Below, piece by piece: positions 1 through 64,000 of a stretch of DNA of 64,000 nt. A program made the position numbers and the translations under genes. The notes under the pieces were generated by a model. The model ran no database searches, was not told where the DNA came from, and was given only the letters and a program-made list of their open reading frames with translations. How positions within the stretch are numbered: the stretch's first letter is position 1; each line of letters starts with the position of its first letter. The DNA comes from Candidatus Peribacteria bacterium (GTDB lineage: Bacteria > Patescibacteriota > Gracilibacteria > Peribacterales > Peribacteraceae). Location: positions 550,722-614,721 of the forward strand of contig JAHFJN010000001.1 in the NCBI GenBank assembly GCA_023245865.1, read 5' to 3'.

Positions 1-300
1 ACCCCCGTCACCGTCACCGGCGACAAGCTTGCGGATTTGTCGGCCAAAGGTCAGGGCACGCCAAACGGCACGGGATTCAAAGCGGGCCCCGGTGACCCGA
101 TTCCGTTCGATGCCACCCACCGCCCGGGCAATACCCCGCATGCCATCGACCAATTGAGCAATAACGGTATCCCGTCCGCTCTGTGGATGAGCCTCGCCGC
201 AGTGGCTTTCTGCATAGGACTCTTCCTCTGGCATCGGCAAAAGATGCTGCGCCAACACGCAGCCTTCCTGCGAGCCATGGAAGCACGCTACCATCGATAA
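1..300 (+). CDS. C-terminal end of a membrane-anchored protein (partial)
   Basis: The reading frame is open from base 1 to the TAA at 298-300, so only the last 99 residues are present; the start lies to the left. A Gly/Pro/Thr-rich stretch is followed by one hydrophobic segment (about residues 62-77, SALWMSLAAVAFCIGLFLWH) and a basic tail (HRQKMLRQ...ARYHR). This is the layout of a surface or secreted protein held by a C-terminal membrane helix with the tail inside. The next gene starts 2 bases downstream. No domain family can be named from this fragment. Confidence 0.6.
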   Translation, partial: TPVTVTGDKLADLSAKGQGTPNGTGFKAGPGDPIPFDATHRPGNTPHAIDQLSNNGIPSALWMSLAAVAFCIGLFLWHRQKMLRQHAAFLRAMEARYHR

Positions 301-302
301 CA

Positions 303-1298
303 ATGGGCTCCCCGCTTGCCGCTCACCACTTGCCGCTCCACACGGTTTCCATCGGCGCAGCGGCGTTCGATCTCTTTCTGCGGACGGATCTCTCGACTCT
401 GCATACATGCAACGGCCAACGCACGATCGCGTTTGAGGTTGGAGGCAAGCAGCGAATCGAAACCGTGATCGGTGGCTGTGGCGGTGGCGCGGCCAATACC
501 AGCGTGGGACTCAGTCGCCTCGGGATGCATGCTGCGTTTTGCGGGATGCTCTCGGATGATCAATGGGGGCAAATCCTTCGCAAAAGTTTGGAAGAGGAAG
601 ACGTCGATGTCCGCCTTGCGACCGTCATCGAGAACGAAACCGCGAGCTTCTCGATCGTGCTGCTGCTGCCAAACGGCGAGCGCACGATCCTCAATGATCC
701 GGGCGTCACGCGCCACCTCCATGATGTCACGTTCGATCGCGCTGCGGTTGGCAAAGCAGATGCCATCTACTTCAACCATATCCATGCGGATTCGTGCGTC
801 ATTGAAGATGATCTGCTTTCGATGAAACGTGCGAAGCCCTCGATGTATCTCACGTGGAACCCGGGAGGAAACCAACTCAAGGAGGGACTGCGCAAGCCAA
901 GCAACCGCGCGCTCGTCGCCTGTACCGATCTGCTCCTGCTCAACAAAGAAGAAGCACTCGCCTTCACCGATACACCAACGGAGAAGGACGCGCTCACAGC
1001 ATTGATCGATGCCGGGGCCAAGGTCGTCTGCATCACCGATGGACCCCGGGGGGCCACCGCTACGAACGGAAAAATGATCTATCACTGCCCGGCTCTTGAT
1101 GGAAACGTCGTTGATACCACCGGTGCCGGTGACGCGTTCGGGAGCGCGATGACGTGGGCACTTTTGCAGGGTTTTGACTTGCCAATGAGCGTGCGAGCGG
1201 GTACCATAAATGCACAGAGCGTCGTTCAGGTGATCGGGGCCGAGAGTGGCCTTCTCACAGAAGATCAGATGCACAGTAAACTCCAATGCTATGGCTGA
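303..1298 (+). CDS. PfkB/ribokinase-family carbohydrate kinase
   Basis: The 331-aa product is an ATP-dependent sugar or nucleoside kinase of the PfkB family. The N-terminal glycine-rich substrate region (GGCGGGAANTSVGLSRLG) and the C-terminal signature DTTGAGDAF, with the catalytic Asp and anion hole, are both present. Length is usual for the family. I chose ATG 303 because the frame runs further upstream only through the end of the preceding gene, and the family motif VSIGAAAFDLF lies close to this Met. The substrate cannot be told from sequence; ribose, adenosine or another hexose are all possible. Its 3' end overlaps the next gene's ATG by 8 bases, suggesting translational coupling. Confidence 0.88.
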   Translation: MGSPLAAHHLPLHTVSIGAAAFDLFLRTDLSTLHTCNGQRTIAFEVGGKQRIETVIGGCGGGAANTSVGLSRLGMHAAFCGMLSDDQWGQILRKSLEEEDVDVRLATVIENETASFSIVLLLPNGERTILNDPGVTRHLHDVTFDRAAVGKADAIYFNHIHADSCVIEDDLLSMKRAKPSMYLTWNPGGNQLKEGLRKPSNRALVACTDLLLLNKEEALAFTDTPTEKDALTALIDAGAKVVCITDGPRGATATNGKMIYHCPALDGNVVDTTGAGDAFGSAMTWALLQGFDLPMSVRAGTINAQSVVQVIGAESGLLTEDQMHSKLQCYG

Positions 1299-1959
1299 CG
1301 AAACACTCATCCACATCCAGGAACTCCTTGAGAACGCGCAAGCGTCCTTGAAGACGGCGAACACGATGCTGCGCGACCTCACGGGTGTTGCGGATCTCTC
1401 CCACGAGCGTCACGTCCAGCGGGCAACGCGCACCTCACCCTCCACGCAAGCGACAGGACGCGTGATCGAGGGGAGTTTCGACGGACAGAACATGATCGAC
1501 TCTACCGGCCAGAGTTATCCGGTGCCGGCGAACTATGCGAGTAAGAGCAAACTCGTCGAGGGCGACGGCATGAAACTCACCATCACCGACGAAGGGAAAT
1601 TCATCTACAAACAAATCGCGCCGATCGAACGCAGAATCACCAAAGGCGTGCTCATTCAAGAGGACGGACAGTACAAGGTCCTCGCGGAAGGTAAACCGTA
1701 TAGAGTGCTCCTAGCATCCGTCACCTTCTACCGCGCGGAAGTGGGAGACCAGGTCTCGGTACTCCTCCCCCCGGGCGAAGCGCAGTGGGCCGCGATCGAT
1801 GCGGTGCTCCCCAAGCACCTCGCCGAAGCCGCCGCACGTGACACCGTGCAGAGCTCGCTACGCGACGGTGAACTGAGCCCGATGATGAGCGCCGCTCCTG
1901 AACTTTCCCTCGATGACGATGAACCGGTGAAGAAGGTGAGGAAGAGGAAGGTTGAATAA
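1291..1959 (+). CDS. Conserved hypothetical protein, helix plus beta-rich core
   Basis: A 222-aa soluble protein. The N-terminus (about residues 1-40) is a helical segment, ETLIHIQELLENAQASLKTA. A beta-rich core (about 55-165) includes a VIEGSFDGQNMIDSTGQSYPVPANYASKSK-like region (shown here in part) and ends in PGEAQWAAIDAVLPKHL. The tail is acidic and then basic (DDDEPVKKVRKRKVE). ATG 1291 is preferred over the longer frame because it gives the 8-base overlap with the kinase gene. I know this type of sequence as a CPR conserved unknown, and its function is not established. The basic tail could touch nucleic acid, which is speculative. Confidence 0.6.
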   Translation: MADETLIHIQELLENAQASLKTANTMLRDLTGVADLSHERHVQRATRTSPSTQATGRVIEGSFDGQNMIDSTGQSYPVPANYASKSKLVEGDGMKLTITDEGKFIYKQIAPIERRITKGVLIQEDGQYKVLAEGKPYRVLLASVTFYRAEVGDQVSVLLPPGEAQWAAIDAVLPKHLAEAAARDTVQSSLRDGELSPMMSAAPELSLDDDEPVKKVRKRKVE

Positions 1960-1975
1960 GCTACACTCGTGGGGT

Positions 1976-3208
1976 ATGCCCCTCTCCCCTCGCGTCACGA
2001 TTCCGGTTGCAGCGGCGGTGATCTGCGTAGCCCTCATCGTGGGCCTGCTTTCGTGGCAACTCAGAACGACACGCGCAACGCTTACCCAAAGCCTCACCCC
2101 CGTGAGTACGTCAACACTGACGACCCCCTTGCCCTCCAACACCTCCGACACGAGTGCGGACATCGACAGCGGTGATGTATCCCTCACGCACGTGCGCGCG
2201 GGCGATCTCTTTGCCTTGCGCGGGCAGTGGGCAAATGCCGAGAAGGAATACCAAGCAGCCGTCAGTGCTGGCGGAGGTCTCACCGCGCTTCGTAAATTAG
2301 CCCAGGCAGAGCTCCAGCGGCGTGACGTGCGCAGTGCTCGCACCACGCTTGAGCAGCTCCAGCGTAGCGGCGCCAGGCCTGAAGATCTGCTCCTGCTCGA
2401 GAGCATCATTGATCTCAGGACCGGTGAGCTGGAAAAAGCGCGCAGCCTGCTCACAGCCGCGCCCGACAGTCCCCAGAAACACTACGGACTCGGGCTGCTC
2501 GCGCTCATTGGCTCTGATCACGAGACCGCAAAAAAGGAACTGACACTGGTCCTGAGCGGATGGGAGACGGTGCTGCGCTCCTATGCACGCGCGTTGCTGA
2601 GCGCCTACGAAGAGTACGCGCTGTTCCCTCAGAGTCCGCCGATCCATCTGATGACATTGCTCAGTCGAGCACTTGCAGAGGTGCAGGAATGCGAGCTTGC
2701 GCTGCCGATGCTCAGCCAAGTCACCCGCACACAGGACGATTACCGCGACGCGTGGATCGTGGAGGGGTACTGCGAACTCACAACCGAGAGGAATCAAGAA
2801 GCGCTTTCCTCGCTCGAACGTGCGTACCAACTCGACCCTGAAAAACCGGAGACCCAGTATTTCCTCGCGCGCGCGTACAGCGCGCTCGCGGATCACGGCA
2901 ACGCGGTCACGTTCCTGCAGTACGCACTCCAGAATGGATTTGAGCCCGAGGCGGACGCGCGACAACTGCTTGCAGAAGAGGCGCTCAGCGCCGGCAACGT
3001 CACGCTCGCGCTCGATCAGTATAACGCCCTTACCAAGCTGCCGCAGAGTGCGCTTGCGACCTACAGTACCTTCGTGAACGCCGCTCTCACTGCAGGGAAA
3101 AATCAAGAAGCCCTCGTGAAAGCAGAGGAAGCAATGCAACGCTGGCCAAACGAAAAAATCGCGAAAGATCTGCTCGAGAGCGTGCAACAACGCCTCAAAC
3201 AACTGTGA
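1976..3208 (+). CDS. Membrane-anchored TPR-repeat protein
   Basis: The 410-aa protein has one N-terminal membrane segment (IPVAAAVICVALIVGLLSW) followed by tetratricopeptide-like helical repeats, for example GDLFALRGQWANAEKEYQAAV, LERAYQLDPEKPETQYFLARAY and ALDQYNALTKLPQSALATY. It is expected to face outside the membrane as a scaffold for protein-protein contacts. ATG 1976 is preferred to a TTG at 1952, which would overlap the previous gene; a TACACT box sits 8 bases before the ATG. The stop overlaps the GTG of the next gene, so the two are probably co-translated. No enzyme domain is visible. Confidence 0.75.
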   Translation: MPLSPRVTIPVAAAVICVALIVGLLSWQLRTTRATLTQSLTPVSTSTLTTPLPSNTSDTSADIDSGDVSLTHVRAGDLFALRGQWANAEKEYQAAVSAGGGLTALRKLAQAELQRRDVRSARTTLEQLQRSGARPEDLLLLESIIDLRTGELEKARSLLTAAPDSPQKHYGLGLLALIGSDHETAKKELTLVLSGWETVLRSYARALLSAYEEYALFPQSPPIHLMTLLSRALAEVQECELALPMLSQVTRTQDDYRDAWIVEGYCELTTERNQEALSSLERAYQLDPEKPETQYFLARAYSALADHGNAVTFLQYALQNGFEPEADARQLLAEEALSAGNVTLALDQYNALTKLPQSALATYSTFVNAALTAGKNQEALVKAEEAMQRWPNEKIAKDLLESVQQRLKQL

Positions 3209-4497
3209 CACGGCGGCAGCTCCTCATGGGCGTGAGCATCGCTGCCATCCTTCTGCCTCTTGCGGGTGCGGTGGTGATGCTGCTCTTGCCAAGCAGGGCT
3301 ATGCCGGCGGATTTTCTGCCGGCGGACAGAACCATTGCCCTCTTTTCGCAGATCCATGAAATCGATCGTTTCCCCATGCTCAAGACTGTTCCTTTTACAA
3401 ATACTACCGTTGCCGTCGCCTTTCTCGATCTGGGAAGTGGCGCCATTGCCGGAGTCCTCTTCGAGCCGGCACCCTTCCCAAGCACCCTCCCCTTTGCCAT
3501 CAGTGTCTCAGACCCAAGAGCCAATATGCTGCTGCGAAACATCCAACATCCCTTGAGTCGCGATCCGTCTTTCCGGCTGCTTGCACCAAGCAAGAATTTC
3601 ATGCGCCCATGGGCCTACCTCCATGTGCCCACATTCGGAACGCTTTTCTCACTCGATCGACCCGTCGTGTACGTGCCATCCAAAACAGGTTTCGATCTCT
3701 CCATGGGGGCAAAGGATGCGCGGGAATATTTTTCGCCGCTGGAGATGAGCCCTCCCAGGCTTTTTGAGAGCCCGCTGTTCATTCTCCACTCGTCCGATGC
3801 CGCCGCGCATTTTTCTCTGATGACATCGTTTCTGAACGACGAACCCTCCACGGTTATGGAGAGCGTGCTGCGCACCCTGCTCAAAGCAACATTCGGCCCC
3901 GATGTGAGTCCGGCGTACGATCTCCTGCCACTGCTCGAGTACGAAACTGCGCTGCATGTCGCAGAGGATCCGCGTACGCACGCACTGCAGTTTGTACTGA
4001 TCGGAAGCACGGCGCAGTCAACGGAAAAAAGCGCAACCATCGACCGCATCTTTCAATCGATGACAAGGGAGCTACGAACCATCCGTCACGTGTCGCGCAC
4101 ATTCGATGACAAGTACGTCTTTCGCGGCGTTGCTGCCGATGAGAGTCTCCTCTCCCGCCAATCGTCGCTCTCGGGTACGTGGAAAATCGAGAGCGTGACA
4201 CAGACCGAAACGAAGCAACGAGTCTTGCTTGCTCGCAGTGGCAACCATTTTATTCTCAGTAACGCTCCCGATGCCTTCGCGCGCGCGCTTGCGATCAATA
4301 CGAGTGAAGTCCGCGATTCTCTGGAACCTCTTCCGGCGAGCGTCGGACTCATGGAACGATCCTCCGGGGAGCAATTCCTCAAGGAACACCTTCCCACCCT
4401 TTTTGCAGGGCACCCCCTCGGTACCGGCACGGGCAAGTATATCCAATGGCAACTGCTGCGTAGTGGTGCGAAATTAACGCTCCGAGTGAAAGAATAA
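3205..4497 (+). CDS. Hypothetical protein with N-terminal membrane anchor
   Basis: The 430-aa product starts with GTG overlapping the upstream TGA (GTGA). The N-terminus, RRQLLMGVSIAAILLPLAGAVVMLLL, is a signal-anchor. The rest is an extracytoplasmic mixed alpha/beta domain with no motif I can name with confidence. It is loosely reminiscent of DUF3352-type surface proteins, with repeated short segments such as VAVAFLDLGSGAIAGVLFEP and FHLSNAPDAFARAL-like stretches. Its coupling to the TPR gene suggests the two proteins act together at the cell surface. Confidence 0.6.
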   Translation: MTRRQLLMGVSIAAILLPLAGAVVMLLLPSRAMPADFLPADRTIALFSQIHEIDRFPMLKTVPFTNTTVAVAFLDLGSGAIAGVLFEPAPFPSTLPFAISVSDPRANMLLRNIQHPLSRDPSFRLLAPSKNFMRPWAYLHVPTFGTLFSLDRPVVYVPSKTGFDLSMGAKDAREYFSPLEMSPPRLFESPLFILHSSDAAAHFSLMTSFLNDEPSTVMESVLRTLLKATFGPDVSPAYDLLPLLEYETALHVAEDPRTHALQFVLIGSTAQSTEKSATIDRIFQSMTRELRTIRHVSRTFDDKYVFRGVAADESLLSRQSSLSGTWKIESVTQTETKQRVLLARSGNHFILSNAPDAFARALAINTSEVRDSLEPLPASVGLMERSSGEQFLKEHLPTLFAGHPLGTGTGKYIQWQLLRSGAKLTLRVKE

Positions 4498-4763
4498 ATA
4501 TTCATGGAGGGGTCCGGCCGTGCGCGGGGGTGAAGGGGAAGCCCTGTGCGAATGCCCACCATGACGAGCAGACGTCGAAGCCCTGGAGACGTCTGCGAGG
4601 AAATGACAGGGCGGGCGGAGGGGAGCCCACGGCCGGTGCACTTTCTTTGTCACTTTCTTTTTGCATAGAAAAGAAAGTGGAAAGCGGGCATGCCAATGGC
4701 ATGCCCCTACAGAATCGTTGTTACCTAGACAACAAAGAACATTCAGGCTACCGTCTGCGGGCT
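4498..4763. repeat. Intergenic stretch with dispersed repeat sequences
   Basis: There is no gene in this 266-base gap. Bases 4525-4625 closely match 29760-29855: both contain a GACGTC...GGAGACGTCTGCGAGGAA block and GACAGGGCGGGC. Bases 4686-4706 form a near-perfect palindrome of the GGGCATGCC type, and a perfect relative lies inside rsmA at 38508-38535. AAGAAAGTG-rich text lies between the two. These are dispersed repeat copies rather than promoter-like sequence. A role as transcription terminator for the upstream genes is possible. Confidence 0.7.
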
Positions 4764-5654
4764 ATGTCCTTCATCAAACTTTCGAGGTTCTTCCTCCCGC
4801 TGTCGGCAATCCTTGTGCTGCTTTCGTGGACCGTGTTTTTCTATCCCGGCCCGCTCGTCAGCATCGAATTCACCGGTGGCACCTTGATGGAACTCACGAT
4901 TCCCGCAGGCAAGATGCAGAGCGATCTCGCGCTCAGCCTCCGAACTTTCCGATGGGAAAATACCGTGTTTGAGGAATCGATCTCACGCACGAAAACCGGC
5001 AGCTTTTTTGTACGCACCCCGACCCTCACCAATGAGGAACACGCCGCGCTGCTTGCGCACTTGAGAACCAATCTGCAGAAGGTCGACGAGCTGCAGTACA
5101 CGACAATCGGCCCCACGGTCGGCGCCAACCTGAAGGAGCGCGCGTTCTGGGCGCTCATGGTCGCATGTCTTGCGATCATGACCTTCGTCGCATTCTCATT
5201 CCGCAAGATTCCGAAGAGCTTAAGTCCCTGGCGTTTCGGCCTCGCCGCGATCGTCGCGCTCGTCCATGACGTCAGCATCTTGCTCGGGGTCTTCACGATC
5301 CTCAGTCACGTCACGACCTTCCAAATGGACACCCTATTTACCACGGCGCTGCTCAGCATCATGGGCCACTCCGTCAGCGACACCATCGTCATCTTCGACC
5401 GTATCCGCGAGACGCTCCATCTGAGTGACAAGCACGAAACCTTCGCCGCGGTCGCGGACAAGGCGCTCCATGCATGCGTCAGCCGTACGATCAACACGGG
5501 ACTGGGCATTCTCATCATGCTCACTGCCCTCTTTGCATTTGGGTCCGAAAGCATCCGTTGGTTCATTCTCGCGCTCATCATCGGGACCGTAGTCGGCATG
5601 TACAGCAGCTACTTCGTCGCGACACCTCTGCTCGTGTACTGGAAAAAGAAATGA
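4764..5654 (+). CDS. secF: Protein translocase subunit SecF
   Basis: The 296-aa integral membrane protein fits SecF. It has a first membrane helix (FLPLSAILVLLSWTVFFY) and the periplasmic signature VSIEFTGGTLMEL. Five further helices follow, including the conserved SVSDTIVIFDRIRE and NTGLGILIMLTALFAFG regions. With SecD it uses the proton motive force to help SecYEG export proteins. ATG 4764 is chosen because upstream codons in this frame run through the repeat region. No secD is adjacent, which is unusual because secDF are normally paired. The stop overlaps the start of tig. Confidence 0.92.
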   Translation: MSFIKLSRFFLPLSAILVLLSWTVFFYPGPLVSIEFTGGTLMELTIPAGKMQSDLALSLRTFRWENTVFEESISRTKTGSFFVRTPTLTNEEHAALLAHLRTNLQKVDELQYTTIGPTVGANLKERAFWALMVACLAIMTFVAFSFRKIPKSLSPWRFGLAAIVALVHDVSILLGVFTILSHVTTFQMDTLFTTALLSIMGHSVSDTIVIFDRIRETLHLSDKHETFAAVADKALHACVSRTINTGLGILIMLTALFAFGSESIRWFILALIIGTVVGMYSSYFVATPLLVYWKKK

Positions 5655-6913
5655 ATCTCGAACGCCTCCCTAAGTCTCGCTCCCAAACGAAGCTCGCCTT
5701 CACGAAGGAGCAGGTACAGGCAGCGGAGTTACAGGCGCTCGAGCGACTCCGTACGAAGATCGAGATCAAAGGATTTCGCGTCGGCCACGCACCACTTGAG
5801 AGTGTGCGCGAGCGCGTGAAACCGGAGCACCTGCTAGAAGAAACGATTCACACGCTCCTCAGGGACGTCATCCCTTCTCTCATCAAGGAGCATGACCTGC
5901 GCCCGGTGCTCCCGCCGCGGATCGAGATACAAAAACGCGACCCTCTCGAACTCTCCGTCACCTTCATCGAAAAACCAACCGCGACCATCAAGAGCTCGAA
6001 ACTTACGATAGCAAAGAAGGGCACCGCCCCGAAAGAAACGGACGTCCAGAAAGTAATCGATTCGGTGCTCAGTGAACACCGCACTGCAAACATCGTCGAG
6101 CGTGCCGCCAAGAACGACGATCAAATGACGATTGATTTCCACGCGACGGACAATGCCGGCCAGGAGATCACGGGGCTTCGCGCGAGCGAGTACAAAGTGT
6201 TGATCGGCAGCTCGCACCTCCTCCCCGGATTCGAAGATCAATTACTCGGACTCAAGAAAGGCGAGAAGAAGTCGTTCACCCTCACCCTGCCTGAAAAATT
6301 TCAAGCAGAACAGCTCCGCGGAAAACCAGCGACGTTCCATGTCACGGTGAAAACAGTCGAGGAAACACATCTCCCCGCGTTCGATGATGCGTTCGCGAAA
6401 GAAAAATTGCAGTCGACCTCAGCCGAGGCATTTAAGGCAACCGTCCGTGATTCCCTTCAAAAACAGGAGGAGCAGTTCGAACGCATGCGACGCGAAAATG
6501 AACTCCTCACCGCCATCCGTACGTCCACCACCGCCGAGATCGCCGACGAGCTGCTGGCAGAGGAAATGCGATCGATCGTGAACGAGTGGACCGAACGGGT
6601 GAAGAAGGAGCAGATCAACCCCGAAGATGCGCTCAAAAAAGAGGGAAAAACCGTGCAGCAGAAGCAGGAGGAATGGAAAAAACAGGCGGAGGATCGCTGG
6701 AAGCTACGCCTCGGCATCAGTGCTCTCATCGAAGAGAAAAAAATCACCGTCAGCGCCGAGGAACTGCAAACAGCCTTTGATGATTTTCTCTCGCGCGTCC
6801 CGGGAGCAGAGAAAGACCACGCGAAGAAGGAATTAGAAAGTCACGGCACCCTCTACGAGGAACTGCGCTGGAGAGCGATGGTGGAGAAGACGCTGGAGCT
6901 GCTACTCCAGTAA
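5651..6913 (+). CDS. tig: Trigger factor, ribosome-associated chaperone
   Basis: The 420-aa protein has the three trigger-factor parts. The N-terminal ribosome-binding domain carries the GFRxGxxP signature as GFRVGHAP (about residues 40-47). A central FKBP-like prolyl-isomerase domain follows (about 150-235, including LLPGFEDQLLGLKKGEKK). The C-terminal helical chaperone arms are long and rich in Lys, Glu and Gln. It binds at the ribosome exit tunnel and holds nascent chains. The ATG overlaps the secF TGA (ATGA), so export and folding functions are co-expressed. Confidence 0.93.
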   Translation: MNLERLPKSRSQTKLAFTKEQVQAAELQALERLRTKIEIKGFRVGHAPLESVRERVKPEHLLEETIHTLLRDVIPSLIKEHDLRPVLPPRIEIQKRDPLELSVTFIEKPTATIKSSKLTIAKKGTAPKETDVQKVIDSVLSEHRTANIVERAAKNDDQMTIDFHATDNAGQEITGLRASEYKVLIGSSHLLPGFEDQLLGLKKGEKKSFTLTLPEKFQAEQLRGKPATFHVTVKTVEETHLPAFDDAFAKEKLQSTSAEAFKATVRDSLQKQEEQFERMRRENELLTAIRTSTTAEIADELLAEEMRSIVNEWTERVKKEQINPEDALKKEGKTVQQKQEEWKKQAEDRWKLRLGISALIEEKKITVSAEELQTAFDDFLSRVPGAEKDHAKKELESHGTLYEELRWRAMVEKTLELLLQ

Positions 6914-6937
6914 GTTACTCGTTCACTCGTTTCTGGT

Positions 6938-6974
6938 TTCTTGTTCGTAACGAGCAACGAGCAAACCAGCAACG
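6938..6974. terminator. Hairpin between convergent tig and rel
   Basis: CTGGTTT at 6938 pairs with AAACCAG at the right end, with further TTGTTCG / CGAGCAA-type pairing inside. It lies between two convergent stop codons, so it could end transcription in both directions. There is no long T-run, and tandem ACGAGCA text suggests it derives from a short repeat also seen in the LCP gene near 12540. Confidence 0.4.
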
Positions 6975-6979
6975 TTTTG

Positions 6980-8677
6980 TCATGACCGTTCCCCCCACTT
7001 CACCCCCACCCGTCTCCCCGGATTCACATTGTTCAGCATCTTGCAGCGAACCGCATGCACGCAGACGTCTCCCCTGCGACCGATCACGCCCGCAAGGGGC
7101 GGATTTCCCCCTGCGTCCGGCTTGCAGCAGCGCGCAAACCGCACGGGCATGGGAATGAGCCCCTCCACCCGGGCAACGAGTGCGATCTTCTTTTTCACCG
7201 CACGCTTCTCGGACACTGTGATCTTTTCTCGCACGTCCGGAGGCGCACGCTCGCCTGACTTCATGGCAAGGTATCGTTTCAGGCGCGAGCGAGCCGAGGC
7301 GGTCCGAAGGAGTTGCATCCAGCGCGGGGAGGGACGCGGGTCGGCATGCCGCAGAATTTCCACGATGTCGCCGTTTTCGAGTGCGTGATCGAGCGGCACG
7401 ATCGATCCGTTGACCTTCGCGGCGCGGAAACTGAGACCCAGCGTCGTATGCACATGGAACGCAAAATCAAGCGTGGTCGCCCCCTCGGGGAGTTCGATGA
7501 TGTCCCCGCGCGGCGTCAGGACGAAAATGTGATCGCGTGGAATCAGATGCTGCGTGAGCGCGCGCTGCAGTCGAGCCCGCTCGGCGGCATGTTCGGCCGT
7601 GCCGCCTTCTTTGTAACTCCAGTGCGCCGCAATACCGAGCTCCGCCTCCTGCTGCATCAAAAGGGTCCGCACCTGGACCTCGACGCAGAGTTTTTCAGGA
7701 ACACCAGACAACCGAGCGAGCGTCGTGTGCAAACTCTGGTAGCCGTTGGGCTTGGGAAACGCGATGTAATCTTTGAACTTCCCCACGATCGGGTGGCCGA
7801 TCCGGTGGAGCAATCCGAGCGTCTGGTAACACTCCGCCTCTTCTCGCACAATCACGCGCACAGCGTAGAGATCGTTGAGATCCTCCACATGCGTGATCGT
7901 TTTCTCCTTCATTTTTTGAAAAATGCTGTAGGGCTGCTTCTCGCGAATGGCAACCTCCGCCGCTACCCCTGCCTCGTGCAGATACCGACGAAGCTCCAAA
8001 GCGACATCCGGCAAAAATTCTCCGTAGCGCCGGTGACACTCCTCCAACTGCTCGACAATTTTGACGCTGTCGACCGGATACAGCACCGGAAACGCCAAGC
8101 TCTCCAGCTTCTGCTTGAGCCAGTAGATACCGAGTCGAGCGGCGACCGGAGCGTAGAGTTGTAACGTATCGCGACCGAGGCGACGCCGCTCCTGGACGCC
8201 GATCACCGAGAGGTGCTTGAGGAGTTGATGTTGATGACTGAGCAGGAGCACGACGAGCGGCAATTCACTGCTGACTTTCAGAAACATCAATCGCATGCTC
8301 TCCAGGGTCATCCGCTGATTGTTGGATGTCACGTACGAAAAGAGATGAATGCCGCTAATCATCTGACGCACGACCGGTCCGAACTTTTGTTCGACTTTCG
8401 CAAGCGTCCACGATGTATCTTCGGTGATGTGATGCAGCAGACACGCAATCAACGCATCATCATCCGGATCGAACGTCAGAAACGTCTGGAGCACGCCCAA
8501 GCAATGTTCCAGGATGGACTCCCCCGTCCAGTGCATGCGATCTGCGTAGACTGTCTGCGCCGTATGCAATGCCTCCCGCAGACGCGGCAGCGCACGTGAG
8601 CCGGATGTGCGGGGATGCTGCACAAGCAATTGCTCAAAGCGCAGAGTCTCCGGCGGTGAGTGCACGGCGTGCGCCAT
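6980..8677 (-). CDS. rel: Rel/SpoT-type (p)ppGpp synthetase with altered HD motif
   Basis: A 565-aa Rel-family protein. Order: HD region (about 50-170); synthetase domain with FKDYIAFPKPNGYQSLHTT; TGS domain (HIFVLTPRGDIIELPEGATTLDFAF); and a short C-terminal Cys-containing region (RFARCCKPDAGG). No ACT domain follows, so it is shorter than the usual 700 or more residues. The hydrolase motif HDxxED reads HHITED (residues 82-87), so the metal-binding Asp is replaced by His. Synthesis of the alarmone looks intact, while hydrolysis is doubtful. It is convergent with tig and divergent from rplJL. Confidence 0.9.
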   Translation of the reverse strand: MAHAVHSPPETLRFEQLLVQHPRTSGSRALPRLREALHTAQTVYADRMHWTGESILEHCLGVLQTFLTFDPDDDALIACLLHHITEDTSWTLAKVEQKFGPVVRQMISGIHLFSYVTSNNQRMTLESMRLMFLKVSSELPLVVLLLSHQHQLLKHLSVIGVQERRRLGRDTLQLYAPVAARLGIYWLKQKLESLAFPVLYPVDSVKIVEQLEECHRRYGEFLPDVALELRRYLHEAGVAAEVAIREKQPYSIFQKMKEKTITHVEDLNDLYAVRVIVREEAECYQTLGLLHRIGHPIVGKFKDYIAFPKPNGYQSLHTTLARLSGVPEKLCVEVQVRTLLMQQEAELGIAAHWSYKEGGTAEHAAERARLQRALTQHLIPRDHIFVLTPRGDIIELPEGATTLDFAFHVHTTLGLSFRAAKVNGSIVPLDHALENGDIVEILRHADPRPSPRWMQLLRTASARSRLKRYLAMKSGERAPPDVREKITVSEKRAVKKKIALVARVEGLIPMPVRFARCCKPDAGGNPPLAGVIGRRGDVCVHAVRCKMLNNVNPGRRVGVKWGERS

Positions 8678-8762
8678 GGATGCAAATGGTACCAGAAAAC
8701 GATCATTCGATCCAGAATACTACCCGCTTCTCGCTTACCGGTTAGGGCTATTGAGGATTCCC

Positions 8763-8790
8763 TTGACTTCCCCTTTTTTCCCTCTATGAT
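8763..8790 (+). promoter_or_regulatory. Sigma70-type promoter of rplJL
   Basis: TTGACT at 8763-8768 and TATGAT at 8785-8790 are separated by 16 bases. It sits about 160 bases before rplJ, leaving room for the structured leader described next. Confidence 0.75.
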
Positions 8791-8796
8791 AATGGC

Positions 8797-8932
8797 CTGT
8801 CCGAAGACCGAGGGCGTTAGGCCGCAGGCCGAAGGTAAGTCCCTCCGAGGCACACAGCATCGCTCATCCGGCTCCGGCTTGGTGATTCGTGCCGTATGCC
8901 TCGCTGGTCTCCCGGACGGGAGTCCAGCTTTT
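8797..8932 (+). ncRNA. L10-type ribosomal leader with attenuator hairpin
   Basis: The leader between the rplJ promoter and start is GC-rich and can fold. Its last part is a strong hairpin: GCTGG-T-CTCCCG (8903-8914), loop GA, CGGGAG-T-CCAGC (8917-8928), then TTTT (8929-8932). This is an intrinsic terminator only 17 bases before the rplJ ATG. It fits the known autoregulation of rplJL by L10 binding its leader, here apparently by transcription attenuation. The L10-binding fold itself was not modelled. Confidence 0.6.
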
Positions 8933-8949
8933 AGTATGTACCCCATTTT

Positions 8950-9474
8950 ATGGCGTTAACGAAGGCGGAAAAAACGGCTCAACTCACGGATCTTAAAGAG
9001 AAAATGCAAAAGGCGCAGTCTGTGATGTTCGCCCACTACATCGGCCTCAAAGTCGGCGAAGTCTCCGATCTTCGCGGTCGCCTGAAAACGGGCAAGGCCG
9101 AGATGAAAGTCGCCAAGAAAACCCTTATGCAAATTGCCGCCAAAGAGACGGGCCTGCCGGAACTCCCGGAGAGCGCGATGGATGGTGCGGTCGCCTGCAT
9201 CTTCAGCTTCGCGGACCCGATGACCGGTGCACAGGTTGCCTTCAAATACTCCAAAGATCATCCGCAGGTGGAACTGATCGGCGGGGTCTTCGATGGCAAA
9301 CTCCTGAGCCAGGCCGAGGCGGTCGCCTTCGCCAAGATGCCGACGCGCGATCAATTGCTCGGAATGTTTGTTTCTATGCTGCAATCCCCGCTTCGCCAAT
9401 TCGCCTCGATCTGCTCTTCCCCGCTTCGCCAATTCGCTCTTGCTACCTCCGAACTCGCGAAGAAAAAAACATAA
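8950..9474 (+). CDS. rplJ: Large-subunit ribosomal protein L10
   Basis: The 174-aa protein matches L10 throughout: MALTKAEKTAQLTDLKEKMQKAQSVMFAHYIGL-type N-terminus (rRNA-binding), the central VAKKTLMQIAAKETG region, and a C-terminal helix that holds L7/L12 dimers. That helix carries a short internal repeat, SPLRQFASICS-SPLRQFALATS. It forms the base of the ribosomal stalk. rplL follows 46 bases later, as usual. Confidence 0.95.
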   Translation: MALTKAEKTAQLTDLKEKMQKAQSVMFAHYIGLKVGEVSDLRGRLKTGKAEMKVAKKTLMQIAAKETGLPELPESAMDGAVACIFSFADPMTGAQVAFKYSKDHPQVELIGGVFDGKLLSQAEAVAFAKMPTRDQLLGMFVSMLQSPLRQFASICSSPLRQFALATSELAKKKT

Positions 9475-9520
9475 TCATCTATTTCTATTTTCTATCTCCT
9501 ATTTCCTACCTTCCTAGCAT

Positions 9521-9919
9521 ATGGATACCGCCACGATCGAGCTGAAACAACAGGAAAAAGCCGTCATCGACGCATTAGAAAAACTCAACGTTGTGGAGCT
9601 CAATAACGTCGTTAAGTACATGGAAACTGTTTACGGCATCAGTGCCGCTCCCGTCGCTGCAGCCGCCGCCCCTGCCGTCGGAGGTGGAGCTGCCGCCGAA
9701 GAGGAAAAGAGCAGCTACAACATCGAGCTGACCGAAGCTGGTGCGCAGAAGATCGCCGTCATCAAGGTCGTCCGCGAAATCACAGGCCTCGCGCTCGGTG
9801 ATGCCAAAGCGAAAGTCGACACCGCCCCGCAGATCCTTAAAGAGGGTGTGGCCAAGGCCGATGCGGAAACAATGAAGAAGAAGCTCGAAGAGGCAGGAGC
9901 GAAGGTGACACTGAAATAA
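9521..9919 (+). CDS. rplL: Large-subunit ribosomal protein L7/L12
   Basis: The 132-aa stalk protein has the N-terminal dimerisation domain (residues 1-40), an Ala/Gly hinge (APVAAAAAPAVGGGAAAEEE) and the C-terminal factor-binding domain (KIAVIKVVREITGLALGDAKAKVD...LKEGVAKADAE). The last recruits elongation factors. It is acidic with no unusual features. Confidence 0.97.
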   Translation: MDTATIELKQQEKAVIDALEKLNVVELNNVVKYMETVYGISAAPVAAAAAPAVGGGAAAEEEKSSYNIELTEAGAQKIAVIKVVREITGLALGDAKAKVDTAPQILKEGVAKADAETMKKKLEEAGAKVTLK

Positions 9920-9931
9920 GCAATGTTTTGT

Positions 9932-9964
9932 TTATAGAGACGCCATGCCATGACGTCTCTATAA
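9932..9964 (+). terminator. Hairpin after rplL
   Basis: A perfect 11-bp stem TTATAGAGACG / CGTCTCTATAA (9932-9942 and 9954-9964) surrounds an 11-base loop. It lies 13 bases after the rplL stop and is the likely end of the rplJL transcript, although no T-run follows. The loop CCATGCCATGA resembles the core of the dispersed GCATGCC repeats. Confidence 0.5.
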
Positions 9965-9995
9965 GTGTGCGGTACGAATATTGTGGCAATTTATG

Positions 9996-10023
9996 TTGAC
10001 ATCCCCCCAACGACCGCTATACT
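9996..10023 (+). promoter_or_regulatory. Sigma70-type promoter of the zinc-ribbon gene
   Basis: TTGACA at 9996-10001, a 16-base spacer, and TATACT at 10018-10023. The start codon is about 118 bases downstream, an unusually long leader for this window. Confidence 0.75.
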
Positions 10024-10100
10024 GCCCTTACAACAGCGTCCTTCGTTCAAGTCATTCAGGTTGTACCCGCCATCAACGGCAGTCACCCGCGAAACTCAGA

Positions 10101-10135
10101 GAAGGAAGTCTGTGACTCTTATTTCCTTCTTTTTC
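10101..10135 (+). promoter_or_regulatory. Possible attenuator hairpin in the leader
   Basis: GAAGGAA (10101-10107) pairs with TTCCTTC (10123-10129), with an inner GTC/GAC pair, and a T-rich run follows directly to the start codon at 10142. The stem is AT/GA-rich, so termination would be weak. Confidence 0.35.
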
Positions 10136-10141
10136 TTCCGT

Positions 10142-10441
10142 ATGGCTGATCAACAGATCACCTGCCGCGACTGCGGCGCCGCGTTCACGTTCACCGATGG
10201 TGAACAGGAATTCTACGCCACAAAGAACCTGAGTGCTCCTCAGCGTTGCAAGGCCTGCCGCTCCGCCCGCAAGAACGACCGCGGTACTCGTGAAATGCAC
10301 GATGCCGTGTGCGCTCAATGTGGGTCTGCGTGCCAGGTTCCGTTCAAGCCCCGTCCTGTCGAGGAGGGTGGCAAGCCGGTCCTATGCAAAGCGTGCTTCA
10401 TGGCAAGCCGCGATGCATCCGGCCCGAGGATGGCTGCTTAA
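10142..10441 (+). CDS. Small zinc-ribbon protein
   Basis: A 99-aa cytosolic protein with two four-Cys units. Unit 1 is CRDCGAAFTFTDGEQ...CKACR (residues about 8-40). Unit 2 is CAQCGSACQVPF...CKACF (about 61-88). The first unit resembles the zinc-ribbon N-terminus of the large Cys-rich family at 13.7-23.6 kb. Small proteins of this kind are common in CPR genomes and have no firm function; nucleic-acid or protein binding is plausible. ATG 10142 is chosen because Cys unit 1 begins right after it. Confidence 0.75.
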   Translation: MADQQITCRDCGAAFTFTDGEQEFYATKNLSAPQRCKACRSARKNDRGTREMHDAVCAQCGSACQVPFKPRPVEEGGKPVLCKACFMASRDASGPRMAA

Positions 10442-10467
10442 TACAAGCTTCTCATTCGCAAGGAAAA

Positions 10468-10493
10468 AGGTGTCCGCAAGGGCATCTTTTTTT
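10468..10493 (+). terminator. Intrinsic terminator
   Basis: AGGTGTCC (10468-10475), loop GCAA, GGGCATCT (10480-10487) with two G-U pairs, running into eight T residues (10487-10493 region). It ends the zinc-ribbon transcript. Confidence 0.75.
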
Positions 10494-10509
10494 ATGCCAT
10501 AATGAAACT

Positions 10510-11193
10510 ATGCTCCAACATCGCTACCCCGAACTCGATCTCCTGCGGACCGTCGCACTCAGCGCGATGATCCTCTACCACACGGCGTACGATCTCGCCG
10601 CGTTCTATGGATTCCAGATAGATGTACTAAGCGGCGGCTGGTGGCTGCTCGCACGCAGCACCGCAACCCTCTTCCTTCTGCTTGTCGGCATCAGCTTCGT
10701 CATCTCCTGGGATCGCACGCCAACCGATCAGCGTACGCGAAAATATTGGCAACGCGGATGCTTGCTCCTTGCGGTCGCAATGATGGTCTCGCTGGCAACA
10801 CTCGTCTTCGACGCTTCTTCGTACGTGCGGTTCGGAATCCTGCACTTGATCGCAACATCGATCCTGGTGCTGCCATTCTTCATGCGTTTCACATTCTGGA
10901 ATGCCCCGCTTGGCGTCCTCTGCATCCTCATTGGCCAGTTCATCCCCCCTCCCCACTTCACTACCATCGACCACTTTTCGCCGCTTCCGTGGTTCGGCGT
11001 GATCCTGCTTGGCACAGCCCTCGGCGACCTCCTCTACATCCGATGGATTGCATGGAGAAAATATTGTTCGTCGCTGTTCGCTCATCGCTTATCGCTCATC
11101 GCTCTCAGCTGGCCCTCCCGCCACTCCCTCCTCATCTACCTCGTGCATCAGCCGATTATGTTGCTTCTGCTGAAGCTAGTTTTTAGTTTGTAG
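10510..11193 (+). CDS. DUF1624/HGSNAT-like multi-pass membrane protein
   Basis: The 227-aa protein has about six or seven membrane helices. Its N-terminus, RYPELDLLRTVALSAMILYHTAYDL, matches the start of the heparan-alpha-glucosaminide N-acetyltransferase catalytic family (DUF1624), with the conserved His and Tyr-Asp. It may transfer acyl groups to a surface glycan; the substrate is unknown. The frame would extend upstream, but ATG 10510 has CATAAT six bases before it, as in other leaderless-looking genes here. Near 11068-11098, tandem CGCTCATCG/TATCG text encodes AHRLSLIAL and may be a short repeat insertion. Confidence 0.65.
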   Translation: MLQHRYPELDLLRTVALSAMILYHTAYDLAAFYGFQIDVLSGGWWLLARSTATLFLLLVGISFVISWDRTPTDQRTRKYWQRGCLLLAVAMMVSLATLVFDASSYVRFGILHLIATSILVLPFFMRFTFWNAPLGVLCILIGQFIPPPHFTTIDHFSPLPWFGVILLGTALGDLLYIRWIAWRKYCSSLFAHRLSLIALSWPSRHSLLIYLVHQPIMLLLLKLVFSL

Positions 11194-11201
11194 TTGGTAG
11201 T

Positions 11202-11229
11202 TTGTAGTGACAGCGAAAAGAACTATACT
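11202..11229 (+). promoter_or_regulatory. Promoter of the LCP gene, leaderless type
   Basis: TTGTAG (11202-11207), a 16-base spacer and TATACT (11224-11229). The ATG is only 6 bases after the -10 box, so the transcript should start at or within a base or two of the start codon. Confidence 0.6.
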
Positions 11230-11235
11230 TCCCCC

Positions 11236-12726
11236 ATGCCCTTCACGGTCCGTCGTTTAGCGGATGACAAAAAACCGCGTTTCAAAATTCCCGCTTGGCT
11301 CACCATCAGAGTCGTGCGTCTGCTGCAGGGACTGCGCCGTAAGCACGCGGAAGAAAAGGAAGCATCCAACCGCATCCTCATGTTCAAGCGCCTCCTCGTC
11401 ATCCTCCTCGCACTGCTCTGCGCCGTCGCGGTCGCATCTGCCGCGGTGCAAACGCTCGTGCAAGTCAAAATACTCAGTGTCCAGAATGTCGCAACGATCA
11501 CCGCTTCGCCGCTTCCGGTCGATACCTACGACCACACGAACGTGCTGTTGCTTGGGGAAGGAGACAAAACACACGACGGACTCGATCTCACTGACAGCAT
11601 TATGGTCGCAAGCATCGATGCAAAGACCAAGGGGGTCGCGCTCCTCTCGCTCCCGCGCGATCTCTACTTCCTGAAGACCAATCGCATGGGCGCAGGCCGC
11701 ATCAACACACTCTACCGCGACTACAAAGGCCTTCTGGTGTCGCAAAGCATGAAACGCCCCGAGGCTTCGAAAGCCGCCATGGCGGAAATCGGCCTCGAAG
11801 TCGGCTCTGCGCTTGGCCTTGAGATCCATCACATCATCAAAGTGGACTTCAGCGGATTTACACAATTGGTGGATGCCATCGGCGGCGTCGATATCGACGT
11901 GCCACAGGATCTTACGGACCCCGAGTACCCCGGCACCGAAGACAGCTACGAAACCTTCACGCTGCTTGCGGGCCCGCAGCACCTCGACGGCGAAACGGCA
12001 CTCAAGTATGCGCGCAGTCGGCACTCAACGAGCGATTTCGATCGCTCCCGTCGCCAGCAGCAAATCCTGAGCGCCGTGAGCGCTCAAGCGAAAAACTCGG
12101 GGCTGCTCACTCACCCAAGCAAGATCCTGCAATTGCTTGGCATTCTCACTGGCCACATGGAGACGACGCTCACCGTGCGCGAGATGGTGGGGCTCGCGGA
12201 CATCGCACGCGGTATCGATCGCTCTCACATCGCAATGCTCCAACTCAATGACGAAAACGGCCTCTACGACGTGCCCCTGCGCGCGGGAGGATTTCTCTAC
12301 GCACCTCCCCGCGATCAGTTCGAAGGGGCCTCGGTGCTGCTCCCCGTCTCGATCCCCGAGTTCCCGGTGACCTGGAAACAGATCCGCGTCCTCGCGCAGC
12401 TCTTCCTCAACGATCGCACAGTCGAAACCACTCCTGCGATCACCGTCCTCAATGCAGGGGCAAAGGAAGGGAGCGGCCGCAAGCTCAGCGGCGAACTCAC
12501 GCGCTACGGATTTGCAATCGAAGACGTACGAAACGCAACGAGAAACGAGCAACGAGCAACATCCGTCATGAATGCGCCCGCGGCGGAGCAACCCCGCGCC
12601 CTCCCCCTCGCCAACCTTCTCAAAATCCCGTTTGAGCCTTCCGAAAGCGGCAGCGGCCTGACGATCTTGCTTGGAAAAAACTACAGCTATACTCCCCTCC
12701 AGGCGCTTCTCACGCCCCCGCAATGA
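11236..12726 (+). CDS. LytR-CpsA-Psr (LCP) family cell-envelope protein
   Basis: The 496-aa protein has a cytoplasmic basic N-terminus, a membrane helix (LLVILLALLCAVAVASAAV), an LCP domain and a C-terminal LytR_C domain. LCP motifs include VLLLGEG...LTDSIMVASID, LLSLPRDLYF, INTLYRDY, and GPQHLDGETALKYARSRHSTSDFDRSRRQQQ (listed here in part), with the catalytic Arg residues. LCP proteins attach undecaprenyl-linked glycopolymers to the cell wall. In the C-terminal domain (PAITVLNAGAKEGSGRKLS...) residues NATRNEQRATS at about 12530-12562 look like a small in-frame repeat insertion. The stop overlaps the next ATG. Confidence 0.88.
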   Translation: MPFTVRRLADDKKPRFKIPAWLTIRVVRLLQGLRRKHAEEKEASNRILMFKRLLVILLALLCAVAVASAAVQTLVQVKILSVQNVATITASPLPVDTYDHTNVLLLGEGDKTHDGLDLTDSIMVASIDAKTKGVALLSLPRDLYFLKTNRMGAGRINTLYRDYKGLLVSQSMKRPEASKAAMAEIGLEVGSALGLEIHHIIKVDFSGFTQLVDAIGGVDIDVPQDLTDPEYPGTEDSYETFTLLAGPQHLDGETALKYARSRHSTSDFDRSRRQQQILSAVSAQAKNSGLLTHPSKILQLLGILTGHMETTLTVREMVGLADIARGIDRSHIAMLQLNDENGLYDVPLRAGGFLYAPPRDQFEGASVLLPVSIPEFPVTWKQIRVLAQLFLNDRTVETTPAITVLNAGAKEGSGRKLSGELTRYGFAIEDVRNATRNEQRATSVMNAPAAEQPRALPLANLLKIPFEPSESGSGLTILLGKNYSYTPLQALLTPPQ

Positions 12727-13628
12727 CCCCGCGCGAAATCATCGCACAAGCTTGGGCCATCACCACAAAAACCGCCGCAGTCCGGCGTTGGTCGTTTGTG
12801 TCGTCGCTCTTTGAAACCATGCTCAACGTGAAGCTCCTCATCTACCAAGTCTACTTCGCGTTCAAGTACATCGATGGGAGCGGCGGCGCGGGATTCTTCG
12901 ACATCGAGATTATGATCTACCAATCGATGCCGTTCTGGCTGTTCCTCAGTATCGTCAGCTTCTTTGTCACGCTGATCGTCGTCGAACTCTTCATCCCCCA
13001 CTTCTGCACCGGTGCCATCATCGGCCTCGCCGCGAAGTCCTATCGCGGTGAACCCGTCAAAGGAGGCCTGGTGCTCGGGCTCTACAACTTCTTCCCGATC
13101 TTCGCGATCCATGAATTTCTGGGACTCGCGGGACTCTCGATCGTCATCACGGTCTTCTCGCTGATCTTGCGGTACGTCAGTGGCGACATCAAATACTGGT
13201 GCATAGGGGTGCTGGCCTTTCTCTTCCTGCTCAGCAATGTCCTCAAATTCCTTTTCAGCTTCGCCAACGAAGGCGTGGTGCTCCAAAAACTGAATATCTT
13301 CCATGCCATCGGCCGCAGCTTCAAGCTGATCATGTCACACCTCAGCCACATCATGTTCCTGCTGCTGCTGCTGTTTGTGATCTCGATCCGCATTCTCCTC
13401 AACGTCGCGACCGTGATCCTCGTCCCCGCGATCGTCGTCGGCATTGCGGTGCTGCTCACGCACGTCTTCTCGCAAGCCCTCGCGTACTCGATCGCTGCGA
13501 TTGTGGGCATCGCGCTCATCATCATCGCCAGCTACTTCTTCGCCTACGTCCACGCCTTCAAGCACTGCGTCTGGACGATCACCTACCTCGAACTCACGAA
13601 GCACAAGGATTTGGATGTGATCCTTTGA
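12723..13628 (+). CDS. Polytopic membrane protein of unknown function
   Basis: A 301-aa hydrophobic protein with about six membrane helices, such as MPFWLFLSIVSFFVTLIVVEL, IMFLLLLLFVISIRILL and IAAIVGIALIIIASYFFAYV (each quoted in part). It starts with ATG overlapping the LCP stop (ATGA) and so is likely made with it. There are no catalytic motifs. It could serve the same envelope pathway as the LCP protein; that is inference from context only. Confidence 0.6.
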   Translation: MTPREIIAQAWAITTKTAAVRRWSFVSSLFETMLNVKLLIYQVYFAFKYIDGSGGAGFFDIEIMIYQSMPFWLFLSIVSFFVTLIVVELFIPHFCTGAIIGLAAKSYRGEPVKGGLVLGLYNFFPIFAIHEFLGLAGLSIVITVFSLILRYVSGDIKYWCIGVLAFLFLLSNVLKFLFSFANEGVVLQKLNIFHAIGRSFKLIMSHLSHIMFLLLLLFVISIRILLNVATVILVPAIVVGIAVLLTHVFSQALAYSIAAIVGIALIIIASYFFAYVHAFKHCVWTITYLELTKHKDLDVIL

Positions 13629-13647
13629 AATGTGTCACCCTGAAGGA

Positions 13648-13663
13648 TTTTGCATGTGCAAAA
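13648..13663. terminator. Bidirectional hairpin between convergent genes
   Basis: TTTTGCA-TG-TGCAAAA is a perfect inverted repeat between the stops at 13628 (+) and 13681 (-). T-rich text on both strands fits use in either direction. Confidence 0.55.
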
Positions 13664-13680
13664 ATTTTCTCGATGGGTCC

Positions 13681-15351
13681 TCAGCTACCAAATTCTTGCT
13701 CCCACACATCCCGATCCCACACAATCCACGGACTATCGGATGGAATCGTCGTTCGAATCGGCTTGCCGGTTTTCATGCAAGTGCGGTCGTAGAGACGGAT
13801 ACCACCGAGAGCGTGGAGACGCTGGGTGATCCGTTCTTCATAGGTCTCACGAGGAAGTGGAACATTGAACTCCCGGTAGCGTTTGATTTCCTGAGATGTG
13901 AGTTTAAAGGGCTTGCCGGAGCGGCTGCTGTGTAGCATGAGAGTTGTGTCATCGGCAGGCAAATGATCAGGCAGATCTTTGGCATCGATTGTATGAGCTG
14001 CATCTGGTAATGCATCGTCGCGCCATCGATATCCATAGTCCACGGCCTGCTCCTTCGTGAGGGGAAAATAGAATTGAGCCAGCGAGTGATTATACGGAAC
14101 GGGTGAGCATGTGATGGGGAAGAATTCGCCCCACTCCCCATGTTTTCTCATCTGTTCGATGATCTGCGGCACTAACGCTTCGTACTCTTCCTTCGTATAC
14201 TGCTTGTTTAAAATGCAGTACTTTTTTCGGTGCAGACCGGTACATCCGAAACAGTCTGAACAGCTCACACAATATGCGCAATAGAGCATATCCGATGTGC
14301 CCTCCCACACACTCACACAGAAGTGGGTACGCACTGCATCCAGTCCGAGAATACATCCTTCGTAACAGTACTCCGCTCGAATACCGAAGAGTGTCACATC
14401 GCGGCAGTGATGCACATCATGAAACAACATCTGACAGTCTTTCAGGTGCTCTCCTGACTGCACAAACACGGATTCCTGAACGTCGTTGCACTGCACCAAA
14501 TAATTTCCGGTGCAGCCATTGACCATCCGTGCGACGCAATGCGGCCTTGGATGTGTCCTTGCGAAAACTTCAAACGCTTCGATGAAGGCCGTGCGATCAC
14601 TCCATGATGAAAACGTATGGGCTAGGGCAGCGAATTCTTCCGGCGTCTTCTGTTCATTGAAGACGCAGTATTCGCGTTGTCGCTGATTCACGCAACCGAT
14701 GCAGTGACGACAACCAAGACAATTGAGCAAAAAGAAACTGTCACTGCAATTTTCACAGCTTGTGCTGGACTGAAGCTCATAGCATCGCTGGCAATCGATG
14801 CATTCTACACACCGCTCGCAATACGCGGTCCGTGTACAGTCGATACAATCGCGGCATAACTCTATATTGTCGGAAGCGATACAATCCTGTGAATCGGAAA
14901 TATTGAAACAGAGATAACAATTCTTACACTTATCGGCATTGTTCGAATAATCGCTGTTTTCCATGCGAGTGTTATCCAGCGCAAAACGCGGCGATCGATT
15001 GTGAACTTCCATAAACTGATCGAAAAATGATCGATCCAAATCCACCGAAGCTGCCGATGTATGCGGATCCCAATGATCCGAAAACCAAAGACTGTTCTCA
15101 TATGCAGGAAACGGACTTTCCGGCGTCCACATGCTGAAGCCCGCATGCTCTGGCGATGCATCGGGATTGCGGTACACGAAGCAATGATTCCGCCACGCCA
15201 TCCTTCGCTGCGCACGGCAGAGGGAACAAAGAGTGGGTGGTGGAATCAACTCCTTTTTGCCGCTGAACGAGGGTGACACTTCCTCAAGAAACGCCAGATC
15301 GTCATCGGTGATCTCAAAACTCGTCTGACACTGTGCACACGTTCGCTGCAT
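13681..15351 (-). CDS. Large Cys-rich multi-CxxC protein, paralog 1
   Basis: 556 aa. The N-terminal zinc ribbon (CAQCQTSFEITDDDLAF...CSLCRAQRR) is followed by a long run of closely spaced Cys pairs (for example CRDCIDCTRTAYCERCVECI) and two blocks of the form CxGC...YCxxN, each followed by an xEEYE-like element. A shared EYEALVPQIIEQMRKHGEWGEFFP-like segment and a C-terminal CMKTGKPI unit follow. Unlike its four paralogs it lacks the final RPEIVYCESCYL knuckle and ends in WEQEFGS, so its C-terminus has diverged. Such proteins probably bind several zinc ions; no function is known. TATACT lies 7 bases before the ATG. Confidence 0.7.
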   Translation of the reverse strand: MQRTCAQCQTSFEITDDDLAFLEEVSPSFSGKKELIPPPTLCSLCRAQRRMAWRNHCFVYRNPDASPEHAGFSMWTPESPFPAYENSLWFSDHWDPHTSAASVDLDRSFFDQFMEVHNRSPRFALDNTRMENSDYSNNADKCKNCYLCFNISDSQDCIASDNIELCRDCIDCTRTAYCERCVECIDCQRCYELQSSTSCENCSDSFFLLNCLGCRHCIGCVNQRQREYCVFNEQKTPEEFAALAHTFSSWSDRTAFIEAFEVFARTHPRPHCVARMVNGCTGNYLVQCNDVQESVFVQSGEHLKDCQMLFHDVHHCRDVTLFGIRAEYCYEGCILGLDAVRTHFCVSVWEGTSDMLYCAYCVSCSDCFGCTGLHRKKYCILNKQYTKEEYEALVPQIIEQMRKHGEWGEFFPITCSPVPYNHSLAQFYFPLTKEQAVDYGYRWRDDALPDAAHTIDAKDLPDHLPADDTTLMLHSSRSGKPFKLTSQEIKRYREFNVPLPRETYEERITQRLHALGGIRLYDRTCMKTGKPIRTTIPSDSPWIVWDRDVWEQEFGS

Positions 15352-15455
15352 AGGGGAGAGTATACCTCATTCCAACCATCAACTCCCCCTCCCTCTTCAC
15401 GACGCAGCCAGCCCCGCTCAATTACAGTATACTAGTATACTGTACATGAGGAAAA
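15352..15455 (-). promoter_or_regulatory. Conserved upstream block with a 22-bp palindrome (copy 1)
   Basis: A -10-like TATACT (15364-15359, minus strand) sits 7 bases before the paralog 1 ATG. Further upstream, 15423-15444 is a perfect 22-bp palindrome built from TACAGTATACT and its complement, so TATACT occurs on both strands. The same block (GACGCAGCC, the palindrome, then ATGAGGAAAA) recurs at 20113-20220 and 23609-23715. It may be an operator or a pair of opposed promoters. Confidence 0.6.
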
Positions 15456-15471
15456 AATGAGCTTGAGGCAT

Positions 15472-17103
15472 TCAGTAAACGCTCGCAAGGTAGCAAGATT
15501 CACAATACACAATCTCCGGCCGCTCTGTGCTGTAGCTCGTGGCAATTGGCTTTTGGCACTTGGCACACTCGCGGTTCCAGATTTTGTACGGGGTGCGCAT
15601 GGCGAGACGGCGACGACGACGCTCATCGGGATGAAGACGGGGCAGTGGCAAGCCTTCGCGTTGGTAAAAATCGAGCTCTTGCTTGATGATGCGAAATGGT
15701 TTACCAGTCACCTCACACACTCTTGTAGAATCAGGTACTACCTCTGGTATCTGTGGCAGCTCCTCCTCGGCGTCCTTCCACTTCCAGCCTTTTGCAAGCA
15801 CTTCTTCCTTTGTGAGTGGAAAATGCTCCTGTGCGAACGTTTCATTGTACGCAAACGGTGAGAGTTCGATCGGAAAAAACTCCCCCCATTCCCCGGTACT
15901 TCGCATATGCTCAATGATCCGCGGGACGAGTTCATTATATTCCTGCTCCGTATACTGCTTGTTCAAGATGCAGTACTGCTTGCTTGTGACTCCGACACAA
16001 CCAAAACAGTGCGAAGAGTTTTTACAATTCTCACTGTAATACACATACTGACAATTCCCGACGAAACTCATGAACGCAGAGTTTCGCGTACTACTGGCCG
16101 CTCCATGCATCTCGTAGAGAATTTCCCCGTTCTTGCCTGCCGAACTGCAATCCATCATGTCTTTGGCCTGCCAACCGCAGAGCTGACAATGACGCAAATC
16201 TTGTGAACCCAAATGCAAATCGTAGCAATCAATGCAGCTCTTTGATTGTTCGATGTAGTTTCCCGTGCACCCTTCGGATTGCGTGATGCGCGCCGCGAGT
16301 GTCGGCAGTGTCACTCTCCACCGATCGAAAGTTTCGCGCTCGCGATCGAGGCCACCCTCCAATACTTCTGTTCGCTTCGCTTCGTATTCTTCTTTGGAGA
16401 CAGGTTTGTTGTACAGGTAATACTCCTTGTTCCGCAGGTTTTTGCAACCGATGCAGTGATGACAATCGCGGCAATCTTCGAGCAGGATCGAATCCTGACA
16501 ATTCTGACATTCATGACAGAAAAAGCAGTGATAGCAGTTGTTGCAATCGACGCATTGATAGAGCAGTTCCCCACCAACGCATACCAGACAATCCATGGAA
16601 TTCTTCCCCATCGTCCACGAACTGTAGTACACGTCCTCGCAGAGAAAACACGAGAACGCGAGGTAGCAATTCTTATTATTCATCCCAAAGGCCGTGTAGT
16701 CGCTGTTCTCCGCAGTGCCATCCTGGTGCATCCCGCGGCGAGGCACTTGCCGCATGAGCTCCGCGAATTGCGCAAAGAAAGGTTTGGAGAAATCAAAATC
16801 TCTGCCGTAACTCAAGGCATCCCACTCGTCGCTGTACCATGCCGATTCGCTGAAAACTGTGTAGGGTTTGTCTTCGGAATACAGCGAGATCATTGGCTTT
16901 CCTGTGTGTGCACAGATTCTTCGATAGAGTTTGGTCTCATTGCGCTGAGCAAATCTCCGCTGCATCCTGCACGATGGACAATGGGTCGGCGGAGGTAAGG
17001 GATATTTGATATTCGCGATAACGGGTGAGATTTTATCGAGGAGTCGCAGATCCTCCTCGGTGATCTCAAACGCCTGTGAACACTCGGTGCAATTTCTTTC
17101 CAT
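15472..17103 (-). CDS. Large Cys-rich multi-CxxC protein, paralog 2
   Basis: 543 aa, same plan as paralog 1. The N-terminal ribbon is CTECSQAFEITEEDLRLL...CPSCRMQRR. The Cys-dense centre includes CVDCNNCYHCFFCHECQNC, and two CxGC...YYLYN / YCILNKQYT blocks follow. The C-terminus has CEVTGKPFRIIKQELDFY and a final four-Cys unit (CAKCQKP...CESCYLASVY). ATG 17103 is preferred over the longer frame because the family N-terminus MxRxCxxC starts there. TATACT is 8 bases upstream, and its complement also serves as a TATA box for the divergent MFS gene. Function unknown. Confidence 0.7.
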   Translation of the reverse strand: MERNCTECSQAFEITEEDLRLLDKISPVIANIKYPLPPPTHCPSCRMQRRFAQRNETKLYRRICAHTGKPMISLYSEDKPYTVFSESAWYSDEWDALSYGRDFDFSKPFFAQFAELMRQVPRRGMHQDGTAENSDYTAFGMNNKNCYLAFSCFLCEDVYYSSWTMGKNSMDCLVCVGGELLYQCVDCNNCYHCFFCHECQNCQDSILLEDCRDCHHCIGCKNLRNKEYYLYNKPVSKEEYEAKRTEVLEGGLDRERETFDRWRVTLPTLAARITQSEGCTGNYIEQSKSCIDCYDLHLGSQDLRHCQLCGWQAKDMMDCSSAGKNGEILYEMHGAASSTRNSAFMSFVGNCQYVYYSENCKNSSHCFGCVGVTSKQYCILNKQYTEQEYNELVPRIIEHMRSTGEWGEFFPIELSPFAYNETFAQEHFPLTKEEVLAKGWKWKDAEEELPQIPEVVPDSTRVCEVTGKPFRIIKQELDFYQREGLPLPRLHPDERRRRRLAMRTPYKIWNRECAKCQKPIATSYSTERPEIVYCESCYLASVY

Positions 17104-17111
17104 GAAGCGAC

Positions 17112-17119
17112 AGTATAGA
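17112..17119. promoter_or_regulatory. Overlapping divergent -10 elements
   Basis: The minus strand reads TATACT at 17117-17112, 8 bases from the paralog 2 ATG. The plus strand reads TATAGA at 17114-17119, 9 bases from the MFS ATG. The two genes start only 25 bases apart, so both transcripts would be almost leaderless and the two promoters would exclude each other. Confidence 0.45.
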
Positions 17120-17128
17120 GTGCTTGGC

Positions 17129-18421
17129 ATGACGCAGGAAGTAGGAAGTCGGCAAAAACGCGATGTGTGGCTATGGGCGCTCTACGATTTTGCAAACTCG
17201 ATCGCGTTCGTGAATTTGTCGCTCTACTTCGGCCTCTGGTTCATCACCGAGCATCATGGATCCGACGCGTGGATGAGCGCGTCCGTCGCCATTTCGACGA
17301 TTGCGATCTTGCTGCTCCTCCCGGTCCTCGGGAAAATGTCCGACCATGCACGCAGACGCATGCCATTCCTCGCGGTCTGCTCACTCCTCTGCATCGCCTC
17401 CTTGATCGCACTCGGCTTCGTCATGGGCATTACCGAAACTCTGACGCTCACAGCAACGATCATCGTTATCGCGCTCTACAGCTTCTTCAACTTCTTCTAC
17501 AATTCCTGCTTCGCATTCTACGATGCCTTCCTGCGGGAATTCACGATGAGCGGACGATCGCTCGAACGTACGTCGGGGTTCGGCATGGGTATGGGCCAAG
17601 TAGGCAATGTCGTCGGACTCGCGCTCGCGATCCCGCTCGCGCAGGGGAAAGTTTCCTTCCTCGGCATGACCGGCAAGCCGCTCATCTTCGTCATCGCAGG
17701 AGTGCTGTTTCTGCTCTGCGCATTGCCGGTCTTCCTCCTCCTCAAAGACCGTCCCGCAGCAACAGATTCCGTGAAGCTGGGTCGCAGCATCCGCGAGACG
17801 TTCCACGATCTGCGTCACATTCGCAAATATCCGGATGTCTTCTGGTACCTCGTCACCTACTGCCTGTTTGCCGATGCGATGCTGACGCTCGCGATGTTCG
17901 TCTCTTCCTATCTGGATATCGTTGCGAAGATGCCCGATACCCAAAAGAGCATCACATTCATCCTCGCGGTGTTTGCCGGCGTCATAGGGTCATTCGTGTG
18001 CCCCCTCTTCGTACGGCTCTGCGCCACGCGCAAGCGGGCGATCTCGCTCTGCATCGCGCTTTGGACCGTCGTCCTTATCCTCTTTGTCACCACCACAACC
18101 CCTTGGCTCTTCACCATCATCGTGGCACTCAACGGCTTTGCGTTCGGTGCACTGTTCTCGCTCTCCCGCGCATTTTTCGCACACCTCGTCCCCGCGGACA
18201 AGCAAGCCGAGATGTTTAGTCTATACGCGCTCTTCGAGCGCACTGCATCGATCTTCGGGCCACTGCTCTGGAGCGCAACCGCCGCGGCATTCGCACCGTT
18301 CGGTCCCGACCGCTACCGTTTCTCCATCATCGCGCTTGCCATCCTCGTCCTCATCAGCTTCTTTACGATGCAGAAGGTGAAGGAACCGACGCTTCCCTCT
18401 CCCTTTGAGGGAGAGGGTTAG
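17129..18421 (+). CDS. MFS transporter, UMF1/Atg22-like family
   Basis: The 430-aa protein has 12 predicted membrane helices. The N-terminus KRDVWLWALYDFANSIAFVN is the hallmark of the UMF1/Atg22-like branch of the major facilitator superfamily, whose substrates are mostly unknown. ATG 17129 is used because the frame upstream reads through paralog 2. The last residues, PTLPSPFEGEG, and the stop codon come from a dispersed CCCTCTCCC-type repeat, so a repeat appears to have replaced the original C-terminus. The gene sits alone on the plus strand within the Cys-rich array. Confidence 0.85.
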   Translation: MTQEVGSRQKRDVWLWALYDFANSIAFVNLSLYFGLWFITEHHGSDAWMSASVAISTIAILLLLPVLGKMSDHARRRMPFLAVCSLLCIASLIALGFVMGITETLTLTATIIVIALYSFFNFFYNSCFAFYDAFLREFTMSGRSLERTSGFGMGMGQVGNVVGLALAIPLAQGKVSFLGMTGKPLIFVIAGVLFLLCALPVFLLLKDRPAATDSVKLGRSIRETFHDLRHIRKYPDVFWYLVTYCLFADAMLTLAMFVSSYLDIVAKMPDTQKSITFILAVFAGVIGSFVCPLFVRLCATRKRAISLCIALWTVVLILFVTTTTPWLFTIIVALNGFAFGALFSLSRAFFAHLVPADKQAEMFSLYALFERTASIFGPLLWSATAAAFAPFGPDRYRFSIIALAILVLISFFTMQKVKEPTLPSPFEGEG

Positions 18422-18432
18422 GGTGAGGGGCA
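18394..18432 (+). repeat. Dispersed palindromic repeat, CCCTCTCCC family
   Basis: CCCTCTCCCTTTGAGGGAGAGGGTTAGG-like text: an inverted CTCCC/GGGAG pair followed by GGTGAGGGG. It encodes the MFS C-terminus and separates it from the convergent paralog 3 stop at 18433. Relatives lie at 35099, 39409 and 42996. Confidence 0.7.
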
Positions 18433-20112
18433 TTAGTAAACCTCTGCCAGGTAACACTCCTCGCAATACACAATCTCCGGCCTCTCGGGCGCATAGTTTG
18501 ATTGAATAGTCTTGCCGCAATAATTGCATTGTCGTTCCCACAGGCGATACGGATTTTTTCGACGCAATCTGTCTGCACTGCGTTCATCAGGATGCAGGTG
18601 AGGGAGGGGAAGGCCCATCGATCGATAGAAGGCTAATTCCTGTTTCACGAAGTTGAATGGTCTTCCGGTTTTCTGGCAGATCACCGGCCTCAGGAGAACG
18701 TCATCGTTTGTCTGCTCGATGGTGCTGGGCAATTGATCGACCGTGATGCTGCGTGGAGGAAGTTCCGTTTCATCGTCGTTGCGCCATTGCCATGCTTGTG
18801 CGATGGCGTCTTCGCGTGACAATGGGAAATATTCCTGCGCAAGAGATTCATTGTAAGCGAATTGAGAAACAAAAGGCGGGAAGTATTCGCCCCACTCTCC
18901 CGCTTTCTGCATGGCTGCGATGATCAATTGCACGGTCTTCGGATAGTCCTCGGGTGTGTATTGTGTGTTAAGGATGCAGTGCTGCTGATGTTTTAGTCCC
19001 ACGCATCCGAAGCAGTTCTTACAGTTTTTACAGTCGATGGAGTAGTACGTGTTATTGCAATCCCAACACAAATAGTTGCCCATGCAGTACTGACCCATGG
19101 AGCAACACATCTCCAGGGACCACTGCACTCCCGTCGGGGATCCGAAATTGGCATCGTATGCACACAAACCCTTTGGCATGAATGCTACATATCGACAGTG
19201 TTCAGAATCCGACATATCAAAACAGGAGCAACAGTCTTTGCAGTTGGTCTGCATGTCGCCGGAGCAATCTTCACAGGCAAACAAATGTGAGGCGCGATGC
19301 GGTTTGTCCCGCTTGAATTCCTGGAATTGGTCCGTGAGCGCGCGGATCCGTTCGACTGTCAGACCCCCCAGAAGTTCTCCTTTGCGTTTCTCGTACGTTT
19401 CTCGATCGAGTTTTTCATTGAATATGCAGTATTCCTGCTGCTGCAGGCCAAGGCACATAATGCAGTTTTTGCATCCGATACAATCTTCCACCAGAAAACA
19501 GTCACTGCAGTTTTGGCAGTAGGAAAAATACGCGCAATGGTAACATCGTGAGGCTGCCACCCCTTCATAACAGCGTTCAGAGGAGAAAATAGACAAGCAA
19601 TCGACACAATCTTTGCACGTAATGACAAATTTCCCGTACATGCAATCTTCCGCATGACTGACGCCGAATACCAGATAACTGTTTTTCACATTCAACGAGT
19701 AATTCGTGTACGCACTGTTTTCGACGTTTGTCGTATTGAGTGACGGGTGCGGCACTTCCCGGTTGAGTGAATGCACTTGCTCCATGAAAGAGCGGCTTAC
19801 ATCGAATGTTCTGCCGTACGTTTTCCCATCCCATTGGTCGCTCCACCATTCATCCTGATCGTAGATAACGTAAGGCTTCTCGGTTGCAACTGTTGAAATA
19901 ATCGGCTTGCCTGAAAGATCGCTTTTCCGATGATAGAGGTTGCGCTCGTTTCGAAACAGCAATCGCCGGATCAGGCGGCAGATGGGACAGAGCGTCGGTG
20001 CGGGAATGGGATATTTTTCTCCGCCGAACTCCGGCGAGATGCTTTCGTAAAAGGCAAGATCTTCATCCGTGATCACGAAGGATTCCTGACACTGTGCACA
20101 CGTTCGCTGCAT
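18433..20112 (-). CDS. Large Cys-rich multi-CxxC protein, paralog 3
   Basis: 559 aa. N-terminal ribbon CAQCQESFVITDEDLAFYES...CPICRLIRR. The Cys-dense centre includes CYHCAYFSYCQNCSDCF and CKDCCSCFDMSDSEHC. The repeated block reads CFGCVGLKHQQHCILNTQYT, and the GEWGEYFPPF segment and C-terminal ribbon CNYCGKT...YCEECYLAEVY are complete. It begins ATGCAGCG with TATACT 7 bases upstream, like paralogs 1, 4 and 5. Cytosolic and soluble; function unknown. Paired upstream with palindrome copy 2. Confidence 0.7.
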   Translation of the reverse strand: MQRTCAQCQESFVITDEDLAFYESISPEFGGEKYPIPAPTLCPICRLIRRLLFRNERNLYHRKSDLSGKPIISTVATEKPYVIYDQDEWWSDQWDGKTYGRTFDVSRSFMEQVHSLNREVPHPSLNTTNVENSAYTNYSLNVKNSYLVFGVSHAEDCMYGKFVITCKDCVDCLSIFSSERCYEGVAASRCYHCAYFSYCQNCSDCFLVEDCIGCKNCIMCLGLQQQEYCIFNEKLDRETYEKRKGELLGGLTVERIRALTDQFQEFKRDKPHRASHLFACEDCSGDMQTNCKDCCSCFDMSDSEHCRYVAFMPKGLCAYDANFGSPTGVQWSLEMCCSMGQYCMGNYLCWDCNNTYYSIDCKNCKNCFGCVGLKHQQHCILNTQYTPEDYPKTVQLIIAAMQKAGEWGEYFPPFVSQFAYNESLAQEYFPLSREDAIAQAWQWRNDDETELPPRSITVDQLPSTIEQTNDDVLLRPVICQKTGRPFNFVKQELAFYRSMGLPLPHLHPDERSADRLRRKNPYRLWERQCNYCGKTIQSNYAPERPEIVYCEECYLAEVY

Positions 20113-20220
20113 AGGAAGCAGTATACCTCATTACAACCACCAACTCCTCCTCTCCTTTGCGACGCAGCCAGCCCCACGTAATTACAATATACTAGTATAC
20201 TGTATATGAGGAAAAAGTGA
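20113..20220 (-). promoter_or_regulatory. Conserved upstream block with palindrome (copy 2)
   Basis: TATACT at 20125-20120 (minus) is 7 bases before the paralog 3 ATG. The palindrome at 20183-20204 differs from the perfect form by one base (ACAATATAC instead of ACAGTATAC). The surrounding text matches copies 1 and 3, which implies duplication of gene plus upstream region. Confidence 0.6.
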
Positions 20221-20225
20221 GGCAA

Positions 20226-21917
20226 TCAGTAAACAGTCGCAAGGTAGCATTCCTCGCAGTACACAATCTCCGGCCTTTCGGGACTGTAGCTTGTTTGAAT
20301 TGCCTTGCCACATTTCATACACGGGCGCTCCCAGAATTTCCGGGGATTGCGACGCAGGAAACGATCTTTATGCCGCTGAATCCAGTTGCGCCTTGGGATT
20401 GGGAGCCTCTGCTGACGATAGAATTTCAGTTCCTGCGCGATGATCTTGAACGGCTTGCCCGTGACTTCGCACACTATCGCCCATTGCAGGATATCATCGG
20501 GCACATCATCGATGTTGTCCGGCACTTGATCTGCTCTGATCGTACGGTCAGCCACGGATGGCTGCTCCTGCATATCATCCCATTTCCAACCCTTCGCAAT
20601 CGCCCGCTCCCGCGTCAGCAGATAGTACTGTTGAGCGCTCGTTTTGTTATATCCAAACGGTGAATGGGCCACGGGAAACAGTTCACCCCACTCCCCCGAC
20701 TTTTTCATATGCGCGATGATTTTCGGAACCAGCTGCTCGTACTCCTCCTTCGTATACTGCTTATTGAGAATACAATATTGTTTATGATGCATGTTGGCAC
20801 AGCCGAAGCAAAACTTGCAGGACTGCACGCGCCAGCAATATGTGACATCGTTGCAACTGACGTGCACATTGTGGGAGAAAAGTGCATGGTAGGTATCGTT
20901 GCCGGCAATCGAGCATTCGTAGGACTCCTGAAGATTGAGGCCGTACTGATAAATGTCATAGTCATTCTTGGCTCCCGTGACAACCTGATAGAGAAATTTA
21001 CCGTCTTCTACGTCTTCACAATCAAAACTGCTGTGCGTGTTTTTGCAATTCGCCAGATGATCGCCGGAACAATTCTCCACATTATACGTCTGCAATTGGC
21101 GGAATGTGTGAAGTAATTCCAGAGCTTTCAGGCGTGGGCGCTGTGCTTCATACTGGACATGAGACCCCAGATCGATCGCATCGATCGTCGCTTCGTATTC
21201 TTCCTTTGTGAGCTGTTTGTTTTCGAAAAAATATTCTTTGTTGCGTAGTCCCACGCACAGAAAACAATTCTTACATCCGATACAATCTCGTAAAAATGCC
21301 CCGGTATTGCAGTTGCGGCAATCCTGGCAACTCTTGAGATCATAGCAGCCATGGACATCCACACAGTCATAGCATAACTCACATTGCAGGTTGTAGAACC
21401 CATCCGCACACGAGCGATTGCGTTTAAAGCCATACCCGTAGTAGCAATCTTCGCAGAAGTCCGCATGCATGATCAGGTAACAGTTCTTGGCAAACCCCGC
21501 ATAGTGAATGTAATCGGAATTCACATTGGTACCCTCACTGAGTAAATTCTGCACGGGGCATGCCAAGCGCATTTCTTGGAACTGATCAAAAAAAGACCTA
21601 CTGAAATCCATGCCCCTGCCAAAGTCGCACGGATCCCATCTATCCCCCTGCCAGCATTCCCGACAGTAGATCGTGCATGGATTTTCCGGCGGCTGCTCGG
21701 TGATGATACGTTTCGCGCAGAGCACGCATATCGTTTGATAGAAAAACTGCTCGTTACAATACGAAAGCCTTCTCTGCTGCCGGCAATCGGGGCAGTGAGT
21801 CGGTGGTGGAATCTCATATTTCTTCCCCGCAATCACCGGCGAAAGCTGATCGAGGAACGCAAGATCGTCGTTGGTGATCTCGAAGCTTGCCTGACATTGG
21901 GTGCACATTCGCTGCAT
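20226..21917 (-). CDS. Large Cys-rich multi-CxxC protein, paralog 4
   Basis: 563 aa from ATG 21917 (MQRMCTQC). N-terminal ribbon CTQCQASFEITNDDLAFLDQ...CPDCRQQRR, then the Cys-dense centre (CELCYDCVDVHGCYDLKSC). The doubled CxxC...EYFFENKQLTKEEYE / YCILNKQYTKEEYE blocks, GEWGELFPVAHSPFGYN and the terminal CMKCGKA...YCEECYLATVY complete the plan. Only 5 bases separate it from the stop of paralog 5, yet it still carries its own TATACT 7 bases before ATG, inside that gap and the end of paralog 5. Confidence 0.7.
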   Translation of the reverse strand: MQRMCTQCQASFEITNDDLAFLDQLSPVIAGKKYEIPPPTHCPDCRQQRRLSYCNEQFFYQTICVLCAKRIITEQPPENPCTIYCRECWQGDRWDPCDFGRGMDFSRSFFDQFQEMRLACPVQNLLSEGTNVNSDYIHYAGFAKNCYLIMHADFCEDCYYGYGFKRNRSCADGFYNLQCELCYDCVDVHGCYDLKSCQDCRNCNTGAFLRDCIGCKNCFLCVGLRNKEYFFENKQLTKEEYEATIDAIDLGSHVQYEAQRPRLKALELLHTFRQLQTYNVENCSGDHLANCKNTHSSFDCEDVEDGKFLYQVVTGAKNDYDIYQYGLNLQESYECSIAGNDTYHALFSHNVHVSCNDVTYCWRVQSCKFCFGCANMHHKQYCILNKQYTKEEYEQLVPKIIAHMKKSGEWGELFPVAHSPFGYNKTSAQQYYLLTRERAIAKGWKWDDMQEQPSVADRTIRADQVPDNIDDVPDDILQWAIVCEVTGKPFKIIAQELKFYRQQRLPIPRRNWIQRHKDRFLRRNPRKFWERPCMKCGKAIQTSYSPERPEIVYCEECYLATVY

Positions 21918-21922
21918 AGCAA

Positions 21923-23608
21923 TCAGTATACCTCTTTCAAATAACACTCCTCACAGTACACCACTTCCGGCCTCTCGGGGCTGTATGTCGTTTGAATTGC
22001 GTTCCCACACTTTGCACACGATCGATCCCACAGATGTCGGGGATTTCGCATCGCGAGTCTCTTCCGATGGCGCTCATCGGGATGCAGTCGCGGGATCGGG
22101 AGCTGCATCCTGCGATAGAACTCCAGTTCTTTTCTGATGATGCGAAAGGGTTTGCCCGTGACCCTGCACCGAATCGCCCACTCTGTGATGTCATCGGGAA
22201 TCTCTTCGATGCTGTCAGGCAACTGCATAGCCTCGATGATTTTTGCAACCTGCGGCGAGAGCGTTTCGTGTTCGCTCCACTTCCATCCGCGGACCACGAG
22301 ATCTCCCTTTGTGCCGGGAAAGTATTCCAGTGCGACCGTTTCGTTGTACCCAAAGGGACTGATGCTTGATGGCAGAAATTTCCCCCACGAATTGTCTGCT
22401 TGCATGCTCCCGATAATCGCAGAGGCTAACGCCTCATACTCCTCTTTCGTGTACTGTTTATTCAAAATGCAGTACTCATGTTTGCGCAGTCCCACGCACC
22501 CAAAACAATTCTTGCAATCCGTGCATTGGAAGCAGTACATGCTGTCACTACACCGTTCACATTGAACCGAAAAGAGAACATTGAACGAATAGCCAACCCC
22601 CGTGCACTGATAGAGAAGCTCGGAATCATATCCATACCCATACAAATCTTGAGAGGACTTGCAGCGCTTGCTGCAATCCAAGTATGCACAATCCTCAGCT
22701 TTGAATACCTCAAAGCAGAGTCTGCAGTTTTTGGTATTGAAGAGAAAGTCTCCTGTGCTGTTTTCAGTATTCACCGACTGTCGCTCGCGATGGATCGCCT
22801 TCGTGACAAGCTCTGCGAAACGCTCGCGAAGCCCTTCATGCTTCGAAAAACTTCCCGCCCCGAGCAAGCTCGCCGACTGGCGGTCATACTCCTCTTTGCT
22901 CACCTTCTCGTTGAAAATGCAGTACGAGGCATGCGTGAGATTCGTGCAGCCGATGCAATGATCGCAGCCGACACAGTTAAAGAGGAACGTGGAGTCCTGG
23001 CACTGGCTACAATTTTGGCAGTGAGTAGCGTTATAGCAATTGCTCGCATTGATGCACTCGTAACACCATTCGCAATTCTGGCACGTACTCATATCCATGC
23101 AATCTTTGCTCTCAATGAGACCCTTGCTGTAGTAGCAATCCTGCAGAAGTCCACTATTGAACACGAGGTAGCAATCTTTGCACGGCCCCGCCCAGTTCGT
23201 GTAGTCACTGTTTTCCGGTCTGCCCGTGATGAAGAGCCCGCGATGAGCAACAGCCTTCAAGAGTGCATCAAACTGCTCCCAAAATAATGTGCCGTCCTCA
23301 TACGCGCGCCCGAACTGCATCGCATCCCACCTATCACTTGGCCAGCACTGTTCGCAAAGAACGTTGTAGGGAAGATCCGCATGGTACATACACACAATCG
23401 TTTTCTTGCAGAGCGCACAGGGGCGGTTATATAAACTGCGCTCATTGCGCCACACCATGCGCCGCACCGACCGACAATTGGGACACATCTCGGGCGCGGG
23501 AATCGGATACTTTTTGCCCGCGATCACGGGAGACACGGCATCATAAAATGCAACATCTTCAACGGTAATATCGTAGCTCGCCTCGCATTGGGAACACATA
23601 CGCTGCAT
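21923..23608 (-). CDS. Large Cys-rich multi-CxxC protein, paralog 5
   Basis: 561 aa from ATG 23608 (MQRMCSQC). N-terminal ribbon CSQCEASYDITVEDVAFYDA...CPNCRSVRR, centre CMDMSTCQNCEWCYECINASN, block CFGCVGLRKHEYCILNKQYT, and terminal CAKCGNA...YCEECYLKEVY. The longer frame upstream crosses the regulatory block and is rejected. It is first in the minus-strand run 5-4-3, so it may head a transcript. Function unknown; multiple structural zinc sites are likely. Confidence 0.7.
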   Translation of the reverse strand: MQRMCSQCEASYDITVEDVAFYDAVSPVIAGKKYPIPAPEMCPNCRSVRRMVWRNERSLYNRPCALCKKTIVCMYHADLPYNVLCEQCWPSDRWDAMQFGRAYEDGTLFWEQFDALLKAVAHRGLFITGRPENSDYTNWAGPCKDCYLVFNSGLLQDCYYSKGLIESKDCMDMSTCQNCEWCYECINASNCYNATHCQNCSQCQDSTFLFNCVGCDHCIGCTNLTHASYCIFNEKVSKEEYDRQSASLLGAGSFSKHEGLRERFAELVTKAIHRERQSVNTENSTGDFLFNTKNCRLCFEVFKAEDCAYLDCSKRCKSSQDLYGYGYDSELLYQCTGVGYSFNVLFSVQCERCSDSMYCFQCTDCKNCFGCVGLRKHEYCILNKQYTKEEYEALASAIIGSMQADNSWGKFLPSSISPFGYNETVALEYFPGTKGDLVVRGWKWSEHETLSPQVAKIIEAMQLPDSIEEIPDDITEWAIRCRVTGKPFRIIRKELEFYRRMQLPIPRLHPDERHRKRLAMRNPRHLWDRSCAKCGNAIQTTYSPERPEVVYCEECYLKEVY

Positions 23609-23715
23609 AGGAAGCAGTATACCTCTTTTCAAACCACCAACTCCACCTCCACCCCCCCCCTCGCGACGCAGCCGACCGCTCAATTACAGTATACTAGTAT
23701 ACTGTATATGAGGAA
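23609..23715. promoter_or_regulatory. Conserved upstream block with palindrome (copy 3)
   Basis: TATACT at 23621-23616 (minus) is 7 bases before the paralog 5 ATG. The perfect 22-bp palindrome lies at 23685-23706 and faces the SDR gene on the plus strand, about 60 bases from that gene's likely start. Confidence 0.6.
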
Positions 23716-23731
23716 AATGTCCGAGCATAGA

Positions 23732-23759
23732 TTGTGTCCGACCATGACATCGGTACTAT
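23732..23759 (+). promoter_or_regulatory. Likely promoter of the SDR gene
   Basis: TTGTGT (23732-23737), a 16-base spacer and TACTAT (23754-23759). Six bases later comes ATA 23766, in frame with the SDR, which has no ATG/GTG/TTG before its nucleotide-binding motif. Confidence 0.4.
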
Positions 23760-23765
23760 GGTCCT

Positions 23766-24524
23766 ATATCTCCCATAGCCCTCATTACAGGCAGCACGGC
23801 AGGGATCGGAGAAGCAACCGCGCGGTTGCTCGCGCGAAACGCGTATGATTTGATCATCAACGGTCGGAGGCGCGAGCGGTTGGATGCGCTGAAGAAGGAG
23901 CTGCAAGCGACATCGACGATCCGGGTGCTGCCGCTCTGCTTCGACGTCCGCGATCGCCAGGCGGTCACTCATGCCATCAACAATCTTCCGTCTGAATGGA
24001 AACAGATAGATGTGCTGATTAACAATGCGGGACTGGGCCTCGGCCTCGGTCCGATTGATGAAGGTAACCCTAACGATTGGGACACGATGATCGATACGAA
24101 CATCAAGGGGTTACTTTCGGTCTCTCACGCCGTGATGCCGGGCATGATCGCGCGAAAATCGGGCCACATCGTCAATATCGGTTCGATCGCGGGCAAAGAG
24201 GTGTACGCCGGCGGCAACATCTACTGCATGACCAAGCATGCGGTCGATGCGCTGACCAAAGCGATGCGGATCGACCTGCTCCCCCACGGCATTCGCGTGA
24301 CGGGCATTCACCCGGGGATGGTGGATACCGAATTTAATGTCGTACGCTTCAAAGGGGACACGGCGAAAGCTGCCGCACGTTCCGCGGGTTTACGCGTTCT
24401 GGACCCCGTAGACGTCGCCGAAACTATCCTCTTCGCCCTCACCCGCCCCGCCCACGTCTGCATCAATGAACTCACTGTGATGCCAACCGCGCAGGCGAGC
24501 ACAACGTATTATCATAAAGAGTAA
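23766..24524 (+). CDS. Short-chain dehydrogenase/reductase, unusual start
   Basis: About 252 aa with all SDR landmarks: NAD(P)-binding TGSTAGIG (residues 9-16), NNAG, a catalytic Ser in NIGSIAG and YCMTK (YxxxK). It resembles YdfG-type 3-hydroxy acid/serine dehydrogenases; the substrate is unproven. The frame has no ATG, GTG or TTG upstream of the TG motif. The first canonical start, TTG 23826, would remove the cofactor site, and a TGA at 23745 limits the frame. Either ATA 23766 is used on a leaderless message, or a one-base frameshift separates ATG 23758 from the body. Confidence 0.75.
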   Translation: MSPIALITGSTAGIGEATARLLARNAYDLIINGRRRERLDALKKELQATSTIRVLPLCFDVRDRQAVTHAINNLPSEWKQIDVLINNAGLGLGLGPIDEGNPNDWDTMIDTNIKGLLSVSHAVMPGMIARKSGHIVNIGSIAGKEVYAGGNIYCMTKHAVDALTKAMRIDLLPHGIRVTGIHPGMVDTEFNVVRFKGDTAKAAARSAGLRVLDPVDVAETILFALTRPAHVCINELTVMPTAQASTTYYHKE

Positions 24525-24561
24525 TCACAAAACAAAATCCCTCCTTGTCTCTCTGGACCTC

Positions 24562-24590
24562 TTGACGGTGTTCGCACGTCCACCTATGAT
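24562..24590 (+). promoter_or_regulatory. Sigma70-type promoter of lexA
   Basis: TTGACG (24562-24567), a 17-base spacer and TATGAT (24585-24590). A LexA operator would be expected here; GTTCGCAC and GTACGTCTGT lie nearby, but I cannot show a clear SOS box. Confidence 0.65.
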
Positions 24591-24615
24591 GGTGTACGTC
24601 TGTCCTTTCCGCTCT

Positions 24616-25215
24616 ATGCCCCTCACCCCCCACCAACGTACGACCCTGAATTACATCGGCGAATTCCAGCGTAAACGCGGTTATAGCCCTTCCCTTTCCG
24701 ATCTTGCGATTGCCTTTGGTGTCCGCAGCAAAAACGCAATTGCGAAGGTGGTGAACGCACTCACGAAGGCGGGTTTTCTCCAAAAAGATCCGAAAGGTCG
24801 CATTAAAATTCTCGAAATCGCGGAGGCGGGTGTAGCCGCGATGTCCCTTCCTCTCTTCGGACCGATCTCCGCGGGGTTTGCGGCGGCGGCCGAGGAACAG
24901 GCCGAGGAAAATATCACGCTCGAAAACTATCTCGTGCGCGATCGCAACAGCACCTTTCTCCTGCGCGTAAAAGGAAACAGCATGATCAATGCCGGCATCC
25001 ATGAAGGTGACCTTGTCATCGTGGAGCGGGGCCGCGAGCCAAAACTCAATGATATCGTCGTCGGAGTCTTGGACGGGGAATACACTCTCAAGCGCCTCAA
25101 GCGCGACAAGGGGAAGTACTACCTGCAAGCGGAAAACCCCGACTACCCCGATTTGTATGCAATGGAAGATTTGCAAGTCGCGGGGGTGGTACGTGGGGTG
25201 ATGAGAAAGTATTAA
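24616..25215 (+). CDS. lexA: LexA-type SOS repressor
   Basis: The 199-aa protein has an N-terminal winged HTH (TPHQRTTLNYIGEFQRKRGYSPS-like, quoted in part) and a C-terminal S24 peptidase domain. The autocleavage bond Ala86-Gly87 (GPISAGF), Ser122 (GNSM) and Lys159 (YTLKRL) form the self-cleavage set. On DNA damage, RecA filaments trigger cleavage and derepression. ATG 24616 keeps the family N-terminus. The stop overlaps the start of the Y-family polymerase (TAATG), so this repressor directly controls a mutagenic polymerase. Confidence 0.9.
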   Translation: MPLTPHQRTTLNYIGEFQRKRGYSPSLSDLAIAFGVRSKNAIAKVVNALTKAGFLQKDPKGRIKILEIAEAGVAAMSLPLFGPISAGFAAAAEEQAEENITLENYLVRDRNSTFLLRVKGNSMINAGIHEGDLVIVERGREPKLNDIVVGVLDGEYTLKRLKRDKGKYYLQAENPDYPDLYAMEDLQVAGVVRGVMRKY

Positions 25216-26411
25216 TGTCCTTTATGATTGCACACGTTGATGCGGACAGTTTCTTCGCGTCTGTTCTTGAACGGCTCGATCCAGGCCTCAAAGGGGAGCC
25301 ACTCCTCGCACTCGGGATGGGCGGCGGGTGCGTGATCGCCGCAAGTTACGCTGCGAAGGCAAAAGGCGTACGGACCGGTATGCGTCTGAAGGATGCACTG
25401 CAACTCTGCCCGCATGCGGTCTGCCGTGCATCGGATTTCAATGAGACCTCGATCGCGAGTCATCAGATCGAGGCGATCATTCAGGATCACTGTCCCATCA
25501 TCGAGCAGATGTCGATCGATGAATGGTTCCTCGATCTCACCTCTCTCGTTGGGGGTGTTCCGTTCGATCCCTATCTCTGGGCAAGGGATCTCCAGAGTGA
25601 AATCTTGAAGATGACGAGCTTGAGTGTGTCCATTGGCATTGCTCCCACAAAAATCCTCTCAAAAATGGCAGGCGAGTACAAAAAGCCTGCCGGCGTAACC
25701 GTTCTTGAGAAGCGCGACCTTGAAAAATTCCTCTCCGATCGCCCCGCGGCTGCGATTCCGGGAATCGGCAAGGCTCGCCAGAAGCACAGCGAGAAACGCA
25801 AATGGGTGACGGCATGGGATTTTGCCAATGCAGACCGCTGTACGGTCGTACAACTCTTTGGACGTCCTGGGGCGGATTTACAACGAGAACTCCTGGGGGA
25901 AAGACTCTCAAGGGTGGAAGAGGATGACCGTCCACCGCAGTCGATCTCACGCTGTCGCAGCTTTCGTAAAACAGCGAGAAATGATCAATTGTGGGCACAT
26001 ATCATGCAACATCTCAGTTACACGGTCCTCAAGATGCGAAAGCAGAAATTAGCCTGCCGTGGCATCTCCGTGTGGCTGCGCGAAGGATACGATTCTCACA
26101 GCGGTACGAACTTTCGTCTCCCGCAGTTGAGTGACACGGAGGAAGTCATTGCACCATTCGTACGCAAATGTTTTTCACGGATTCAGAAAAAGGGAATCGC
26201 GTACACGCAGGCGGGGTTGTGTTTGTGGGATCTGGCAGCAAAAACCACGACGCAATTCTCACTCTTTCAAAGCCCACACGATACCATGCGCGATGAGTCG
26301 CTCCAGAAATCACTCGATCAACTCAGGGTGCAGTACGGTCGCGAGGTGGTTGTCCGCGGCAGTGCGCTTGCGGTCAATGAACCGCATGAAAAACATCTGG
26401 ATTTCTCGATG

Positions 26412-26417
<6 letters not shown>
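25215..26417 (+). CDS. Y-family DNA polymerase (UmuC/DinB type)
   Basis: The 400-aa translesion polymerase has the catalytic sites HVDADSFF (Asp9) and SIDEWF (Asp102, Glu103; usually SIDEAF). A helix-hairpin-helix follows (AAAIPGIGKARQ), with a little-finger domain after it. The end differs from E. coli DinB and is closer to UmuC in length. Immediate coupling to lexA gives a lexA-polymerase cassette like umuDC. It is convergent with valS, and the two genes overlap by 6 bases. Confidence 0.88.
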
Positions 26418-29120
<2,703 letters not shown>

Positions 29121-29148
29121 GGGGGGAGTGTATCGTGTTCCTTCATTT

Positions 29149-29179
29149 AAAAAAACGGCTGCCTTTGCAGGCCGCCGTT
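29149..29179 (-). terminator. Strong terminator hairpin in the valS leader
   Basis: On the minus strand AACGGC-G-GCCT (29179-29169), loop GCAA, AGGC-A-GCCGTT (29164-29154), and seven T residues in all (29155-29149). It lies between the valS promoter and start codon, so it would stop valS transcription unless overcome. Confidence 0.7.
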
Positions 29180-29200
29180 CAATGATGGAAAGAACAGAAC

Positions 29201-29219
29201 TCGCGGGGGTTGCCCGCGA
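29201..29219 (-). promoter_or_regulatory. Leader hairpin upstream of the valS attenuator
   Basis: TCGCGGG (minus strand) pairs with CCCGCGA around a small loop. It is too short a leader for a classical T-box, and no specifier stem or GGTGGNACC motif is visible. Confidence 0.45.
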
Positions 29220-29228
29220 AGCCGGATA

Positions 29229-29257
29229 CTTATACTGGGTGCAGAGAGGCAATGCAA
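29229..29257 (-). promoter_or_regulatory. Sigma70-type promoter of valS
   Basis: Minus strand TTGCAT (29257-29252), a 17-base spacer and TATAAG (29234-29229). A transcript from here would run about 70 bases to the terminator at 29149. Confidence 0.65.
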
Positions 29258-29281
29258 GGGAATTTGTGCTATACTGCAATC

Positions 29282-29446
29282 ATGGAAATTTCAAAAGATC
29301 ACTACGGACTACTCACAGGCATCATCCACGCACCCGAAAATCCCATTCTCGATCTTCCGGCAAAGTTCATTCATGGAACCAGGAATGTCCTTTTCGATAC
29401 GCTCAACATCAAGATTCTCACGCAAATCGCCCGGCACGTCATCTGA
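29282..29446 (+). CDS. Small hypothetical protein, 54 aa
   Basis: Begins ATGGAAATTTC with TATACT six bases upstream and an extended -10 TG (29267-29268), the leaderless pattern seen elsewhere. The product (MEISKDHYGLLTGIIHAPEN...) is mixed and has no motif. It ends 4 bases before the zinc-ribbon gene's ATG, so the pair is probably co-transcribed. Its length makes it uncertain, but promoter and spacing support it. Confidence 0.5.
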   Translation: MEISKDHYGLLTGIIHAPENPILDLPAKFIHGTRNVLFDTLNIKILTQIARHVI

Positions 29447-29450
29447 CCCT

Positions 29451-29783
29451 ATGCCCACCTTTGATTTCGCCTGCGCCAAGTGCCATCAACATTTCGAGGC
29501 GATAGTCCCTTTCGGTACCAAGAAATTTCCCGCGTGCCCCGCGTGCGGGAGCGTGAAGATAGAAAAACTGCTCTCGATGCCCGGGATCGCTTTTAAAGGG
29601 AGTGGGTTTTATAAGACGGATAGTAGTGCGAAAACGAAGTCGGAAGGACCGAAAAAGGCAGAAGGGCAGGAGATGAAGAAGAAAGAAAAAAAAGAAACAT
29701 CGGCAGAGGAGACGACGAGAGAAATTCCAAAGAAGTCCGTGGAGGTGCCCGCCGCCACGGGGGGTGAAGGAGAAGCCCTGTAA
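29451..29783 (+). CDS. FmdB-family zinc-ribbon protein
   Basis: 110 aa. The N-terminal FmdB/zinc_ribbon_8 domain is complete: PTFDFACAKCHQHFEAI...CPACGSVKIEKLLSMPG, then GSGFYKTD, the usual family ending. The rest is a charged Lys/Glu tail. The last residues, ATGGEGEAL, are encoded by the left end of a dispersed repeat shared with 4525-4625, so the repeat has supplied the C-terminus. FmdB proteins are putative regulators; their role is not established. Confidence 0.8.
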   Translation: MPTFDFACAKCHQHFEAIVPFGTKKFPACPACGSVKIEKLLSMPGIAFKGSGFYKTDSSAKTKSEGPKKAEGQEMKKKEKKETSAEETTREIPKKSVEVPAATGGEGEAL

Positions 29784-29905
29784 TTGCGAAGCAACATGAC
29801 GAAGCAGACGTCGAAGCCCTGGAGACGTCTGCGAGGAATGACAGGGCGGGCAGAGGAGGATTGGCGGCGGAGCGCTGGAGCCTGTCCTGAGCTCTGTCGA
29901 AGGGG
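29755..29905 (+). repeat. Dispersed repeat, second copy of the 4525-4625 family
   Basis: Shares GGTGAAGG.GAAGCCCTG, AGCAGACGTCGAAGCCCTGG, GACGTCTGCGAGGAA and GACAGGGCGGGC with 4525-4625. It continues into CCTGTCCTGAGCTCTGTCGAAGG, a relative of the TCGAAnnn repeats. Confidence 0.7.
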
Positions 29906-29918
29906 TTCTTTTCTGGCC

Positions 29919-29947
29919 TTGAGAAAAGAACACAATTATGATATAAT
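29919..29947 (+). promoter_or_regulatory. Sigma70-type promoter of the potassium-channel gene
   Basis: TTGAGA (29919-29924), a 17-base spacer and TATAAT (29942-29947), lying just after the dispersed repeat. About 68 bases separate it from the TTG start. Confidence 0.75.
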
Positions 29948-30015
29948 AGTAATCGATAAAAACTCACTCCCCCTCCCCCCTCCGGCATCCGAATTTCTTT
30001 GAGAGAATTACAAAT

Positions 30016-30816
30016 TTGAGCTACCCCAAGCTCTTTCTGCTGTGGCTCGCTCTCAATATCGTCTGCAGCGGAGTCTATGCCGCACTCGCAACGTTCCATA
30101 GTGCCAATGCCCCGACGCTACTCGCAGATATGCCACCTCTCGAGCGCACGTTCAACAGCTTCTACTTCAGCATCATTACCGCAACCTCGGTCGGCTACGG
30201 CGACATCGTTCCGCAGGGATTTTCGAAAGTACTTTCGATGCTCCAGGCGATCACCGCCCTTCTGATCTTCGCGGTCTTTGTCACCAAATTAGTCTCACGC
30301 CGGCAAGACATCGCGCTCCACGAAGTACACCGCATGACCTTCGAGGGAATCTTCACAAGCATCCGCCAGGGGCTCTTTATCGTACGCAAAGACTTCGACG
30401 AGCTCATTCGAGGCGTCGAGGAAGGGCGCGCACTCACGGCGCGCGACTGGGAAAACCTCACGACCGCGTTCCTGCAGGCGCAGAGCCTCATCGAAGAAAT
30501 CCCCGAACTCTATAACGGCACGCTCCATGATCTCGCGACGATCGACATCACACGGGAGCGTCTGCTGTTCGAAGCGATCCATCGAACGATCCAACGGATC
30601 GATCGCTTGATCAGTGTGCTTGAGAAACACGAACCCGGGTGGCAGCAGCAGCGTAACGCCATGAAGGAACTCCACAGCGTGATCGCGATCTTAGATCGCA
30701 TCATGCCGCTCTGGCGGCAGCGGTCTCCCTACCACGAGGTCAAAGAGTTCGAGGACATCTTCGGCCTCAGTTCGCAGTTGCATGAAAGAATAAAGAACAC
30801 ACTACCAAGATCATAG
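30016..30816 (+). CDS. Two-helix potassium channel-like protein
   Basis: 266 aa from a TTG start; no ATG exists near the N-terminus. Helix 1 is LFLLWLALNIVCSGVYAAL, then a pore loop with the K+ selectivity filter TSVGYGD (57-63), then helix 2 (VLSMLQAITALLIFAVFVTKLV). The C-terminal region (about 105-266) is soluble and helical, probably a gating or assembly domain, without a recognisable RCK fold. It should form a tetrameric K+ channel. It is convergent with pnp. Confidence 0.78.
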   Translation: MSYPKLFLLWLALNIVCSGVYAALATFHSANAPTLLADMPPLERTFNSFYFSIITATSVGYGDIVPQGFSKVLSMLQAITALLIFAVFVTKLVSRRQDIALHEVHRMTFEGIFTSIRQGLFIVRKDFDELIRGVEEGRALTARDWENLTTAFLQAQSLIEEIPELYNGTLHDLATIDITRERLLFEAIHRTIQRIDRLISVLEKHEPGWQQQRNAMKELHSVIAILDRIMPLWRQRSPYHEVKEFEDIFGLSSQLHERIKNTLPRS

Positions 30817-30820
30817 AAAA

Positions 30821-30856
30821 GTGTGTCATGGTGAGCACAGTCGAACCACGACACAC
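30821..30856. repeat. Palindromic repeat between convergent genes
   Basis: GTGTGTCATGGT and ACCACGACACAC pair around GAGCACAGTCGA. It is a copy of the TCATGGTGAGC family and may also act as a bidirectional terminator for the channel gene and pnp. Confidence 0.6.
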
Positions 30857-30873
30857 GGTCATACACTTCACAT

Positions 30874-33096
30874 TTATCTCCTCGGTGGCCCGCGACGATC
30901 GCCCCCGCTGAAGGGCCTGCGCACGGGCGCAACGTAGCCTTCGGGCGGCGGGGTCATTTGCTTGAGGGACATGCGGGTTTTACCTTCGATGGGGTCAAAC
31001 TCGACGCACTTGGCTTTCACTTCTTGCCCCACTTGCAGCACGTCTTCAACGTTTTCGGTGCGTGTCCACTGAAGCTCGGAAATATGAATCATCGCGTCCT
31101 TGCCGCGCAGAAACTCGACGATCGCGCCGGTCCCGGCGATGATCCGTACCACCTTGCAATCGTAGACTTTGCCGACCTCCGGCTTGGCAACGATCCCCTG
31201 GATCCACTCCTTGGCCTTCTGCATCGCTTCACCATTCACAGATGTCACAAAGACGAGTCCGCTGTCTTCGATGTCGATCTCAACGCCAAGCTCACCCGTG
31301 ATCTTCTGGATCATCTCTCCACCCTTGCCGATGATCAGGCGAATGTCTTCGGGGTTCACCTGGATCGTCTCGATTCGCGGAGCATAGGGGCTGAGTTCTT
31401 TGCGTGGTTCAGCGATGGCCGCGAGCATGGCTTTCAGGATCGTCGCGCGGCCCGTGCGTGCGCGCTCGAGCGCCTCTACAAAGACAGAATCGGGCAGTCC
31501 TTTGATCTTAATATCCATCTGGATGGCGGTCACACCCTTGGCCGTCCCTGTCACCTTAAAATCCATATCGCCACCGAAGTCTTCTTCGTCTTGGAGGTCC
31601 GAGAGGATGATGTACTTTCCCGCGTCTTCATCACTGATGAGTCCGAGCGCAATGCCCGAAACAGGTGCGCTGATCGGGACGCCCGCCGCCATGAGGGCGA
31701 GCGTGGAACCGCACGTTGCCGCCATGGAACTGCTTCCATTACTCTCAAGAATTTCGGTGACCGTGCGGATGGTGTAGGGGAAATCTTCTTCTTTCGGGAG
31801 CACCGGCTCAAGACCGCGCTGGGCGAGGTTCCCGTGACCGACCTCGCGGTTGCCGACGAAGAGCCTGTTGCTCGTCTCCCCCACCGAGAACGGCGGGAAG
31901 TTATAGTGATGCATGTAGCGCAGCTTATGTTCGCCTTCCATCCCTTCGACGATTTGCTTGTCACCGGGAGCACCGAGGGTGCAGGTCGTCATGCCCTGCG
32001 TCTCGCCGCGTTGAAAGAGAGCAGACCCGTGTACGCGCTTCGGGAGCACATCTACCATCGCCGAAAGAGCACGGATCTCATCGACCTTGCGACCGCTCAT
32101 GCGTAGTCCGTCCTCCAGAATCGAGCGACGCACCTCCGCCTTCACGATCTTGTCGACAAACGATGCTCCGTGCGAACAGAGTTCATCGAGCTCCTTGAGC
32201 TGCTCACCGCTCATCGCTTTTCGCTTATCGCTGCCAAACTCTTCTTCGAGTTTGGCTCCGGCACCGTCCATAAAATCCTGCATCACCTTGCGGCGCGTAA
32301 GCTTTGGCAAATCATCCTTGATCGCCTTCGTGACGGTCGGGAGAATCCAATCTTTCAAAAACGCGTACGCCTCGTCGTGGGTGTAGGGCTCACTGACTTC
32401 AAACTTCGGCTTGCCGATCTCTTTTTGAATGTCGCTAAAAAACTTGGCGATCTTCTGCGCCCATTTCTTGCCAAATTCGATCGCGCGCAGAACCTCCGCC
32501 TCCGGCACTTGGTTGGCCCCCGCCTCGATCATCACCACTTTTTCAAGCGAGGCCGTCACAAACATATCAAGATCAGACTTCGTGCGTGCCTCAGCAGAAG
32601 GATTGAGGACCAGCTCCCCGCCAATGAGACCCACACGCACCGTCCCGAGCGCACCCTCAAACGGGCAATCAGAGATGGCAACAGCGAGGTTGGCGGCATT
32701 CGATGCCACGATGTCGTGCTCGTGCTCAAAGTCGTAACTGAGCACGGTGCAGAAGACCTGGATGTCATTGCGAATGTGCTTCGGGAACATCGGACGCAGT
32801 CCTCGGTCGATCACGCGCGCAAGGAGCACATAATCATCGGACGGACGACCTTCACGCTTACGAAATCTTGATCCTCCGATCTTGCCGCCGGCGTAGAATT
32901 TTTCCTGGTACACGACCTGCAGCGGCAGGAAATCCACTCCCCCGCGCGGCTTACCACTCACCGTGCAGTTACCCATGCAGACGGTATCGCCCATCTGCGC
33001 GAGCACCGTGGCATTCGCCTGACGAGCGATCAGACCGGTACGTACCGTAAATTTTTGATCCCCGAGCTCGAGGGAATATTCTTTTTCTTGAGACAT
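30874..33096 (-). CDS. pnp: Polyribonucleotide nucleotidyltransferase (PNPase)
   Basis: 740 aa with two RNase PH domains (first with VNFL-type GKPRGGVDFLPL, second with the FLRRGETQ-like GSALFQRGETQGMTTCTLG), an alpha-helical linker, a KH domain (LIIGKGGEMIQKITGE) and an S1 domain (GKVYDCKVVRIIAGTGAIVEF). It degrades RNA 3' to 5' using phosphate. ATG 33096 gives the family N-terminus MSQEKEYSLELG. It lies downstream of rpsO on the same strand, the classic rpsO-pnp order. Confidence 0.95.
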   Translation of the reverse strand: MSQEKEYSLELGDQKFTVRTGLIARQANATVLAQMGDTVCMGNCTVSGKPRGGVDFLPLQVVYQEKFYAGGKIGGSRFRKREGRPSDDYVLLARVIDRGLRPMFPKHIRNDIQVFCTVLSYDFEHEHDIVASNAANLAVAISDCPFEGALGTVRVGLIGGELVLNPSAEARTKSDLDMFVTASLEKVVMIEAGANQVPEAEVLRAIEFGKKWAQKIAKFFSDIQKEIGKPKFEVSEPYTHDEAYAFLKDWILPTVTKAIKDDLPKLTRRKVMQDFMDGAGAKLEEEFGSDKRKAMSGEQLKELDELCSHGASFVDKIVKAEVRRSILEDGLRMSGRKVDEIRALSAMVDVLPKRVHGSALFQRGETQGMTTCTLGAPGDKQIVEGMEGEHKLRYMHHYNFPPFSVGETSNRLFVGNREVGHGNLAQRGLEPVLPKEEDFPYTIRTVTEILESNGSSSMAATCGSTLALMAAGVPISAPVSGIALGLISDEDAGKYIILSDLQDEEDFGGDMDFKVTGTAKGVTAIQMDIKIKGLPDSVFVEALERARTGRATILKAMLAAIAEPRKELSPYAPRIETIQVNPEDIRLIIGKGGEMIQKITGELGVEIDIEDSGLVFVTSVNGEAMQKAKEWIQGIVAKPEVGKVYDCKVVRIIAGTGAIVEFLRGKDAMIHISELQWTRTENVEDVLQVGQEVKAKCVEFDPIEGKTRMSLKQMTPPPEGYVAPVRRPFSGGDRRGPPRR

Positions 33097-33169
33097 AAAA
33101 AATGAGGGAAAGAGAACCGATTCCCCTTCCACTCTTGGATTCACATGTCAGAGAGGTGCGGCAACCTCA

Positions 33170-33199
33170 CGTCATGGTGAGCTTGCCGAATCCATGACG
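33170..33199. repeat. Inverted repeat between rpsO and pnp
   Basis: CGTCATGG (33170-33177) and CCATGACG (33192-33199) flank TGAGCTTGCCGAAT. This is a diverged copy of the TCATGGTGAGC repeat family. It could also be a processing or pausing hairpin in the rpsO-pnp transcript. Confidence 0.55.
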
Positions 33200-33302
33200 T
33201 ACGACCACGCTGACACGTAAATCCAGGGAACAGTAGGAGGAACGGCGAAATTGAGGAAAGAACTGGGAGGAGTGTACAGGTTTCTTGGCAGATGTGAAGG
33301 GC

Positions 33303-33572
33303 TTATCTCTTGAGTCCATGCACCTCGAGCACCTCCTGGTACTGCGTCGGCTTATTCATCTTGAGGTAATTCAGGAGCTTGCGGCGGTGTGCGACTTTAC
33401 CGAGCAGCCCGCGGCGGGCGCTGTGGTCCTTCTTGTGATCTTGCAGGTGCTTGGTGAGCATCTCGATCTCGGTGGTCAAGATCGCGATCTGCACTTGCGG
33501 CGAGCCGGTGTCCTTTTCGTGGGTCTGAGATTTCTGAATCAGCTTCTTCTTTTTCGTGCGCTTGAGGGCCAT
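33303..33572 (-). CDS. rpsO: Small-subunit ribosomal protein S15
   Basis: 89 aa. Start MALKRTKKKKLIQKSQTHEKDTGSP-like (quoted in part), QVQIAILTTEIEMLTKHLQ and HSARRGLLGKVAHRRKLLNY are diagnostic of S15, which binds the central domain of 16S rRNA. ATG 33572 is used; the longer frame crosses the structured leader. Confidence 0.96.
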   Translation of the reverse strand: MALKRTKKKKLIQKSQTHEKDTGSPQVQIAILTTEIEMLTKHLQDHKKDHSARRGLLGKVAHRRKLLNYLKMNKPTQYQEVLEVHGLKR

Positions 33573-33610
33573 AGAGAGAGGTGAAGGAAAAACAGAACAA
33601 AAAACCTTTG

Positions 33611-33640
33611 CCGGGCAGCAGGGGCGGTTTCGCCTCCCGG
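33611..33640 (-). ncRNA. Structured leader of rpsO
   Basis: Outer CCGGG/CCCGG and inner GGCG/CGCC pairs form a branched GC-rich hairpin in the leader, followed on the minus strand by GCAAAGGTTTTTTG. S15 is known to autoregulate through its leader in several bacteria; that use here is inferred. Confidence 0.4.
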
Positions 33641-33657
33641 AGCGCGGACGGAAGTGA

Positions 33658-33685
33658 ATTGTACTTACGAGTGGATAAAAAGCAA
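33658..33685 (-). promoter_or_regulatory. Promoter of rpsO-pnp
   Basis: Minus strand TTGCTT (33685-33680), 16-base spacer and TACAAT (33663-33658). Confidence 0.6.
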
Positions 33686-33720
33686 GTGGACAGTCGTCCA
33701 CCGCATGCTAGGATATCGCC

Positions 33721-34830
33721 ATGACTCCACTCTATCTTCTAGCTGGTTTAATTCTTCTTGTTTGCACCTATGTTGCATGGAAACTGAACGCAAGGCAGAG
33801 CACAGATGCCACCGTGTTACGCGAAATGCTCGAGAATCTCCGGCGCGACATAGTGGAAACAAAGGATAAATTGCATGAGGGAATGGGGAAGAACGCGCAG
33901 GGAATCCAAGAGAGGCTGGAAAAAACAATCGATCTGGTGAACAAGCAATTAGGAGGAATGGATAACCGCATTGATAAACGTGTGATTGATATTAATTCGC
34001 GCCTAGATAAAGCGGCAGAGATGATGGGGCTTGTTCAAAAACAATATGGCAATGTAGAAAATCTGTCCACAGATATAAAACGTTTGCAAGAAGCATTTAA
34101 AGCACCAAAACCGCGCGGCGGGTTCAGTGAGAAAGCTCTTTTCGATCTTGCTTCACAAATGCTGCCTGCACAAAAATTGCATGCACAGTTTACTTTTAAA
34201 ACCGGAGCGATGGTTGATCTGATGATCGAGACTGCGCAGGGTAGATTGTGCATTGATGCAAAGTTCCCGCTCGAAAATTATCTGAAGTTAATCGATGATC
34301 CTGAAAATACAACCATAAAACAGGCATTTATTAATGACGTAAAAAAGCACATTCGAGACGTGGCAAAAAAATACATCCTGCAAGACGAACAAACTCTCAA
34401 TTCCGCCTGCATGTACGTTCCGTCCGATGCAGTGATTTACGAAATTCTGCGTGAACCGGAGCTCACTGAATTGGCTAATGATTCGCGCATCACGTTACTT
34501 TCCCCCCATACTCTTCAGGCGTACTTGGGAATTTTATATGCGGCTTATCAAAGCCAGCAATTTGCGGAGAATGCCGAGCAAGTTCTAGGTATGATTCGTG
34601 GGATTCAACAGCAAAATGGGAAGTTGGGTGAAGAATTAAGACTGCTGCAAAAACATCTCACAAATGCCTCGAGCAAAATGAATGATGTTTCATCAGAACA
34701 TACTCGTCTGGACATGCAGATAGAACAAGCGAACCAACTGGAAAGTCCTGATAGAAAAAAAATTATCAAGGAGGCAACTGTAAAGGCTTTCAAAAGCCAG
34801 ATCTCCACATCTGCTCATGAGGTAGTATGA
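33721..34830 (+). CDS. rmuC: RmuC-family DNA recombination protein
   Basis: 369 aa: N-terminal membrane helix (PLYLLAGLILLVCTYVAWKL), a long coiled coil (about 30-125) and the RmuC nuclease-like domain (GFSEKALFDLASQML...DAKFPLENYLKL...YVPSDAVIYEIL). It limits DNA inversions in E. coli. It looks more AT-rich than its neighbours. TAGGAT is six bases before the ATG. The stop overlaps the helicase start (ATGA). Confidence 0.88.
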   Translation: MTPLYLLAGLILLVCTYVAWKLNARQSTDATVLREMLENLRRDIVETKDKLHEGMGKNAQGIQERLEKTIDLVNKQLGGMDNRIDKRVIDINSRLDKAAEMMGLVQKQYGNVENLSTDIKRLQEAFKAPKPRGGFSEKALFDLASQMLPAQKLHAQFTFKTGAMVDLMIETAQGRLCIDAKFPLENYLKLIDDPENTTIKQAFINDVKKHIRDVAKKYILQDEQTLNSACMYVPSDAVIYEILREPELTELANDSRITLLSPHTLQAYLGILYAAYQSQQFAENAEQVLGMIRGIQQQNGKLGEELRLLQKHLTNASSKMNDVSSEHTRLDMQIEQANQLESPDRKKIIKEATVKAFKSQISTSAHEVV

Positions 34831-37091
34831 GCGCGATGAAAACCACCTCGCAGGATTTAATTTTCGGCACCCTCAATACTCCGCAAACAGAGGCAGTGAA
34901 GGCGATCAAGGGACCGGTGCTGATTTTGGCGGGAGCGGGCAGCGGCAAAACCCGCGCCCTCACACACCGCATCGCCTACCTCATCGATCAGGGCGTACCG
35001 GCATGGCAGATCCTCGCCGTGACATTTACGAACAAAGCCGCAACGGAGATGAAGGAGAGAGTGAAGAGTCTGCTGCACCTAACCGAAGGGCAAGAACCAC
35101 CCTCTCCCATTGGGAGAGGGGTTGGGGGTGAGGGGCGTCTGCCGGTTATGGGCACGTTCCACAGTATCTGCGTACGTATCCTTCGCCGCGACATCGAACG
35201 GCTTGGGAGAGACCGTAATTTCGTGATCTACGACAGCGATGATCAGGAGAAGCTGATGAAGCAGGTGTTGAAAGACATGCGGATCGAAGAGGCCGAGCTC
35301 AAAGCCAGAGCCGCGCTCGGGTACGTCGGACGCTTTAAAAGTGAAGCGGTCAGCCCGAGTGAGGCAAAAGTGCAGGCCACCAGCGACCGCATGCACACGA
35401 TCATCCAAGTCTATGCACGCTATCAAAAAACGCTCCATGAAAACTCCGCACTCGATTTCGATGACTTGATCCTCGAGACCGTGCGACTGTTCCATGAATG
35501 CCCACCTGTCCTCGATCGTTACCAAGAAACCTGGCGCTACCTCAATGTCGACGAGTACCAAGACACGAACCACGCACAGTATCTGCTGATCTCGCAACTT
35601 GCGCGGAAGTACCGAAACCTCTGCGTCATCGGTGACCCGGATCAATCGATCTATGCGTTTCGCGGCGCGGACATTCGAAACATTCTGGAATTTCAGAAGG
35701 AGTATCCCGACGCTATCCAGATCAAGCTCGAGCAGAATTATCGCTCCACGCAGCCGATCCTCTCCGCAGCCGATGGCATCATAGCGCCCAATCCCAACCG
35801 CCCCCCAAAAAAAATGTGGACAGAGAAGAGCGAGGGCCCGAGTGTCGTCGTTCATGAAGTGCGCGATGAAAAACGCGAAGCCGAGGAAGTCGTGCACGCA
35901 GTCGAGCAGCATCGGAAGTCGGGCGTGCCGCTACGCGAACAAGTGATCTTGTATCGCACGCACGCGCAGTCTCGACTGTTTGAAGAAGCGTGCATGCGAT
36001 CGGGAATCCCCTACCGCATTCTCGGCGGCGTGAAGTTCTACGCACGCAAAGAAGTGAAGGATGTCCTTGCCTACCTCTACACAATCCTCAACCCGAGTGA
36101 CACCGTGAGCATGCTGCGAATCATCAATGTTCCAAGCAGAAAAATCGGCGAAACAACCCTGGGAAGAATCCAAGAATATGCATCGACCAATCACAAAACT
36201 CTCTGGGAGAGCCTGCAGGATGCAAAAGACAGTCCGAAGATCCAACAATTCGTCAGTATCATCGAACGATTCAACATACGCGCCAATACGGAAGTCGTGA
36301 GCGCCCTTGCGGAGTCGCTCCTTGCGGAATTAAAAATGGAACAGTGGCTCAAAGAGGGGCAGGAAGCGGAAGGTGAAGAGCGATGGCAGAACGTGCAGGA
36401 GCTCCTCACCGTCATGCATAAATACGACGGACTGGATCCGAAAACGTCCCTCACGAGTTTCCTCGAAGAAGTCGCGCTCGTCTCCGAAGTCGATAAATTA
36501 ACGGATGGTGGCAAAGACGCTCTTACCCTCATGACACTCCATCTTTGCAAAGGACTCGAATTTGAATCGGTGAATATCGTCGGCTGCGAGGAGGGACTTT
36601 TTCCCCACAGTAACAGCATGTTCGATAAGGAGCAGTTGGAGGAAGAGCGGCGACTCATGTACGTGGGAATGACGCGCGCACGGACGCACCTACGACTCCT
36701 CTTTGCGCAAAATCGCTACCTCTGGGGTGAAAATAAGAGCAGCCCGCCGAGCCGATTCCTCGACGATCTCCCCGAGAGCGTGATCGAGCGCAGGAGCGAT
36801 GACATCTTGAGTGCGTTTGCATGGGCATCGGATAGTGCTGTGGAAAAATCACGACAAGGATCGTTACAACCATTCATTCAGAAGGACGACCTGAACATTG
36901 AATTCAATCAGGATCTCTCCTTCGATGAATCCACAAAAAGCGCAAATATCGAAATCGGCACTCGTATCGCTCACCCGACGTTTGGAGAAGGCACCATCCT
37001 CACGCGCCGCGGGGATGTCGTCGAGATCGCGTTTGATAACGGGCAGAAGAAAACCTTTGCCTTGAGCATCGCGCCGTTGAAGGTCATCTAA
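34827..37091 (+). CDS. UvrD/PcrA/Rep-type superfamily 1 DNA helicase
   Basis: 754 aa. Motif I is AGAGSGKTRALTHRI, Ia AVTFTNKAATEMKERV, II VDEYQDTN, III GDPDQSIYAFRGA, IV QNYRSTQPI, V TLHLCKGLEF and VI YVGMTRA. The C-terminus has a PcrA/UvrD-like Tudor-type end (RIAHPTFGEGTILTRRGDVVEIAFDNG, in part). Between motif Ia and TFHSICVRIL lies an extra EGQEPPSPIGRGVGGEGRLP encoded by the repeat at 35099-35136. It unwinds DNA in repair or plasmid replication. Co-translated with rmuC. Confidence 0.92.
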   Translation: MSAMKTTSQDLIFGTLNTPQTEAVKAIKGPVLILAGAGSGKTRALTHRIAYLIDQGVPAWQILAVTFTNKAATEMKERVKSLLHLTEGQEPPSPIGRGVGGEGRLPVMGTFHSICVRILRRDIERLGRDRNFVIYDSDDQEKLMKQVLKDMRIEEAELKARAALGYVGRFKSEAVSPSEAKVQATSDRMHTIIQVYARYQKTLHENSALDFDDLILETVRLFHECPPVLDRYQETWRYLNVDEYQDTNHAQYLLISQLARKYRNLCVIGDPDQSIYAFRGADIRNILEFQKEYPDAIQIKLEQNYRSTQPILSAADGIIAPNPNRPPKKMWTEKSEGPSVVVHEVRDEKREAEEVVHAVEQHRKSGVPLREQVILYRTHAQSRLFEEACMRSGIPYRILGGVKFYARKEVKDVLAYLYTILNPSDTVSMLRIINVPSRKIGETTLGRIQEYASTNHKTLWESLQDAKDSPKIQQFVSIIERFNIRANTEVVSALAESLLAELKMEQWLKEGQEAEGEERWQNVQELLTVMHKYDGLDPKTSLTSFLEEVALVSEVDKLTDGGKDALTLMTLHLCKGLEFESVNIVGCEEGLFPHSNSMFDKEQLEEERRLMYVGMTRARTHLRLLFAQNRYLWGENKSSPPSRFLDDLPESVIERRSDDILSAFAWASDSAVEKSRQGSLQPFIQKDDLNIEFNQDLSFDESTKSANIEIGTRIAHPTFGEGTILTRRGDVVEIAFDNGQKKTFALSIAPLKVI
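35099..35136 (+). repeat. CCCTCTCCC-family repeat inside the helicase gene
   Basis: CCCTCTCCCATTGGGAGAGG, then GGTTGGGGGTGAGGGG: inverted CTCCC/GGGAG plus the conserved tail. It is in frame and adds about 13 Pro/Gly/Arg-rich residues. Confidence 0.75.
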
Positions 37092-38187
37092 ACATCGTCC
37101 CCCTCACAACCGGTTGCTCCACATCGACCCACGTAAACGCCCCTTCGGTATCGGTCCAGGTGATTGCGCCCGCACTATTCACGGTACCAGGATCATTGAG
37201 GGTGAGACGAAGCGTTGGGTTCAACGCACCGTTTGGAACGCTCACGTCTCCATAGATACGCATTGTTTTATTATCGTCGATCTGCCCGATGTCGGTCGGG
37301 ATCGCGCTGCACGTAACAATGGTCGAAGCGACCGTGCACGAAGACGTTGTATCGATGCCATTGGTTTTCAGAGAAACGTTCGAGACTGTCACTCCTCCCG
37401 TTTGCTCGATCTGAAATTGCAACTGCGTCACGCGTACGTGCGCCGAAGCATCCGTGCGCGTACTCACGAAGCGCAGCTCCGCAAGCATCTGCGCGGTACC
37501 GTTTGTGAGCGGAGCCTCCGATGCCCCGACGTTTTTTATACTCACAATGGATCCGCGCGCGGTTCTGGATAGCGGGAAGGTATCGCTCGAGACATTGGTG
37601 TACGCCTCGTTGCTCCACTCTCCGTTGCCCGAGACTTCCACCGATCCCACCTGTATGAGTTCATTGCTGACTCCCCCACTCTCGTGACTGCGCAGCCGCG
37701 CACGAACGTAGATCGAGACATCTTGTCGACGCGGGAGTGAGAGACGACCCGCCGCAATCGTCGTACGGTACGTGAGCGTACTTTGCTGGGTAGCAGTGCC
37801 GAGCAGACGATCCTCTGCATCATAGACGAGAAACGAATCGACCGAGGGCGCAGCCGAGGCAATATTCACGGTGATCGCAGTCACCTGCACAGGCTCACTC
37901 GTGCTGAAGAACTTCACACCCGCGAGCATCGGAGTCGTTTGACCGAGGAGGAGAAGATGGGAGCGGACGGAGTTCTCGACAGAGCTCGAACTGACATTGT
38001 TGAAAGCAGGATTCGAAACCGAGGATATCGACGAACGCGAGGATGATCGGTTCGACGAAATCTGACGCAGTGAGCGATGAGTGATGCGCTTGGACGCAAC
38101 GAAAAAGCGAGCATCCGCCACATTGACCGTCATCAATGCCATGATGCATGTACACACCAATGCTGAAACGAATGAGGAAAAACGCAT
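37084..38187 (-). CDS. Secreted protein of unknown function
   Basis: 367 aa from ATG 38187. Signal peptide FSSFVSALVCTCIMALMTVNVADA. A Ser-rich linker (SSNRSSSRSSISSVSN) is followed by beta-rich Ig/cadherin-like sequence, for example VQVTAITVNIASAAPSVDSF and VRVTQLQFQIEQTGGVTVSN. It ends EGAFTWVDVEQPVVRGTMFR. It is likely an exported surface or extracellular protein. TATACT lies six bases before the ATG. It overlaps the helicase gene end by 8 bases (convergent). Confidence 0.65.
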   Translation of the reverse strand: MRFSSFVSALVCTCIMALMTVNVADARFFVASKRITHRSLRQISSNRSSSRSSISSVSNPAFNNVSSSSVENSVRSHLLLLGQTTPMLAGVKFFSTSEPVQVTAITVNIASAAPSVDSFLVYDAEDRLLGTATQQSTLTYRTTIAAGRLSLPRRQDVSIYVRARLRSHESGGVSNELIQVGSVEVSGNGEWSNEAYTNVSSDTFPLSRTARGSIVSIKNVGASEAPLTNGTAQMLAELRFVSTRTDASAHVRVTQLQFQIEQTGGVTVSNVSLKTNGIDTTSSCTVASTIVTCSAIPTDIGQIDDNKTMRIYGDVSVPNGALNPTLRLTLNDPGTVNSAGAITWTDTEGAFTWVDVEQPVVRGTMFR

Positions 38188-38245
38188 GGCAGCAGTATAA
38201 ACAGTCCTCTGTATACTTCCTACGTAATACTCTACATTTTCTTTC

Positions 38246-39055
38246 ATGGCTGATCTTCGTGCCCGCGTCATCTCATTCTGCCAGAAGCATCGCCTGCGGT
38301 TTGATACGGACCTTGGGCAGCATTTTCTGATTGAGGATTTGGTACTGGATGCCATTCTCGATGCGGCACAGATACAAAAGAACGATCACATCGTGGAAAT
38401 CGGCGCGGGCCTCGGAATCCTCACCGAAAAATTATTGGAACGATCAATGAACGTTACCGCGATTGAAATCGATGCACGGCTGATACCGTTGATGAACACA
38501 TATTTGGGTAGGGGCATGGCATGCCATGCCCCTACGATCATTCAAAAAAACGCCCTCCAGGTCCCCTTTCCGAACACCCCATATAAAATCGTCGCCAACA
38601 TCCCCTACCACATCACGTCGCCGCTGCTTCGCCACGCGTTTTTAGAAGGAACACGCGCACCGACATCGATGACACTCTTGATACAACGTGAAGTTGCAGA
38701 GCGCATCGTAGATACTGAAGATGCAAGCCTCCTCACGATCGTCGTTGCGCTCTTTGGTACACCGAGAATCGTCACGCATGTCCCTCCCGAGAGTTTTCTG
38801 CCGCCACCGAAGGTGGATTCCGCAGTGCTCCACATCGACTGCTTTGCAGAGCCTCGCACCAATTCCGCAACGATGGAAAAAATCTTCCTCCTCACAAAGA
38901 TTGCCTTCGCGCAGAAACGAAAGATGCTGAGGAACAGCTTGGGTGCACTTCCCTACGGAGAAGCGATCATGAAAGCGGCAAGCGTAGATCCGACACGACG
39001 ACCGCAAACGCTCACGCTCGACGAATGGATCACACTCGCACGCAGCATGCCATGA
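38246..39055 (+). CDS. rsmA: 16S rRNA dimethyladenosine transferase
   Basis: 269 aa. RsmA/KsgA hallmarks: LGQHFL, SAM-binding VEIGAGLGILTEKL, the catalytic NIPYHITSPLL and FLPPPKVDSAV. It dimethylates two adjacent adenosines near the 3' end of 16S rRNA. The sequence TYLGRGMACHAPTIIQ contains ten extra residues encoded by a perfect 28-bp palindrome at 38508-38535, inserted between the SAM-binding acidic loop and the next strand. Its stop overlaps comEC (ATGA). Confidence 0.93.
   Translation: MADLRARVISFCQKHRLRFDTDLGQHFLIEDLVLDAILDAAQIQKNDHIVEIGAGLGILTEKLLERSMNVTAIEIDARLIPLMNTYLGRGMACHAPTIIQKNALQVPFPNTPYKIVANIPYHITSPLLRHAFLEGTRAPTSMTLLIQREVAERIVDTEDASLLTIVVALFGTPRIVTHVPPESFLPPPKVDSAVLHIDCFAEPRTNSATMEKIFLLTKIAFAQKRKMLRNSLGALPYGEAIMKAASVDPTRRPQTLTLDEWITLARSMP
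38508..38535. repeat. Perfect 28-bp palindrome inside rsmA
   Basis: GTAGGGGCATGGCA followed by its exact complement. A near relative is at 4686-4711 (GGGCATGCC...GGCATGCCCCTAC). It is in frame within rsmA. Confidence 0.85.
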
Positions 39056-40401
39056 AGCCTTCGCACATCAGTTACGGCATTTGCGGGAGCATCATTTTCG
39101 TCGTGTTTCTGCTTCAGTGGTTTCAACCGCCACACACCGTAATTCCCGAAAGGCGCACCGCAATCGAAGGCGTGATTGATGATGCACCTGATGTGCGTGC
39201 GACAAAAATTCTCTATACGGTGGTGACGAGTTCGGGAAAAGTGCTCGTCACCGATCGTCGCATGTGGCCGCGCTTTGCATACGGCGACCGCGTGCGCGTG
39301 ACCGGCACTCTCAAGCAACCGAAACCCACAGAAACATTTGCATACGACAACTACTTGAGTTTGTTTGATATCTATACGGTGATGGATGCGTCATTTATGC
39401 GCGTTCTTCCCTCTCCCTCCGGGAGAGGCCTGCCTGCCGGACAGGCAGGGTTAGGGAGAGGGGTCATGAGTTTTCTGATCACCCTCCGTAACCGCTTCGA
39501 ATCAGAGATCAATCGTGTCTACCCAGAACCACACGCATCCCTTCTCGCGGGCTTACTCACGGGCTCGCGCCGCGGCATGCCCGCGCACCTTACGCTCGCC
39601 TTCAAGCAAACAGGCCTCACCCACATTATCGCGATCAGCGGCACCAATATTACGATCGTCCTCAGTGTCATCGGCGGGATCCTCTTCTTTCTGCCGCTCC
39701 GTTGGCGCTTCCTGCCTTCGATCATCGCCATCACCGCCTTCACGCTGCTTGTCGGTGCTTCTGCTTCTGTGGTCCGGGCTGCCATCATGGGCATTCTCGG
39801 GCTCGTTGCACTCCAAACAGGAAGACTGAAAGAGGGACGCCTCCTCATTCTCTGGACCGCGACCCTGATGCTCCTTTGGAACCCGAAGTACTTGTGGTAC
39901 GACGCGGGTTTTCAGTTGTCATTTCTCGCGGTAATCGGCCTCAACGAATTCGGGCCCATCTTGAAAATTTGGCTTCGCAGAGTCCCGAACACATTCAAGA
40001 TCCGAGAAACCTTGACGATGACTATCGCCGCGCAAATCTTCGCAATGCCGTGGGTGGTGTATTCGTTTGGCACGCTCTCGCTGATTTCCCCGCTCGCAAA
40101 CATCCTCGTCGCCCCGCTTGTCCCCTTTGCCATGCTGTTTGGATTCCTCGGCACTATTCTGAGTTGGATCTTCTTCCCGCTTGGACAACTGGTCGGTTAC
40201 ATCGGCTGGGGCCTCCTTGAACTCATCATCGACATCGCAACGTACGGCGCCAAAATCCCGTACGCTTCGCTCACGACACCCGGAGTGAGTGTGTGGGTGA
40301 TTGGATTGTATTATGTGATGGTGATTGGGGGGCTGTTGCTGCTGAGGAATGGCCCTACCATCGATACACAAACACCTTCGTCGGCCCAAACCTCCCCTTA
40401 A
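39052..40401 (+). CDS. comEC: ComEC/Rec2-family DNA uptake channel
   Basis: 449 aa, with N-terminal helix, an OB-like DUF4131 region and the competence membrane domain. The motif GLLTGSRRGMPAHLTLAFKQTGLTHIIAISGTNI (in part) is typical, as is ASASVVRAAIMG. No C-terminal metallo-beta-lactamase domain is present, so this is the short form. It should pass single-stranded DNA through the membrane. Residues [20 protein letters not shown] come from a nested repeat at 39409-39464. Its end overlaps the convergent methyltransferase by 47 bases. Confidence 0.88.
   Translation: MKPSHISYGICGSIIFVVFLLQWFQPPHTVIPERRTAIEGVIDDAPDVRATKILYTVVTSSGKVLVTDRRMWPRFAYGDRVRVTGTLKQPKPTETFAYDNYLSLFDIYTVMDASFMRVLPSPSGRGLPAGQAGLGRGVMSFLITLRNRFESEINRVYPEPHASLLAGLLTGSRRGMPAHLTLAFKQTGLTHIIAISGTNITIVLSVIGGILFFLPLRWRFLPSIIAITAFTLLVGASASVVRAAIMGILGLVALQTGRLKEGRLLILWTATLMLLWNPKYLWYDAGFQLSFLAVIGLNEFGPILKIWLRRVPNTFKIRETLTMTIAAQIFAMPWVVYSFGTLSLISPLANILVAPLVPFAMLFGFLGTILSWIFFPLGQLVGYIGWGLLELIIDIATYGAKIPYASLTTPGVSVWVIGLYYVMVIGGLLLLRNGPTIDTQTPSSAQTSP
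39409..39464 (+). repeat. Nested CCCTCTCCC-family repeat inside comEC
   Basis: CCCTCTCCCTCCGGGAGAGG is interrupted by the palindrome CCTGCCTGCCGGACAGGCAGG (first 20 bases quoted in two parts: CCTGCCTGCC/GGACAGGCAGG), then GTTAGGGAGAGGGG. One repeat appears to sit inside another, all in frame. Confidence 0.75.
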
Positions 40402-40927
40402 CAATCTTTGTCTCGACAGGCATGCGATTGGGAAACGGGAATGTCAAACAGACAACCATCGTCCCCGGACGAAGCTCACGATCAAATTTCGCACCAAGCT
40501 TCTCCATGATGTTTGGAAAAAGATACAGAAACACCCGATCGGCGTTTCGAATATCCATCGTAAATGCACTCTGGAGCTTAAGCTCGATCGGTATACGCAA
40601 CACTTTCGCCCGTAGGAACCCCCAGAACCAGAGCGTCGGCACAATTTCACAACCGACTGCGGTCACCTTTGGATAGCGCTTCTTCACAGCGGTCAAAAAT
40701 CGCCCATCGCCCGCTCCGAGATCGAACACGGTTTCATTGCCTTTGAGATCGAGCATTGTGATCATTTCCCGCACGAGCCGATGGGGAGTCGGCACCGAAG
40801 GAACTCCTGTGAAAAGATTGGCCACCGTGATCATCAGCAGCCCGAAGACCACGATGCAGGCAAACCCAAGGATGAAGTCAATCAAGAGCACTCTGCGGGG
40901 AAGAGAGGAAACGCATTGTAACAACAA
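40355..40927 (-). CDS. Membrane-anchored SAM-dependent methyltransferase
   Basis: Up to 190 aa. An N-terminal helix (ILGFACIVVFGLLMITVANLF) is followed by a small class I methyltransferase core: VFDLGAGDGRFL (SAM motif I), AVGCEIVPTL and RPGTMVVCLTF. The start is unclear: TTG 40927 or GTG 40891; both overlap the preceding gene. The substrate is unknown. It is the last gene in the copper-linked minus-strand run and overlaps comEC tail to tail. Confidence 0.7.
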   Translation of the reverse strand: MLLQCVSSLPRRVLLIDFILGFACIVVFGLLMITVANLFTGVPSVPTPHRLVREMITMLDLKGNETVFDLGAGDGRFLTAVKKRYPKVTAVGCEIVPTLWFWGFLRAKVLRIPIELKLQSAFTMDIRNADRVFLYLFPNIMEKLGAKFDRELRPGTMVVCLTFPFPNRMPVETKIVKGRFGPTKVFVYRW

Positions 40928-41321
40928 GTGTCATAAGAGGCACAACGATCATTTGGAGAACCGGAAGGACGCCGATGCCAAGGAGGGTCGGCATTGCGCC
41001 ATAGACCCAACGATGCATCGAGAGAGCCCACCACTCAAAACTCACGGCGAGAAATGCACCAATCAAGAGTGGAACAATCCATGTCATTGCATGTGAATAC
41101 ACCGTTCGATCCGATACCCAGAAAAAATTCCGATTCAGAGCGGCAAGTACGGCATAGATGATCAACATAAAAACCATATCTCCTGTTGCAGCCGCCTGAA
41201 AACAGATCCAGAAATGCTGTGAGAACGATTGATATCCAACAAACAGAGGTGCCTGCGCATTTTCCCAAAGAAGATGGAGGAGAAAACTGGATCCGAAATA
41301 TAAGAAGATCGCCCTCTTCAT
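40878..41321 (-). CDS. Small integral membrane protein
   Basis: 147 aa with four predicted helices, for example FLYFGSSFLLHLLWENAQAP, GDMVFMLIIYAVLAAL and MTWIVPLLIGAFLAV. Start ATG 41321 lies 9 bases after the P-type ATPase stop. No family is recognised. Context suggests an accessory role in metal handling, or simple co-transcription. Confidence 0.6.
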   Translation of the reverse strand: MKRAIFLYFGSSFLLHLLWENAQAPLFVGYQSFSQHFWICFQAAATGDMVFMLIIYAVLAALNRNFFWVSDRTVYSHAMTWIVPLLIGAFLAVSFEWWALSMHRWVYGAMPTLLGIGVLPVLQMIVVPLMTLVVTMRFLSSPQSALD

Positions 41322-41330
41322 ACAAAAAAT

Positions 41331-44300
41331 CTAGGAATGAGACCAATCAAAATCGACGGTCAATACCTTTCCCTTGATCTGAAATTGCGTGAACATACGA
41401 TGCTCCCCCCGCAAGCCGTGAACGAAAAACTGCGGCGGGTCCGTAGATTTGTACCCCACATATTCCATGAAAGGATGCGCATGCAGATAGTCCCCCATCG
41501 GAGAAATAAGAACGCTGTGCCCGAGAGCACCCAAGTACGGTTCCGGTTGAATAACGTTACCGTGCGCATCACGAATGTCATACAGGAACGTCACGCCGTC
41601 CGCGGACACTTGGGGCGAGACACTCACCGTGTATCCATCGACATTCTTGGTCATTGCTGCATCTGCGACCAGTCCTGTTGGACCGCGATCCCCCGAGTAC
41701 TCTCGAGAAAAACGAATGACGTGCACGTTTTGATGTTGATCGACGAAATCCGCGTAGAACCAGTACGTGCCGCCCGCTTCGGGCGTAAAACTCACATGCC
41801 ACATGCCCTTCGCATCGCGCGTGGGATGCAGATGAGAAAAATGGCGAAGATCATCGCGCACAATGATCAGATGTAATTCTTTCGTGTGCGATACTCCGTA
41901 ATCGTTAAACACATGATCACCATCCATCACCGCAAAGGAAAGGCTGTGCTCTTCGCTCTCGTCTTGTATCGAAAATCCTTCGCTGACGGTCGAAGATTGT
42001 TCATGCTGCATCGCACCACTCATCGGCGACAACGTGTTAGCACTGATCCGCGCAAACAAGAAAAAAATGGTGCTGAATCCCACAGTCATGATGACCGGGG
42101 CAATGTCTGAGAGGTAGTTTCGTAGCAGAGGATGAAACCCTTTGAGCAGAAGCGAATTACTGACAACCGAGACCGAACTGAACGCCATTGCAAGCCCCGC
42201 AAGCTCGGGACGCAGGATCAACCCAAACGACGCAAACGCCCGCGCCGCAATCGGGATACCGATGACATTGAAAAAGAGTGCGAAGAACATGTTCTGCTTG
42301 ATTTTACTGACCGTCGCACGGCTCAAGTGGATCGCAGTGACAACATCTCGCAGATCATTTTTTACGAGCACGATCCCGCCTGTTTCAATAGCGATATCGG
42401 TGCCGCTGCCCATGGCGATGCCAAGATCGGCCTGCGCGAGCGCGGGGCTGTCATTGATACCATCGCCGACCATCGCGACTTTTTTACCTTGCTCCTGCAA
42501 TTTTTTGACCTCATTCGCTTTTCCTTCAGGCAATATTTCTGCAAGCACATGCTCAATCCCGACTTGGGCGGCAATGGCGTGCGCCGTGCGTTGATTATCG
42601 CCCGTGATCATGTACGGAGTCAGACCCATCTTTTTCATCTGTATAATCGCATCGCGCGAGGTTTCTTTGAGGGTGTCTGCAACGGCGATGATGCCGATCA
42701 TCTGCGTGTCATCTGCGAGGATCATGACAGTTTTTCCTGCTTCCTCGAGATCTTGGAGGGGCGTTGCACGCAATGCTCCTACGTCAATGTGCATTCGTTC
42801 CATCAATGCACGATTTCCGAAGAAATATTGTTTGCCATCAATCGTGCCTTCAATACCGTGACCGGGGATCGCTTTAAACCCTTCGACTACGCTCAGGGTG
42901 ACACCCCTAACTTTGGCATGATGCACAATGCTCTCGGCAAGGGGATGCTCGGAGCCTTGCTCGAGCGAGGCGGCAAGCAAAAGAATTTTCATTGTTCCCT
43001 CTCCCTCCGGGAGAGGGTTGGGTGAGGGGCACACGACAATATCCGTCACTTCCGGCTTCCCCTTCGTCAGGGTCCCCGTTTTATCGAGCACGACGGTATT
43101 GATGGTGTTGGCCGCCTCGAGCGGCTCGCCGCCGCGAATGAGGATCCCAAGCTCCGCTCCCTTGCCCGTTGCGACCATGAGAGCGGTAGGAGTCGCAAGC
43201 CCGAGCGCGCACGGACACGCGATCACGATCACCGACACAAATGCAAGCATCGCAAAACCGATCGTCGCTCCGAGGAGCAACCACACAATAAGCGTGACAA
43301 CTGCGATGATGATGACCGCAGGTACGAACCACCCGCTCACGGCATCCGCAAAATTTTGAATGGGCGCGCGGCTCCCCTGCGCTTCCTCCACAAATTGAAT
43401 GATCCGCGCGAGGGCGGTGTCACTCCCGATCCTTTCTGCCCTGAATTCAATCGATCCATGCCCGTTCATCGTCGCACCAAAGACGTGATCCCCCACGTTC
43501 TTTTCCTGAGGAATACTCTCACCCGTCAGCATCGACTCATCGATGGATGTGCTCCCCTTCATTACAATGCCATCGACTGGAATTTTCTCTCCCGGACGCA
43601 CGACCACGATGTCGCCGACGATGACTTCCTCGATCGCGATATCCACAGTTGCCCCATCTCTGATGACACGCGCCGTCTTCGCCTGGAGTCCCATCAATTT
43701 TTCAATCGCAGCGCTCGTTGCTCCTTTTGCCCGCGCCTCGAGCCATTTTCCAAGGAGTACGAACATGATCAGAAGCGCAGATACTTCGAAGTAGAGGTGC
43801 GGATCATGAACAAAAAAGTTATACAAACTGTAGAGGTATGCCGTGCTCGTGCCGATCGCAATCAAGCTATCCATCGTGAACATTTTCATCCGCAGCCCCG
43901 AATAGAGCCCTCTGTAGAACCCAGCCCCAAGCCAAAACTGCACGGGGGTCGCAAGCAGAAGTGAAAGAATCTCCATGTTCGATTCAATCACAGCAGGTAG
44001 TGGCAGCGCAGGAATGAATGATTGCAGCATGAAGTAGAGAAGCGGCACGCAGAAGATAAGCGCAGAGAAAAACGCGGTCTTCCTCGCGCGAATCTCCGCA
44101 ACGCGCCTGCGATGATCCGCATCGCGGTCACGCGCATCGTAGAGTCCCGCTCCGTAGCCCGCAGTTTTGATTGCGCTCACGAGATCTTCCACCTGCACTA
44201 TCAAAGGATCGATCCGCACCTGTGCTCTGCCCGTCGCGTAATTCACATGCACCTCCAACACACCGGGCTTCTTCTTGAGTTGCCTCGTAATGAGCGCACT

Positions 44301-44354
44301 GCAACTCGCACAGTGCATGCCGGTGATGGTGAGAGTGATGCGCTCTTGTGACAT
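41331..44354 (-). CDS. copA: Cu+-exporting P-type ATPase with extra C-terminal domain
   Basis: 1007 aa. An N-terminal HMA domain ([12 protein letters not shown]) precedes the P1B-1 core: phosphatase TGES, CPC ([13 protein letters not shown]), [17 protein letters not shown] and [10 protein letters not shown]. After the last helix comes about 260 extra residues rich in His ([18 protein letters not shown]), with beta-rich text such as [19 protein letters not shown]. This is probably an external metal-binding domain. Two repeat insertions interrupt the nucleotide-binding region: [12 protein letters not shown] (42996) and VTLSVVEGF (42881). It likely pumps Cu+ out. Confidence 0.9.
42881..42905. 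repeat. TCAGGGTGACA-type repeat inside copA
   Basis: CTTCGACTACGCTCAGGGTGACA-type sequence, encoding LSVVEG on the minus strand. Related to the valS copy at 27966. Confidence 0.6.
42996..43030. repeat. CCCTCTCCC-family repeat inside copA
   Basis: CCCTCTCCCTCCGGGAGAGG followed by GTTGGGTGAGGGG, in frame; it encodes [11 protein letters not shown] in the ATPase nucleotide-binding domain. Confidence 0.75.
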
Positions 44355-44360
44355 TGTGAT

Positions 44361-44579
44361 CTAAGGAAGGGGGGAAATTTTGTACTTCGGATCAATTGAT
44401 TCGATTTCTTCCGTCCATTTTTTCAGGTCGAAGGTTTCATCATGGTCGATGGTTACTTTTTTTGTCACGACATCAACATCAACTTTCTGGATCGAAGGAA
44501 ACTCAGAGCTCACATCTTTGATAAGTGCCGCGCACGACGCACAGTGAATGCCGGGGATGGAGAAAATAGTGGTAGGCAT
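44361..44579 (-). CDS. HMA-domain metallochaperone (CopZ-like)
   Basis: A 72-aa single HMA domain: PTTIFSIPGIHCASCAALIK, with the metal-binding CxxC written CASC. It probably hands copper to the adjacent ATPase. Six bases separate it from copA. ATG 44579 is used; the longer frame would overlap the thioredoxin-like gene. Confidence 0.78.
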   Translation of the reverse strand: MPTTIFSIPGIHCASCAALIKDVSSEFPSIQKVDVDVVTKKVTIDHDETFDLKKWTEEIESIDPKYKISPLP

Positions 44580-44604
44580 GGAGACATGCGGAAGCAAATA
44601 AAGA

Positions 44605-45393
44605 TCAGAAAGCGGCATCAATCGCACTCTTGAACGCGCTGAACGGCTGCGCGCCGGAGAGTGCCTGACTCTTTTGCGTCTTCAGATTGAGAACGAAGTT
44701 GCCGGGAGTGCCGTTGACACCGGCCGCCCCACCGGCCGTCTGCTGCTCTTGGACATGCTTGGTATATTTCCCGGTGTCGAGGCAGTTCTTGAATTTCGCT
44801 TCATTCAGACCGAGTTCTTTTGCGAGAGGGACAAGTTTGTCGAGCGCGAACCCTGTTCCATTGGACGTCGTCCGTTCAAAGATGGCGTCATGATATTGCC
44901 AAAACTTTCCCTGATCATTCGCACACTCAGAGGCTTCTGCTTCCTTCTCTGCATTCGCATGGAATCCGAGAGGAAAGTGTCGATAGACGAATGCCACTTT
45001 GTTTCCATAGTCCTGAGTGATCTGCTGCATCGTCGGATGATTGCGCTTGCTGAACGGACACTCGAAATCTGAGTATTCGATGACGGCGACTGTGGCTTTG
45101 CTGAGATCACCCCGAATATGGTCGGTCTTAGCATCAACGGGCGGTACCGGCGCGGAGGGTGCGGGAGGCTGCGGTGTCGGAGTCGGCACACTCGGGGTCG
45201 GTGCAGACGGGGCCTGCGCAACTTGCTGCGCTGCGCCGCCAAAAGCGGACCCTCCGCCATTCCACGTACCGATACCAAAGCCGACAATGATTCCAAGGAG
45301 ACCGATGGTTGCGGCCATCCATGGATTGTTGCCGGAGGATGAGCGGATGCTTGGGGATGTTGTCTGTGATGCTTCTTGCCATTGGATTGCCAT
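44605..45393 (-). CDS. DsbA/Thioredoxin_4-like protein with CPFS active site
   Basis: 262 aa. N-terminal membrane anchor (MAATIGLLGIIVGFGIGTW), a Pro-rich linker (PSAPTPSVPTPTPQPPAPSA), then a DsbA-like domain: VIEYSDFECPFSKRNHPTM, AFVYRHFPL, and GVNGTPGNFVLN (cis-Pro loop). The usual CxxC reads CPFS, so the second Cys is lost. This suggests isomerase, reductase or binding activity rather than dithiol oxidase. It faces outside the membrane. Start ATG 45393. Confidence 0.82.
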   Translation of the reverse strand: MAIQWQEASQTTSPSIRSSSGNNPWMAATIGLLGIIVGFGIGTWNGGGSAFGGAAQQVAQAPSAPTPSVPTPTPQPPAPSAPVPPVDAKTDHIRGDLSKATVAVIEYSDFECPFSKRNHPTMQQITQDYGNKVAFVYRHFPLGFHANAEKEAEASECANDQGKFWQYHDAIFERTTSNGTGFALDKLVPLAKELGLNEAKFKNCLDTGKYTKHVQEQQTAGGAAGVNGTPGNFVLNLKTQKSQALSGAQPFSAFKSAIDAAF

Positions 45394-45413
45394 AGGTGTG
45401 AGAGAAAAAGGAA

Positions 45414-46769
45414 TTAAAGAACATGGAAAGATCCTCGTACCATCCCCATCGAGCAGCTGAACGCGAGCGTGCCCGGGTTCGGCGCAGTGAAGTCGACTTC
45501 GTTGATGCCGTTCGTGAGTGCCTGCGTGATATTGAGATCGGGCACGACGATCTGGCTCGTGCAACCCGCGGCACCCGCGCCATCGATCATCCATTTGACG
45601 GGCACACCTGCTTTGATCGTAAGATTGCTTGGCTCATAACCGTTCCGCGTGACTTTCATGGAGATCTCTTGGACCCCACCGATGACGACCGGAGCGGACC
45701 CAACGGCGGCGGACGGACCTTGCAGCATGGAAGCAAAACTGATTCCCGTCAGTGCAAAACCGCTGTTCAAATTGAAGAGCGCCAAAACAAGAACGAGTGC
45801 GCCGGAAAAACGCAAAAATAACCGCGAAGTCGTTCCCGTGGCCGTCGAAGAAATGGCACTGAGTCCGATCAGTGACGGCAGCGTCCCGAGCGCGAAAGTG
45901 AACATCGTCAGAGCACCGATGACAAAATTTCCCGATGCGAGTGCAACAAGTTGCAGCGACTGCGTGAAACCGCAGGGGAGAAAGAAGGTGAACGCGCCGA
46001 GCATAAACGGTGCGGCAGGATGATCACTCTCGGAGAGATCATGGATCCAGTGCGAAAGTTTTTTGGGCGGTCGAATGCCGAAAATGCCTTTGGGAATCAC
46101 TTGAAGTATCGTGAGCGCGAGATACAGCATAATAAACGCCACAGCGATACTCATGTATCCCGACATCTTGGTACTCAGGGTGACAGATTGACCAACAAGT
46201 CCTACCACGCCACCGAGGATGCCATAGGAAGCGAGGCGACCGATATTGAAATGCAGAAGCGGCTTGAATTTTTCCCACGACGTTTCCGCGCGGTGCAGTT
46301 CGTTGTGCTTGGCAGCGAGCGCGAGGAGTAATCCACCGGTCACAGCAAGGCAACTGCTCGTTCCGGCAACAAGTCCGATGACAAAGATACCGCCGAAGGA
46401 CAGTGCCCCCGAGGTGGAGGGAGCGAGGGAAACGAGATCAAAAGCTTGCAGCAACTTATAGATGGCAAAAATGATCAGCAGAGAACCGCCGATCTCCATC
46501 CATTTGTTCTGCGAAGTCTCACTGCCGGGTGCCGCTTCGTCAGAATCCTGCAGTCGGTAACCGGCTTTGCGGATGATGTGTTCGATACGATCGGAGGAGG
46601 GCAGTGCCTCCGGATGGGCCGTGATAACCGCAAGCCCCTTGCGATGATCGACATGTACGTCGATGACTCCGGGGACAGCCCTGATTTTGCGCTCCAGAAG
46701 GATCTCGCAGCTCCCGCATGTCATTCCGGCAATGCAGATTCGCGCTTGAAGATGTTTGGATTCAGACAT
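45414..46769 (-). CDS. HMA-TauE/UreH-like-cupredoxin fusion protein
   Basis: 451 aa in three parts. HMA domain (IAGMTCGSCEILLERK, about 10-75). A six- or seven-helix TauE/SafE or UreH/DsbD-like membrane domain (about 95-335), with SCLAVTGGLLLALA and FFLPCGFTQSLQLVALA. A C-terminal cupredoxin-like domain (NGYEPSNLTIKAGVPVKW...CSMGMVRGSFHVL) carries Cys and Met as likely copper ligands. It probably moves copper or electrons across the membrane together with the other cluster genes. Confidence 0.82.
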   Translation of the reverse strand: MSESKHLQARICIAGMTCGSCEILLERKIRAVPGVIDVHVDHRKGLAVITAHPEALPSSDRIEHIIRKAGYRLQDSDEAAPGSETSQNKWMEIGGSLLIIFAIYKLLQAFDLVSLAPSTSGALSFGGIFVIGLVAGTSSCLAVTGGLLLALAAKHNELHRAETSWEKFKPLLHFNIGRLASYGILGGVVGLVGQSVTLSTKMSGYMSIAVAFIMLYLALTILQVIPKGIFGIRPPKKLSHWIHDLSESDHPAAPFMLGAFTFFLPCGFTQSLQLVALASGNFVIGALTMFTFALGTLPSLIGLSAISSTATGTTSRLFLRFSGALVLVLALFNLNSGFALTGISFASMLQGPSAAVGSAPVVIGGVQEISMKVTRNGYEPSNLTIKAGVPVKWMIDGAGAAGCTSQIVVPDLNITQALTNGINEVDFTAPNPGTLAFSCSMGMVRGSFHVL

Positions 46770-46808
46770 AGGAGAAGAGAAGAAGATAATAACATCCGCT
46801 CTTCACGA

Positions 46809-47216
46809 TCATTGAAGCATCACGACCGCTGCGGTCAAAGGAGAATTGCCGGGCGGACCGTTGGTCTGCGTCAGAGATTGCCCGACATCCGCGGATCTGC
46901 CGATGATGGTCGGTGAGGGCGGAAGTGCGAGGGCGGCAAACTGCAACGGAGAACGACTCATGACCGTATGAGCAAGATCGCTGCGCTCAGAGAGACAATG
47001 CCCGGCGCAGCCTGCACTCATGGGACTCGGCTGTTCCTTCATAAGCTGAGCGCAGTGCGTGCAATGCACCGGCGACATCGGCACCAAGGGGCTCATCATC
47101 TCCTCCATAAATTCGTCATGCGGCATGGGCATCTCTTTGGCCACAGCATTTGGCATCAGACACACATTGCCGAGTAGCAGCGACAGGAGAAATGCAAATG
47201 TGAATGCCTTAGTCAT
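46809..47216 (-). CDS. Secreted Met/Cys/His-rich small protein
   Basis: 135 aa. Signal peptide (AFTFAFLLSLLLGNVCLMPNAVA). The mature part starts with Met/His-rich text (KEMPMPHDEFMEEMMSPLVP) and three Cys units (HCTHCAQL, GCAGHCLS). This is typical of periplasmic or extracellular copper binders. First gene of the minus-strand cluster; TAGCAT lies 8 bases before the ATG. No named family. Confidence 0.6.
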   Translation of the reverse strand: MTKAFTFAFLLSLLLGNVCLMPNAVAKEMPMPHDEFMEEMMSPLVPMSPVHCTHCAQLMKEQPSPMSAGCAGHCLSERSDLAHTVMSRSPLQFAALALPPSPTIIGRSADVGQSLTQTNGPPGNSPLTAAVVMLQ

Positions 47217-47278
47217 CGGGCATCATGCTAGCACATCAAAGCCGCTGCCGATATACTTTGCGTAGGTTCTTTGCACAC

Positions 47279-47353
47279 GGCCCCATCGTCTAACGGTTAG
47301 GACGCAGGATTTTCATTCCTGCAATCCGGGTTCGATTCCCGGTGGGGCTGCCA
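47279..47353 (+). tRNA. tRNA-Glu (anticodon TTC), CCA encoded
   Basis: GGCCCCA pairs with TGGGGCT (one G-T), T8 follows, the D arm is CGTCTAACGGTTAGGACG-like, the anticodon arm is CAGGA-TTTTCAT-TCCTG with TTC, and the T arm is CCGGG-TTCGATT-CCCGG. Discriminator G73 and CCA close it. It is also the integration site of the element to the right. Confidence 0.95.
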
Positions 47354-48940
47354 TAGTGAAAAATCGACATCAGAAATACTATGTTTTGGCTTAGGAATCA
47401 CGAAGGATCGAAGTTCGATCCGCTCTGATTTCTGGTTCATCGCTTCCAAGCCTTCTTTGATCTTCAAGAACGGAAATCTGGCTTCACACTGCACAATCCC
47501 GTCTTTCATTGTCCAGTTCGAGCCAATTGCCGTGAGGATAACTTTCTGAGTATCCACGCTGCCTATATCGAAGAACTTCAAGGCGTTGAAAGAGAATTCA
47601 AAGGTTTTGATGGTCCTATCTATTGCAGTATCTACATTCAATTCATTGTCATCGAGAAGCCTTTTGGCATGGTCTCGTTCTTTAGTAAGCGAGTTCTTTT
47701 GCACTTTAAACTCATCTTCACTAATTACTGAGCGGTCCATGTTATCAACTGCCACATAGAGTTTTACAAGATTCTGAATGGCTGCCATAGCATTGTCGTA
47801 CTTGCGTCGGAACTCTGCCAACTGCTTCTGCTGCCCTTTCTTATCCATCTCATGCATCCGCTCCATTTTATCCTTCAACCAAACTAGCAATCGCTCTGAG
47901 ATCGTTATGGCTTCGATATACTTCCTGAGTTGTGGAGTCATCTCATCTTTATTGAGCTGTACGGTCTGGGAACACGGACCCTTCTTCTTTGTGCATCGAT
48001 AATAGAGATGCACCCGTACATCCCCGTTCTTTTGTTTTTTTCGTTGAACATCACAGGTAATCATTGAATCGCATTCAGCGCAGTGAATCAGACCAGTGAA
48101 GGGAGAATTATGCTTTCGATTATTCGGCCTACCGTCCCTCCCTAGAATCATTTGCGCCCTCTCATACTCGGCATAAGTAATCATTGCGGGATGTTTCCCT
48201 TTGTAGAATTCTTTCTTCCACCAGAAATAACCCGCACAGAAAGGCGAGGCGAAAATTTTATAAAGACTACTGAGTGTGACTGGATGCTCTGGGCGCTTCT
48301 TAGTGGCACGGGCGGTCATGCCCCAGTCTTCCACCATGATGTACCAGATTTGTGGGACGGTGTAGCCACCCGTCAGCAGGAGCCTCCATGCCTTCTGCAT
48401 GTTTTCATACCGAAGATCATCTTCAGCGATAAAGCATCGACCTCGCTCACCTGGATTGATGTTGCTATAGCCAAGAGGAGCTTTCCCAGGGAACTGTCCA
48501 ATCTTGCACTTCGTGGTCATGCCTCTAGTCACATCTACACCCAACTTTTCCGATTGGTACTTTGATTGAGAGAGGGCAAAACTGAGCATCATTTTGCCCT
48601 CTGGCGAATTACTGAAAAAATAGGAACCGAACTGCAAATCTTTTATGACCTTGCGATCTAGTGCGTAAATCACCTCAGCTGCATCAATTGGGTTGCGGCT
48701 TAGACGATCAGGATGCCAAACGATTATCCCATCTGCTTCACCAGCCTCTATGCGTCTAAGCATGTCTTTGAACTTGGGGCGGTTGTAGGGCTTGAAGGCG
48801 CTACCGTCCTCCTCAATTTCCTCTACGATCTCTAGGTGCTGGAACTTCAACAGCAGCTCTTGGCGTTGCGATTGGATCGAGAGCGCCTGTTTCTCTTCGT
48901 CGGTGCTTCTACGGGCATACAAGAAGTATTTATAGGCCAT
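47297..48940 (-). CDS. Large serine recombinase of the integrated element
   Basis: 547 aa. N-terminal resolvase domain with catalytic Ser in YARRSTDEEK, and VWHPDRLSRNP; then a recombinase domain, a zinc ribbon (CAECDSMITC...CTKKKGPC) and a coiled coil. The final residues QPHRESNPDCRNENPAS and the stop codon are encoded by the antisense strand of the tRNA-Glu gene, overlapping it by 57 bases. The enzyme is therefore in place at the attachment site, as expected for a tRNA-targeting integrase. Confidence 0.93.
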   Translation of the reverse strand: MAYKYFLYARRSTDEEKQALSIQSQRQELLLKFQHLEIVEEIEEDGSAFKPYNRPKFKDMLRRIEAGEADGIIVWHPDRLSRNPIDAAEVIYALDRKVIKDLQFGSYFFSNSPEGKMMLSFALSQSKYQSEKLGVDVTRGMTTKCKIGQFPGKAPLGYSNINPGERGRCFIAEDDLRYENMQKAWRLLLTGGYTVPQIWYIMVEDWGMTARATKKRPEHPVTLSSLYKIFASPFCAGYFWWKKEFYKGKHPAMITYAEYERAQMILGRDGRPNNRKHNSPFTGLIHCAECDSMITCDVQRKKQKNGDVRVHLYYRCTKKKGPCSQTVQLNKDEMTPQLRKYIEAITISERLLVWLKDKMERMHEMDKKGQQKQLAEFRRKYDNAMAAIQNLVKLYVAVDNMDRSVISEDEFKVQKNSLTKERDHAKRLLDDNELNVDTAIDRTIKTFEFSFNALKFFDIGSVDTQKVILTAIGSNWTMKDGIVQCEARFPFLKIKEGLEAMNQKSERIELRSFVIPKPKHSISDVDFSLWQPHRESNPDCRNENPAS

Positions 48941-49002
48941 AGGGGTGGGTGAATTGAGGGATGCCCATAATCAAGGGCAGTATATAATTAGTTGGCTTAA
49001 AA

Positions 49003-49308
49003 TCAACCATCGTTTACGATGAAACAGAAGGTCCTCTGCTCTGGATGCGCTGTTACATAGTCTTTAAAGAATTGCACCATTGGTAACATTTCCTTAGAGC
49101 CAAACCACGGCTCACCTTCCAATACATCTTCAAGCGAGGGTAGCTCTTCTTGGCCGATGATATAAACACCACGTTCATGACGCTCTAGATTCAGAAAGGC
49201 TTCTCCAATGCCGCTCTTTTCAAGCACTGAAATCGCGCAGTGTGGTATCTCTGGGATCGATGATCCTACGGGACTGTTCCAATTAACATTTGCAGGAAAG
49301 ATTCTCAT
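49003..49308 (-). CDS. Small paralogous protein A
   Basis: About 101 aa from ATG 49308 (a longer frame reaches 49434). Shares with B, C and D the order: Gly-Ile-Gly-Glu-like turn (KSGIGEAFLN), a hydrophobic strand, an acidic helix (SLEDVLEGEPWF), a second helix (MVQFFKDYVTAHPEQ) and a FCFIVNDG-type end. Function unknown; it overlaps the end of gene B by 26 bases. Confidence 0.5.
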   Translation of the reverse strand: MRIFPANVNWNSPVGSSIPEIPHCAISVLEKSGIGEAFLNLERHERGVYIIGQEELPSLEDVLEGEPWFGSKEMLPMVQFFKDYVTAHPEQRTFCFIVNDG

Positions 49309-49639
49309 GCGAACTGGGGGAATCGGAAGTAAAAGCTGTGAAGCAGAAGTATTCTTGGCTGGGGTGGCTCTCCATGTACCCCGTAAGGGCGCGAAGGAGT
49401 AGTTGGTCATCGACGTTTCCTTTCCATTCCACATCCTCGCCTCCGAGGATTGCGTGCATCGTCGCTAAGTCAGTTTGGTCATCAACAGTTAGGAAGCATA
49501 TGAAGCTACATTTCTCCGATGAATACAGTGTCCCAATTCCGCTATCTGCGAGCCTTTTAAGGGCATCGAATGTGAGATGTGGAAGCGGAATCGTCCTGGC
49601 GCAGCAGTTCCAATTTCGTTGTGCGGGAATGAGGTCCAT
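49283..49639 (-). CDS. Small paralogous protein B
   Basis: 118 aa. Contains DSGIGTLYSS, a LLLRALTGYMESHPSQ helix and YFCFTAF, matching genes A, C and D. The beginning is divergent. Function unknown. Confidence 0.5.
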   Translation of the reverse strand: MDLIPAQRNWNCCARTIPLPHLTFDALKRLADSGIGTLYSSEKCSFICFLTVDDQTDLATMHAILGGEDVEWKGNVDDQLLLRALTGYMESHPSQEYFCFTAFTSDSPSSHENLSCKC

Positions 49640-49665
49640 AAAAATGAAGGGTAGAAAAATAAAGA

Positions 49666-49992
49666 TCAGAATTCGTCTGACGCAAGAAAACAGTAAGTGT
49701 TGTATGGCGTAGGATTTTTTTCTATATATTCAAGAATCGTTTGCGCGAGTTTATTTATTGCATCAAGCATTTCGGGCGGCACGGCATACCAGTTTTTCTT
49801 CTTCAGAACATCTCGTAGACACTCAATATAATGGCTATCAAAAACCAGAAAGCCCATATTGTGGTCGCATGGGTTTATGTATGCCTCACCGCAGGAGTTC
49901 TGTGCGAGCTTCACAATAAGGCAATGCGAATTCTCGTCTTCGTATAGCGTTGGAGTAAAATCCCATTCTAATTTGGCAGTGCGGAGATTCAT
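49666..49992 (-). CDS. Small paralogous protein C
   Basis: 108 aa from ATG 49992. LYEDENSHCLIVKLAQNSCGEAYIN, LRDVLKKKNWY (both in part), ILEYIEKNPTPYNTYCFLASDEF. LYEDENS is shared with gene D, whose stop is 24 bases upstream. Function unknown. Confidence 0.5.
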   Translation of the reverse strand: MNLRTAKLEWDFTPTLYEDENSHCLIVKLAQNSCGEAYINPCDHNMGFLVFDSHYIECLRDVLKKKNWYAVPPEMLDAINKLAQTILEYIEKNPTPYNTYCFLASDEF

Positions 49993-50015
49993 AAAGTGAG
50001 GGTAAAAAAATGAAA

Positions 50016-50309
50016 TTAATTCATGAGCATGAACAGGTATTCCTCTCGCTGATGAGTTGTCGCATACCCAATGATTGACTCGATAGCTGCTTGAAGAAGA
50101 GGTTCTTCTTTCCAATCCTTAAGTTCCTCAATTTCATATTTGTCGAGCATTAAGAATGCGATGGCGGGGTCTTCCTGTCCCATGTCATGCGTTCTAATAA
50201 ATACAGAGCCGATGCCGCCCTGAGGAAGGCGATCCATTAGCAGGACTGAATTTTCATCCTCATACAGAGGATGTTTGCCGTCTGAGTCGAAGGATGCGTG
50301 AATTTCCAT
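50016..50309 (-). CDS. Small paralogous protein D
   Basis: 97 aa. LYEDENSVLLMDRLPQGGIG, IEELKDWKEEPLL and SIIGYATTHQREEYLFMLMN follow the family plan. First of the four in the transcription direction, 52 bases after the primase gene stop. Confidence 0.5.
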   Translation of the reverse strand: MEIHASFDSDGKHPLYEDENSVLLMDRLPQGGIGSVFIRTHDMGQEDPAIAFLMLDKYEIEELKDWKEEPLLQAAIESIIGYATTHQREEYLFMLMN

Positions 50310-50360
50310 GAGAGTAATTGGAGGAAAAATTAAACAGAATTACACACTGTAGGATTGGCT

Positions 50361-52313
50361 TTATTCGGTACTGGAATTAAGTGGATCTGACCCCGTGTTC
50401 CATTTGAAGTGTGAGCGGCATTCTTCCGAGCTGAACCACATAAAGTCTTCCTGGAACTGGATACCCTTTTCGGTTGTTAGATCGTCAGGGTCCCACTCCT
50501 CGCAGATGCCGAGGATTTTCATTGTCTGCATTTCGTGGAGAGCCGTTGGCTTTGATACCTTTAAGACTTTCTCCACTTGTCCCGTTGTAATCCTCCCGCC
50601 ACGTTCGATAAGTGCGTGCAGCAGCTCTGCACGATGCCCTGGGGCAGAATCGCAAGCGAGCAGGACCACGCATGGCATGTCCTCATCCGTAATGTGTTCC
50701 CTCCCAAGAGCAACAGCGTGGCCTCTGGCGAGGTTGTAAAGCAGCTGGTTGAGTCGGTCAGGTTTCTCAATGACGGGAGAGTGGTACACCAATTCTTCGC
50801 CCGTATCGTTGCGCTCCCTATCGGTATTCAATGTCCCACGGAGCTTTGCCAAGAGGCTCGCGCATCGTGCGATGATCATGAGATGGCTTGCCTGATCTTT
50901 GGATTTATCCCATGCGATGCCGTCACGGTGCTTTGCCCAGAGTGTTCGCAGCAGGTCGCCCGTTACTTTACGACACACCATTTCTTTCTCCTTACAGGCA
51001 TTGCCCTGTAATTGGCGCACAAGCTCCTCATTCGTCTTTGTCTTCATGTGCAGACCCAAGAAGAACAGGCGCGGTCCCTGGTTTCCCATGACCTTCCAAA
51101 CGCGCCTTGGGATAGGCGTAGAAGCCGCGAGCAACATGAAAAGGTAATCGCCTGTGCGGGTCCGTTGCCCGTGAACTCCTCCATCCGTTGCAAGTCCCTC
51201 TCCATCGAGTACGCGGGTAAGAATGCCCACGTTTGAGATAAGGTCCTCCTCTCGCGCAGAAAATACCGTAGCGAGGTCGCGGATGCAGAACATGCGGTAT
51301 TTAAGGCGAGGAAGCAGGTCTACCTTTTCCAGGTCTTCACGTTTGACGTTTGCGGCATTCGATACGAAGGACGCGGGACTAAATTTATCCGATGGATACA
51401 TAAGTTCGGGAAGCCCAGACTCGGCAAAAAAGTTAATTGTTATCGTTTTGCCAGCCGCTGGAACATCGATGAGAACGAGTGCGAAGGGATTGGTAATGTC
51501 CTTGATGAGCAACTGTGCGACGGTGCTTAACGCGATCTCAGAGGCTACAACGAGTTCCTGAAAGTTCTCCCGAATAACGCTCCTCCATTCGTTGATTTCG
51601 ACAGGCTGCTTTGGCGCAGTCAGTAGAGCAACTCGTGGTCGGCTGTCATTTTCATCCTTCTTTTTATCACCTGATTTTGGTGTTTTTTTGGCGAAGGACA
51701 ACAGTTCGGTCTTGAAGTCCTTTCCCTTTTTCTTGCAGTGGCGAGCGAAGTCAGTGATGTCGCCGCCATCGCCAAGCAGTTCGGGTAATTCAATTCTGAA
51801 AAGCTCAATATCAGGTCTCTTTTTTTCGAAAAGACGCATCGTTTTGTCGGCTCCCTTCCTGCCCGCATCATCGAGGTCAAAACAAATAGTGACCTTGATA
51901 CCTTTTGGGAAGTATTTGAGCCATTCTTCTTTGAAAGTTCCTGCGCCACCAGTTGAGCAAATTGCCTCTATTCCATTCCCGATAAGCAAGAGTGCGTCTG
52001 GTTCGCCTTCACAGAGAATGATGTCCGTTGCATCGCCAATGTAGGGCAACGGATACAGCGTAGCTGGGCTTCCTTTGGGATATACCAAGTTTTTAGGTTG
52101 ATTCTCCTTACCGTCACTTGGTCTCTTCAGCTTATAGAAAAGCGGTTTGCCCTCTGCATCACGGATAGGGATTACAACCCATTTGTTCTGCGCGTGGACA
52201 GTCCATGCGATGCCCTGGCTCTCCAGGATGTCCTTGGACACGCATCGTTCCTCAAGCCAGTACTTGAGTTCACCAGAGGGCAACGGCTGTAACTTGAGGG
52301 GTTTCTGTGTCAT
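50361..52313 (-). CDS. TOPRIM primase-like protein with ATPase region
   Basis: 650 aa from ATG 52313. A TOPRIM domain shows ILCEGEPDALLLI (catalytic Glu) and CFDLDDAGRKGADK (DxD). The second half has LIDVPAAGKTITINFF, a Walker A-like loop, and a C-terminal winged-helix-like region (RGGRITTGQVEKVLKVSKPTAL, in part). It probably primes or initiates replication of the element. The start overlaps the stop of the upstream 92-aa gene (ATGA). Confidence 0.7.
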   Translation of the reverse strand: MTQKPLKLQPLPSGELKYWLEERCVSKDILESQGIAWTVHAQNKWVVIPIRDAEGKPLFYKLKRPSDGKENQPKNLVYPKGSPATLYPLPYIGDATDIILCEGEPDALLLIGNGIEAICSTGGAGTFKEEWLKYFPKGIKVTICFDLDDAGRKGADKTMRLFEKKRPDIELFRIELPELLGDGGDITDFARHCKKKGKDFKTELLSFAKKTPKSGDKKKDENDSRPRVALLTAPKQPVEINEWRSVIRENFQELVVASEIALSTVAQLLIKDITNPFALVLIDVPAAGKTITINFFAESGLPELMYPSDKFSPASFVSNAANVKREDLEKVDLLPRLKYRMFCIRDLATVFSAREEDLISNVGILTRVLDGEGLATDGGVHGQRTRTGDYLFMLLAASTPIPRRVWKVMGNQGPRLFFLGLHMKTKTNEELVRQLQGNACKEKEMVCRKVTGDLLRTLWAKHRDGIAWDKSKDQASHLMIIARCASLLAKLRGTLNTDRERNDTGEELVYHSPVIEKPDRLNQLLYNLARGHAVALGREHITDEDMPCVVLLACDSAPGHRAELLHALIERGGRITTGQVEKVLKVSKPTALHEMQTMKILGICEEWDPDDLTTEKGIQFQEDFMWFSSEECRSHFKWNTGSDPLNSSTE

Positions 52314-52588
52314 AGGAAGCAGGTGGAAAGGAATTCGGCTGCCTCCTTCAAAGAGCATTCGTTGATGTGCATCACGAGATCCAAAGTGGACCCCTGTGAT
52401 ACGCCACCCTGCTCTTTGCCTGAAAACCGCTTCCAGGTGTTTGTTTTCTCAAACAATGTGAGCGAGGTTATCTCGCCATCCACTCTCATGGCATACGCAC
52501 CTGCTCCCGTCTTCACAACTTCAACACCAATCTGATGTGCGACTTCAAGGATTGGGATTTGCCGTAGAGCATCGAAGTTCTTATGCAT
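52310..52588 (-). CDS. Cys-less CHC2-like primase N-domain
   Basis: About 92 aa from ATG 52588 (an in-frame start at 52729 would add 47 residues). It follows the CHC2 primase zinc-finger plan (IPILEVAHQIGVEVVK, SLTLFEKTNTWKRFS, STLDLVMHIN, LKEAAEFLS), but the metal-binding Cys/His are gone. Coupling by ATGA to the TOPRIM gene suggests the two make one split primase. Confidence 0.6.
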   Translation of the reverse strand: MHKNFDALRQIPILEVAHQIGVEVVKTGAGAYAMRVDGEITSLTLFEKTNTWKRFSGKEQGGVSQGSTLDLVMHINECSLKEAAEFLSTCFL

Positions 52589-52805
52589 AGAAGTGAGGTG
52601 AGAGGAGTGGTGAGAGTGAAGGGTGAGCTTTGCGTTCCAAATTGTTGCGAGCGTGATAAGGCTTGAGATAAAGCGGTTTTCTGCTGATAAATCTTGAGTA
52701 TTAGCGCGATTAAAAGTAGAATTCTTCATAAGGAATAAGGGAAAAGAGCTAGTCTTCTTGCAAGGAGGGCGGCTATTTTTCCTGTTTATGGAGCTTGCGG
52801 CATTA
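52589..52805. other. Intergenic gap, no clear feature
   Basis: 217 bases between the CHC2-like gene and the 47-aa gene, AT-rich in the middle. I see no convincing hairpin or promoter pair. An alternative N-terminus for the CHC2-like gene covers its left half. Confidence 0.3.
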
Positions 52806-52949
52806 TCATGGGGATGGCTGTGTAAGGAGGTAAGCGAAATGAACTAGTGCCTCTGCCTCTTTCCGTGCCTGTTCCTGGGTCATTTCAACGCCAAATTCCT
52901 CACGGATAATTTCGATGAACTCAGCCACGTCTGAATCATTGAGGCTCAT
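52806..52949 (-). CDS. Small acidic helical protein, 47 aa
   Basis: Starts ATGAGCCTCAATG; product MSLNDSDVAEFIEIIREEFG...ends LLTQPSP. It is a predicted helix pair, and the EEFGVEMTQEQARKEAEALV-like stretch is a pattern common in small CPR element proteins. Its start overlaps the stop of the DUF5659-like gene by four bases (ATGA), which supports it despite its size. It was too short for a standard length cut-off. Confidence 0.55.
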   Translation of the reverse strand: MSLNDSDVAEFIEIIREEFGVEMTQEQARKEAEALVHFAYLLTQPSP

Positions 52950-53182
52950 AGTTGAAAGTCGTAAAGGATGTGCTTTGCGCGTTTAAGCGAAGTCAAAAGA
53001 GACTGTGCAGGACACATCAAAGTGTCACTCCAGTAAGCTTGGAGGATTTGTTGCAAATTGGGCGACTGCTCAAAAACGAATACGACCCGATGCGGTTCTG
53101 TTCGGTCTATCGTGATGAGTTTGCACTGCTTGTGGAGCAGTACGGCTGCCGTTGGAAGATCGTGTGTTCTGTAATCCTGCAT
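52946..53182 (-). CDS. DUF5659-like small protein
   Basis: 78 aa. RTHDLPTAAVLLHKQCKLITID, HRVVFVFEQSP and LQAYWSDTLMCPAQSLLTSL match the DUF5659 plan of a conserved RTxDLxxAA start and an xxFxFxxS strand. Common on mobile DNA in CPR; function unknown. Confidence 0.6.
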   Translation of the reverse strand: MQDYRTHDLPTAAVLLHKQCKLITIDRTEPHRVVFVFEQSPNLQQILQAYWSDTLMCPAQSLLTSLKRAKHILYDFQL

Positions 53183-53241
53183 GATGGTTGCAGGAAATCA
53201 CATAGCTGCCCCTCATTGCACGGTATCCGATGCGTCTTCAT

Positions 53242-55044
53242 TTACTTTGATTTCTTTCGATTTGTTTTCATTCGCAGGCTTATTTTATTTTCAAATTGGG
53301 GAAGGCGGGGCAGGTTTCTCTTCGAGAGATCATCTTCATAAATTGGGTTGGCGAACACTACCCTGTAATTTGATGTTGCTGGGAAAAACATTTTTCGTAG
53401 ATCTCCCTGAAAACCCAAGGATGTTATGACATCTGGTATTTTTCTCTTCTCATTATTCTGAATTTGCCTCAATTGCGAAGTTTCTAGGATGATGGGATTT
53501 GTATCCACTTTTTTCAAAAGAATTTCGCACAAGCGATCCCCAATGCTTCCCGATTGTGGTTTTCCGAATGCGATGCCATTAATGAAAAGTTCTCCTGATA
53601 ATTCGTCACGGCTAAGCAGATACGCAATAGATCGAATGTTTTCTTGCTCTGTAGCAATTGGGACAGCTTCCTTTTGCAGAGATGCCTCTTCTAACATTGC
53701 AGTTACGTCTAATCTACTGGCAAGTGCAGACAGTTTCTCTTCATTTGGAAAGAAGGTAATTCTGTTCATTCGGTCATAGCCATCAAGTGCCGCAGGACCA
53801 ATGTAATTCCAGGCCATGGGTTCCAACTTAGCTCGTGGATAATGGAAGGTTACTTCTTGAAGATATCCTTCATTCTTCATTAGAAGACACAAATCATGCA
53901 ATCCTCTTTTAGAGAGACTTGGAATACTAGCTATCATTTCAGAAGGATCGATGACGATAGTTCCTTCAGGGGTACGCAGCGGTCTGTAATCAAGTACTAC
54001 CTGTGCTATACGCATTTTCTTCTCCTCGATGGACAAATAGCTCTGCTCTTTGAGGGGCATTGGAGATTGGGATTTCGCGATAGGTGCGAGCTTTTTCACA
54101 AGTATCAGGAGTTCGAGTTGTCCATTCTCATTCTTTTTGATTTCATCAATTTCAATTTCTTTAAGTTCATCAAGGGCAAGTAATGTTTCCAAGGGCTTAT
54201 ACCCCTCACTAGTTATCTCATCTTCTAACTTAAAATCCTTGGCGCTCACCCAGAACCCCTTGGAATGCTTATATACTGCATGCTTATGTGCCAATATTTC
54301 GGACGTGATTGCCTTCTGCTGTGGCCAGTCCAATACATGAGTTTGCCAATCAAGCAGTTCAGCATCGTTGATGAAATTCTGTATATATGAATCGTAAAGT
54401 GGCTGAAGCTCTCCTCGGAGTTGGTCGTGCTCTGAAACGAGCTGTAAGTTAACAGGATTGAATTGGATGAAATCTTTAGTAGTTGTTATTGAAGGATCTT
54501 CATGTGGGTTCTCTTCCAAATTTAACTTGAAATCTCGATTGATGACCTCCTGTCGTGCGAGCACCAAAGTGTCGGCAAGAATGCCAGATTCTCCAAGGGT
54601 CGTCATTATTAGGTGTTCTGCTTTCACTAATTCCCACATGTTAATGGATTTTACATTCGTATATTCGGATGTACCGCCTGGTAATGTCTGACGGATCATT
54701 TTTATCATTCTCATACAATCCGTCCTGTCATATTCAAATTCCTCTTGGCTAGTTACAATAAATTCGCACCGCATGCTATGTAAGCGAGCACTATGGCAGA
54801 TGTTCAAAACATCATGAATGGGAGGGAACACGGAACTGGCGCATTCGCCAAAGGATGCACGTTTCCAGAGCAAATCTATGAGAAAAGCATCTTTTAAATC
54901 CCTCAATACCTCTTCAGCTGTCATCGTTCCATCAACAGTATTAATATCGCAATTTTCCTTTACCCAAACCAAATAATTTTTCAGTACCTTGAGAACAATC
55001 AAAGTATTTGGGTGCAGTAGCGGTTTTTTCTTCTCAATACGCAT
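53242..55044 (-). CDS. Large hypothetical protein, AT-rich gene
   Basis: 600 aa from ATG 55044. N-terminal helical region, mid-region with ELKEIEIDEIKKNENGQLEL, and a C-terminal part alternating helices and strands, possibly ending in winged-helix-like folds (IPSLSKRGLHDLCLLMKNEGYL, in part). No family recognised. The gene is clearly more AT-rich than the rest of the window, suggesting separate acquisition. It is divergent from the DUF3800 gene. Confidence 0.6.
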   Translation of the reverse strand: MRIEKKKPLLHPNTLIVLKVLKNYLVWVKENCDINTVDGTMTAEEVLRDLKDAFLIDLLWKRASFGECASSVFPPIHDVLNICHSARLHSMRCEFIVTSQEEFEYDRTDCMRMIKMIRQTLPGGTSEYTNVKSINMWELVKAEHLIMTTLGESGILADTLVLARQEVINRDFKLNLEENPHEDPSITTTKDFIQFNPVNLQLVSEHDQLRGELQPLYDSYIQNFINDAELLDWQTHVLDWPQQKAITSEILAHKHAVYKHSKGFWVSAKDFKLEDEITSEGYKPLETLLALDELKEIEIDEIKKNENGQLELLILVKKLAPIAKSQSPMPLKEQSYLSIEEKKMRIAQVVLDYRPLRTPEGTIVIDPSEMIASIPSLSKRGLHDLCLLMKNEGYLQEVTFHYPRAKLEPMAWNYIGPAALDGYDRMNRITFFPNEEKLSALASRLDVTAMLEEASLQKEAVPIATEQENIRSIAYLLSRDELSGELFINGIAFGKPQSGSIGDRLCEILLKKVDTNPIILETSQLRQIQNNEKRKIPDVITSLGFQGDLRKMFFPATSNYRVVFANPIYEDDLSKRNLPRLPQFENKISLRMKTNRKKSK

Positions 55045-55163
55045 ATTGTACAAATACTATCTTTAATGTGCTTTATATGGAATGTGTCATGTCACATAAT
55101 CTCCCTACTGCGACATCAAACCAGCTGTGGCTGTTTAGCAGCAAGAACGATAAAGTGATTCGT
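55045..55163. promoter_or_regulatory. AT-rich divergent intergenic region
   Basis: Between the 600-aa gene and the DUF3800 gene. AT-rich, with ACTATC and TATATGG boxes; likely carries both promoters, but I cannot assign them. Confidence 0.35.
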
Positions 55164-55895
55164 ATGTCGTCCTACTTGTTCCTCGATGAAACAGGAGATC
55201 ATGGCCTGAAGCACCTCGATCCGAATTTCCCCATCTTCCTTCTCTGTGGCTGCCTCTTTACGGAGAAGGCTCTTGTTGCCCATCAGCAGGATTTAGACGC
55301 GATAAAGATGAAGTACTGGAAAACGACGAGCGTTATCTTGCACTCACGGGACATCCGCAAGTGTGAAGGTCCGTTCCAAATATTCTTTGATCTCTCACTC
55401 AAACAATCCTTCTATGCCGATCTCGATCAGGCGATGGAACGAGCAGAATTCACAGTAATTGCCGCCGCAATCAACAAGGAAGAGCACATCAAGAAATATG
55501 GGCGACTCGCTCATGATCCCTATGATGTTTCTCTTTCATTCATTATGGAGCGTCTCGTGTATTGTCTCGATGACCAGGGAGCATCGAGCGATGCAAAACT
55601 CATCTTTGAAAAGCGAGGCTACAAGGAAGATATGCAGCTGATTGCACATTTCAACTCCATCCGTGATGTGGGGACGCATTTTGTGAGTGCTGAGCGAATA
55701 CAGCAGCGCATTATCGGCTGTGATTTCTTAGCGAAGAAAGAGAATGCTATTGGACTTCAGTGTGCTGATCTTTGTGCCTACCCTCTTGCTCGTAGCTTGG
55801 TCTTAAAAGGAGAGCCTTCAAAAGCGGCAGATATCATCTCCAAAAAGATCTATCGCAAGGGCACAAAGGTGCATGGATTGAAAATCTTTCCATAG
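55164..55895 (+). CDS. DUF3800 protein
   Basis: 243 aa. SSYLFLDETGDHG (family YxFxDESGD), then LHSRDIRKCEGPF and a C-terminal LQCADLCAYPLARS, all typical of DUF3800, which has an RNase H-like fold. Such proteins are often found on mobile elements and near defence genes. ATG 55164 matches the family start; an in-frame ATG at 55089 is possible. Confidence 0.75.
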   Translation: MSSYLFLDETGDHGLKHLDPNFPIFLLCGCLFTEKALVAHQQDLDAIKMKYWKTTSVILHSRDIRKCEGPFQIFFDLSLKQSFYADLDQAMERAEFTVIAAAINKEEHIKKYGRLAHDPYDVSLSFIMERLVYCLDDQGASSDAKLIFEKRGYKEDMQLIAHFNSIRDVGTHFVSAERIQQRIIGCDFLAKKENAIGLQCADLCAYPLARSLVLKGEPSKAADIISKKIYRKGTKVHGLKIFP

Positions 55896-55901
55896 CAAAA
55901 A

Positions 55902-55943
55902 GTCCTAGTTTCCTAGGACCCCTTACCGACCGGGGACACCCCG
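55902..55943. terminator. Two adjacent hairpins between convergent genes
   Basis: GTCCTAG/CTAGGAC (55902-55919) and CGGGG/CCCCG (55931-55943) lie between the DUF3800 stop and the reverse transcriptase stop. Probably transcript ends for one or both. Confidence 0.45.
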
Positions 55944-56008
55944 ATCCATTGGCTCCATAGTATCTAATAGATGAACAAATGTCCACCTAAAAGTAAGGTT
56001 TATAAGAC

Positions 56009-57055
56009 TTATTCACTTAGCCAAAACCAATACTCATTCTTTAGCCTATCGCTTAAACGATAGGAATTGGCATGAGAAAGGACTCCAAGATAGGAATGGA
56101 GAGATTGTTCAACTGACTCCTTGCTACCCGTGCCATTCCTACAGGCTATCGCTCTCAGGTGTAGCTTTCTGAACATTCGTTGTTTTGTGCGAGTGCGAAC
56201 AACCCTGCAATGAGGCAAAAGAACGTAGCCGAGGAAATCTATTCCCTGACGATACCTCCGCATTGAGATTTTCCGAGGATGGAGATCAAGGCACAGATAC
56301 TCCTGAAGAAACGCCCTTATAGGCTGGATGAGGCCACGTAAATACTCAGGATCATTCGAGACTATGGCAAAATCATCGGTATAGCGGACATAGTTCTGAA
56401 CGCGCAGAGTGTGCTTTATGAATTGATCCAGCTCGTTCAGATAGACGTTGGCAAAAAGTTGGGAAGTAAGATTGCCAATAGGAACTCCCTTGGTTGCAGG
56501 AGTAAATCGAGCCGATTTGAAGCTGCCCACAATATCTTTGAGGAGCCACATTGCATCATCATCTTTCATGCGTTTTCCAAGGATGTTCAGCAAAATATTG
56601 TGGTCAACGCTATCAAAGAACTTATGGATGTCGCACTGTAGAACAAAGCAGCGTTCATGACCATTTCGGCTGATCTTACTCAGCATTTTCTCCAAGGAAT
56701 CCACGGCTTTATGAGTCCCTTTGCCATCACGACAAGAAAATGAATGTGAAATAAACGAAGGTTCAAAGATAGGATTCAAAATGGAGAAAACTGCATGATG
56801 CAGAATGCGGTCACGGACTGTGGCTTTGTGAATGTGCCGCTGCTTGGGGTCGCAGATGAAGAAGGCAGAGTAAGGGCTGTGCGTGTATGTCCGTGACTCC
56901 AACTCCCTGTGCAGCGCGAAGGTATTTTCTTCCAGCTTCCACTCAAATTCCTGTACGTCAGTCCGAGACCCCTTGCCTCTCTTAAAACCCTCCCAAGATG
57001 AGAATAAGTGCTCTAGCGCAATGATGCGGTTGAATATATCCTTGTGAACTTTCAT
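56009..57055 (-). CDS. DGR reverse transcriptase
   Basis: 348 aa from ATG 57055. DGR-type RT marks: VPIGNLTSQLFANVYLNELD in place of the group II PQGxxxSP motif; RYTDDFAIV (catalytic YxDD); QCDIHKFFDSVDHNILL; IDFLGYVLL. It copies the template RNA into cDNA with errors at adenines. The start is only 10 bases from the divergent avd gene. Confidence 0.93.
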   Translation of the reverse strand: MKVHKDIFNRIIALEHLFSSWEGFKRGKGSRTDVQEFEWKLEENTFALHRELESRTYTHSPYSAFFICDPKQRHIHKATVRDRILHHAVFSILNPIFEPSFISHSFSCRDGKGTHKAVDSLEKMLSKISRNGHERCFVLQCDIHKFFDSVDHNILLNILGKRMKDDDAMWLLKDIVGSFKSARFTPATKGVPIGNLTSQLFANVYLNELDQFIKHTLRVQNYVRYTDDFAIVSNDPEYLRGLIQPIRAFLQEYLCLDLHPRKISMRRYRQGIDFLGYVLLPHCRVVRTRTKQRMFRKLHLRAIACRNGTGSKESVEQSLHSYLGVLSHANSYRLSDRLKNEYWFWLSE

Positions 57056-57065
57056 ACACTTTCTT

Positions 57066-57416
57066 ATGGAGGAACTGGATATTCCCATCTTCAAACGGGC
57101 TTACGAACTCTATAAGACCATGCACGGTTACAGAGGAACCGTGCCTAAAGCAGATCGGCATACCCTCTGGCAGCGCATTGAAAGTCTTACTTTGGAGGCG
57201 TTGGAAGGTATTCTGCTGGCCAGTCAGCTTTCCAAAACCCAAAAGCTCCAGCCGCTGGAGCAAGTGAGCGTGAAGCTCAATATGCTCCGTGTCCTTCTGC
57301 GCCTTGCCAAGGATATCAAGGCCATTGATCTGAAGAAGTACGCCACATTGGAGATGATCGTTGATGAGATGGGCAGGATGCTTGGCGGCTGGATCAAGTC
57401 TGTGAAGGAACGATAG
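57066..57416 (+). CDS. avd: DGR accessory variability determinant (Avd)
   Basis: 116 aa forming four helices: IPIFKRAYELYKTMHGYRG, KADRHTLWQRIESLTLEALE, MLRVLLRLAKDIKAIDLKKY and MIVDEMGRMLGGWIKSV match the Avd four-helix bundle. Avd forms a pentamer that binds template RNA and the RT. Here it runs opposite to RT, TR and targets, which is unusual. Confidence 0.88.
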   Translation: MEELDIPIFKRAYELYKTMHGYRGTVPKADRHTLWQRIESLTLEALEGILLASQLSKTQKLQPLEQVSVKLNMLRVLLRLAKDIKAIDLKKYATLEMIVDEMGRMLGGWIKSVKER

Positions 57417-57437
57417 TAGGTTTGGCTGAGAGGGAAG

Positions 57438-57551
57438 TTCCGCGAGAGGGAGAGGCCGAGATCGTCATTCGAGTTGTCAGGCCTATCGTTGTTGACGTTC
57501 GCGCCGTCTGAATCGCAATTGCCAAGATAAACGAGGTTGCCATCCGAGGAG
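57438..57551 (-). repeat. DGR template repeat (TR)
   Basis: Aligns without gaps to 57960-58073 (VR1) and 59043-59156 (VR2). On the minus strand it reads like AAC/AAT-rich coding text (SSDGNLVYLGNCDSDGANV...). Of 26 template adenines, 18 differ in VR1 and 17 in VR2; none of the other 88 positions differs. A GC-rich, nearly A-free end (57440-57460) is the expected initiation site for mutagenic homing. An open frame passes through it, but it is not a gene. Confidence 0.95.
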
Positions 57552-57552
57552 T

Positions 57553-57949
57553 GATTGCCCTTTCCCGTCCGTATCACTGGGAATCGAGGTTTACGCCCAG
57601 CCGTACAAAAAAACACTGGGTTATATCCTCTCTCCCCTGAATTTAATGTGGTAGCAACCATCCCGTGGAACGGGGTGATACCTACGCTAGGAAAGAGCAA
57701 GAAGTTCCCTCTCAGTCTTCGCCCATGCGCTACCGTTCTCCGTAGAGAAGCGATATTCTGATGGGTTCCACCTACGCAGAGCTTCAGTGGTAACGAAGCG
57801 AGGGTGACAGCGAGCAGGAACCGTAATCCCTGCTACATGAGCGGACACCACAAACACAGTACATTGCTGAATAGCAATATTGCCAATATAAAAAATTTGC
57901 AGCCGAGAATTCAAGGATTCAATAGGCTCAAAACTTCAAAGCTCAAGGC
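57553..57949. other. 397-base gap between TR and target 1
   Basis: No convincing gene. Short frames exist on both strands. At 57704-57719, GAAGTTCCCTCTCAG is an inverted near-copy of the TR right-edge flank at 57427-57441. Bases 57912-57953, full of TTCAA/GCTCAA, lie just after the target 1 stop and resemble 58990-59036 after target 2. It may hold structures needed for template RNA or homing. Confidence 0.4.
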
Positions 57950-58948
57950 TCAGAGGAACTTCCGCGAGAGGGAGAGGCCGAGATCGCCATCCGAGACGCC
58001 AGGCCTACCGCCGCCGACGCCCGCGCCGCCCGAATCGCAATAGCCAAGAAAAACGAGGCCGCCATCCGAGGAGAGTGTGGGAGTCCAAGTGTAATTATCT
58101 TCCAAGATACGTTCGCCCTTATTTCGGTAGCTCTGGAGGAAATCATACAGAGCTTCAGCAGGAGTATGCCGCATGAGACGATTGAGCTTCAGCACAGAGA
58201 GCTGCTTAGCCGCTTCTTCCCAATTACTATCCATGAGTTTTTCAATGTTCTTCTTCAATTTCTTGAACTCATCAACGGCCACCTGATAGGGAGGAGGCAA
58301 TGGCTTTCCTGCAAACAGCGTGTCCGTCACATAATCCGCAAGCAGTTGGGTCTGTTCAAGATAGTTCTTTTCAGTTGAGTCTGGCAGTACCGTGTCCGAT
58401 GTGAATGCCCAGCAGAGATCAGGAGTTTCTTTCGTGAAGAAATCCTCTTTCTCGTACCAGTCGGTATCGTACAGAACCTTATCCCCATCCTTTTCAAAGG
58501 TATCAGATAGAAGCTCGTTCATCTTCTGCATGGTAAGAGGTTTGCCATCTGGGGCTTTATTCACGCGCAGCCGCAACGTGTGTCCCAACTTCGCATGACG
58601 TTCCAATTCTTCCTTGGAAGGCAAGGTAGGGATATCTGCTTCCCTCAGTTCAATGCCGAATACTTTCTTCACTTCCTCAATTCCAAAGAAGCGGCCATTC
58701 ATCATCTCTTTGGCTTTCTCGATGGATGCACTTGGCTTTGCGGATGGCACAGTAAGGACGCTGCTCAGTTTTTGCTGGAGAGTGCCAAGGAGCCTATGTA
58801 ATTCCTTCTTCTCTGCTGCTGGAGCATGGGGCAGCCTGGAAAGATTGCGTACCTCTTCAAGAATCGGATCAGCAACTTGCCGCACGTCCGCGCTGCCCTG
58901 GTAGCCAGGGCTGCTTTGTACTCGATGGATGAAGGATTCGTTTTCCAT
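57950..58948 (-). CDS. DGR target protein 1 with variable C-terminus
   Basis: 332 aa. Residues 87-332 are paralogous to the C-terminal half of target 2: RFFGIEEVKKVFGIELR, RHAKLGHTLRLRVNKAPDGK, LYDTDWYEKEDFFTKETPDL, LLADYVTDTLF. The last about 40 residues are the VR: SSDGGLVFLGYCDSGGAGVG...LSLSRKF. This looks like a C-type-lectin-like DGR fold. No AAA+ domain. It may act as a separate recognition subunit. Confidence 0.9.
   Translation of the reverse strand: MENESFIHRVQSSPGYQGSADVRQVADPILEEVRNLSRLPHAPAAEKKELHRLLGTLQQKLSSVLTVPSAKPSASIEKAKEMMNGRFFGIEEVKKVFGIELREADIPTLPSKEELERHAKLGHTLRLRVNKAPDGKPLTMQKMNELLSDTFEKDGDKVLYDTDWYEKEDFFTKETPDLCWAFTSDTVLPDSTEKNYLEQTQLLADYVTDTLFAGKPLPPPYQVAVDEFKKLKKNIEKLMDSNWEEAAKQLSVLKLNRLMRHTPAEALYDFLQSYRNKGERILEDNYTWTPTLSSDGGLVFLGYCDSGGAGVGGGRPGVSDGDLGLSLSRKFL
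57960..58073 (-). repeat. DGR variable repeat 1 (VR1)
   Basis: 114 bases; differs from TR only at 18 template adenine positions. Several changes are A to G, giving Gly-rich residues (GAGVGGGRPG). Confidence 0.95.
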
Positions 58949-59032
58949 GATGCAAAAGGTGATTTTTCGTCAGTAGCGGAGGATTTCAAGGAATAAGTAT
59001 TCAAAAAGTTCAAGGCTTCAAGAGAGCAAAGT

Positions 59033-61057
59033 TCAGGGGAACTCCCGCGAGAGGGAGAGGCCGAGAACGCCAAACGAGAAGTCAGGCCCATCGTAGAAGA
59101 CGCGCGCGCCGTCTGAATCGCAACGGCCAAGAAAAACGAGGTAGCCATCCGAGGAGACTTCATTCGTCCATGTCCATTTGTCCTTTAGAGTGCGCTTTTT
59201 ATCACTTGTGGCGCGGAGCGTTTGCACGAAATCAAACAGCGCAGCCGCTGGCTTGTGGCGTAGCGTGTTGAGTTTCAACTTTGACAGTTTCTGTGCGGCA
59301 GCTTTCCAGTCGCTGCTCATCAGGCGTGTAATTTCGGGCTTTGCAGTGTCAAATTCTCGCAGTGCCTCCTCATACTCCGCTGGCACTTTCTCCCCCTTGA
59401 AGAGAGTGTTGCGAACGTAGTCAGCGAGGAATTCCGTCTGCTGCAAGTAGTTCTTTCCAGTAGAGCCAGAGAGAACCGTATCCGTGGTAAAGACCCAAGC
59501 GGTTTTCGGAACATCATTCGTGAAGAATGATTCTGTTTTGTACCAGTCTCTTGGGTACAACACTTTTCCATCTTTATCCTTCGCAAATTTCTCCTCCATC
59601 AGTTCTGCCATGCGTTTCATCGTGAGAGGTGTGCCATCGGCTGCTTTGCTTACGCGCAGCCGCAGCGTGTGGCCGAGTTTGGCATGACGCTCAATCTCCT
59701 TTCGTGGAGGCATTGCAGGGACTTCAGAAGGCTTGAGTTTGATGCCGAATGATTTTTCCAATTCCGTGAGACCGAAGAATTGCCCTGCTCCCATCAATTC
59801 TCTGGCCTCATGCTCCTCTGCCGAGGTCGCGGGTACGGCTTCTGCCGTGGGAACAGCACCTTCTAGGAGATCAAGAATCTGCTGCTTGCGTTCCGCAATT
59901 TCCGCATCAATATCACGTCTTCCCGTTTCCAATCCTTTGCGCTTGGAAGGGGTAGCGGGTGCGGTGTAGGAAACATGGCTCACAAGCTCCTCCAGCTTTT
60001 GCCTGTCCTCATCGGCAAGCAGCTTATTGACGTAGTAGTACCTGAGAGCTTTCTGAAAGGTCTCAGTGATATCGCCATTGTAGAAACGCGATACGAAGTC
60101 ACGGACGCGCCGTGGCTCCTCACGGTCATCGTAAGCGAAAGGCTGAGGCTGGCCGCTAGCAATGGAACGCTGCTGCAAGAGACCATTGGCAGCCGCATGG
60201 AATTCCATGTACTTCTCAGCGATCAGCTCAATGCCAGGAATCTCCGCCATTTGCTCATCGGTTAGCGCATAGTCTCTGGGTATGACGAGCGCATTGCTTT
60301 GCACATGCTCCTCTTTCTTGCCCACTCCAAAGAGTGCTTTTGTGGAAAACTTGAACGCTTCTGGGGGCAATCTGTCAGGCAATTTTTGATACACCCATCG
60401 GCGCAATTGAGCAGGGTCAAGCGCGGGACGCTGGAGATAGCCCTTACCAGGAGGGTTCATGAAAGCTGCAACCTTCGTACATTCTTTGTTTGTGGAAATA
60501 TCTTCTGAGGCATCCTCAGACAACACCACTTTGCCGCCTCGTTCCAATGCATCCAGTACCTCATGGAGACGGATAAGAACGTTAGGCGCGGCGGCATTAA
60601 ACTCATCAAGGATGATGACTTTTATCTTTCCTTTCTCCTGTCGTAGTCCGCTTGTTACCCTGCCATCTGCAAAGACATATTCAGGGTCTGTAGGACCCGT
60701 TTTATTGGCATTAGGAATGTACTTGCCCATAAGATCTTCCACGTCCGTAGCACCATTGAGGTTTACATAGTGGACTTCCCATCCAAGTTCAGATGCCATC
60801 TTGCGAACGGCAGTCGTTTTTCCAATGCTCGTGCCAGCCTCAATCAGAATCGGCTCTCCCATGAGGAAGCTGATAGCGAGCTTCTGCTGCAACTGGAGCA
60901 CGGAGAAACGGTCATTGATGTATTCAGCGTATTTCCCTTTTTCAGGAATGAGCGGACTCTCGCGGTTTTCCGCTTTTGGCAGTCGCACTCCCGCATAGGA
61001 GACAGCATCATCTGCGTCTTCTATAGGTGCCGAGAATGTATCGGGTTGAGTGCTCAC
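59033..61057 (-). CDS. DGR target protein 2: MoxR-type AAA+ ATPase with variable lectin-like C-terminus
   Basis: 674 aa. AAA+ domain about 50-330: Walker A-like EAGTSIGKTT (Lys80), Walker B VIILDEFNAA (Asp151, Glu152), sensor AAFMNPPG. Linker about 360-425. Residues 427-674 match target 1, and the last about 40 are VR2 (SSDGYLVFLGRCDSDGARVF...LSLSREF). A MoxR ATPase carrying a hypermutated domain is rare. With the vWA gene upstream it resembles MoxR-vWA chaperone pairs. 3 bases separate it from the 139-aa gene. Confidence 0.92.
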   Translation of the reverse strand: MSTQPDTFSAPIEDADDAVSYAGVRLPKAENRESPLIPEKGKYAEYINDRFSVLQLQQKLAISFLMGEPILIEAGTSIGKTTAVRKMASELGWEVHYVNLNGATDVEDLMGKYIPNANKTGPTDPEYVFADGRVTSGLRQEKGKIKVIILDEFNAAAPNVLIRLHEVLDALERGGKVVLSEDASEDISTNKECTKVAAFMNPPGKGYLQRPALDPAQLRRWVYQKLPDRLPPEAFKFSTKALFGVGKKEEHVQSNALVIPRDYALTDEQMAEIPGIELIAEKYMEFHAAANGLLQQRSIASGQPQPFAYDDREEPRRVRDFVSRFYNGDITETFQKALRYYYVNKLLADEDRQKLEELVSHVSYTAPATPSKRKGLETGRRDIDAEIAERKQQILDLLEGAVPTAEAVPATSAEEHEARELMGAGQFFGLTELEKSFGIKLKPSEVPAMPPRKEIERHAKLGHTLRLRVSKAADGTPLTMKRMAELMEEKFAKDKDGKVLYPRDWYKTESFFTNDVPKTAWVFTTDTVLSGSTGKNYLQQTEFLADYVRNTLFKGEKVPAEYEEALREFDTAKPEITRLMSSDWKAAAQKLSKLKLNTLRHKPAAALFDFVQTLRATSDKKRTLKDKWTWTNEVSSDGYLVFLGRCDSDGARVFYDGPDFSFGVLGLSLSREFP
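59043..59156 (-). repeat. DGR variable repeat 2 (VR2)
   Basis: 114 bases; differs from TR at 17 template adenines and nowhere else. Its substitutions are different from those in VR1, so the two repeats have diverged independently. Confidence 0.95.
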
Positions 61058-61060
61058 GAA

Positions 61061-61480
61061 TTAAGATTGGTAAACGATGCCTGTACTGGCAAGAAAATCC
61101 ATGCCGTTCTTTTGCGCCGAAACCAGCGTGTCTTTCGTCAGGAGGAGTACGAGCGTAACACCCTCGTAGCGGGGCGTAGAGACCTGTGGTTGCATCGTAG
61201 AGCGGTTCCACATCTCCACCTGGCCTGTCGGATATTGCACTGAAAAATCATAGTAATCTTTCGCGTGGGAAGCATCAGCGAGAATGCTGTATGCCTTACC
61301 TGGGTGATCGGAGGCAATGGAGAATTCCAAAGGAGTATTCACAGAAGCGAACCCTAGAACATCTAGCTCCCTTTTGAGAGATGCCAGTTCCTCCTCATCT
61401 TTCGCAATCACAAGCGACACCTCCTTCTGCCCTAGGGCATAGGTGATGAAGTCGGTGATAGCGGATGTTGACATGCTCAT
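61061..61480 (-). CDS. Conserved hypothetical protein between vWA and AAA+ genes
   Basis: 139 aa. Soluble alpha/beta protein with a helical N-terminus (STSAITDFITYALGQKEVSL) and beta-rich rest (YEGVTLVLLLTKDTLVSAQK). No family recognised. Spacing of 3 bases to the AAA+ gene and 19 to the vWA gene suggests it is part of the same complex, perhaps as an adaptor. Confidence 0.6.
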   Translation of the reverse strand: MSMSTSAITDFITYALGQKEVSLVIAKDEEELASLKRELDVLGFASVNTPLEFSIASDHPGKAYSILADASHAKDYYDFSVQYPTGQVEMWNRSTMQPQVSTPRYEGVTLVLLLTKDTLVSAQKNGMDFLASTGIVYQS

Positions 61481-61499
61481 ATTATATTACATTATAACA

Positions 61500-63629
61500 C
61501 TAAATACCTCCCTGATCAATGACACTTCGCAGAAGCGTAGCCAGTTTCTTGGATAGCTCCTTTGCCTCAATATCGGCAATGCTATGAGGATAATAGGAGG
61601 AAACGTGTCCTGTTCCCAGTCCTATACCCAGTCCAATAAGATACTGATCGGTATTTTCAAGAATACTACGCACCTCCATTGAGAGTTCATATTTGCCACG
61701 AGGATGCATGGGCGATTCCTCAGGCTTTCCATCAGAAAGGACAACGAGGAACTTTTCTGATTCCTTCTGTCTCGCAAGCCGCTCAGATGCTTGTCTGAGC
61801 GCCCAACCGTCATCGTTATACTGTGCCTTACCCGTATCGCTGCAATCAGATACCTCTTTGAGCATTCCTCCCATCTGTTCTTGCTTCTGTGTGCTCAGCT
61901 CCTCTCCGTAGGACTGGTACGGGTAGATACGATCATTAAATCCCAGTATCTCCATCTTGATTGAGAGCCGATTCAGCACCTCAGCAAGGGCGACAACCGC
62001 CTTAAAGGTCTCTTGAATTTTTCTGCCATTATTCATGGAACCAGAGAGATCTACGAGAAGCGTAATAGCGTAATCCTCCTCTGTAGGAAGCTCTCTCCGT
62101 TCCCATGCCTTGCTCTGCACGGCAGGGACTCCTTTCGCTCTTTCCTGCATCCGCTTGGTCATGTTGATACGCTTGCCTGTGGGGTTCCCTTTAAGCCATT
62201 TGCGAGCGCGGCGTTCCGTGAATATCTCGCGCAGATCATTCTCTAGTTCATCAATGATGGGCAGCACTTCTCTGCGTGTTGCTTCGTACACATTGGCATC
62301 TTTTCCCAGAAGCTGTTCCACTTGTCTCTTGAACTGTTCCACTTCGGGATGTGGAACGGTTTTCTCAAGATCCTCACCTTCAGAGGAGTCCACATCTTTC
62401 TTCACTTCCTTTTTCTGTGCAGCCTCAGGTGTTTGCGAGAGCTTTCCTTGAATGGCATCAGCAATCTCATCCGCAAATTCTTTCAGCGCAGCCTGGGCTT
62501 TTTCTTCCAATTCCCTGCGTTCTTCCTCAGGTAACTCCTCAATCGCTTTACGGATTTTTTCTTTCAGGCTCTCAGGCAAGCTATCCAAATCCACAATGCC
62601 GACTGGCTTGCCATCGTCGGCTGTAGCTTCAAGAGCGGCCTGTGGCGTTCCTTGTGTTTCCTGCCCGCCCTCTTGCCCCTTCTGAGCCAGTGCTTTGGCA
62701 ATGGCCTGAGCCACGGCTTGCTGGATAGCTTCCCCCAAGGCTTGCCGTTCCTCATCGGTGAGGCCATCTATGAACGATGAATCCTCCTTCTGCTGCATGT
62801 CCTTCAAAAACTCCTGCATCTCCTCATCTTTTTTGTCTTTCTCAATGAGGGTCTGAAAGAGCGGCCAAACCTCATCACGGTTGATCTCGTAGCTCTGCTT
62901 CGAGTACTCGCTAATAACCGCTTCACTTGTGTCTGCTTCTGCCCTGTTTGGATATCTCCACCATGAATCCCTCGCAGCTTCTAATGTCTTTGCTACGACA
63001 TCACGCACCTCTTCAGGAAGATCAGGTGTAAGTTCCGAAGGCTGCTCCTGCACCTCCCTAAACCATTGCTTGATGTACTCAAATCCAGCGAGCATGAAAC
63101 GGGGTCGGAAACCTATTTTCTCTTTGGATTCCTCCTTTGCTTTTTTCTCCTCGTCCATATCTGAGGCATACGCAGCTGCCATCTGCTTTCCAAAGAGAGG
63201 GTAGGCTTCAGCAACGAAGTTATTGATGCGTGGATCTTCAATGGAATTCATCATGAATGGGAATCCAGGTTGCTTCCATGTCTCCAATGGAATGTGATCG
63301 GTGCGTGAAATTCTCCTATGGCCGCCTTCATGCGAAATCACAAATCGCAGATAATCCATCGGTTTCTCCAGCAAATCCTTGGGATCGATCCGCACGATGT
63401 TTTGATCAAAATCCCAATGCCATCCTGCCCCAGGTTCATTCAACTCCACAGGCATGGCGAAGTCCTTTCCGATGAACGATGCGAGAGAGGAAAGAATTTG
63501 CCGTTTCTTCAAAATCTCCGCTTGCTGAGGACCATCAAATGACTTGAGAATTTCCTGTTCGCGGACCGCACGAAATCTACCGTTTTCCTCTCTATCTTCA
63601 TCAGGCCGTCCCCAGTCTGGACGTTTCAT
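61500..63629 (-). CDS. vWA-domain protein with HEGGH zincin-like motif
   Basis: 709 aa. N-terminal region with VISHEGGHRRI (residues 97-107, HExxH) and SIEDPRINNF (Glu131), the pattern of gluzincin-like domains fused to vWA proteins. The middle is Glu/Gln/Lys-rich and helical (about 275-430). The C-terminal vWA domain has MIDAS DLSGS (Asp527, Ser529, Ser531) and VVLSDGKP. It resembles CobT-type partners of MoxR/CobS AAA+ ATPases. It heads the operon before the 139-aa gene and target 2. Confidence 0.88.
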   Translation of the reverse strand: MKRPDWGRPDEDREENGRFRAVREQEILKSFDGPQQAEILKKRQILSSLASFIGKDFAMPVELNEPGAGWHWDFDQNIVRIDPKDLLEKPMDYLRFVISHEGGHRRISRTDHIPLETWKQPGFPFMMNSIEDPRINNFVAEAYPLFGKQMAAAYASDMDEEKKAKEESKEKIGFRPRFMLAGFEYIKQWFREVQEQPSELTPDLPEEVRDVVAKTLEAARDSWWRYPNRAEADTSEAVISEYSKQSYEINRDEVWPLFQTLIEKDKKDEEMQEFLKDMQQKEDSSFIDGLTDEERQALGEAIQQAVAQAIAKALAQKGQEGGQETQGTPQAALEATADDGKPVGIVDLDSLPESLKEKIRKAIEELPEEERRELEEKAQAALKEFADEIADAIQGKLSQTPEAAQKKEVKKDVDSSEGEDLEKTVPHPEVEQFKRQVEQLLGKDANVYEATRREVLPIIDELENDLREIFTERRARKWLKGNPTGKRINMTKRMQERAKGVPAVQSKAWERRELPTEEDYAITLLVDLSGSMNNGRKIQETFKAVVALAEVLNRLSIKMEILGFNDRIYPYQSYGEELSTQKQEQMGGMLKEVSDCSDTGKAQYNDDGWALRQASERLARQKESEKFLVVLSDGKPEESPMHPRGKYELSMEVRSILENTDQYLIGLGIGLGTGHVSSYYPHSIADIEAKELSKKLATLLRSVIDQGGI

Positions 63630-63756
63630 ACATTATATTTTACTGTATTACTACGAATAAATCAAGCTAGAAAGCCCGAATGAGCGTGTTCTACCGCAGT
63701 CAGTCATGAATTCACATGCTGACTGTAAGATGTCGGGTAAAGGGCTTTTATCTGTT
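63630..63756. promoter_or_regulatory. AT-rich region upstream of the vWA operon
   Basis: Contains minus-strand TATAAT two bases before the vWA ATG and TAATAC further up; the operon promoter probably lies here, but the exact start is unclear. Confidence 0.4.
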
Positions 63757-63972
63757 TTATCGCCCTTTCTTTCCTCTCTTGGGTTTCTGCGATGCCTTCC
63801 GTTCGCGTTCGCGCTGGAAGGCCAGAATATCGCTCTCCAAGAAGACTTTTCCCGTAGAGATTTTCTGACACCTCATTTTCCCCGTCTCTACCAGGTAATC
63901 AATGTACTGACGGGAAACCTTGAGATACTTCATCACATCTCCCATGCCCATGAGTTTGGGAAGTTCTTGCAT
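63757..63972 (-). CDS. Excisionase/MerR-type HTH protein
   Basis: 71 aa. LPKLMGMGDVMKYLKVSRQYIDYLVETGKM (in part) is a helix-turn-helix of the HTH_17/excisionase type with a wing (CQKISTGKVFLESDILAF), followed by a basic tail. It could be the excisionase of the element, or a regulator of the downstream vWA-DGR operon. Confidence 0.7.
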   Translation of the reverse strand: MQELPKLMGMGDVMKYLKVSRQYIDYLVETGKMRCQKISTGKVFLESDILAFQRERERKASQKPKRGKKGR

Positions 63973-64000
63973 AGCGCAACAAGCTTGTCTTCTTACGCTA

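Follow-up and report, generated by a model that had tools for sequence, protein, structure and literature searches.

According to one account (PMC9262239), the serine integrases of mycobacteriophages do not use tRNA genes as integration sites, and tRNA is absent from the main text of a systematic survey of large serine recombinases (LSRs) (PMC10083194). Crystallography of a Listeria integrase has led to the rule that the outer motif, recognised by the zinc domain, lies 5 bp nearer the centre of the site in attB than in attP (PMC3783163). An attachment site inside the integrase gene itself is described for the 'suicidal' tyrosine integrases of the archaeal SSV type, integrases that a review calls exclusive to archaea (PMC8371274). 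We found no earlier description, in the open-access literature, of serine recombinases at tRNA genes of Patescibacteria. Here we analyse an LSR gene of a Candidatus Peribacteria bacterium that ends inside a tRNA gene on the opposite strand. Its attP very probably lies within the 3' end of the recombinase gene itself, and integration at the tRNA would thus swap the C-terminus of the protein, since the last codons of the gene belong to the site.

The window, that is, the whole stretch of 64,000 nucleotides that was analysed, carries a tRNA-Glu(ttc) gene with encoded CCA at 47279-47353 (+ strand; ARAGORN), which we read as the left half, B, of an occupied bacterial attachment site. The recombinase gene (47297-48940, - strand) encodes 547 amino acids in its integrated-state form and ends in ...SLWQPHRESNPDCRNENPAS. 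The initial annotation of this DNA had stated that a serine recombinase reads 57 bases into the tRNA on the opposite strand, and the coordinates bear this out: the overlap comprises 57 bp at 47297-47353 (- strand), or 18 codons and a stop (WQPHRESNPDCRNENPAS). The TGG codon for the Trp of a WQP motif is the reverse complement of the CCA end of the tRNA, and the 15 residues that follow WQP are exactly those predicted to change upon integration, in agreement with the earlier proposal that the last residues derive from the attachment site. By its domain content and by the fold of a family member, the enzyme is an LSR. Pfam identifies a Resolvase domain (PF00239, E 1.6e-20) and a recombinase zinc ribbon (Zn_ribbon_recom, PF13408, E 2.6e-6), the N-terminal serine resolvase domain has its catalytic serine, with R10 and S12 invariant across the family alignments, and the predicted model contains the long helices (349-396 and 408-434) of a coiled coil. 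A model of a relative, L102, gave Foldseek matches to LSR-att complexes with E values down to 4.5e-20. The window LSR is the sole Resolvase-family gene in the 1.1-Mb genome.

The final 10 bp of the tRNA gene, GGGGCTGCCA (47344-47353, + strand), recur 28.9 kb away on the same contig, in the same orientation as the tRNA end (G000:C3:627004-627013; 76283-76292 in extended window numbering), and form the predicted core common to attL and attR. This second copy stands outside the window, between the last element-side ORF and a TfoX-like host ORF. The left part of the integrated element occupies 47354-64000 and continues to about C3:627003; because the window ends inside the element and the far core copy lies at C3:627004-627013, we place its length at about 28.9 kb. 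The G+C content of the element is 0.467, against 0.536-0.542 in the flanks; the largest right-hand step, measured in 4-kb windows, falls at 78.7 kb rather than 76.3 kb, and the core copy lies within about 2.5 kb of it. The pattern TGGCAG-N(14-18)-TTCGAAC occurs a single time in the whole 1.1-Mb genome, at the predicted right end and with a spacing of 16, where chance would give 0.35 occurrences per Mb for any spacing from 14 to 18 and 0.075 for a spacing of 16. A right-end repeat of the tRNA beyond position 64000 had been anticipated from the letters of the window; a duplicate is indeed present there, but it is just 10 bp long, and a search for a long repeat in the manner of tyrosine integrases gave nothing convincing. 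A second tRNA-Glu gene (ctc, C3:675003) was considered as the other end and rejected, being on the wrong strand and 77% identical.

When the arm to the right of the far core is joined computationally to the LSR gene across the core, a free-state protein of 555 amino acids results. Its end, WQP-LGEMIRTFWAESQETFDLPILAV, begins with LGEMIRTFW after WQP and finishes in PILAV, as against WQP-HRESNPDCRNENPAS in the integrated state, so the suggestion that the protein end differs between integrated and excised states stands as a prediction, with both ends now specified. Such native ends follow a pattern. The predicted end of the window LSR and 30 ends from relatives align as W-x7-[IVA]-R-T-x-[FLW], with Arg in 31/31, Thr in 29/31, Phe, Leu or Trp at +3 in 30/31 and hydrophobic residues 4-5 positions before the Arg; Trp occupies its aligned place in 19/31, the remainder belonging mainly to a second frame class. 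This conservation extends beyond the 7-bp DNA motif TTCGAAC. The same core rule gives free-state ends for two elements without inverted repeats, WLPRKWDARTLL in G029 (6.06 kb) and WSGLLESITTVM in G013 (6.65 kb), both with the spacing from Trp seen in the window prediction. At least five relatives (L100, L102, L107, L124 and L133), which are LSRs of other phyla, have native ends with no tRNA in sight; these read DVRT[FY][FL], encoded by GTT-(C/A)GA-AC, and the attP-type motif is apparently intact on their contigs. Two further recombinases, L121 and L122, are 93.6% identical in DNA and split exactly at a core, GGGCTCC, past which one runs into tRNA-Asn and the other into a native-type end.

The tRNA-derived tails show no such order. 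They differ in isotype, in frame and in length, the distance to the tRNA edge ranging from 11 to 292 nt. The tRNA-derived tail thus looks like a by-product, what is conserved being the free-state tail that integration would remove. Relatives of the recombinase do stand in other tRNA genes with unrelated ends, an outcome that had been put forward as evidence against the swap, yet it favours it. In viral contigs, a single-protein query returned no close relatives of the window LSR, whereas an alignment query found relatives.

We then compared the spacing of the outer motif on the two sides. Past the 6-nt core TGGCAG, this motif lies at 16 nt in the attP arm (TTCGAAC) and at 11 nt on the tRNA side (ATCGAAC), the window comparison covering one half site, with P' against B' outside it. 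On the tRNA side the motif coincides with the T-loop (GGGTTCGATTCC, 47328-47339, + strand; antisense ATCGAAC), which occupies the attB position of the zinc-domain motif. Among 26 relatives in which both arms could be read, the attP side has TTCGAAC further out, by 5 bp at 16 loci and by 4 bp at the other 10. The 5-bp shift, together with the single attP-type site in the genome, makes it plausible that the T-loop acts as the outer recognition motif. As T-loop TTCRA and the CCA end are near-universal, this would explain why many tRNA isotypes can be targeted.

The search for corresponding sites in related genomes gave mixed results. The best homologue (G003, 52%), on a truncated contig, had no match to an attP-type site, and the same core-rule search at the right end of G026 gave no convincing native end. 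A clean empty tRNA-Glu site, which the initial annotation had proposed as a check, was not found in relatives: the nearest syntenic one, in G023, was rejected as a vacant site, as it holds a different LSR that likewise reads into the tRNA. That LSR (L198; tRNA at 9028-9102, with the ORF on the opposite strand, G023:C26) is distantly related, enters tRNA-Glu(ttc) in another frame, ends in AAPRGIEPRLQE and has, some 250 bp away, a homologue of the TfoX-like gene next to the window element. L180 (G002:C5, end VWLNFYSC) was considered as a circular free form and set aside, as it is without a terminal repeat.

The recombination reaction itself we infer as follows. In the free circle, the recombinase ORF would cross the core, continue in the P arm and end in the conserved native C-terminus (WQP-LGEMIRTFW...), and the same arm would bear the outer recognition motif TTCGAAC. 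The attB would be the 3' end of the tRNA gene, recognised via the core at its CCA end and via T-loop TTCRA, with the motif 5 bp nearer the core. Crossover within the core would keep the tRNA intact. The P arm and the native end that it encodes would be relocated to the opposite boundary of the element (attR), and the recombinase gene would be left fused in frame to antisense tRNA until a chance stop. The free-circle junction is then expected to consist of the sequence left of C3:627004 followed by GGGGCTGCCA and TAGTGAAAAATCG, and the empty site of tRNA-Glu followed by GTTTACCTTTTC.

The overlap between LSR and tRNA genes is widespread. We examined 100 LSR loci drawn from genome and viral collections. 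The LSR gene enters an antisense tRNA in 48 of them and is cut off by the contig end in 7; of the other 45, just 5 are followed by a tRNA within 200 bp, so that 48/53 of the loci with a tRNA downstream show the overlap. Adding loci from related genomes to those of the public collections, we count about 63 distinct LSR genes, the window included, that overlap an antisense tRNA of one of 14 isotypes; in 43 of these 63 the stop codon falls within the tRNA, and the other 20 continue past it. The target isotype changes at least 34 times across a tree of 59 LSR sequences. At 30 tRNA-Glu loci of this and related genomes, antisense frames are no longer than 78 codons where neither an LSR nor a remnant of one is present, apart from one non-LSR frame of 213 codons. 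Short antisense frames at LSR-free tRNA-Glu genes and the 48/53 overlap together argue that the overlap is not due to chance. In IMG/VR, two predicted proviruses (L088 and L080) stop exactly at the LSR end, and the last residues of these LSRs resemble antisense tRNA (RRDSNPRP... and RDRGIEPL...).

A sister clade displays a further architecture. In 29 relatives, the recombinase gene lies between inverted repeats of 63-150 bp (median 105) that are 87-100% identical, and fully identical in 16/29. One arm consists of the last 21-48 codons of the LSR gene up to the tRNA end; the other directly precedes the gene and, on contigs that extend far enough, leads into a native end. About a dozen loci have a second pair of inverted repeats enclosing a cargo block that abuts the first pair (L161 at 8829-11455, L156, L177, L138, L168, L134, L148, L152, L176, G011:C8 and G012:C7), and at the far end of such double-block loci the tRNA core recurs as a short direct repeat. 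This suggests that a circle formed from them would hold two inverted attP sites. The arms are near-identical within a locus and the recombinases only about 30-50% alike, suggesting ongoing flipping or gene conversion. These loci are confined to one 36-row clade that excludes the window recombinase. No inverted repeats were found around the latter, and the flip model is therefore inapplicable to the window element. A chain of abutting inverted-repeat blocks is also present beside tRNA-Ser in a complete genome (AP024682; L175, about 4465-15090); it contains two recombinase copies, one of them degraded, together with cargo genes, and looks like repeated insertions at one tRNA. A wider reading is possible and should be held tentatively: LSRs of Patescibacteria and some other phyla may use T-loop TTCRA and the CCA end as a general attB, keep attP in their own 3' codons and so write the integration state into their C-terminus, and in one clade a circle with two inverted attP sites may consist of an integrase block and a cargo block, with the gene flipping to regain its native end without excision. 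The inverted-repeat architecture with a spare native end is possibly new.

The anatomy, with attP inside the gene, is a matter separate from what the swap does to the enzyme. The reading that we favour, though it is far from certain, is that loss of a native C-terminal helix weakens or redirects the recombinase, so that the integrated copy would be partly self-inactivated until excision. AlphaFold predicts a helix for the native end of L102 (residues 489-501; pLDDT 81 and 86 in 10-residue blocks) and a mostly disordered tail for the window LSR (503-547; pLDDT 33-44), a comparison that is suggestive only, since the proteins differ, the alignments are shallow and pTM is low (0.46 and 0.37). Set against this is the reading, possible if rather doubtful, that the swap is purely a by-product: attP would overlap the last codons of the gene to save space, neither tail would affect the enzyme and the ORF would simply run to the next stop. 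The variable isotype, frame and length of the tRNA-derived tails (11 to 292 nt) and the predicted disorder of the window tail are what it would lead one to expect, and the motif TTCGAAC forces part of the conservation of IRT at the DNA level. However, native ends are conserved outside that motif, in the residue at +3 (30/31) and in the hydrophobic residues at -4 and -5, the L102 end is predicted to be helical, and throughout the sister clade a spare copy of the native 3' end, in inverted orientation, is retained beside the gene; conservation, helix and spare copies suggest that it is the native end, rather than the tRNA-derived one, that has a function.

The native end might alternatively act through protein stability, the free-form tail ending in PILAV being a degradation tag that integration removes, as in the repressor of mycobacteriophage BPs. 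In phages of that type the end of the repressor is altered in this way, and the integrases bear ssrA-like tags (PMC9262239); the window free-form tail likewise finishes in small hydrophobic residues. We consider this very unlikely, as the native ends (RTDLR, RTFFEQNPQ, RTFFKN, RTILSAP) share no C-terminal tag and their conserved part is internal. That there is no mobile junction whatsoever, and that the stop codon of a chromosomal recombinase gene drifted by chance into the adjacent tRNA, is extremely improbable. A single genome could look so, antisense tRNA frames being often open, but the same overlap is seen for about 63 LSR genes across 14 isotypes, antisense frames are short at tRNA-Glu genes without an LSR, and the far end of the window element offers a core copy with a native end as well as boundaries in G+C and gene content. 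We therefore retain an attP within the 3' codons of the recombinase gene as the preferred reading.

The element also contains a diversity-generating retroelement (window 56009-61057), with a reverse transcriptase (56009-57094), a template repeat (57422-57577) and two ORFs that each end in a variable repeat (57944-58099 and 59027-59182); one of these ORFs is an AAA ATPase (59033-61057). Mismatches between template and variable repeats fall mostly at template A (26/46 and 23/42). Just beyond the window (G000:C3, 64148-65065 in extended numbering), the element seems, from a translation read by eye, to carry a tyrosine recombinase, and a second recombination system may thus act on it.

Taken together, these loci point to bacterial serine integrases that use tRNA genes as targets. 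They would provide a natural case in which integration rewrites the integrase's own end, and part of the directionality question becomes open to direct test. The swap would also account for a recurrent oddity, namely recombinases that end in translated antisense tRNA (DSNPR, GIEP), because the sequence for their free-form ends sits at the opposite boundary of the element. Enzymes that target tRNA genes could be useful integration tools in poorly tractable bacteria.

With the LSRs Listeria LI and A118, Bxb1 and phiC31, the window recombinase shares the Resolvase domain, the recombinase zinc ribbon, the long coiled coil and a short core, as well as an outer motif that in attB is set 5 bp closer to the centre than it is in attP (PMC3783163). 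It differs from them in targeting the 3' end of a tRNA, with attP predicted inside the 3' end of its own gene and a product that would change upon integration. The inverted repeats of the yeast 2-micron plasmid are comparable with the two inverted attP copies of the putative sister-clade circle. Mycobacteriophage BPs, with its integration-dependent immunity, likewise has attP inside a gene, and one of its proteins acquires a different C-terminus when the phage integrates at a tRNA (PMC9262239); in BPs, however, it is the repressor that changes, losing a degradation tag, and the phage integrates by means of a tyrosine recombinase, whereas here attP lies in the integrase gene, by our reading, and the native ends are without a common terminal tag. 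The SSV-type integrases come close in having the att site in the integrase gene, a tRNA target that is mirrored in the protein, and isotype switching (PMC8371274). They belong to an unrelated enzyme family and are tyrosine recombinases split in two by partition of the gene, whereas the window LSR is a serine recombinase with its catalytic and zinc domains in one ORF, of which only the last residues would be exchanged.

What the first reader, a model, noticed from the sequence alone, without database searches (positions are those of the whole stretch)
56009..61057. Complete diversity-generating retroelement with two variable repeats and strict adenine mutagenesis
RT, Avd, one TR and two VRs are all present. 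Gap-free alignment of 114 bases gives 18 TR/VR1 and 17 TR/VR2 differences, every one at a template adenine on the coding strand, and none at the other 88 positions. The two VRs differ from each other, so mutagenic homing has occurred independently. This is direct sequence evidence of an active or recently active DGR.
Basis: partly seen in the sequence, partly recalled or inferred. Interest (0 to 1): 0.95.

Follow-up and report, generated by a model that had tools for sequence, protein, structure and literature searches.

The report
Self-mutating gene cassette in a Peribacterium
This is a complete protein-diversifying retroelement (a DGR) in a tiny Candidatus Peribacteria-type bacterium that rewrites the ends of two neighbouring genes from one template; such elements are already known to be common in these bacteria, but its reversed helper gene and a short repeat that marks only the rewritten copies do not appear in the DGR papers I could search.

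Summary
TR, VR1 and VR2 align without gaps over 114 bases, with 18 and 17 differences, all at the 26 template adenines and none at the other 88 positions. The first differing non-adenine is a C-to-G change just past that alignment, shared by both VRs (GGAACTTCC in TR, GGAAGTTCC in VR1, GGGAGTTCC in VR2), as expected of an IMH*/IMH marker. RT, Avd and both targets are intact. This is a true DGR in a Ca. Peribacteria-type genome. The kind is known: a CPR-restricted DGR lineage is described, and AAA-lectin fusions are reported as its commonest targets. (1) avd lies on the opposite strand, start codon to start codon with RT (10 bp apart); 75 of the 80 nearest named RT loci share this. (2) An array of TTGA-type direct repeats, period 7-9 nt, follows VRs but not TRs, where BPP-1 has a hairpin. 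(3) Synonymous sites of the two targets are saturated upstream of the VR but 97% identical inside it, so one template keeps overwriting both genes. Read-level activity could not be tested. Interest is moderate: a new variant of a known kind.

The parts
56009..57055 (-). DGR reverse transcriptase, 348 aa from the conserved start MKVHK; motifs IGNLTSQ (193) and YTDD (225)
   Evidence: PF00078 1.9e-24; PHROG 1423 reverse transcriptase 1.7e-110; profile of 7 relatives best matches the solved RT 8ub7_A, whose partner chain is named Avd, 1.3e-56 against 9e-31 for group II RT; motifs
57066..57416 (+). Avd, 116 aa, on the strand OPPOSITE to RT, TR and targets; 10 bp between the two start codons
   Evidence: bAvd 1e-17, NF033474 6.8e-23, PHROG 3206 1.3e-22; orientation shared by relatives
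57433..57551 (-). Template repeat (TR), 26 adenines
57433..57441 (-). GGAACTTCC at the TR 3' end (IMH*-like); VR copies read GGAAGTTCC / GGGAGTTCC
   Evidence: same C/G difference in the other family loci
57955..58073 (-). VR1, 18 of 26 adenines changed (15 A>G, 3 A>T)
57911..57946 (-). Direct-repeat array downstream of VR1, five TTGA units 7-9 nt apart
57950..58948 (-). Target B, 332 aa, stand-alone variable protein without AAA domain
   Evidence: AlphaFold model mean pLDDT 86
59038..59156 (-). VR2, 17 of 26 adenines changed (10 A>T, 5 A>G, 2 A>C)
58986..59021 (-). Direct-repeat array downstream of VR2, four TTGA units (spacings 8, 9 and 15)
59033..61057 (-). Target A, 674 aa: AAA+ (AAA_5/CobS-like) ATPase with intact Walker A and B, fused to the variable C-terminal domain
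   Evidence: PF07728 8.1e-10, CobS-like weak match, motifs
61061..61480 (-). 139-aa protein of unknown function between target A and the VWA gene
   Evidence: no family
61500..63629 (-). CobT-like VWA protein, 709 aa, MIDAS DLSGS at 527; likely partner of the AAA+ target
   Evidence: PF11775 4.7e-15, PF00092 1.8e-6; motif; partnership inferred from gene order

Best explanation
A working (or very recently working) diversity-generating retroelement of the CPR lineage. TR RNA is transcribed on the minus strand. The RT with Avd copies it, misreading template adenines, and the cDNA replaces VR1 and VR2. Information transfer stops within 1-2 nt of the C/G marker at the 3' end: VR2 carries a mutated A two bases before it yet keeps the VR base G. 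The targets are an AAA+ ATPase with a variable C-terminal domain and a stand-alone copy of that domain, encoded beside a CobT-like VWA protein; most likely they form a sensor or chaperone-like complex whose ligand-binding face is randomised. avd is expressed from the opposite strand, head-to-head with RT. Shown by sequence: the adenine-only pattern, the architecture, its conservation, and homogenisation by one template. Inferred: VR choice through the TTGA-type repeat array, AAA-VWA partnership, ligand recognition, present-day activity.
For: Adenine-only differences. RT and Avd families, RT closest in PDB to 8ub7_A. Target A against B: third codon positions 28-38% identical upstream, 97% inside the VR; the same trend in five relative loci. 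Same adenine rule in 58 CPR loci. Avd opposite and adjacent in 75 of 80 loci, one change on the RT tree. Repeat array after VR and not after TR. AAA+ and VWA motifs intact.
Against: No reads, so VR polymorphism with a constant TR was not seen. The variable domain has no significant family, PDB sequence or fold match; the best fold hits (EgtB, SenA, FGE) are lectin-fold-like but have E about 0.6 or worse. No strong hairpin follows the VRs, although it matters for BPP-1 homing. avd shows almost no synonymous constraint, so a required structured RNA antisense to avd is not supported outside its ends.
Confidence: 0.9

Rival explanations
1. A fossil DGR: homing happened in the past, the machinery is now silent, and the VRs persist under purifying selection.
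For: Only one genome of this species and no read data. The second DGR in the same genome has a target whose VR lies in another frame than the upstream ORF.
Against: RT, Avd and both targets are open and intact. Not one non-adenine change in 88 positions of two VRs although the flanking synonymous sites are saturated.
Confidence: 0.12
2. TR and VRs are ordinary diverged repeats or gene-conversion tracts, not DGR products.
For: Tandem paralogous genes can exchange sequence by gene conversion.
Against: 35 of 35 differences over 114 bases at template A; RT and Avd adjacent; same rule in 58 loci.
Confidence: 0.01
3. The VR-specific repeat array is not a homing element but a transcription or mRNA-end signal of target genes that happens to be absent after TR.
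For: Stem-loops followed by T runs often come right after the array. Similar 3-unit matches occur at a few other places in the genome, one inside a gene.
Against: No such array after the RT genes of the same cassettes or in random segments; position directly at the VR end in many clades.
Confidence: 0.35
4. TR transcription reads through antisense avd into RT, so TR RNA and RT mRNA are one transcript and avd antisense serves as the structured spacer.
For: Gene order TR - antisense avd - RT on one strand; in BPP-1 the spacer between TR and brt binds the RT-Avd complex (PMC12875486).
Against: No synonymous constraint over most of avd. Most relatives have a bidirectional-terminator-like hairpin between TR and avd, though this locus does not.
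Confidence: 0.3

Closest known systems
CPR-restricted DGR lineage (clade 2 of Roux et al. 2021, PMC8144416; Paul et al. 2017, known here only as cited)
   Same: Host group, cellular not viral, adenine-specific TR/VR pattern; AAA ATPase-lectin fusion reported as the commonest CPR target (PMC10907252 citing Paul et al.)
   Different: The held papers do not mention a reversed avd or the VR repeat array; Paul 2017 and Wu 2018 could not be read, so these may already be described. Clade membership of this RT was not tested against the published tree.
Bordetella phage BPP-1 DGR (mtd-avd-TR-brt)
   Same: RT best matches 8ub7_A, solved with an Avd chain, which I take from memory to be the Bordetella complex; Avd; TR/VR; IMH/IMH* pair; adenine mutagenesis
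   Different: BPP-1 has avd upstream of TR on the same strand and a hairpin/cruciform after VR (PMC3240598, PMC12875486); here avd is opposite and between TR and RT, and VRs are followed by direct repeats, not a strong hairpin
DGR-diversified MoxR-vWA (VMAP ternary) conflict systems (PMC7159879, PMC10907252)
   Same: AAA+ ATPase, VWA protein and DGR-variable domain encoded together
   Different: The variable domain is fused to the AAA+ protein, not to vWA; no VMAP, peptidase, TIR or other effector domain recognised in the neighbouring genes scanned

Membership tests
Diversity-generating retroelement | Reverse transcriptase of the DGR type | tested here: met
   PF00078; PDB best match 8ub7_A, 1.3e-56, ahead of group II and retron RTs; IGNLTSQ and YTDD; PHROG 1423
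Diversity-generating retroelement | TR and VR differing almost only at template adenines | tested here: met
   18/18 and 17/17 over 114 bases
Diversity-generating retroelement | VR at the 3' end of an intact target gene | tested here: met
   VR1 and VR2 end at the stops of two open ORFs
Diversity-generating retroelement | Accessory protein Avd (in many DGRs) | tested here: met
   but on the opposite strand
Diversity-generating retroelement | IMH/IMH* difference at the 3' ends of VR and TR | tested here: met
   C in TR, G in both VRs, same position in the family
Diversity-generating retroelement | Hairpin/cruciform downstream of VR (usual, not universal) | tested here: not met
   Best stems 3-4 bp, p 0.12 and 0.64; a direct-repeat array instead
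Diversity-generating retroelement | C-type-lectin or Ig fold of the variable domain | tested here: inconclusive
   Confident model (pLDDT 86); top fold hits are FGE/EgtB-type lectin folds but not significant
Diversity-generating retroelement | Mutagenic retrohoming observed | not testable with these tools
   needs reads or an assay
VMAP ternary conflict system | MoxR-type AAA+, vWA and VMAP proteins | tested here: not met
   AAA_5 and CobT-like VWA present, no VMAP or effector family found in the genes scanned
CPR DGR clade 2 of Roux et al. | RT falls in that clade | not tested
   Published tree not available; the nearest 80 named RTs are nearly all CPR

The most novel reading that the evidence does not exclude
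CPR DGRs form a mechanistic variant: VRs are recognised through a short direct-repeat array (CTTGA/CTTGG/CTTTG, period 7-9 nt) rather than a hairpin/cruciform, TR is protected from self-overwriting by lacking it, and avd is made from a transcript convergent with TR RNA and divergent from RT, which could let sense and antisense RNAs set the diversification rate.
Probability: 0.35. Interest if true: 0.65.

Novelty: new variant of a known kind. Interest (0 to 1): 0.5.

Why it matters
It shows that a large, conserved group of CPR DGRs is built differently from the Bordetella model on which mechanism and engineering rest: reversed avd and a candidate new target-recognition element. If the array directs homing, it gives a portable tag for directed diversification and a testable answer to how VR is told from TR. 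It also ties hypermutation in ultra-small bacteria to an AAA+/VWA pair.

Tried and rejected
Further VRs elsewhere in the genome: none. Structured RNA in antisense avd: no general synonymous constraint, only codons 2-4 and weakly the last few codons. VR hairpin: no enrichment. Attachment-site duplicate of the tRNA-Glu 3' end: none found. Viral origin: only 3 distant viral loci by RT, all with same-strand avd. Family or PDB sequence match for the variable domain: none. Homology of the 966-aa genes upstream of target A in relatives to the window's VWA protein: no profile match; they share only a transglutaminase-like stretch with another relative's TGase+VWA protein, and their DLTSSM/SDG motifs are VWA-like by eye. 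The array as a general 3' UTR feature: not seen after the RT genes or in random segments.

Full report
Check of the observation. On the minus strand, TR (57551-57433), VR1 (58073-57955) and VR2 (59156-59038) align without gaps. In the first 114 bases TR has 26 A. VR1 differs at 18 and VR2 at 17 positions, all at A; VR1 and VR2 differ from each other at 19, all at TR A. Both VRs then share one C-to-G difference at base 115, inside GGAA(C/G)TTCC. In VR2 the first A of GGAAC has itself become G, so template information reaches to within two bases of that marker, which stays VR-type. This fits IMH/IMH*, and the same C-to-G marker recurs in the other family loci, though not in the second DGR of this genome.

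Components. The RT (348 aa from MKVHK) and Avd are confirmed by several libraries, and a profile of seven family RTs matches the PDB chain 8ub7_A, solved with an Avd chain, far better than group II intron RTs. The window lies at C3:550722-614721 of a 1.1-Mb, nearly complete genome. Named relatives are Ca. Peribacteria and Peregrinibacteria, so a Peribacteria-type host is inferred. The genome has a second DGR at about C3:851-853 kb (L004/L037), RT 63% identical, with its own TR and VR (19 adenine changes, none elsewhere) and avd also reversed.

Targets. Target A is an AAA+ ATPase (AAA_5, CobS-like, Walker motifs intact) with a variable C-terminal domain; target B is that domain alone. A CobT-like VWA protein with an intact MIDAS motif lies upstream. 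In the family, four genomes (G006, G043 with two loci, G030, G037) carry the same pair of targets beside the same DGR; an AAA+ domain was recognised in the two long target A proteins scanned, while a shorter one gave no match. Outside the VR the two targets have third-codon-position identity near random (28-38% in the window), but 97% inside the VR; the five relative loci show the same pattern, with 85-100% in the VR. One template has kept overwriting two old paralogues. This is the best available evidence of sustained homing.

Architecture. avd is on the strand opposite to RT, TR and targets, between TR and RT, with its start codon 10 bp from the RT start. Of the 80 nearest named RT loci, 75 have avd immediately upstream of RT on the opposite strand and none has an adjacent same-strand avd; the three viral loci found have it on the same strand. 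In a survey of one class, both arrangements occur. On an RT tree, 80 opposite and 6 same-strand rows need one change (shuffles average 5.9; support for that branch is 69, so one origin is consistent with the data, not proven). Relatives mostly have a terminator-like hairpin between TR and avd; the window and the second DGR do not. avd synonymous sites are unconstrained except codons 2-4, opposite the region just upstream of the RT start, and weakly the last few codons.

VR-specific array. Just after each VR comes an array of TTGA units: five after VR1 and four after VR2, mostly 7-9 nt apart. Across 66 VRs there are 2.4 TTGA per 100 nt, against 0.57 after TRs and 0.585 background. In other CPR clades the unit reads CTTGG or CTTTG with the same spacing; 49% of CTTK spacings are 7 or 8 nt, against 9% background, and 51 of 57 loci have more units after VR than after TR. 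A motif-free period test is positive in 28 of 57 VR flanks and 0 of 58 TR flanks. Hairpins are not enriched after VRs (6 of 66) but are after TRs (22 of 58). Loci are related, so these counts overstate independence. The array is not unique to DGRs: a few 3-unit matches lie elsewhere in the genome. A role in target choice is inference.

Comparison with what is known. Roux et al. (PMC8144416) describe a CPR-restricted DGR clade and broad activity; PMC10907252 reports, citing Paul et al. 2017, that AAA-lectin fusion is the commonest CPR target. So the kind is known. The held papers on DGR layout do not mention reversed avd or a direct-repeat array in the passages found, but the two most relevant surveys were not held. 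The locus resembles DGR-linked MoxR-vWA systems in parts list, but lacks VMAP and known effectors in the genes scanned, so it is not filed there.

Verdict. Observation confirmed, interpretation supported, interest reduced because CPR DGRs are common. The conserved reversed avd and the VR array make it a new variant of a known kind, with moderate interest.

Noticed in passing
L068 and L070 (relative genome G043, contigs C43 and C35): Two DGR cassettes seem to have swapped templates: both VRs of C35 match the TR of C43 at all non-adenine positions except the 3' marker (and, for one, the last base), and the target-B VR of C43 matches the TR of C35 with one extra difference. This points to homing in trans between loci, if both contigs come from one cell line.
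   Followed up: partly
L004:9770-10533 (genome C3, about 852.8-853.5 kb): In the second DGR the VR lies in another frame than the upstream target ORF; pseudogene, assembly error or frameshifting cannot be told apart.
   Followed up: partly
47279-48940: Serine recombinase gene whose 3' end overlaps tRNA-Glu; G+C drops from 51-54% to mostly 43-50% from here on, suggesting that the DGR sits in an integrated island. No second attachment copy was found.
   Followed up: partly
L003:2870-3787: 305-aa protein that looks by eye like a tyrosine recombinase, just downstream of the window; possibly part of the same island.
   Followed up: no
13681-23683: Five neighbouring minus-strand genes for long cysteine-rich paralogues (about 550-590 aa) of unknown function.
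   Followed up: no
L151:7480-8400 (genome C3, about 700.5-701.4 kb): CTTGAGG and ACACAAG/AAGCTACAAG minirepeats inside an open reading frame, resembling the DGR repeat unit but without a nearby DGR.
   Followed up: partly

Follow-up and report, generated by a model that had tools for sequence, protein, structure and literature searches.

Two arrangements related to the one described here are already known: ATPase-fused DGR targets in CPR bacteria, and clade 5A DGRs in which a MoxR-like ATPase neighbours one short and one long target. As far as PMC10907252 treats them, the first is exemplified, by way of a 2017 report, by a CPR-type genome encoding an RT, Avd and an AAA ATPase whose C-terminal region is varied by the DGR, and the RTs of most CPR bacteria are placed in a different clade than 5A. 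MoxR-type ATPases are described as remodelling proteins with vWA partners (PMC7159879), and the DGR tips of such systems have been proposed as sensors of invaders (PMC10907252).

The locus analysed here lies in a 64,000-nt stretch of DNA (the window) from Candidatus Peribacteria bacterium, positions 550,722 to 614,721 of the forward strand of contig JAHFJN010000001.1 (assembly GCA_023245865.1). Judged by sequence comparison, it adds to the known systems the pairing of a tethered chain with a free one that has an N-terminus of its own, a split motor and an exchanged ATPase front. We propose that Target 1 (T1) is probably the free chain of a two-form intracellular hypervariable sensor that feeds a MoxR-like/vWA machine, with Target 2 (T2) as the tethered form.

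Layout of the locus

By all features examined, namely a DGR-type RT, Avd, adenine-only TR/VR changes and a TR/VR boundary mark, the locus is a DGR (Table 1). The minus-strand reading order is vWA, 139-aa protein, T2, T1, TR and RT, with Avd placed between TR and RT and opposite in strand to the RT. The neighbouring genes carry a MoxR-like AAA+ domain and a vWA partner (PF07728, PF11775/PF00092), with the ATPase front of T2 spanning residues ~1-385 and the sensor core and variable tip lying C-terminal to it. The small protein is present in 7/7 loci with a window-type ATPase, as detected by profiles built here.

Table 1. Features of the DGR locus, in coordinates of the window.
Feature	Position	Strand	Basis or description
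Target 1 (T1), free sensor chain, 332 aa	57950-58948	-	own N-terminus ~75 aa, core aa ~79-288, variable tip
Target 2 (T2), AAA_5 (MoxR/dynein-type) ATPase, 674 aa	59033-61057	-	PF07728 8.1e-10
VR1, variable repeat of T1	57957-58073	-	match to TR
VR2, variable repeat of T2	59040-59156	-	match to TR
TR, template repeat serving VR1 and VR2	57435-57551	-	comparison with both VRs
Avd	57066-57416	+	PF22296 1e-17; NF033474 81 bits (cut-off 80)
DGR reverse transcriptase (RT)	56009-57094	-	PF00078 1.9e-24; YTDD motif by eye
Conserved small protein, 139 aa, between vWA and ATPase genes	61061-61480	-	relatives
vWA protein, CobT-like C-terminus	61500-63629	-	PF11775 4.7e-15, PF00092 1.8e-6; MIDAS-like DLSGSM by eye
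HTH_17-like gene upstream of vWA	63757-63972	-	87% identity to one in L023; association only

Avd and the RT are encoded on opposite strands in 15/15 loci where both were found (the window, L004, L021-L025, L092, L093, L095-L097, L104, L118 and L121), and since it sits between TR and RT in the window and in most of the others, an RNA running from TR to RT would be antisense to it. The window's own genome holds a second DGR-type RT, 63% identical to the first (G000:C3:850916-851911; L118 8824-10658), with an opposite-strand Avd, a TR-like stretch by eye and a likely target that is apparently split into two frames. Serine recombinases and a Toprim protein lie near the DGR locus in the window (47297-48940 and 50361-52358), and serine recombinases also lie close to DGR loci in L021 (11679-12467), L023 (10062-11411) and L024 (749-1582); the sensor cassette may be located on mobile islands.

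Scans of the window proteins in Pfam, NCBIfam and PADLOC gave no hit to VMAP, iSTAND, FtsH or beta-propeller families, of which distant versions are possible, and recognised no known effector. On the question of a C-type lectin fold, the FGE/DUF1566-type Pfam hit was absent and the fold of the tip is unmodelled at pLDDT < 50. The T1 model reached a mean pLDDT of 67.8, dropping below 50 over residues 276-322 so that the tip is unreliable, and the T2 model (pLDDT 40.6) was set aside; the underlying alignments were four rows deep, comprising window and L004 sequences. Foldseek and VIA-align returned nothing trustworthy for T1, the best match being a designed helical protein that covers residues 1-67 with Z 7.7, and a PDB sequence search returned one match, with E 0.071, which we take as chance.

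Shared core, separate N-termini and rewritten tips

The initial annotation equated T1 residues 87-332 with T2 residues 427-674. Local protein alignment agrees, placing T1 42-331 on T2 385-673 with F87, F88 and G89 opposite F427, F428 and G429. Identity is 55% over a 211-column core from which the variable tip was excluded, and a search of the window's own genome (1,106,234 bases, 11 contigs) with T1 recovered three matches only: T1 itself, the T2 tail (E 2.7e-88, excluding chance) and the TR. The shared region had been called the variable half of the ATPase; the sharing stands, but variability is confined to the last ~38 codons, and the remaining ~200 shared residues form a constant scaffold. 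The description of T1 as a stand-alone copy of this part likewise holds for the core and tip, although T1 is not a mere copy, having a conserved N-terminus of its own.

The first 82 residues of T1 scored 16.2 bits against a profile of the free N-termini of four relatives, compared with 3.3 bits for the best of 200 shuffles, 5.6 for the window's vWA protein and 1.0 for the tethered protein of L021, the maximum among all tethered and vWA proteins tested being 5.6. By this measure, the ~75-residue N-terminus of T1 is kept in the relatives' free copies and missing from the ATPases tested. A second N-terminal type, common to the free copies of L093-L097, five loci that include both ATPase subfamilies, had zero matches in any tethered protein, and a third is common to the copies of G390. 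L104 and L092 each have two free copies, which within each locus share the same start. Profile comparison detected no relation between the three types tested, and so one common mode of docking is not established, which counts against our preferred explanation.

The proposal that one TR serves both a fused and a free target is borne out by adenine-only changes in both tips. VR1 differs from the TR at 18/26 adenines and VR2 at 17/26, each with 0/83 changes at other positions (hypergeometric p 9e-15 and 1e-13, respectively). Twelve adenines are changed in both repeats, and only 4/12 carry the same new base, which argues that VR1 and VR2 were written separately. The tip comprises 38 codons, 18 of them with a template adenine, and the tips of T1 and T2 differ at 13/38 residues. 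Just past the tip, at 57437 (minus strand), the TR reads C and both VRs read G; the window and L021 to L025 share the corresponding pattern, CGGAAC in the TR against CGG(A/G)AG in the VR, for both VRs of each locus. We take this mark to resemble the IMH*/IMH of known DGRs, and it would act as a homing signal. Long stretches free of non-A change were also found in both forms in L092, L093, L095 and L097, in both free targets of L104 and in the free copy of L096.

The changes in VR1 are mainly A to G (15/18), unlike those in VR2 (5/17; Fisher p 0.002), the A-to-G share in ten other VRs counted, VR2 included, being 108/170. The T1 tip is unusually rich in glycine.

Templates appear to have crossed between the two DGR loci of one genome (G043), L021 and L022, where three of the four VRs fit the TR of the other locus. 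Both L021 VRs fit the L022 TR (0/82 non-A changes each) and not their own (10/82 and 9/82), and the free VR of L022 fits the L021 TR (1/82) and not its own (10/82), while the tethered VR of L022 fits its own TR (0/82). A single assembly swap would leave some of this crossing in place. PMC10907252 describes a TR acting in trans in Thiohalocapsa PB-PSB1, a precedent from which G043 differs in that its two loci apparently write each other's targets.

Pairing, exchange and history of the two forms

With T1 as the query, matches were found in 9/74 genomes of the family; profile A1 had matches in 15/353 genomes of the class and in 27/380 drawn from the phylum, the sets overlapping and the window's own genome being counted. 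Relatives were absent from viral contigs in two scans, and a scan of genome contigs yielded one, L004. Using profiles built here, we tabulated the window, L004 and 30 of 31 fetched stretches (L066 left out). A tethered copy is present in 16 loci (the window, L004 with two, L021-L024, L026, L092-L097 and L100-L102), and a free copy adjoins it in 11 of these (the window, L021-L024 and L092-L097), with none in view in L004, L026, L100, L101, whose contig begins 1.7 kb downstream, or L102. An RT is in view in 13 loci (the window, L004, L021-L025, L092, L093, L095, L096, L097 and L104), beside Avd and a TR in 13/13 and with a free copy in 12/13, L004 being the exception with its two tethered copies; the first target of L025, which may have been tethered, is cut.

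Among the tethered loci, a free copy occurs in 10/11 with an RT in view and in 0/4 without (Fisher p 0.0037); L094, where the contig ends inside the free gene and an RT lies on another contig, was dropped from this test. The p value is descriptive only, as the rows are non-independent (G043 giving two), RT pieces lie on other contigs in G471 and G478, and G471 has free-type copies elsewhere. The free/tethered pairing recurs in many distant relatives, and the free copy is apparently a functional component. The loci that have only tethered copies in view (L004, L026, L100, L101 and L102) count against our preferred explanation, as do the unmodelled tip, the lack of a recognised effector and the G390 array described below, which has no recognisable RT of this kind.

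The same survey bears on the reading that T1 is an independent hypervariable binding protein, apart from the ATPase and riding on the same DGR, which we consider unlikely. It would account for an N-terminus unrelated to the ATPase and for the free-type copies with no recognised ATPase nearby in L027, L028, L061 to L064, L103 and L105. However, several of these orphan loci are near contig ends, and across the 13 RT loci the free gene is accompanied by an ATPase gene in 11 and by a vWA-type gene in view in 10, counts in which L004 lacks a free copy and contig ends truncate L024 and L025.

Front and tail of T2 have discordant relatives and hence different histories. The ATPase front is 62-65% identical to those of L004, L094, L095 and L100 and has no significant match in two loci of the window's own family, L021 (E 1.1) and L023 (E 8.2), whereas the tail is 53-54% identical to L021 and L023 and 31-41% to L004, L094, L095 and L100. 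The ATPase of L021-L024 belongs to another AAA_5 subfamily, and another vWA-like protein lies upstream in L021-L023, yet in L021-L024 the tail is followed by the free copy, TR, Avd and RT, as in the window. On these comparisons, different ATPase fronts have been combined with a retained tail, free copy and RT. Together with the occurrence of one N-terminal type of free copy beside both ATPase subfamilies, this suggests that it may be the tail, and not the motor, to which the free chain responds by recognition. A transglutaminase-like domain (PF01841) was seen in vWA-type partner genes of L026 (3545-5980) and L092 (2161-4680), and may serve the other ATPase subfamily as an effector.

Motor and sensor are on separate chains in two further genomes. 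In L104 (G510), an AAA_5 ATPase (1.6e-7) without core or tip lies between two free targets, whose differences from one TR are adenine-only over 118 nt (19/34 A changed) and 87 nt (18/24). In the tandem arrays of G390 (L098, L099), 16 ORFs share an N-terminal segment, which is joined to the core in 14 and to WD40 repeats in 2, and a coreless AAA_5 ATPase lies among them; a search with the window RT found no RT in G390 and the tip profile matched one core-bearing ORF only, so the array is probably not DGR-driven. Both cases lend indirect support to a role of the free chain in trans.

They also weigh against T1 as a competitor or damper, a motorless tail that, by occupying the partner or ligand of the ATPase form, would make this form harder to fire. 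All the pairing data are compatible with such a role, as are the absence of an ATPase front from a protein that shares the core and tip and the use of the same template, hence a similar ligand space. We nevertheless regard it as quite improbable, as the ATPases of L104 and G390 are tailless and leave no tethered form to compete with, and a damper would not need independently rewritten tips, yet VR1 and VR2 differ.

Over the constant parts of three close pairs of free copies, dN/dS is 0.079, 0.050 and 0.136, and for tethered tails it is 0.042 and 0.094, a third tail pair being saturated (NG86; the values are rough at dS 1.3 to 2.7). Between the window T1 and either the L021 free copy or the T2 tail, dS is saturated, and the selection figures concern relatives only. 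The initial annotation had considered that T1 might prove to be a decayed pseudogene in relatives; intact frames and dN/dS of 0.05-0.14 rule this out. The tethered frame of L024 is interrupted near a contig end.

Core trees were built without the N-terminus and with the variable tip set aside, because a shared template pulls tips together within a locus. In these, four relatives contribute a clade of free copies (97/97) and a separate clade of tethered tails (100/99), and the window T1 falls with the tethered tails. The AU test weakly rejects a clade uniting T1 and these four free copies (p-AU 0.034 and 0.027), sisterhood of T1 and T2 survives the AU test (p-AU 0.19), and at 63 diagnostic columns T1 is tethered-like in 26, free-like in 18 and neither in 19; the core tree is compatible with more than one origin of T1. 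A simple recent duplication of the T2 tail is unsupported, since the N-terminus of T1 matches the relatives' free copies. On the best 41-row tree, from which weak or partial rows were omitted (L027, L028, L029, the truncated copy of L025 and the G390 copies except four), 9 changes of the free/tethered label are required, well-supported branches forcing at least 4 of them, and so the forms exchanged sequence, or arose, more than once. In L092, one free copy groups as sister with the tethered tail of its own locus (100/99), which shows, on this tree, a recent exchange between the forms. That T1 is a dispensable tail duplicate, retained only through homogenisation of its tip by the DGR, is highly improbable, for although T1 adjoins T2 and such copying between forms happens, the frames are intact, the constant part is under constraint in relatives, the N-terminus is its own and conserved, and the free copy is recurrently present.

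Proposed working and comparison with known systems

In the two-form sensor that we favour, both chains join a constant core to a ~38-residue tip rewritten from one template, and the tip would bind an unforeseen ligand, for instance a protein of an invader, in the cytoplasm. This location is suggested by the T1, T2, vWA and 139-aa proteins, none of which has a strongly hydrophobic stretch. The free chain would use its N-terminus or core to dock to the ATPase/vWA assembly, and a bound chain, tethered or docked, would drive the ATPase/vWA pair to remodel a partner and so elicit a response, the free form allowing one machine to hold more than one specificity. We infer docking, ligand sensing, ATPase activation, cytoplasmic location and any role in defence from sequence. 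In some loci the free version is the only sensor and the ATPase stands alone; the machine is thus split into interchangeable motor and sensor parts, and free chains are predicted to dock on the motor in trans. If this is true, bacteria with tiny genomes would own a multi-chain, anticipatory recognition system.

A further step, possible but doubtful, would be a bacterial two-chain receptor in which a tethered and a free chain, separately rewritten from one template, assemble on one ATPase/vWA machine with combinatorial specificity, the free chain being a plug-in slot. Specificity would then be combinatorial across chains, akin to two-chain antigen receptors, and the slot could be multiplied, as in the G390 array, or refitted with another sensor fold such as WD40, while the two loci of one genome would apparently supply templates for each other's targets.

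A literature search of limited depth found no description of a free/tethered target pair in CPR, and priority is not established. Like the ATPase-fused CPR target, as described in PMC10907252, T2 carries a C-terminal variable region on an AAA ATPase. Unlike that system, as far as the same source portrays it, window-type loci have a recurrent free second target with its own N-terminus, a defined set of vWA, small protein and ATPase, and a front exchanged relative to the tail. The locus resembles clade 5A in that one DGR has two targets that differ in length, with a MoxR-like ATPase adjacent; in clade 5A, by the account in PMC10907252, the ATPase is a separate gene, whereas in the window the long target is the ATPase itself. 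It also resembles the VMAP-type MoxR-vWA ternary conflict systems with a DGR, which PMC7159879 describes as combining a MoxR-like ATPase, a vWA protein and a DGR-diversified sensor. In most of those systems, as presented there, the variable domain is fused to the vWA protein, whereas in the window the ATPase and a free chain carry it.
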